In this document: one piece after another, positions 1-18,219 of the stretch
Layout: the number at the start of each line of letters is the position of its first letter
Position numbering within the stretch: the first letter of the stretch is position 1
Assembly: GCA_021795275.1 (NCBI GenBank)
Contig: JAJYPO010000022.1
Coordinates: forward strand, 1 to 18,219
Source of the DNA: Nitrospirota bacterium
GTDB taxonomy: Bacteria > Nitrospirota_A > Leptospirillia > Leptospirillales > Leptospirillaceae
DNA length: 18,219 nt
Direction: 5' to 3'
The notes under the pieces: model-generated
Databases searched by the model: none
What the model was told of the DNA's origin: nothing
What the model saw: the letters and a program-made list of their open reading frames with translations, nothing else
Position numbers and translations under genes: made by a program

Positions 1-512
1 TCTTTCCCTCCGTCCCGCCGGGCACGATCAACGACGACTTCGTGATCCCCATGCTGATCCTGGCCCGGGGGTTCCGCACCGTCTACGAGGACCGGGCCGT
101 GGCCTTCGAGCTCCACCTGGCGACCGCGGCGGGGGAGTTCCGGCGCCGGGTCCGCATCTCCCGGGGCAACTTCCAGCAGATCGGCCTCCTTCTGCCCGTC
201 CTGGGGAAGAAGGACCTCCGGGCCCTCTTCGTCTTTCTCTCCCACAAGGCGCTCCGGGCCTTCCAGCCCTTCTACCTGATGGGGCTCCTGCTCTCCTCGG
301 CCCTTCTGCCCGGACCCCTCTTCCGGGCCTTCTTCCTCCTTCAGGCGGCCTTCTACCTGGCGGGGCTCCTGGCCTGGCGCCTTCCCCGGCCCGGCCGCCT
401 CCTGGCGCTGCCCCTTTATTTCCTTTCGGGAAACGCAGCCATCGTCCTGGCCTTCGTCCGGCAGGTCCGGCAGGGGCGGAGCGCGGCCCGCCTCCAGTGG
501 GAGAAGTCCTGA
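1..512 (+). CDS. Membrane glycosyltransferase family 2, C-terminal fragment
   Basis: The 5' end is cut by the window; the reading frame is open from base 3 and gives 169 residues to the TGA at 510-512. The first visible residues (GTINDDFVIP) match the acidic acceptor-site motif of processive GT2 enzymes, and RRVRISRGNFQQ about 45 residues later fits the basic Q/R-rich motif that follows it in this family. The rest holds hydrophobic segments (MGLLLSSALL, AFFLLQAAFYLAGLLAW, LALPLYFLSGNAAIVLAFV), as in membrane-anchored sugar polymerases. It would act at the inner membrane, adding sugars from a nucleotide donor; the sugar cannot be told from this fragment. Its stop overlaps the start of the next gene, a polysaccharide deacetylase, so the two are translationally coupled. 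GT2 plus deacetylase recalls poly-N-acetylglucosamine modules, but that is inference. Confidence 0.82.
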   Translation, partial: FPSVPPGTINDDFVIPMLILARGFRTVYEDRAVAFELHLATAAGEFRRRVRISRGNFQQIGLLLPVLGKKDLRALFVFLSHKALRAFQPFYLMGLLLSSALLPGPLFRAFFLLQAAFYLAGLLAWRLPRPGRLLALPLYFLSGNAAIVLAFVRQVRQGRSAARLQWEKS

Positions 513-1303
513 TGGAGGCTCTGGTGCTCATGTACCACCAGATCGTGCCGGACGGGGCCCCCGACGGCTGGGTGCCCGCCCCCCTGGCCGATCCCCGTTA
601 TGGGTTGACCCGCCTGGAGTTCGCCCGTCAGATGGCCCACCTCAGGCAGGAGGGCTACCGCATCCTCTCCCTCGAGGAGCTTCTCGCGCCTTGCCGTCCG
701 GCCTCCAATGGCGCCTCCGACGATCGGCCGGCCGTTGTCGTCACCTTCGACGACGGCTATGGGAGCGATCTTGCCCTGGCGATGCCCATCCTGGCGCACC
801 TCGGGATCCCCGCGACCTTCTTCGTCGCGACCGGCCACATCGGTGCCCCTGGGATGCTCTCCGAGGAAGATGTGGCCGAGCTCGCCGCCCGTCCCCTCTT
901 CCGGATCGGCGGCCACGGCGAATCCCACCGCTTCCTGTCGGAGCTTTCCGAATCCGAATGCCTGAGCGAGCTCGTCGCCTCTTGCGATCGGATCCGGAGA
1001 CTGACGGGGCAGGGGATGGCGGAGATGTCCGCCCCCGGCGGGCGCACCTCCCCGCGGGTCGCCGCCCTCGCCCGAGGAGCCGGTTTCCGGGCCCTGGCCA
1101 CCTCCCGGCCGGGGCTCCACCTCCCCGGAGCCGACCTCTTTTCCCTTCCCCGGCTTCCGATCCTGCGGCGCCACACCCTCCGGGACTTTTCCGCGCTCCT
1201 CGATCCCCGCTCCCTGACCCACCGGACCGACGGGTGGATCCGGATCGCCAAGCAGGCGTCCCGGTCCGCGCTCCGGATCCTCTCTCACAACAAAGGAGTC
1301 TAG
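512..1303 (+). CDS. Polysaccharide deacetylase (NodB/CE4 family)
   Basis: A 263-residue protein. I chose the ATG at 512 over an in-frame GTG at 497 because it overlaps the upstream TGA (TGATG) and has GGGAGAAG at a fitting distance. It opens with VLMYHQIVPDG, the usual start of this family. TFDDGYGSD carries the catalytic base and metal Asp pair (D80, D81) and HGESH gives the HxxxH metal ligands (H135, H139). A Pro-Gly-Gly segment (SAPGGRTSP) fits the substrate-groove motif 3. The family removes N-acetyl groups from amino sugars in polysaccharides. I see no signal peptide, so location is unclear; the enzyme could act on the cytoplasmic side or be tethered by partners. PEP-CTERM EPS loci often carry a deacetylase of this family, which suits the context. 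Confidence 0.88.
   Translation: MEALVLMYHQIVPDGAPDGWVPAPLADPRYGLTRLEFARQMAHLRQEGYRILSLEELLAPCRPASNGASDDRPAVVVTFDDGYGSDLALAMPILAHLGIPATFFVATGHIGAPGMLSEEDVAELAARPLFRIGGHGESHRFLSELSESECLSELVASCDRIRRLTGQGMAEMSAPGGRTSPRVAALARGAGFRALATSRPGLHLPGADLFSLPRLPILRRHTLRDFSALLDPRSLTHRTDGWIRIAKQASRSALRILSHNKGV
1292..1298 (+). promoter_or_regulatory. Ribosome binding site of the AP-fold gene
   Basis: AAAGGAG lies inside the last codons of the deacetylase gene, 8 bases before the ATG at 1307. The stop TAG (1301-1303) and the next ATG are only 3 bases apart, which supports one transcript and fixes the start. Confidence 0.7.
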
Positions 1304-1306
1304 GCC

Positions 1307-2797
1307 ATGGCGTCCCGGATCGTCCTTCTGGGTCTCGGCGGTCTTTCCCTGGAGCTTCTGGATCCCCTGATCCACCACGGCTGGCTACCGAATCTCGAAT
1401 ACCTTCTGGGGCGGGGGGTGGTCGGAACGCTCTCCTCAGACATCCCCCCCTTCGCGGCGGCCGAATGGGCGAGCCTCCTGACCGGCCAGGGGCCGGGCAC
1501 GACCGGATTTCTCGAGGGGAGCCGGAAGACCCCCGGTTCCTACTTTCCCGAGGTGGCGAACCTCGAAGCCCTGGCCCGGCGGGCCCCCCTTTCCTTCCTG
1601 GGACGCACCGCGCCCGAGACGGTCCTGGTCGGAGTGCCCCTCCCGGCCGCGCCCGGACCCCCGCCTCCGGAGGACGGAATCCAGGTTCTTCGATGGGACG
1701 AAGGCCGCCTGACCGTTCGATCCCTTCCGCTCCCCGTCGTCGATGAGGGAGCCCGGGGGGCCGAAGCGAAGGAGGAGCGCCCGGAAGACTTTCTCGAGAA
1801 GGCGATCCGGCGCATGATCGCCCTTTCCGTCTCGATCGCCCGGATGGTCCGCTCGTCGGAACACCCGATCATCGCCGTCCATTTTGCGGGCCTCGACCGG
1901 ATCCTCTCACGCTTTCACAAGGACATCGTCGCCGCCCTTCTGGGCCGGAGCATAAGGGGTCTCGACGCCTTGCTCCGCCAGTTCCTCCGGGTCTTCGACG
2001 ACGCGGTGGGACCGGTTCTCGACCTCTCCCGCAAAGACGGAACCTTTGTCGTCCTGTTCAGTCCGCACGGGTATGCGCCCCTCGACCGGGTGATGAACCT
2101 GAACGCCTTCCTGCTCTCCCGGGGCTATCTTGCGCTCCGGCGGGAGGAAGGTCGGGAGGTTCTCCTTCGGGAGGTGGCCGCGCCGGTACTCCGGTCGATG
2201 AAGATCGAGCGGGGACGCGTGAAACGGATCCTGAGCCGGCCCGGGCTTTCGGAGGCGGTGGACCGCGCGGGGTCGCTCTTCAGCTCCGAGATCGGGCTCT
2301 TCGACTGGGGGCGGACCCGGGCCTTCGCGCTGACCCGCACCGGGATCACCCTCAATGTGCGGGGGGTGGAGTCGGCCGGAGCGGTCAATCCGGGTCCGGA
2401 GGAACGCGCCCTGGGGGAGGAGATCCGTCACGCCCTGCGTTCCCTGATCGACCTCGGCACCGGGAAGTTCCCTGTCCGGGAGGTTCTCTGGCGGGAGGAG
2501 CTCTTCTCCGGTCCGGGGCTCTCCGAACTCCCCCATCTCGTGGTCCGGGACTGGGATCCGACCTACATCCTGGAAGACTGGCGGAAGGTCGCCCCGTCAG
2601 AGGAAATCTTTTCCGACCCCGCCCGTCGGACCGGCACTCCCCGAAGCCCAGGGTTCTACTGCTTTTTCGGAGCCAGGCTTCCCGACCGGCTCCGGCCCCC
2701 CCTTTCCCGGACCCTCGGAGAGATCTCCTGTGCGATCGCCCTCCTCCTCGACGACAAAGACCATTCCTTTCCCGTCAAGGCCCCTCAAGGCTCATGA
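1307..2797 (+). CDS. Alkaline-phosphatase-superfamily protein, probable pseudoenzyme
   Basis: A 496-residue soluble protein resembling the type I phosphodiesterase/nucleotide pyrophosphatase branch of the alkaline phosphatase fold. Family landmarks are visible: IVLLGLGG at the N terminus, LPNLEYLLGRGVVGTLSSDIPP, W54..LLTG, a LDR segment, FSPHG followed by MNLNAFLLSRGYL, and a late TGTPRSPGFY segment. At each landmark the catalytic or metal-binding residue is replaced: GLDG is GLGG (G11 for Asp), the PPxT nucleophile is A50, SDHG is SPHG (P253 for Asp), and the late GTH is GTP (P445 for His). The fold looks intact and the frame is open, so this is better read as a non-catalytic binding or scaffold protein than a broken gene. 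No signal peptide is apparent. It follows the deacetylase by 3 bases and precedes the sigma-54 promoter of the EPS operon. Exact role unknown. Confidence 0.72.
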   Translation: MASRIVLLGLGGLSLELLDPLIHHGWLPNLEYLLGRGVVGTLSSDIPPFAAAEWASLLTGQGPGTTGFLEGSRKTPGSYFPEVANLEALARRAPLSFLGRTAPETVLVGVPLPAAPGPPPPEDGIQVLRWDEGRLTVRSLPLPVVDEGARGAEAKEERPEDFLEKAIRRMIALSVSIARMVRSSEHPIIAVHFAGLDRILSRFHKDIVAALLGRSIRGLDALLRQFLRVFDDAVGPVLDLSRKDGTFVVLFSPHGYAPLDRVMNLNAFLLSRGYLALRREEGREVLLREVAAPVLRSMKIERGRVKRILSRPGLSEAVDRAGSLFSSEIGLFDWGRTRAFALTRTGITLNVRGVESAGAVNPGPEERALGEEIRHALRSLIDLGTGKFPVREVLWREELFSGPGLSELPHLVVRDWDPTYILEDWRKVAPSEEIFSDPARRTGTPRSPGFYCFFGARLPDRLRPPLSRTLGEISCAIALLLDDKDHSFPVKAPQGS

Positions 2798-2802
2798 ACT
2801 TT

Positions 2803-2818
2803 TGGCAAGAATCTTGCT
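2803..2818 (+). promoter_or_regulatory. Sigma-54 (-24/-12) promoter of the EPS operon
   Basis: TGGCAAGAATCTTGCT matches the sigma-54 consensus TGGCACGNNNNTTGCW at every fixed position except one (A for C), with the obligatory GG-N10-GC spacing. The expected start is near 2829, giving a leader of about 47 bases before the ATG at 2876. It sits in the only gap between the AP-fold gene and the export gene. Sigma-54 promoters need an AAA+ activator, and such an activator (PrsR) is encoded downstream at 11629. Confidence 0.82.
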
Positions 2819-2875
2819 TTTCAATTGACAACGCTTTGTGATCGATCGACCCCACTCCCAACCAGCGAGGGATGC

Positions 2876-3724
2876 ATGACGCGCGACAGGTTTTGTCATT
2901 TCCGGATCCCGGTTCTCGTTCTTCTCTCCGTCCTCTTTTTCTCGTTCGCGGCCGGACCGTCCCTGGCCCGGGCGGCGGGGCTCTACCGCATCGGGGTGGC
3001 CGATTCGCTCCTCGTGAACGTCTGGGAGGAGCCCAAGCTGAACGGGGCTTACGAGGTCCTGCCCGACGGGACGATCACCATGCCGCTCGCCGGTACCCTC
3101 CGGGCGGAGGGCTACACCGGTCCCGAGCTCGCCCGGCGGATCGCCAACCGACTCTCGGCCGTCTTCCGCAAGCGCCCCGAGGTGACGGTCACGGTCAGGG
3201 GAATGGGGAACAACTTCTTCTACATCTCCGGGGCGGTTGGTCGAGCGGGACCTGTGGCCTTCACGCACAACATCCGGCTCCTGCAGGCGATCATCCTGGC
3301 GGGAGGGCCGACGATCGCGGCCGACGAGGACCATGTGGTCCTGATCCGCGACGACCGCCCCCGGACCTTCTCGATCGAAAAGCTCGACCAGGGGAAGGAT
3401 CTTTCCAACAACATCCGGATCTATCCCCAGGACATCATCATCGTTCCCCTGAAGACCGACCAGATCTACCTGATGGGAGAGGTGGCCGCCCCCGGGGCCT
3501 ACTACTACAACAAGGGGATGACGGTGATGCAGGCCCTGATCCAGGCCCACGGCTGGACCCAGTTCGCCTCGACCGGCTCTGTCCGAATCATTCGAAAGCA
3601 GAAGGACGGGACCAAGAAAATCGTCCACATCGATATCGACCACATCCAGGATGAAAAGAAAACCGAACCGAAGGAATATCTCCATCCCGGGGACCTGATC
3701 TACGTGCCCCAGCGGATGTTCTGA
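2876..3724 (+). CDS. Polysaccharide export protein (Wza-like, SLBB domains)
   Basis: A 282-residue protein. An upstream in-frame TTG at 2825 lies at the predicted transcription start, so I take the ATG at 2876, with GAGGG 4 bases upstream. Residues about 10-32 form a signal peptide ending near SLARA/AGLY; there is no lipobox Cys, unlike classical Wza. Next comes the Poly_export domain (YRIGVADSLLVNVWEEPKLNG, VLPDGTITMPLAGTLRAEG), then two SLBB-type repeats, the first around FYISGAVGRAGPVAF and the second around IYLMGEVAAPGAYYYNKG. It ends in DLIYVPQRMF, a usual C terminus in exosortase-associated export proteins, and is shorter than full-length Wza. The family forms the outer-membrane or periplasmic conduit for EPS, working with the Wzz-type protein encoded two genes downstream. 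Confidence 0.9.
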   Translation: MTRDRFCHFRIPVLVLLSVLFFSFAAGPSLARAAGLYRIGVADSLLVNVWEEPKLNGAYEVLPDGTITMPLAGTLRAEGYTGPELARRIANRLSAVFRKRPEVTVTVRGMGNNFFYISGAVGRAGPVAFTHNIRLLQAIILAGGPTIAADEDHVVLIRDDRPRTFSIEKLDQGKDLSNNIRIYPQDIIIVPLKTDQIYLMGEVAAPGAYYYNKGMTVMQALIQAHGWTQFASTGSVRIIRKQKDGTKKIVHIDIDHIQDEKKTEPKEYLHPGDLIYVPQRMF

Positions 3725-3760
3725 GATCCCGGCGACAACGGACAGACAAGGATTGATGCG

Positions 3761-5101
3761 ATGATCCGCTTCTTCAACCACTATATCTCGATCGGGGTCC
3801 TGGCGGTGCTGGTAGGGGATCTGGCCTTCGCCGCCCTGGCCATGGGGGGCCTGTCGCTCCTCTCCGGGTCCTTTCCCGCACTGGCCCCGCTCCACCCCGT
3901 CACGACGGGGCTCGCGTGGAGCCTGGCGATGGCCTTCCTCTTCTTCCAGGGCGGGCTCTACGATGCGGCGAGCTTCGAGGTCGACCGGCGCAACATGATC
4001 CGGCTCCTCTCCGCCTTCGTCCTCCTGGGGGGGCTGGGGGTTCTCGTCCTGAAGGCCGTTCCGGCGGTCCGGCTCGGCTGGCGGGGAGAATTGGCTCTCA
4101 CGGGTCTGACCCTCGCCCTGGTGGGCTTCTGGCGCTGGGTCCTCGTCCTCAGGCTTCCGATCCACCAATGGAAGCGGTCGACCCTCATCCTGGGCACGGG
4201 CCAGATCTCCCGGATCTTCGAGGAGCTGAACCGGTACCGCCACAACATCCGGATCCAGGCGGTGGTGGACGCCCAGAAGATCAAGGAGATGAATCTCGCG
4301 CGGTACGCCCTGGAGAACAAGATCCACTCCATCGTAATCTCCCTCAAGGACCGCCGGGGCACTCTTCCCATCCACGAGATCCTGGAATGCAAGATGAACG
4401 GGATCGAGGTGATGGAGTGGCCGACCTTCTATGAAAAGAACATGAACAAGATCGACATCATGAACGTGAACCCGAGCCACCTGGTCCTGGGGGACGGCTT
4501 CCAGCGTCACCGCATCACCATCGTGGTCAAGGGGGTCATGGACCGGGTTCTGGCATTGGCGGGGCTCCTGCTCTTCGCCCCCATAGGGGCCGTGATCGCT
4601 CTCGCGATCCGTCTGAACAGCCCCGGTCCGGTCTTCTACAGCCAGGAGCGGGTGGGTCTGAACGGCAAGACCTTCCGGATCCTCAAGTTTCGCTCCATGG
4701 TGACCGATGCGGAAAAGAACAGGGCGCCCCAGTGGGCCTCCGAGCAGGATCCCCGGATCACGAAGGTCGGACGCTTTCTGAGAAAGACCCGTCTCGACGA
4801 GGTGCCCCAGCTCATCAACATCCTGAAGGGGGAGATGAGCTTCATCGGGCCCCGTCCGGAACGCCCCTATTTCGTGGAGGAACTCGAGAAGTGCATCCCC
4901 TTCTACGGCCTCCGGCACGTCACCAAGCCGGGGCTCTCCGGCTGGGCCCAGATCCGCTACCGGTACGGGGCCACGGTGGAGGACGCGGTCAAGAAACTGG
5001 AGTACGATCTCTACTACATCAAGAACCTCTCCATCTTCCTGGACCTCATGATCTTCATGGAGACGATCCAGGTGATCCTCTTCGGCAAGGGAAGCCGGTA
5101 A
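3761..5101 (+). CDS. Undecaprenyl-phosphate sugar phosphotransferase (exosortase-EPS type)
   Basis: A 446-residue initiating transferase. The ATG at 3761 has AAGGA 8 bases upstream. The N-terminal third has about four membrane segments and begins MIRFFNHYIS, typical of the PEP-CTERM-locus sugar transferase family (TIGR03013-like). A Rossmann-like middle (STLILGTGQISRIFEELNRY) follows, then from about residue 259 a bacterial sugar transferase domain: PGPVFYSQERVGLNGKTF, KFRSM, RKTRLDEVPQLINILKGEMS, GPRPERPYF, KPGLSGWAQIRYRYG. The key Asp-Glu and Arg residues of that domain are present. It moves a sugar-1-phosphate, probably glucose, from a UDP-sugar to undecaprenyl phosphate at the inner membrane, starting the repeat unit. 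GalU, encoded downstream, would supply UDP-glucose. Confidence 0.93.
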   Translation: MIRFFNHYISIGVLAVLVGDLAFAALAMGGLSLLSGSFPALAPLHPVTTGLAWSLAMAFLFFQGGLYDAASFEVDRRNMIRLLSAFVLLGGLGVLVLKAVPAVRLGWRGELALTGLTLALVGFWRWVLVLRLPIHQWKRSTLILGTGQISRIFEELNRYRHNIRIQAVVDAQKIKEMNLARYALENKIHSIVISLKDRRGTLPIHEILECKMNGIEVMEWPTFYEKNMNKIDIMNVNPSHLVLGDGFQRHRITIVVKGVMDRVLALAGLLLFAPIGAVIALAIRLNSPGPVFYSQERVGLNGKTFRILKFRSMVTDAEKNRAPQWASEQDPRITKVGRFLRKTRLDEVPQLINILKGEMSFIGPRPERPYFVEELEKCIPFYGLRHVTKPGLSGWAQIRYRYGATVEDAVKKLEYDLYYIKNLSIFLDLMIFMETIQVILFGKGSR

Positions 5102-5114
5102 CCCAAGGAGATCC

Positions 5115-7073
5115 ATGCAGTCCCTCGACTTAAAGACACTTCTCTCCCTTCTCTGGCTGTCCGTCCGGCGCTACAAGATCCTGGCGGTCCTGACGTTCTT
5201 TCTGATCCTGACCCCGGCCGTGCTGGTCGGGATGACCAAGAAGCCGGTCTACGTCGCCAAGGCGACGGTCCTGATCAAGGAGAACAACTACGCCTCCTCC
5301 TCCCTGGGCAACCACCTTCACACGCCCCGGAGCCTGGGGATCCAGTTCGCGATCCTGAAGAGCCAGTACCTGGCGGGACGGGTGGTGGACAACCTCCCCA
5401 AGGACACCCTTCGGGACCTCGAGGAGCACGCCGAGTACAACGATTTCCAGGGCCGGCTCATCAACCTGATCCGGACCACCCTCGGCAAGTCCCCGATCGT
5501 GATCGATCCCAAGGAACGGGCGGCGATGGAGCTCCGGAACGCCCGGATGAGTTTCAAGGGGGTCGGCGGAGGGGGCATCATCGAGATCGACGGCGAATCG
5601 GTCGATCCCAAAGTCGCGCTGTCCCTGGTGAACGCCTACATCGACACCTTCAAGGAGATCTCGAGCCATTTCGCCCTGGAGCAGCAGGCCGACCTCGACA
5701 AGAGCCTCTCGCTCCAGATCCTGAACGCCCGGAGCCTCTTGAAGAAGAGCGAGGAGGATCTCCTCGACTACCAGAAGCGGACCCAGAAGCAAAGCGGGAA
5801 GAAGCACCGTCCGGTGGACATCTCCTCCTATCTTTCCCAGGAGTCGGGGATGCTCTCTGCCCTTCGGACCCGGAAGGCCGAGCTTCTGCTTACCGAGACC
5901 GAATCCCACCCCGATGTGGTGGCCGTGACCCAGGAGATCCATGAACTCGAGCGCAAGGTCGGAACCCTTCACGCGATGTCGGGGACGGACGGCCAGGCCG
6001 ACGTCTCGGGCTCCGCCTGGGAGAACTTCCTTGAATCCAACATCCGGATGGACAAGGGGCTTCTGGCCGACCTCGAGCAGGAGCGCTCCTCGGCCCGGAT
6101 CACCGCCGACTCGAACCTCGAGAACCTGATCGTGATCGACCCGGCCCTCCGGCCCACCCGGCCCGAGATGGCCAAGGGGCTCAAGATCGGGATCATGGGG
6201 GTGGTCGGAGGGATGGGAGGTGCGGTGATGGTCCCCTTCCTCCTCGTCTTCTTCCGGCGCCCGGTGCAGGGGGAGTCCCACATCAAGAACCTCTCGGGCC
6301 TTCCCAACTTCGCTAATGTCCCCCGGGTGCCGCCCCGCCACGTTCCGGAGAAGAACGGCGACCGGATCCCCCGGGTGGACCAGAAGGCGGACGTGGAATC
6401 GGTCTGGATCTTCCAGAAGGAGTTCGAGTCGATGTTCTTCCGACTGAAGAAGCTCTTCAAGCACCAGAACGGCCACGTCCTCCTGGTGACCAGCGCCGGT
6501 CCCGACGAGGGCAAGAGCATGACTTCGCTCAACTTGGCACTCACCATGGCCCGCTTCGGCAACCGCGTCATCGTGGTGGACGCCGACACCATCCGGGGTC
6601 GCCTCCAGCAGAGCCTTCGGGCCTGGAACAGCTTCTCGGCCGACGTCTTCCTCCCCAAGGGGGACGGCGGGGCCCCCCCCCGTCCGATCGACTGGAGCGA
6701 GGGGCACATCGCCGTCGTGACCCTTCCGAAGGAGGGACCCTCCTTCTGGTCGGAGCACCCCGAGGCCGAACTTTCGAAATGGTTCGAGATCCTCCGCTTC
6801 CAGAGCGACTTCGTGGTCATCGATTCGGCGCCGGTCCTGGCCTCGACCGACCTCCTGGGGCTCTCCGCCTTCATCGACGGGGTCCTGGTGGTCGCCCGGA
6901 ACAGCCTCACCCGGGAGAAGGATTTCCTCCGGACGGGAGGGATTCTGACCGAGCATAATTTCGAAATCATGGGGACGGTGCTGAACGACTCGAAATCTCC
7001 CCACATCCAGTACTCCTACGGCTACACCCCCGACAAGGGCGGGGAGAAAAAGAACGCGCGGAAGGCGGGATGA
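5115..7073 (+). CDS. Wzz chain-length determinant fused to a tyrosine-kinase-like ATPase
   Basis: A 652-residue polysaccharide co-polymerase. AAGGAG sits 4 bases before the ATG. Residues about 20-42 are the first membrane helix; the periplasmic part has coiled-coil stretches (about 190-240) and ends in the Pro-rich PALRPTRPEMAKG before the second helix (about 357-379). The cytoplasmic part is a BY-kinase-like domain: Walker A SAGPDEGKSMT (K467), Walker A' VIVVDAD, Walker B FVVIDSAP. It differs from classical BY-kinases: the stretch between A' and B lacks the usual PPNPxELL segment, and the tail has only a small Tyr group (QYSYGYT) rather than a long Tyr cluster. It probably controls EPS chain length and couples to the Wza-like protein; kinase activity is uncertain. 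In many exosortase loci the two halves are separate genes. Its end overlaps the ABC gene by 4 bases (ATGA). Confidence 0.87.
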   Translation: MQSLDLKTLLSLLWLSVRRYKILAVLTFFLILTPAVLVGMTKKPVYVAKATVLIKENNYASSSLGNHLHTPRSLGIQFAILKSQYLAGRVVDNLPKDTLRDLEEHAEYNDFQGRLINLIRTTLGKSPIVIDPKERAAMELRNARMSFKGVGGGGIIEIDGESVDPKVALSLVNAYIDTFKEISSHFALEQQADLDKSLSLQILNARSLLKKSEEDLLDYQKRTQKQSGKKHRPVDISSYLSQESGMLSALRTRKAELLLTETESHPDVVAVTQEIHELERKVGTLHAMSGTDGQADVSGSAWENFLESNIRMDKGLLADLEQERSSARITADSNLENLIVIDPALRPTRPEMAKGLKIGIMGVVGGMGGAVMVPFLLVFFRRPVQGESHIKNLSGLPNFANVPRVPPRHVPEKNGDRIPRVDQKADVESVWIFQKEFESMFFRLKKLFKHQNGHVLLVTSAGPDEGKSMTSLNLALTMARFGNRVIVVDADTIRGRLQQSLRAWNSFSADVFLPKGDGGAPPRPIDWSEGHIAVVTLPKEGPSFWSEHPEAELSKWFEILRFQSDFVVIDSAPVLASTDLLGLSAFIDGVLVVARNSLTREKDFLRTGGILTEHNFEIMGTVLNDSKSPHIQYSYGYTPDKGGEKKNARKAG

Positions 7074-8914
7074 GCGCCGGCGCCCCCTTCCGCCGGGTCT
7101 ATGCCCTTCTTTCCCCCGCGCTTCGAAAGCGGCTCTGGATCCTCGGGCTCCTGGTCCTCCTGTCCGGGTTCTTCGAGATCGCGGGAGTGGCCTCTATCAT
7201 GCCCTTCATGGGAATGATCGTCGACCCCCGGCTCGCCCTCGAGAACCCCTGGATCGCCCAGATCCACCAGGTGTTCCCCCTGTCCCCCCGTCCGTTCATG
7301 ATCCTCCTGGGAGGGGCCGTTCTTCTGGTGCTCTTTCTTTCCAACCTGATCTCGGCCTTGACCGTCTGGAGCATCCTCCGCTTCTCCTTCGCCGCCGGCC
7401 GCGACCTCTCGAAGACGATGTTCGCCGTCTACCTGAACCATCCCTATCTTTTTTTCCTGAACCGCAATACCTCCGAGTTGGCCCAGAACACCCTCTTCGA
7501 GATCGGTCGGCTGGTCAACGGGATCCTGATCCCTTCCCTGACCATCGTCTCCCGGGTGGCGATCGCGCTTGCGATCCTGGGTCTTCTCCTGGCGGTGAAC
7601 CCCCCGATCGCCCTGGCGGCCGGAGCGGTCCTGGGGGGCGCCTACGGGGGTGTCTTCCTTCTCGTCCGCCGGACGCTCGCCCGGACGGGCCAGGAGATCT
7701 CGAAGGAAAACTCCAGGCGTTTCCAGACCGCCTACGAGACCTTTTCCGGGATCAAGGACATCAAGATCCTGGGCCGGGAAAAGGCCTTCTTCGACCTCTT
7801 CTCCGTTCCCGTCGAACGCTATGCCCAGCACCAGTCCCGGAGCCAGATGATCTCCCTTCTTCCGCGGTACGCCATGGAGACTCTGGCCTTCGGGGGGATC
7901 ATCGCCCTCGTGCTGGTCCTTCTCTCCCTGGGGGGTGGACTCTCGAAGACACTTCCCCTGATCTCGCTTTACGCCCTGGCCGGCTACCGGCTCATGCCGA
8001 CCCTCCAGCAGATCTTCGCCAACTGGTCCCAGATCCGCTTCAACCTCCCGGCCATCGACAAGGTGGTCGCCGACATCGAAGCCTTGCCGGACTCCGCTCA
8101 AAGGGATGCCGGAGACAGAAAATCGGCTCTTTCGGTTCCGGAGGTTCCGGGTCCTGTGGTCAGCCCCCTTCCTCTCCAGCGGGAGATCCGGTTCGAGGAG
8201 GTTTCCTTCGCCTATCCCTCCCAGGAGGACCCTGTCCTGGACCGCCTGTCCCTCTCCATTCCCGTCAACGCCTCGGTCGGGATCGTGGGCTCCACCGGAT
8301 CCGGCAAGACCACCACCCTCGACATCCTCCTGGGGCTCCTCGAGCCCACGGAGGGACGCCTCATGGTCGACGGGGTCCCCGTGACCGCGGAGAACCGTCG
8401 TCGGTGGCAGGCCAGCATCGGCTACGTCCCCCAGCAGATCATGCTGATCGACGACACCGTCAAAAAGAACATCGCCTTCGGGATTCCGGACGATCAGATC
8501 GATGAAACGAAGGTCGAGCGGGCGGCCCGGCTCGCCCACCTTCACGACTTCATCCTGACCGAGCTTCCAGAGGGGTACGAGACCGGGATCGGGGAGCGGG
8601 GGGTGCGCCTTTCCGGGGGACAGCGCCAGCGGATCGGGATCGCCCGGGCCCTCTACCACGATCCGGCCGTCCTGGTCCTGGACGAGGCGACGAGCGCCCT
8701 CGACAACCTGACCGAGACGGTCATCATGGAGGCGCTGTCGACCCTCTCGCGCCAGAAGACGATCCTCATGGTGGCCCACCGCCTTACCACCGTCCGGGAC
8801 TGCGAGTTTATCGTCGTAATGGATCGGGGGAGGGTCGCCGACATCGGGTCCTACGACGACTTGCTGGAGCGGAGCGACCTCTTCTCCTCCATGGTCCGCG
8901 GGGCCGTGCGGTGA
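7070..8914 (+). CDS. ABC exporter, PglK/MsbA-like (fused permease and ATPase)
   Basis: A 614-residue half-transporter starting at the ATGA overlap with the upstream gene. The N-terminal permease domain opens with LSGFFEIAGVASIMPFMGMI, closely resembling the start of PglK-type lipid-linked-oligosaccharide flippases, with further helices to about residue 320. A low-complexity linker (about 340-370) precedes the ATPase domain, which has every motif: Walker A GSTGSGKTTT (K413), Q-loop VPQQ, signature LSGGQ (514-518), Walker B VLVLDE (D538, E539) and the H-loop MVAHR. It should be active as a homodimer in the inner membrane. With no Wzx flippase or Wzy polymerase visible here, it is the best candidate to flip the lipid-linked EPS intermediate; the exact cargo is inference. 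Confidence 0.9.
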   Translation: MSAGAPFRRVYALLSPALRKRLWILGLLVLLSGFFEIAGVASIMPFMGMIVDPRLALENPWIAQIHQVFPLSPRPFMILLGGAVLLVLFLSNLISALTVWSILRFSFAAGRDLSKTMFAVYLNHPYLFFLNRNTSELAQNTLFEIGRLVNGILIPSLTIVSRVAIALAILGLLLAVNPPIALAAGAVLGGAYGGVFLLVRRTLARTGQEISKENSRRFQTAYETFSGIKDIKILGREKAFFDLFSVPVERYAQHQSRSQMISLLPRYAMETLAFGGIIALVLVLLSLGGGLSKTLPLISLYALAGYRLMPTLQQIFANWSQIRFNLPAIDKVVADIEALPDSAQRDAGDRKSALSVPEVPGPVVSPLPLQREIRFEEVSFAYPSQEDPVLDRLSLSIPVNASVGIVGSTGSGKTTTLDILLGLLEPTEGRLMVDGVPVTAENRRRWQASIGYVPQQIMLIDDTVKKNIAFGIPDDQIDETKVERAARLAHLHDFILTELPEGYETGIGERGVRLSGGQRQRIGIARALYHDPAVLVLDEATSALDNLTETVIMEALSTLSRQKTILMVAHRLTTVRDCEFIVVMDRGRVADIGSYDDLLERSDLFSSMVRGAVR

Positions 8915-8928
8915 TGCCGTTCCAGCCG

Positions 8929-8953
8929 TTCCGGAAGTCCGGAAAAGAATTTT
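8929..8953 (+). terminator. Weak hairpin terminator candidate after the ABC gene
   Basis: TTCCGGAAGTCCGGAA folds as a 6-bp stem (TTCCGG/CCGGAA) with an AAGT loop, 14 bases after the ABC stop, and is followed by AAGAATTTT. The short T-run makes it a weak intrinsic terminator at best; it could instead be a partial attenuator between the two sigma-54 operons. Confidence 0.35.
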
Positions 8954-9033
8954 GACGCGTGATGCCTTGGCCGGAGCCTTCGGCGGACAGATGTAAAAAA
9001 GACTGACACCCATCCCTTTCTCCGCCGAGTCCT

Positions 9034-9047
9034 TTCAGGATCCTGAA
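9034..9047. repeat. Perfect 14-bp palindrome, candidate activator site
   Basis: TTCAGGATCCTGAA reads the same on both strands. Its centre lies about 107 bases before the predicted start of the galU promoter, a normal distance for a sigma-54 activator site. Binding by PrsR is inference, and GGATCC-containing words are common in this genome. Confidence 0.35.
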
Positions 9048-9083
9048 GTCCGGTCCGTGGCATTTTCCATCGGGTCATCGGTT

Positions 9084-9112
9084 CTCTCCCGTCCCTGTTG
9101 TCGAGGGGAGAG
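9084..9112. repeat. Inverted repeat just upstream of the -24 element
   Basis: CTCTCCC (9084-9090) and GGGAGAG (9106-9112) are exact 7-bp inverted arms with a 15-base spacer, ending 9 bases before the sigma-54 promoter. It could be a regulator dyad; no known site is recognised. Confidence 0.35.
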
Positions 9113-9121
9113 GTGAATATC

Positions 9122-9137
9122 TGGCATTTTATTTGCT
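9122..9137 (+). promoter_or_regulatory. Sigma-54 (-24/-12) promoter of the galU-exosortase operon
   Basis: TGGCATTTTATTTGCT has TGGCA and TTGCT with exact GG-N10-GC spacing. The expected start is near 9148, leaving about 41 bases to the galU ATG. The leader length and layout resemble those of the first sigma-54 promoter at 2803. This operon includes prsR, whose product is a sigma-54 activator, so autoregulation is likely. Confidence 0.82.
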
Positions 9138-9149
9138 ATTGACAATAGC
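9135..9149. repeat. Perfect inverted repeat overlapping the -12 element
   Basis: GCTATTGACAATAGC has 7-bp arms around a single A. It covers the GC of the -12 element and runs to the predicted transcription start, so a bound protein would block the promoter. The core ATTGACAA recurs at 2824-2831, over the start site of the other sigma-54 promoter. Confidence 0.5.
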
Positions 9150-9188
9150 GGCATCTTCGATCATCCAGTTCCCTTCCAAGGAGGCTTC

Positions 9189-10118
9189 ATGCATCCCATC
9201 GTCAGAAAGGCCGTCTTCCCCCTGGCGGGCCACGGCACCCGCTTCCTTCCCATGACCAAGAGCTCCCCCAAGGAGATGCTCCCGGTCATCGACAAGCCGG
9301 TGGTCCAGTACGTGGTGGAAGAGGCCGTCGCGGCGGGGATCGAACAGATGGTGATGATCACCGGCCGGGGAAAGCGGGCCATCGAGGACCATTTCGACAT
9401 CTCCTACGAACTCGAGGACGTGCTCAAGAAAAAGAACAAGACGGCGGTGCTCACCGAACTCCAGCGGATCACGAATCTGGCCCAGATCCTCTATCTCCGC
9501 CAGAAGGAGGCCCTGGGTCTGGGCCACGCCGTGCTCTGCGCGGAGCTCGCCGTGGGCGACGAGCCTTTCGCTGTGGCCCTGGGCGACGAAATCCTGGACG
9601 GCCCCAAGAGCGGTCTGGCCCAGCTCATGGAGGTCTACCGGGAGCTCGGGGCCCCGGTGATCGGGATGCAGCGGGTCCCGCTCTCCGAAGTGAGCCACTA
9701 CGGGATCGTCGCCGGCACCGAGGTGCGAAAGGGGCTCTATCGGGTGGACGGCCTCGTCGAGAAGCCCCGGATCGAGGACGCTCCCTCGGATTTTGCCATC
9801 ATCGGGCGCTATCTCCTGACCCCCGACATCTTCGGGATCCTGAAGATCCAGGCTCCCGGGGTGGGAGGGGAGATCCAGCTCACCGACGCCCTCAAGACCC
9901 TTGCAAAGACCCGCCCGGTCTACGCCCTCGAGATCCAGGGCGACCGCTTCGACACGGGGGACAAGATGGGGTTCCTGAAGGCGACGGTCCGTTTTGCACT
10001 GAACCGTCCGGATCTCTCCGGGGAGTTCTTCCATTTCCTCCGGGAGACCCTGGAGCGGGAGACGTCGCGGCAGACAGCCGGAGAGGGGGCCCATGCGGTC
10101 CGTCCTGTCCAGGGATAG
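9189..10118 (+). CDS. galU: UTP-glucose-1-phosphate uridylyltransferase
   Basis: A 309-residue enzyme, close to the usual GalU size, with a strong AAGGAGG 4 bases before the ATG. It makes UDP-glucose from UTP and glucose-1-phosphate in the cytoplasm. The nucleotide-binding loop is AVFPLAGHGTRFLPMTKSSPKEMLP (residues 8-32; the usual GLGTR is GHGTR here). Other family blocks are EALGLGHAV, HYGIVAG, VEKP, and GGEIQLTDAL near residue 225-235. It is the first gene of the exosortase operon and overlaps the next gene by 26 bases, tying precursor supply to the same sigma-54 control as protein sorting. Assignment is firm; UDP-sugar specificity is by family. Confidence 0.95.
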   Translation: MHPIVRKAVFPLAGHGTRFLPMTKSSPKEMLPVIDKPVVQYVVEEAVAAGIEQMVMITGRGKRAIEDHFDISYELEDVLKKKNKTAVLTELQRITNLAQILYLRQKEALGLGHAVLCAELAVGDEPFAVALGDEILDGPKSGLAQLMEVYRELGAPVIGMQRVPLSEVSHYGIVAGTEVRKGLYRVDGLVEKPRIEDAPSDFAIIGRYLLTPDIFGILKIQAPGVGGEIQLTDALKTLAKTRPVYALEIQGDRFDTGDKMGFLKATVRFALNRPDLSGEFFHFLRETLERETSRQTAGEGAHAVRPVQG

Positions 10119-10935
10119 GGGCGTCTTCTTTCTGGCGGTCGGCGCGGCGGTCCTGCTCTCCTGGGACAACTTCAGGAAGCTCGCGGACGACTGGATGACC
10201 CTCCCCGCCTATTCCCACGGGATCCTCGTCCCGCTCGTCTTCGTCCTCTTGGTCTACCTCGACCGGGACCGCCTCCCCGCCCCGAAGGACACGCCGTCCC
10301 CCTGGGGGCCGGTCCTGACGGCGGCGGGGGTCTTCTTTCTCGTAGTCGGGCGTCTCTCCGGCCTCTTCTACGTGGAGCAGCTCTCGATCCTTTTTCTGAT
10401 CTCGGGGCTGGTGGCGGGCTATTGGGGCACGGGGACCCTCAGGAGGCTCCGCTTCCCGATCCTTTATCTTCTCTTCATGATCCCGCTCCCCTACATCTTC
10501 TTCAACGCCCTGGCCGTTCCCCTCCAGGGGATCGCGGCGAAGGGGGCGGCGGACGTCCTTTCCGGGATCGGGATCCCGGTCTTCCGGGAAGGCAACATCA
10601 TCCACCTCCCCCACATCTCGCTCGGTGTGGTGAAGGCCTGCAGCGGGATCCAGTCCCTGGTCTCGCTTCTCGCGATTTCGGTCCTTGTGGCGAGGCTCTC
10701 CGGGACCGGAGGCATCCCGGGGGCCCTTCTGGCCCTTTCCGCCATCCCCGTGGCGGTCTTCGCCAACATGCTCCGGATCGCCGGGGTCGGGATCCTGGGC
10801 TCCTGGAACCCGAAGCTCGCCGAGGGGTTTTTCCATCTCTTCTCCGGGTGGGTGGTCTTCCTCTTCGCCTTCCTGGTCCTGATGGGGCTTGCCCGCCTCA
10901 TCCAGGCCTTCCGGAGGGTCCCCCATGTCGCGTAG
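10093..10935 (+). CDS. xrtA: Exosortase (probably XrtA type)
   Basis: A 280-residue integral membrane protein with about eight hydrophobic helices. The ATG at 10093 lies inside galU and has GAGAGG upstream. The three catalytic residues expected of exosortases are present: Cys183 in KACSGIQSL (usually EACSG), Arg228 in ANMLRI, and His248 in FFHLFSGW. Exosortases cleave the C-terminal sorting tail of secreted proteins (PEP-CTERM in XrtA systems) at the inner membrane, by analogy to sortase. The subtype is taken from the neighbours: prsR, prsT and the PEP-CTERM-type sugar transferase mark XrtA loci. EpsI follows as a separate gene, overlapping by 11 bases, where some families fuse it to the exosortase. 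No matching substrate gene is in the window. Confidence 0.93.
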   Translation: MRSVLSRDRGVFFLAVGAAVLLSWDNFRKLADDWMTLPAYSHGILVPLVFVLLVYLDRDRLPAPKDTPSPWGPVLTAAGVFFLVVGRLSGLFYVEQLSILFLISGLVAGYWGTGTLRRLRFPILYLLFMIPLPYIFFNALAVPLQGIAAKGAADVLSGIGIPVFREGNIIHLPHISLGVVKACSGIQSLVSLLAISVLVARLSGTGGIPGALLALSAIPVAVFANMLRIAGVGILGSWNPKLAEGFFHLFSGWVVFLFAFLVLMGLARLIQAFRRVPHVA

Positions 10936-11632
10936 GTCCCTCTACATGCTGCTCTCGGTCCTTGTGATGGGAGCGGGGTTCGCCTGGCTTCAAAAAGACG
11001 GCGCCCCCGCCCGGGTCCCCCCCCATCTTCCCCTCGCGGACTTTCCGGTGGCGGTGGGGAACTGGACCGGAACCCGGATTCCCGTCGACAGGAAGACCGC
11101 CGACATTTTGAACGCCGACGGAACCGCCTCGATCCTCTTCGAAAAACCTGGATCGCAGAGTCCGGCCATCCTCTTCTTCGGCGTCTACTACGACCGGCAG
11201 ACGCCGGAGAAGAACATCCACTCCCCGGAGAACTGCCTTCCCAGCTCCGGCTGGGCGGTCCTCTCCCGGCGGACCGTGGCCCTCGACCTCGTCCCGGGGA
11301 GCCCGCCGGTCCCGGCGAGCGTCGACCTCATCTCGAAGGGGCTCGAACGCCAGCTGGTCCTCTACTGGTACCAGGAGCGGGGACGGGCCTTCTCAAACGA
11401 GTATCTGGGGCGCTACTATATGATCCGGGACGCGCTCCTCATGCGCCGCACCGACGGGGCCCTGGTCCGGGTCTCCATGACGGTGACCGGGACCCCGGAG
11501 GAGGCCCTGGCCCGGGAGGTCCGCTTCCTGCGCTCCCTGACGCCGGTGCTGTCCCGCTACATTCCGGGCGGGACCCCGGAGGGGCCGACCGCCCGGATGT
11601 CCACGCCCACTTTTCAGGAGGCGCACCGTTGA
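10925..11632 (+). CDS. epsI: Exosortase-associated protein EpsI
   Basis: A 235-residue protein. I take the ATG at 10925, with GGAGGG 6 bases upstream, over an in-frame upstream start at 10889. One N-terminal membrane helix (SLYMLLSVLVMGAGFAWL) leads to a periplasmic domain. The EpsI signature HSPENCLPSSGW (H99, C104) is present, followed by LYWYQERGR, the N-E-Y-L-G-R-Y segment and DGALVRVS, all in family order. EpsI accompanies exosortases either as a C-terminal domain or as a neighbour; its biochemical role in EPS production is not settled. The conserved His and Cys suggest a thiol-dependent role, which is inference. Its stop TGA overlaps the TTG start of prsR. Confidence 0.92.
   Translation: MSRRSLYMLLSVLVMGAGFAWLQKDGAPARVPPHLPLADFPVAVGNWTGTRIPVDRKTADILNADGTASILFEKPGSQSPAILFFGVYYDRQTPEKNIHSPENCLPSSGWAVLSRRTVALDLVPGSPPVPASVDLISKGLERQLVLYWYQERGRAFSNEYLGRYYMIRDALLMRRTDGALVRVSMTVTGTPEEALAREVRFLRSLTPVLSRYIPGGTPEGPTARMSTPTFQEAHR
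11616..11621 (+). promoter_or_regulatory. Ribosome binding site that fixes the TTG start of prsR
   Basis: AGGAGG lies 7 bases before TTG 11629, which overlaps the epsI stop as TTGA. The next in-frame ATG would remove the first strand of the receiver domain, so TTG is the real start. Confidence 0.75.
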
Positions 11633-13044
11633 CCGACCCGGATCTCTCCCTTCCCCCTCCTCCTGTCCTCATCGTGGACGACGATCCGGCGATCCTCAGG
11701 CAGATGGGTTGGCTCTTTAAATCCGACTATCCGGTTCTCACCGCCGACAGCTCCCCCGAGGCGATCGATCTCTTCCTGCGGGAGCGTCCCACCGTCGCGG
11801 TGCTCGACCTCTCGCTCGGCCAGGACTCGGGCAAGGACGGGGTCGACCTCCTGCGGTTCTTTTCCGAGGCCGATCCGGCCTTCCACGGAATCATTTTGAG
11901 CGGGGACATCACCCGCCCCCGGGCGCTCGAGGCGGTCCGCCTCGGGGCCTACGACCTCCTCGAGAAGACCGTCGATCCCGAGGAGCTCAGGCGGGTGGTG
12001 GCCCGGGCCTACAACCGGGCCCTCCTTTCGCGCAAGACGCGGGCGGTTCCCGAGATCGTTCCCGAGAGCTCCCCCGAAGCGCTGGGGATCGTGACGAAGA
12101 ACGACAAGATCTGCGAGATGCTCCGGATCCTCCGGAAGATCGCCGTCACCGACGTCTCGGTCCTGATCACCGGCGAAAGCGGTACCGGCAAGGAGCTCTT
12201 CGCCAGGGCGTGCCACCAGGCCAGCCCCAGAAAGGACGGCCCCTTCATCGCCATCAACTGCGGGGCGATCCCCGAGAACCTGATGGAGAGCGAACTCTTC
12301 GGCCACGAGAAGGGGGCCTTCACCGGGGCCACCGAAAGCCGGGGGGGGAAGTTCGAGGCGGCGGACCGCGGGACCCTGTTCTTGGACGAGGTGGCCGAGC
12401 TTCCGGTGGACCTCCAGGTCAAGCTCCTCCGGGTCCTCCAGGACAAGATCGTGGAGCGGGTCGGCGCCCGGACCGGAAAAAAGCTCGACGTGCGGATCAT
12501 CGCCGCCACCAACCAGCCGCTTCCCGAGATGATGGCCAGGGGCCGCTTCCGGGAGGACCTCTACTACCGGATCAGCGTCATGAGCTTCGTGCTCCCGCCC
12601 CTCCGGGAGCGGGGGGAGGACGTCCTCCTCCTCGCCCGGTACTTTCTCGAGACGTTCCGGACCGAGTACCAGAAGACGGAGATCGTCGACTTTTCCAAGG
12701 ACAGCCTCGCCCTCATCGCGACCTACGACTGGCCCGGGAACATCCGGGAGATGGAGAACCGGATCCGCCGGGCGGTGATCATTGCGACCGGCCGTTTCGT
12801 GACCCCCGCCGACCTCGACATCGCGGCGACTCCCCGGGATCCGGAGGATGACGCCCCCCTCCTCGCTCCCGGCCGAAACCTCTCCGGGGCCCGGGAGGAG
12901 GCGGAGAAGCGGATGCTGACCGAGGCCTTCTCGAAGGCCCGGGGCAACATCAGCCACGTCGCAAGGCTCATCGGGACCAGCCGTCCCACCGTCCACGCCC
13001 TGATCAAGAAACATGGCCTCAACCCACGCGAATTCAAGGAATGA
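11629..13044 (+). CDS. prsR: PEP-CTERM-box sigma-54 response regulator PrsR
   Basis: A 471-residue NtrC-like activator. The receiver domain (about 12-130) has the acidic pocket VDDD (17-19), phospho-acceptor D60 in VAVLDLSLG, and the K in LLEKTVDP. The AAA+ domain has Walker A GESGTGKE (182-189), the sigma-54 contact loop GAFTGA (229-234), Walker B LFLDE (D253, E254) and the arginine-rich REDLYYRISV segment. A Fis-type helix-turn-helix closes the protein (GNISHVARLIGTSRPTVHALIKKHGL). Phosphorylated PrsR would open sigma-54 promoters, two of which lie in this window (2803 and 9122), including that of its own operon. Its kinase PrsK, often adjacent, is absent here. The start codon is TTG. Assignment rests on domain architecture plus exosortase/prsT context. 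Confidence 0.93.
   Translation: MTDPDLSLPPPPVLIVDDDPAILRQMGWLFKSDYPVLTADSSPEAIDLFLRERPTVAVLDLSLGQDSGKDGVDLLRFFSEADPAFHGIILSGDITRPRALEAVRLGAYDLLEKTVDPEELRRVVARAYNRALLSRKTRAVPEIVPESSPEALGIVTKNDKICEMLRILRKIAVTDVSVLITGESGTGKELFARACHQASPRKDGPFIAINCGAIPENLMESELFGHEKGAFTGATESRGGKFEAADRGTLFLDEVAELPVDLQVKLLRVLQDKIVERVGARTGKKLDVRIIAATNQPLPEMMARGRFREDLYYRISVMSFVLPPLRERGEDVLLLARYFLETFRTEYQKTEIVDFSKDSLALIATYDWPGNIREMENRIRRAVIIATGRFVTPADLDIAATPRDPEDDAPLLAPGRNLSGAREEAEKRMLTEAFSKARGNISHVARLIGTSRPTVHALIKKHGLNPREFKE
13036..13040 (+). promoter_or_regulatory. Ribosome binding site deciding the prsT start
   Basis: AAGGA directly touches the ATG at 13041 (which overlaps the prsR stop as ATGA) but is 9 bases before the in-frame ATG at 13050. 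The spacing favours 13050; the product differs by only three residues. Confidence 0.55.
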
Positions 13045-13049
13045 CTCCC

Positions 13050-16000
13050 ATGACAATCATCTCCGCCAAGCATCCCTTGTTGTCCTCACGGCTTTTCGTC
13101 CCAGCCCTCCTGGGAGCCCTTCTGCTCGCCTCCTGCAGCAAGAGTCCGGCCCAGATCGAGAAGAAGGACTACGGCCTCGGCCGCCACTATCTCTCCGAGG
13201 GCAAGGTCAACGAGGCGATCATCGAGTTCCAGAACGTGCTGAAGGTGAACCCCAAGTCGGTCAAGGGACGGCTGGGCCTGGCCCAGTCCTATCTGAAAAA
13301 GGGGTGGACGGCGGAGTCCATGCTCGAGTTCCAGGAGGTGGCGAAGGAGGATCCCCTGAACCTCGACGCCCATCGGGAACTCGCCCGCTACGGGGTGAAC
13401 AGCGGCCAGTGGAATGCGGTGAAGCCGGAGATCGCGGCGCTCCTCAAGATCGATCCGAACAACGTCGAGGGGCTCTCCTACGAAGGGGAGCGGGAACTCG
13501 CTCTGGGCCGCGAGAAAGAGGCCGAGGCCTCCTTCCGGAAGGCGCTCGCGCGCTCTTCCGGCGCGGTGCCGGCCCTGGTGGGGATGGGCGATCTTCTTCG
13601 CCACGAGAACCACCCGAAGCAGGCGGCGGACTTCTACGGCCGGGCGCTGGCCTCCGATCCCCGGGCCTCCCGTGCGCTCACCGGCCTGGGATCGCTGGCC
13701 CAGGCCGGCGGCAGGACCGACGAGGCCCGGGAGGACTTCCGGAAGGCGATGGAGGCGGACAAGGCCGATCTCCGGTCCCGGATCGTCTACGCCAACTTCC
13801 TGGCGGGACAGGGCCACGCAAGACAGGCGATCGCCCTTCTGAAGGCCGTTCCCGCCAAGGCGGCGGATCTCCGGATCCCGGTCAAGATCGCGGAGTACGA
13901 GGTGCTTCTGGGCCAGAACCAAAAGGCGATCGCCCTCATGCATCCGATGGAGCTCCAGAAGATCCCCCTTCCCGACATCTATCTGGTGCTGGCCAAGGCC
14001 TACCAGAACAGCGGGAGGCTCACGGAGGCTCTGGAGGAGGCGACGAAGCTTTCCGCGATGGAGGGAATGCCCCCGGTGATGAGGATCGTGGCGGCTCGGG
14101 TGGAGCTCGCCGGCCGGAACCCGGGGAAGGCGCAGGAGATCCTGGACTCGATCAAGGGTGTGCCCAATCTTCCGGCCACCTACTGGACGACCCTGGCTCT
14201 GGTGGATCTTGCGAAAAACCGGCCCGGCAAGGCAGTTCGGTCGGTCGACGCCGGGCTTGAGCGCTTCCCCGGGGATCCCCGGATCCTCGAGGTGAAAGCG
14301 GACGCCCTGGTTCAAGAGAAACACCTTCGGAAGGCCCTTGAAACCATCGATTTTCTTTTGTCGAAAAATCCACAAAACCCTGACTTTGTGGCCAGAAAAG
14401 GGGTTCTGATCACCCGGCTCCGGGGAAAATCCGCCGGGATGGATTACTGCAAAGGGATGGCTCGAAAATATCCCGACAACGCGGGGCTGGAGACGTTGTA
14501 TATCCTCTCGCTGGCGGCTTCCGGGAAGGATCTCCGCCTGGCAATCTCAGAATCCAAACAGTACCTGGCCCGTCACGAGGCCAATGAAAACATCGCCTTT
14601 CTTCTGTCCGATTTTTACCTTCAGGGAGGACAGAAAGACAAGGCTGTTTCCCTCTACCGTCACATTCTCGATAAAGATCCAAAAAACATTCAGGTGCTGA
14701 CGGCGTTCGCCTTCGAAAAGTTGCATGCCGGCAGGTATGCCGAGGCGGAATCTCTCTACCGGAGAGCGCTCGATGTGGTTCCCGGCGATCCCAATCTCGA
14801 GGCCGGGCTGGGAGAATCCCTGCTCTCAGAAAAGCAGGTGGATGCCGCCATGGCCGCATTCCGGAAGGCCGTCGACGCCGACTCCAACCAGCCGATCGCT
14901 CTTCTCGAGCTTGCGAAGCATGAAATCCTGGGAGGTGAGTCCCAGAAGGGACTTGGGTATCTGGCCCCCCTGGTCAAGAGGCGGGGCACGCCGGCTCAGG
15001 TGGCCCAGATTCAATGGCTCTGGGGACTTGCCAACGAGGGAGCCGGAAATACGGCTACCGCGAAGGATGCTCTTGCGAGAGCCGTAAGCCTTGCCCCGAA
15101 GGTTCCGGCCTATCGTGAAACCCTGGGGGATTACTGGCTGAACCGGTCCCGATGGGACAAGGCGCTTCCCGAGCTTCAAAAAGGGCTCGACCTCGATCCG
15201 AAGAACGCCTTTCTTGCGCTTCAGATCGAATGGACGAAGTTGAGGGCCCAAAAGGAGCCCCCGGACCGGTCCCGCCTGGAGAGAATCGTGTCCCATGCCG
15301 TCTCGTACCGGAAATCCCACCCCCAGGATGTGACTTCAGGTTTGATCGAGGCTCGGGCGGATCTTCTTCTCAAAAAGCCGGACCAAGCCTTGTCGGTCTA
15401 TGATGCGGTCCTGGCATCCCATCCCGGAAATTCTCCGGCCCTCCTCGGAAAAGCCAATCTTCTTTTGGTCCAGGGGCATGTCAAACGCTCCCGGAAACTC
15501 GCGGCCACCTTTCTCGCCGACCATCCCGATGCAATCCAGTGGCACCTTCTGATGGCGTCTATCGACCAGCGGGAGAAGAATATGGTAGGGATGGTCGACC
15601 AACTGGAAAATGTCCACCGGCTGGCGCCTTCCTGGTCCGCGCCCGCGCTTTCGCTGGCCGCCGCCGATCTCTCCCTCAAGCGGTACGAAGAGGCGAAGGC
15701 GATCGCCTTCGCCCTCCATGAAGCGCATCCGGAACTGACCAATGCCTATCTGATCCAGGCCTCCGCCGAAATGGGACTGGGGGACTACCGGAGCGCTGCG
15801 AGAGATTTCGCCGCGATGGCCCGCCACGATAAAAAGCCGGGGGGGCTCTACAACATGGCCAGCGTCGCGGCCGGAAAGGCGGGAGAGTCCTCCCGCGCCG
15901 ACCGCTATCTCGCGTTGGCCTACAAGTATGCTCCGGACGATCCGGGAGTGCTGAACAATATGGCCTTCTCCCTTGCCGACCGGAAGACGGATCTTCCAAA

Positions 16001-16301
16001 GGCCTTGGGCTACGCGAAAAAAGCCCTCTCGAAGACTCCCCAGCCCTTCATCCAGGACACCGTGGGGTACGTGCTCTACCGGATGGGGCGTTTCGACCGA
16101 GCCGAGCCACATTTTGCTGAGGCCTACAAGGCGAACTTCCGGGATCCGGAGTTTCTCTTCCACATGGGGTTGAACGAGTGGAAGCTCGGCAAGAAGACCA
16201 AGGCGGAATCCCTTCTCCGCAAGGCCATCACCTCGGGAAAGCTGTCTCCCGAAGAGCAGGGGTCGGCCCGTCGGGCCCTGGGCAAACTCTCGGGAGCCTG
16301 A
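13050..16301 (+). CDS. prsT: PEP-CTERM system TPR-repeat lipoprotein PrsT
   Basis: A 1083-residue protein. The first 28 residues are a lipoprotein signal ending in LLAS-C (C29), so it should be lipid-anchored in the envelope. The remainder is a long array of tetratricopeptide-like helix pairs (KVNEAIIEFQNVLKVNP, EAESLYRRALDVVPGDP, AEPHFAEAYKANFRD and many more), with alternating Ala/Gly/Leu positions. PrsT proteins of exosortase loci are usually about 900 residues, so this one is long. TPR arrays bind partner proteins; a role in EPS or sorted-protein assembly is inferred from context. It is the last gene of the galU-exosortase operon. Base composition drops in the middle: 14341-14400 is 38% G+C against 65% at 13741-13800. 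Confidence 0.9.
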   Translation: MTIISAKHPLLSSRLFVPALLGALLLASCSKSPAQIEKKDYGLGRHYLSEGKVNEAIIEFQNVLKVNPKSVKGRLGLAQSYLKKGWTAESMLEFQEVAKEDPLNLDAHRELARYGVNSGQWNAVKPEIAALLKIDPNNVEGLSYEGERELALGREKEAEASFRKALARSSGAVPALVGMGDLLRHENHPKQAADFYGRALASDPRASRALTGLGSLAQAGGRTDEAREDFRKAMEADKADLRSRIVYANFLAGQGHARQAIALLKAVPAKAADLRIPVKIAEYEVLLGQNQKAIALMHPMELQKIPLPDIYLVLAKAYQNSGRLTEALEEATKLSAMEGMPPVMRIVAARVELAGRNPGKAQEILDSIKGVPNLPATYWTTLALVDLAKNRPGKAVRSVDAGLERFPGDPRILEVKADALVQEKHLRKALETIDFLLSKNPQNPDFVARKGVLITRLRGKSAGMDYCKGMARKYPDNAGLETLYILSLAASGKDLRLAISESKQYLARHEANENIAFLLSDFYLQGGQKDKAVSLYRHILDKDPKNIQVLTAFAFEKLHAGRYAEAESLYRRALDVVPGDPNLEAGLGESLLSEKQVDAAMAAFRKAVDADSNQPIALLELAKHEILGGESQKGLGYLAPLVKRRGTPAQVAQIQWLWGLANEGAGNTATAKDALARAVSLAPKVPAYRETLGDYWLNRSRWDKALPELQKGLDLDPKNAFLALQIEWTKLRAQKEPPDRSRLERIVSHAVSYRKSHPQDVTSGLIEARADLLLKKPDQALSVYDAVLASHPGNSPALLGKANLLLVQGHVKRSRKLAATFLADHPDAIQWHLLMASIDQREKNMVGMVDQLENVHRLAPSWSAPALSLAAADLSLKRYEEAKAIAFALHEAHPELTNAYLIQASAEMGLGDYRSAARDFAAMARHDKKPGGLYNMASVAAGKAGESSRADRYLALAYKYAPDDPGVLNNMAFSLADRKTDLPKALGYAKKALSKTPQPFIQDTVGYVLYRMGRFDRAEPHFAEAYKANFRDPEFLFHMGLNEWKLGKKTKAESLLRKAITSGKLSPEEQGSARRALGKLSGA

Positions 16302-16433
16302 GAAAAACCTGCAGAAACGAAGCCTCCGCAATTCTGTCTTCAGATATTTGCGGCGGTACCGGCTTGAAGGTTTGCCCGTCAAGGAAGGCGAAGCGCCCGA
16401 TGGAGAGTGAAATTCCGTAAAAATTCCTGACAC

Positions 16434-16462
16434 TTGTCTGAACTTCTCCCTGTTGCTAAAAT
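16434..16462 (+). promoter_or_regulatory. Sigma-70 promoter with extended -10
   Basis: TTGTCT (16434-16439) and TAAAAT (16457-16462) are 17 bases apart, and TGC directly precedes the -10, giving the TGN extended motif. The start would be near 16469, about 65 bases before the lipoprotein gene. It lies in the 232-base gap after prsT, in which I see no gene and no convincing terminator, and no sigma-54 site with correct spacing. Confidence 0.6.
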
Positions 16463-16533
16463 TTTCATCCAGGGGGCATTATAGCGAAGCCTTGGGGGAT
16501 TCCGGGAATGTCCGGGCCGGACGGGAGGGGATT

Positions 16534-18015
16534 GTGGACCGGATGGGGAAATGGCTTCGGGCAGTCCTTCTGCTATGCGTTTTTGGCGCCCTTCCCAACT
16601 GCGGCGGGGGAGGGGGTGGCGGGGGAGTCTCCTCCCCGCCGTTCGAGATGGCCTACGTCCTTGAGGAAAAAAACTCCGACTTTTCCGGCCAGATCGAATA
16701 TTTCCCCATGAATCCGGGGAACGGCTCCTTCTACCCCGAGACCGGAGCCGCTCCCGTCCCCACGGGAGGATCCGTTCCCATTTCGCTCCTGGCCGACCCC
16801 TCGAACACGAACTTCCTCTATGCCCTGAACAACAACAACACGACGATCGATGGAAGTACGGCCGGATCCGTTTCGGGCTTCTCCGCCGCCGGCTACCAGA
16901 AGAACATGAGCCCCGTCTCCACTCGTGTTTCTACCGGACCCGATCCGGTGAGCATGGCGATCGATCCGGGGGGCCGCTATCTGGCCGTGGCCGATCACGG
17001 GAACGGGAAAACCAACGGCGACGTGTCGCTGTTCACGATCTCCTCCGGAACGGTCGCGCCCTCCGGAACCTGGACCTCCTCCCAAACGTGCGGGAATCCC
17101 TATCGGGTCCTCTTCGCGCCCGGCGCCTCGGGAAGCGCAAGCGACACGGTGATCGTCGCCTGCTCCTCCCCCGAGATCTGGGGGAATACCTCCAATCCGG
17201 GAGTGGCGGTCTATGCCTGCACGATCGCGAATATCAGTAGTAGTAGTGTATGTAAAAATGTCCTATTTACGAGCTCTTTTAATCAATCTATCAATTCACG
17301 TTACTTTGCCCTCGTGAACTTCCTCTTCGTTCCCGGAACCTCCACGGCGGTCGGACCTGTTCTTTCGGGAACGACTTCAGGGTCTTCCCCCACCGCCTAT
17401 CTCCTGGTCTGCGATTTTTCCAATAACTCCTGTTCGACCCACCTGTCGACGATCGACAACACCTCTGGGTTCCTCCCCTCGGGGAACGTGGCCTTCTCGG
17501 GAAGCGGTTCCTCGGCGAGGCTCTACGTGGGGAACTACTATCCTAGTAGTAGTGGTTTCATTCCCGATTATTCGGAATTCTCCTCCTGTTCCTCATCCAC
17601 TTCTTCGTGGACATGCCATTCTCCTCTTAAGGTGAATTCCTCTTCGACCCCCGGTCCGATCTATTTCTATGCGACGGGAAGCACCCTCTATATCGCCGCG
17701 ACGCAGACCCCCATCAAGGGATCCTATACCACCACCGGGAACACATCCGGAGGAAGCAGCTCCAGCTCTGGAACCATCTACGCCTGCGCCCTTTCCAACA
17801 TCTCTTCATCCTCTGCTTCCTGTTCTTCGCAAACGACCGGGGGATGGCCCGTCGCCATCACCGTCGATCCCCAGACAGGCAACTATCTCTTCGTGCCGAC
17901 CCTCTCGGGAACGGTCGACCTGTATTCCGGAGCTTCCACAGGAAATCTTTCTCGCTTGACGGGTCCGGCGGTCGCATCGGGCTATCTTCCCCTCTCGGTG
18001 CTCGTCCTGCCGTGA
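16534..18015 (+). CDS. Secreted Ser/Cys-rich beta-propeller-like lipoprotein
   Basis: A 493-residue protein. I take GTG 16534, because GGGAGGGG ends 3 bases before it; ATG 16543 is the alternative, and the longer frame back to 16453 runs into the promoter. The N terminus is an export signal followed by C23 and eight Gly, typical of a lipoprotein tether, though the lipobox (ALPN-C) is imperfect. The body has propeller/lactonase-like blades: NFLYALNNNNTTIDGSTAGSV, DPVSMAIDPGGRYLAVADHG, VAITVDPQTGNYLFVPT. It also has repeated Cys-bounded Ser-rich loops, such as ACTIANISSSSVC and ACALSNISSSSASC; ten Cys follow C23, an even number that would suit disulfides. No enzyme activity is assigned. It has its own sigma-70-like promoter, so it may not share EPS control. 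Confidence 0.75.
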   Translation: MDRMGKWLRAVLLLCVFGALPNCGGGGGGGGVSSPPFEMAYVLEEKNSDFSGQIEYFPMNPGNGSFYPETGAAPVPTGGSVPISLLADPSNTNFLYALNNNNTTIDGSTAGSVSGFSAAGYQKNMSPVSTRVSTGPDPVSMAIDPGGRYLAVADHGNGKTNGDVSLFTISSGTVAPSGTWTSSQTCGNPYRVLFAPGASGSASDTVIVACSSPEIWGNTSNPGVAVYACTIANISSSSVCKNVLFTSSFNQSINSRYFALVNFLFVPGTSTAVGPVLSGTTSGSSPTAYLLVCDFSNNSCSTHLSTIDNTSGFLPSGNVAFSGSGSSARLYVGNYYPSSSGFIPDYSEFSSCSSSTSSWTCHSPLKVNSSSTPGPIYFYATGSTLYIAATQTPIKGSYTTTGNTSGGSSSSSGTIYACALSNISSSSASCSSQTTGGWPVAITVDPQTGNYLFVPTLSGTVDLYSGASTGNLSRLTGPAVASGYLPLSVLVLP

Positions 18016-18087
18016 CGGTACCTGTGATATTCTTGGTCTCTGTCCCCTCGCTCGCGAACGGGGTTCCGGCATCCATTCACACCCCCT

Positions 18088-18093
18088 GAGGAG
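18088..18093 (+). promoter_or_regulatory. Ribosome binding site of the final partial gene
   Basis: GAGGAG lies 6 bases before the ATG at 18100 and supports that start. The 84-base gap before this gene holds a poor CCCC/GGGG hairpin (18041-18063 region) without a T-run, and no clear promoter. Confidence 0.55.
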
Positions 18094-18099
18094 AGCCCC

Positions 18100-18219
18100 A
18101 TGGCCGAATCCGTTCCTCCATGCCCCAAATCCTTTTTTCCCGGTTCCGAGGACGACCTCATGAAGCTCCATACGAAGGAGGACGAGGAGGTCATCGCTAC
18201 CTTCCTGACGGAGATCGGA
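18100..18219 (+). CDS. Unidentified gene, N-terminal 40 residues only
   Basis: An open frame from ATG 18100 to the window edge, supported by its ribosome binding site. The visible part starts MAESVPPCPKSFFPGSEDD and continues with a charged, likely helical stretch (KLHTKEDEEVIATFLTEIG). There is no signal peptide or membrane segment, so it looks cytoplasmic. I do not recognise a family in this length. Confidence 0.6.
   Translation, partial: MAESVPPCPKSFFPGSEDDLMKLHTKEDEEVIATFLTEIG

Follow-up and report, generated by a model that had tools for sequence, protein, structure and literature searches.

The DNA analysed here, termed the window, is a stretch of 18,219 nt from a Nitrospirota bacterium (contig JAJYPO010000022.1, forward strand), and its features are collected in Table 1. 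It opens within a GT2 glycosyltransferase gene, whose product is 72-85% identical in five related loci, partially matched in a sixth and full-length in L001. The adjoining deacetylase gene overlaps the end of the GT2 gene by 16 nt, and its translation retains the TFDDGY and H-x3-H motifs of CE4 enzymes. Three nucleotides separate the deacetylase stop from the ATG of the next gene, with a GGAG upstream, in agreement with the translational packing described in an earlier note on this DNA. The 496-codon open frame reported there is also confirmed: it runs on the + strand from the ATG at 1307 through the stop ending at 2797, encodes 496 aa and contains no internal stops.

Table 1. Features of the window, with codons numbered along the pseudoenzyme gene
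Feature	Position	Strand	Basis
GT2 glycosyltransferase, C-terminal part (window opens mid-gene)	42..512	+	PF13632 12.5 bits, below cut-off
Polysaccharide deacetylase, CE4/NodB-type	497..1303	+	PF01522 68.2 bits, cut-off 23.1
Pseudoenzyme of the alkaline phosphatase superfamily	1307..2797	+	PF01663, residue table, AF2 model, fold matches
Codon 11: canonical Asp replaced by Gly	1337..1339	+	alignment
Codon 50: canonical nucleophile Thr replaced by Ala	1454..1456	+	alignment
Codon 53: Glu in 31/31 clade members	1463..1465	+	Ala in 114/114 P0033 relatives and 19/20 Nitrospirota relatives
Codon 197: canonical Asp kept	1895..1897	+	alignment
Codon 201: canonical His replaced by Ser	1907..1909	+	alignment
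Codons 253-254: canonical Asp-His replaced by Pro-His	2063..2068	+	alignment
Codon 445: canonical His replaced by Pro	2639..2641	+	alignment
Wza-type polysaccharide export protein	2825..3724	+	PF02563 77 bits; TIGR03027 173.9 bits, cut-off 180
Polyprenyl glycosylphosphotransferase, EpsB_2/WcaJ type	3761..5101	+	TIGR03013 437.9 bits, cut-off 393.35
Wzc-type chain-length determinant, BY-kinase-like domain	5115..7073	+	PF02706 26.7 bits, cut-off 25.5; TIGR03007 and TIGR03018 below cut-off
PglK/MsbA-like ABC transporter, probable flippase	7070..8914	+	PF00005 and PF00664 above cut-off

The start of the Wza-type gene is uncertain (the frame given opens with a TTG and an ATG lies downstream), and the top NCBIfam match of the ABC transporter is PglK, at 297.4 bits against a cut-off of 1000. 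Farther downstream, NCBIfam models identify an exosortase, EpsI and a PrsT-like TPR protein, and from their translations we take two further genes to encode GalU and a sigma-54-type response regulator. As in XrtA/PEP-CTERM EPS loci, the EpsB_2-type model TIGR03013 is exceeded, and so are the general exosortase and EpsI models (TIGR02602, 169.3 bits against 105.55; TIGR02914, 114.8 against 42.8). Three XrtA-specific models fall below their cut-offs (TIGR03109, 189.4 against 208; TIGR03027, 173.9 against 180; TIGR02917, 296 against 312.2), and the locus is therefore XrtA-like rather than XrtA. The exosortase and EpsI lie at 10093-11632, and the exosortase scores below every named-type cut-off shown, those for XrtW and XrtD included. 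After the TPR gene, positions 16453-18015 encode a protein of 520 aa that is rich in Ser, Gly and Thr, contains long Ser runs and, by eye, begins like a lipoprotein.

In a Pfam scan, the product of the 1307..2797 gene reaches 51.2 bits with PF01663 (cut-off 23), which places it in this family by homologous fold, and it has no NCBIfam match at E 0.01. Phosphonoacetate hydrolase 3t02 (E 0.37) is the only solved chain recovered by sequence at E ≤ 1. The AF2 model (pLDDT 80.7, pTM 0.82, with several low-confidence stretches) has a predicted alpha/beta fold of the alkaline phosphatase (AP) superfamily; the Pfam score and the fold matches of this model both bear out the earlier assignment to that fold. 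Solved structures in the Z table share 11-17% identity with the protein, and rows within 1 Z are tied, so that the nearest single family is not settled.

Replacement of the catalytic set across a clade

In active members of the family, we take seven positions to be catalytic or metal-binding, which in window numbering are D11, T50, D197, H201, D253, H254 and H445; D11, D253 and H254 presumably form one metal site, and D197, H201 and H445 the other. At these positions the window protein has G, A, D, S, P, H and P. The landmarks around them remain in order, with GLGG for GLDG, PPFAAAEW for PPxTxxAW, LDRILSRF for xDRxxHxF, SPHG for SDHG and GTP..G for GxH..G. The alignment thus reproduces all four substitutions that the earlier note had named (D11G, T50A, D253P and H445P) and extends its list, which had overlooked H201S: five of the seven positions are changed. 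Alanine stands in place of the Thr/Ser nucleophile, and D197 and H254 are the sole survivors of the six metal ligands (D, D, H, D, H, H).

A sequence search at E ≤ 0.001 returned 34 proteins: P0002, which is the same as the query, 30 other members of a clade (P0003-P0032), and P0033-P0035. At source, P0010 is attributed to a Nitrospirae MAG, P0024 to Leptospirillum ferriphilum and P0031 to a MAG given the name Leptospirales. The query, these 30 clade proteins and P0033-P0035 were aligned with 20 Nitrospirota relatives cut from 11 loci, a non-random choice made from search matches; two of 22 hits had been dropped before alignment. D11, H201 and D253 are lost in all 31 clade sequences, T50 in 30 (P0022 has Thr; P0009 and P0029 have Ser) and H445 in 30 (P0032 has His), while D197 and H254 are kept throughout. 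Twenty-nine members consequently lack five of the seven canonical residues and two lack four. The orthologue alignment that the earlier note had proposed as a check therefore finds its four losses to be common to the clade, and the pseudoenzyme reading gains support. Misalignment is rejected as a cause of the losses, as conserved framework residues flank every landmark, and chance or sequencing error is excluded because the losses are common to 31 sequences. The observation is confirmed and is stronger than first stated.

With the nucleophile gone and each metal site reduced to one ligand, it is very unlikely that the protein carries out classical AP chemistry, and we hold with high confidence that, as regards this chemistry, it is a pseudoenzyme. 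From the single ligand at each site we infer that it is unable to carry out two-metal phosphoryl chemistry. Some clade proteins are named at source "alkaline phosphatase family protein" or "AlkP superfamily phosphohydrolase", and their sequence argues against the phosphatase or phosphohydrolase chemistry that these names imply. Relative to the enzymes of PF01663, type I phosphodiesterases/nucleotide pyrophosphatases such as phosphonoacetate hydrolase, Xac NPP and ENPP, the protein is alike in fold over most of the chain, in Pfam score and in framework residues, but differs in its replaced canonical positions and in residues of its own (E53, T66, W395 and H410).

The 20 Nitrospirota relatives all carry the full canonical set (17 with Thr, 3 with Ser). 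A wider base was drawn from 119 other proteins listed for P0033, the best of 2835 with E ≤ 1e-40. After removal of five shorter than 480 aa, 114 were counted, of which 112 are canonical (110 Thr, 2 Ser) and two have a gap in the D11 column only; these are close relatives of P0033, and the count is therefore no census of PF01663. No intermediates between the clade and canonical proteins emerged from a profile search at E ≤ 1e-20, which gave 34 proteins, all already found, with the best 7997 candidates scored. A single FastTree analysis of 73 sequences, with 19 of the 114 P0033 relatives sampled, recovers the clade as a monophyletic group (support 1.0, stem 0.88; complementary node 0.861). The distant relative P0035 has losses of its own, with V at T50, H at D197, and L and I at D253/H254, and is possibly an independent AP-family pseudoenzyme.

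Canonical relatives also occur in polysaccharide clusters, as found in all three of the 11 canonical loci subjected to a Pfam scan. One of these, L053, has a relative next to a flippase, with an exporter not far away, and in L054 the gene of the relative overlaps that of a flippase, GT2s and an O-antigen ligase lying close by. The third, L057, contains three canonical relatives together with an exporter, a flippase, two sulfatase-type proteins, a PIG-L deacetylase and glycosyltransferases; the three AP-family genes and one sulfatase-type gene occupy 7660-13931, and the second sulfatase-type gene 2334-3608. Such "alkaline phosphatase family" proteins (L054:9091-10713 and L057:7660-9345, for example) belong to the same family, with 23-40% identity in matched stretches to P0024 as query, and resemble the window protein in having flippases, exporters or glycosyltransferases nearby, but differ in retaining the full canonical set. 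The window deacetylase has no match in the 11 canonical-relative loci at E 1e-4. Because canonical relatives sit in polysaccharide clusters, the most likely ancestor of the pseudoenzyme is a catalytic protein encoded in clusters of this kind. The earlier suggestion of a possibly new EPS component accordingly stands as regards the EPS link, for which the conserved gene order described below speaks, but not as regards newness of the family.

Comparison with a canonical set of 22 sequences, from which P0035 was excluded, identifies ten residues that are invariant in all 31 clade members and present in 0-1 of 22 canonical proteins: S14, W26, E53, T66, R73, R367, G370, W395, H410 and F450. Compared with the wider P0033 set, T66 takes the place of a His present in 114 of 114, H410 that of an Asp present in 111 and W395 that of an Arg present in 102. 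The framework shared by the clade and 22 of 22 canonical sequences consists of G9, W54, D197, D231, S252, H254, W334, N350 and G358. The new invariants look like re-specialisation rather than erosion, and together with invariant D197 and H254, E53 and H410 could make up a different active site. Near the lost H201, the clade has no conserved His; residue 206 is acidic in every member (Asp in 26, Glu in 5) and may serve as a replacement ligand. The protein could thus be a re-tooled enzyme that catalyses a different reaction on a sugar phosphate, with one metal or none, through some of E53, D197, D/E206, H254 and H410. The persistence of D197 and H254 despite loss of their partner ligands, the invariance of the new E53 and H410, and the acidic residue 206 are all consistent with this proposal. 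D197 and H254 may be structural, however, given that their flanks are conserved too, and just two His (254 and 410) and no Cys are found among residues conserved in at least 30 of 31 members. We consider such an enzyme rather unlikely.

Gene order, distribution and selection

Among G001 and 60 relatives, six clade copies are found in five genomes and eight other genomes have weak matches only; in 395 genomes of the phylum, strong matches are confined to the same five. The order GT2, deacetylase, pseudoenzyme, Wza holds in six of six loci, which substantiates the EPS link drawn in the earlier note, and WcaJ and Wzc follow in five, the contig of the sixth ending earlier. In the window and five copies, 3-4 nt separate the deacetylase stop from the pseudoenzyme start after it, and in G017 the two genes share 4 nt; the stop in the deacetylase frame was used for both G007 and G017. 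The G017 deacetylase is partly unreadable, which probably explains why it was missed at the search threshold. G014 has two EPS-locus copies (L045 and L049, on C39 and C34) with clearly different pseudoenzymes (dN 0.262), either because the genome has two such loci or because its bin mixes two strains. A PF01663 search over the five genomes gave matches at pseudoenzyme loci only in three of them and missed the copies in G004, in G017 and one of two in G014; since known copies escape it, this search is too blunt for active paralogues, which may be present in the same genomes.

Co-occurrence with the deacetylase, to which the earlier note had also pointed, extends in one direction only. All six pseudoenzyme loci have the deacetylase, but G003 and G016, which contain an exporter, Wzc, GT2 and deacetylase, have no match to the pseudoenzyme profile and carry other genes after the deacetylase. 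The GT2-deacetylase pair thus has no general need for the pseudoenzyme. By translation reading, the vacant place is taken in G003 by a gene for a 741-aa histidine-kinase-like protein (L065:14765-16764) and in G016 by one for a 685-aa protein (L066:14130-16069). On a short contig, G020 has an exporter and neither a deacetylase nor a pseudoenzyme at the thresholds used.

The values of dN/dS for the window gene against five genomic copies are 0.24, 0.24, 0.25, 0.27 and 0.35, compared with 0.32, 0.33, 0.32, 0.39 and 0.30 for the adjacent deacetylase and 0.16, 0.15, 0.14, 0.10 and 0.14 for Wza. All 21 pairs of the seven pseudoenzyme copies span 0.156-0.479, values that are rough for many pairs because synonymous distances are near or above 1. 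A functionless gene, whether a decaying relic or an annotation artefact, might be suspected from its faster divergence: its identity is 57-71%, against 77-94% for Wza, WcaJ and Wzc. Against this stand a frame that is open in seven of seven copies, the window included, a dN/dS well below 1 and similar to that of the deacetylase, and the losses and new invariants common to 31 sequences, and we regard this explanation as highly improbable. Neutral decay is rejected by dN/dS, with the roughness noted where synonymous distance nears or passes 1, and the earlier claim that the gene is kept by selection is upheld by the shared losses, the dN/dS of 0.24-0.35 and the constant gene order.

Possible role in polysaccharide assembly

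Preservation of the fold by evolution, with most of the active site lost, suggests that the protein is probably a helper or sensor rather than a phosphate-cutting enzyme. No signal peptide is seen by eye in it or in the deacetylase, and its highest 19-residue hydropathy is 1.57, so that both proteins probably act in the cytoplasm, before flipping. The best explanation, to which we give an even chance, is a non-catalytic, probably cytoplasmic AP-fold protein (a pseudo-phosphodiesterase) that acts as partner or gate of the GT2/deacetylase step. In this mechanism, the altered cleft (E53, T66, W395 and H410) or the surface would bind either a partner protein or a sugar that is phosphorylated or lipid-linked; the pseudoenzyme would then scaffold or gate the cytoplasmic GT2/deacetylase step that modifies a lipid-linked repeat unit, and the modified unit would next pass to the ABC transporter and then to Wza for export. 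The partner or gate role, taken by itself, is plausible, fits the adjacency to GT2 and deacetylase, and seems about as probable as its converse. An obligate partnership with this pair is weakened by G003 and G016, and the single canonical residues kept in some members (T50 in P0022, H445 in P0032) count against the best explanation as a whole.

In PafA, N100 has a role in anion binding. The clade-invariant R73 and K74 lie 23-24 residues past the nucleophile position, an offset that resembles the 21 residues between T79 and N100 of PafA (5too title) and makes an anion pocket near R73/K74 conceivable. The protein might thus be a ligand sensor that, independently of the deacetylase, reports precursor supply to the export machinery by binding a nucleotide sugar, a polyprenyl-phosphate sugar or a cyclic nucleotide. 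Its absence from two genomes that keep the GT2-deacetylase pair also suits a sensor. A basic residue here is not new, however, as among 114 canonical relatives 85 have Arg at position 74 and 45 have Arg or Lys at position 73, and parts of the AF2 model are of low confidence; we judge a sensor of this kind unlikely.

A bolder form of the partner or gate reading, which we hold to be doubtful, is that these proteins are the founding clade of a new family of AP-fold pseudo-phosphodiesterases. The two-metal site would have become a metal-free pocket (E53, R73/K74, D197, H254 and H410) for recognition of a phosphorylated or lipid-linked sugar, and this pocket would gate a cytoplasmic GT2/deacetylase step in EPS assembly; E53, R73, H254 and H410 would be expected to meet in space. 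Clade-wide, selected loss beside canonical polysaccharide-cluster relatives raises the question of what an AP fold without catalysis does in polysaccharide assembly. The hosts are iron-oxidising bacteria of Leptospirillum type, with biofilms that are of importance in bioleaching and acid mine drainage.

PgaB/PgaC and IcaA/IcaB are pairs of a GT2 and a deacetylase. The window is similar in that its GT2 adjoins a CE4-type deacetylase, whose top NCBIfam match is PgaB (42.2 bits, cut-off 321.9), but unlike these systems its pair is part of a locus of WcaJ/Wzc/ABC/Wza type that also has an exosortase and a pseudo-AP. Among the matches listed in a title and abstract search, no paper dealt with a pseudo-AP of EPS loci. 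Pseudoenzymes that pair with an active enzyme, such as the dead myotubularins named in a passage of PMC11314389, offer a parallel in that the fold is kept, catalysis is lost and action through a partner is presumed, but they have another fold and belong to another pathway. In the L. ferriphilum type strain, according to a passage of PMC5772234, PGA synthesis and export genes directly adjoin wza in a large cluster with mostly very low transcript levels, an arrangement that, as described there, fits the GT2-deacetylase-Wza neighbourhood by analogy. PEP-CTERM exosortase genes are likewise noted for L. ferriphilum in a section of PMC5418355.
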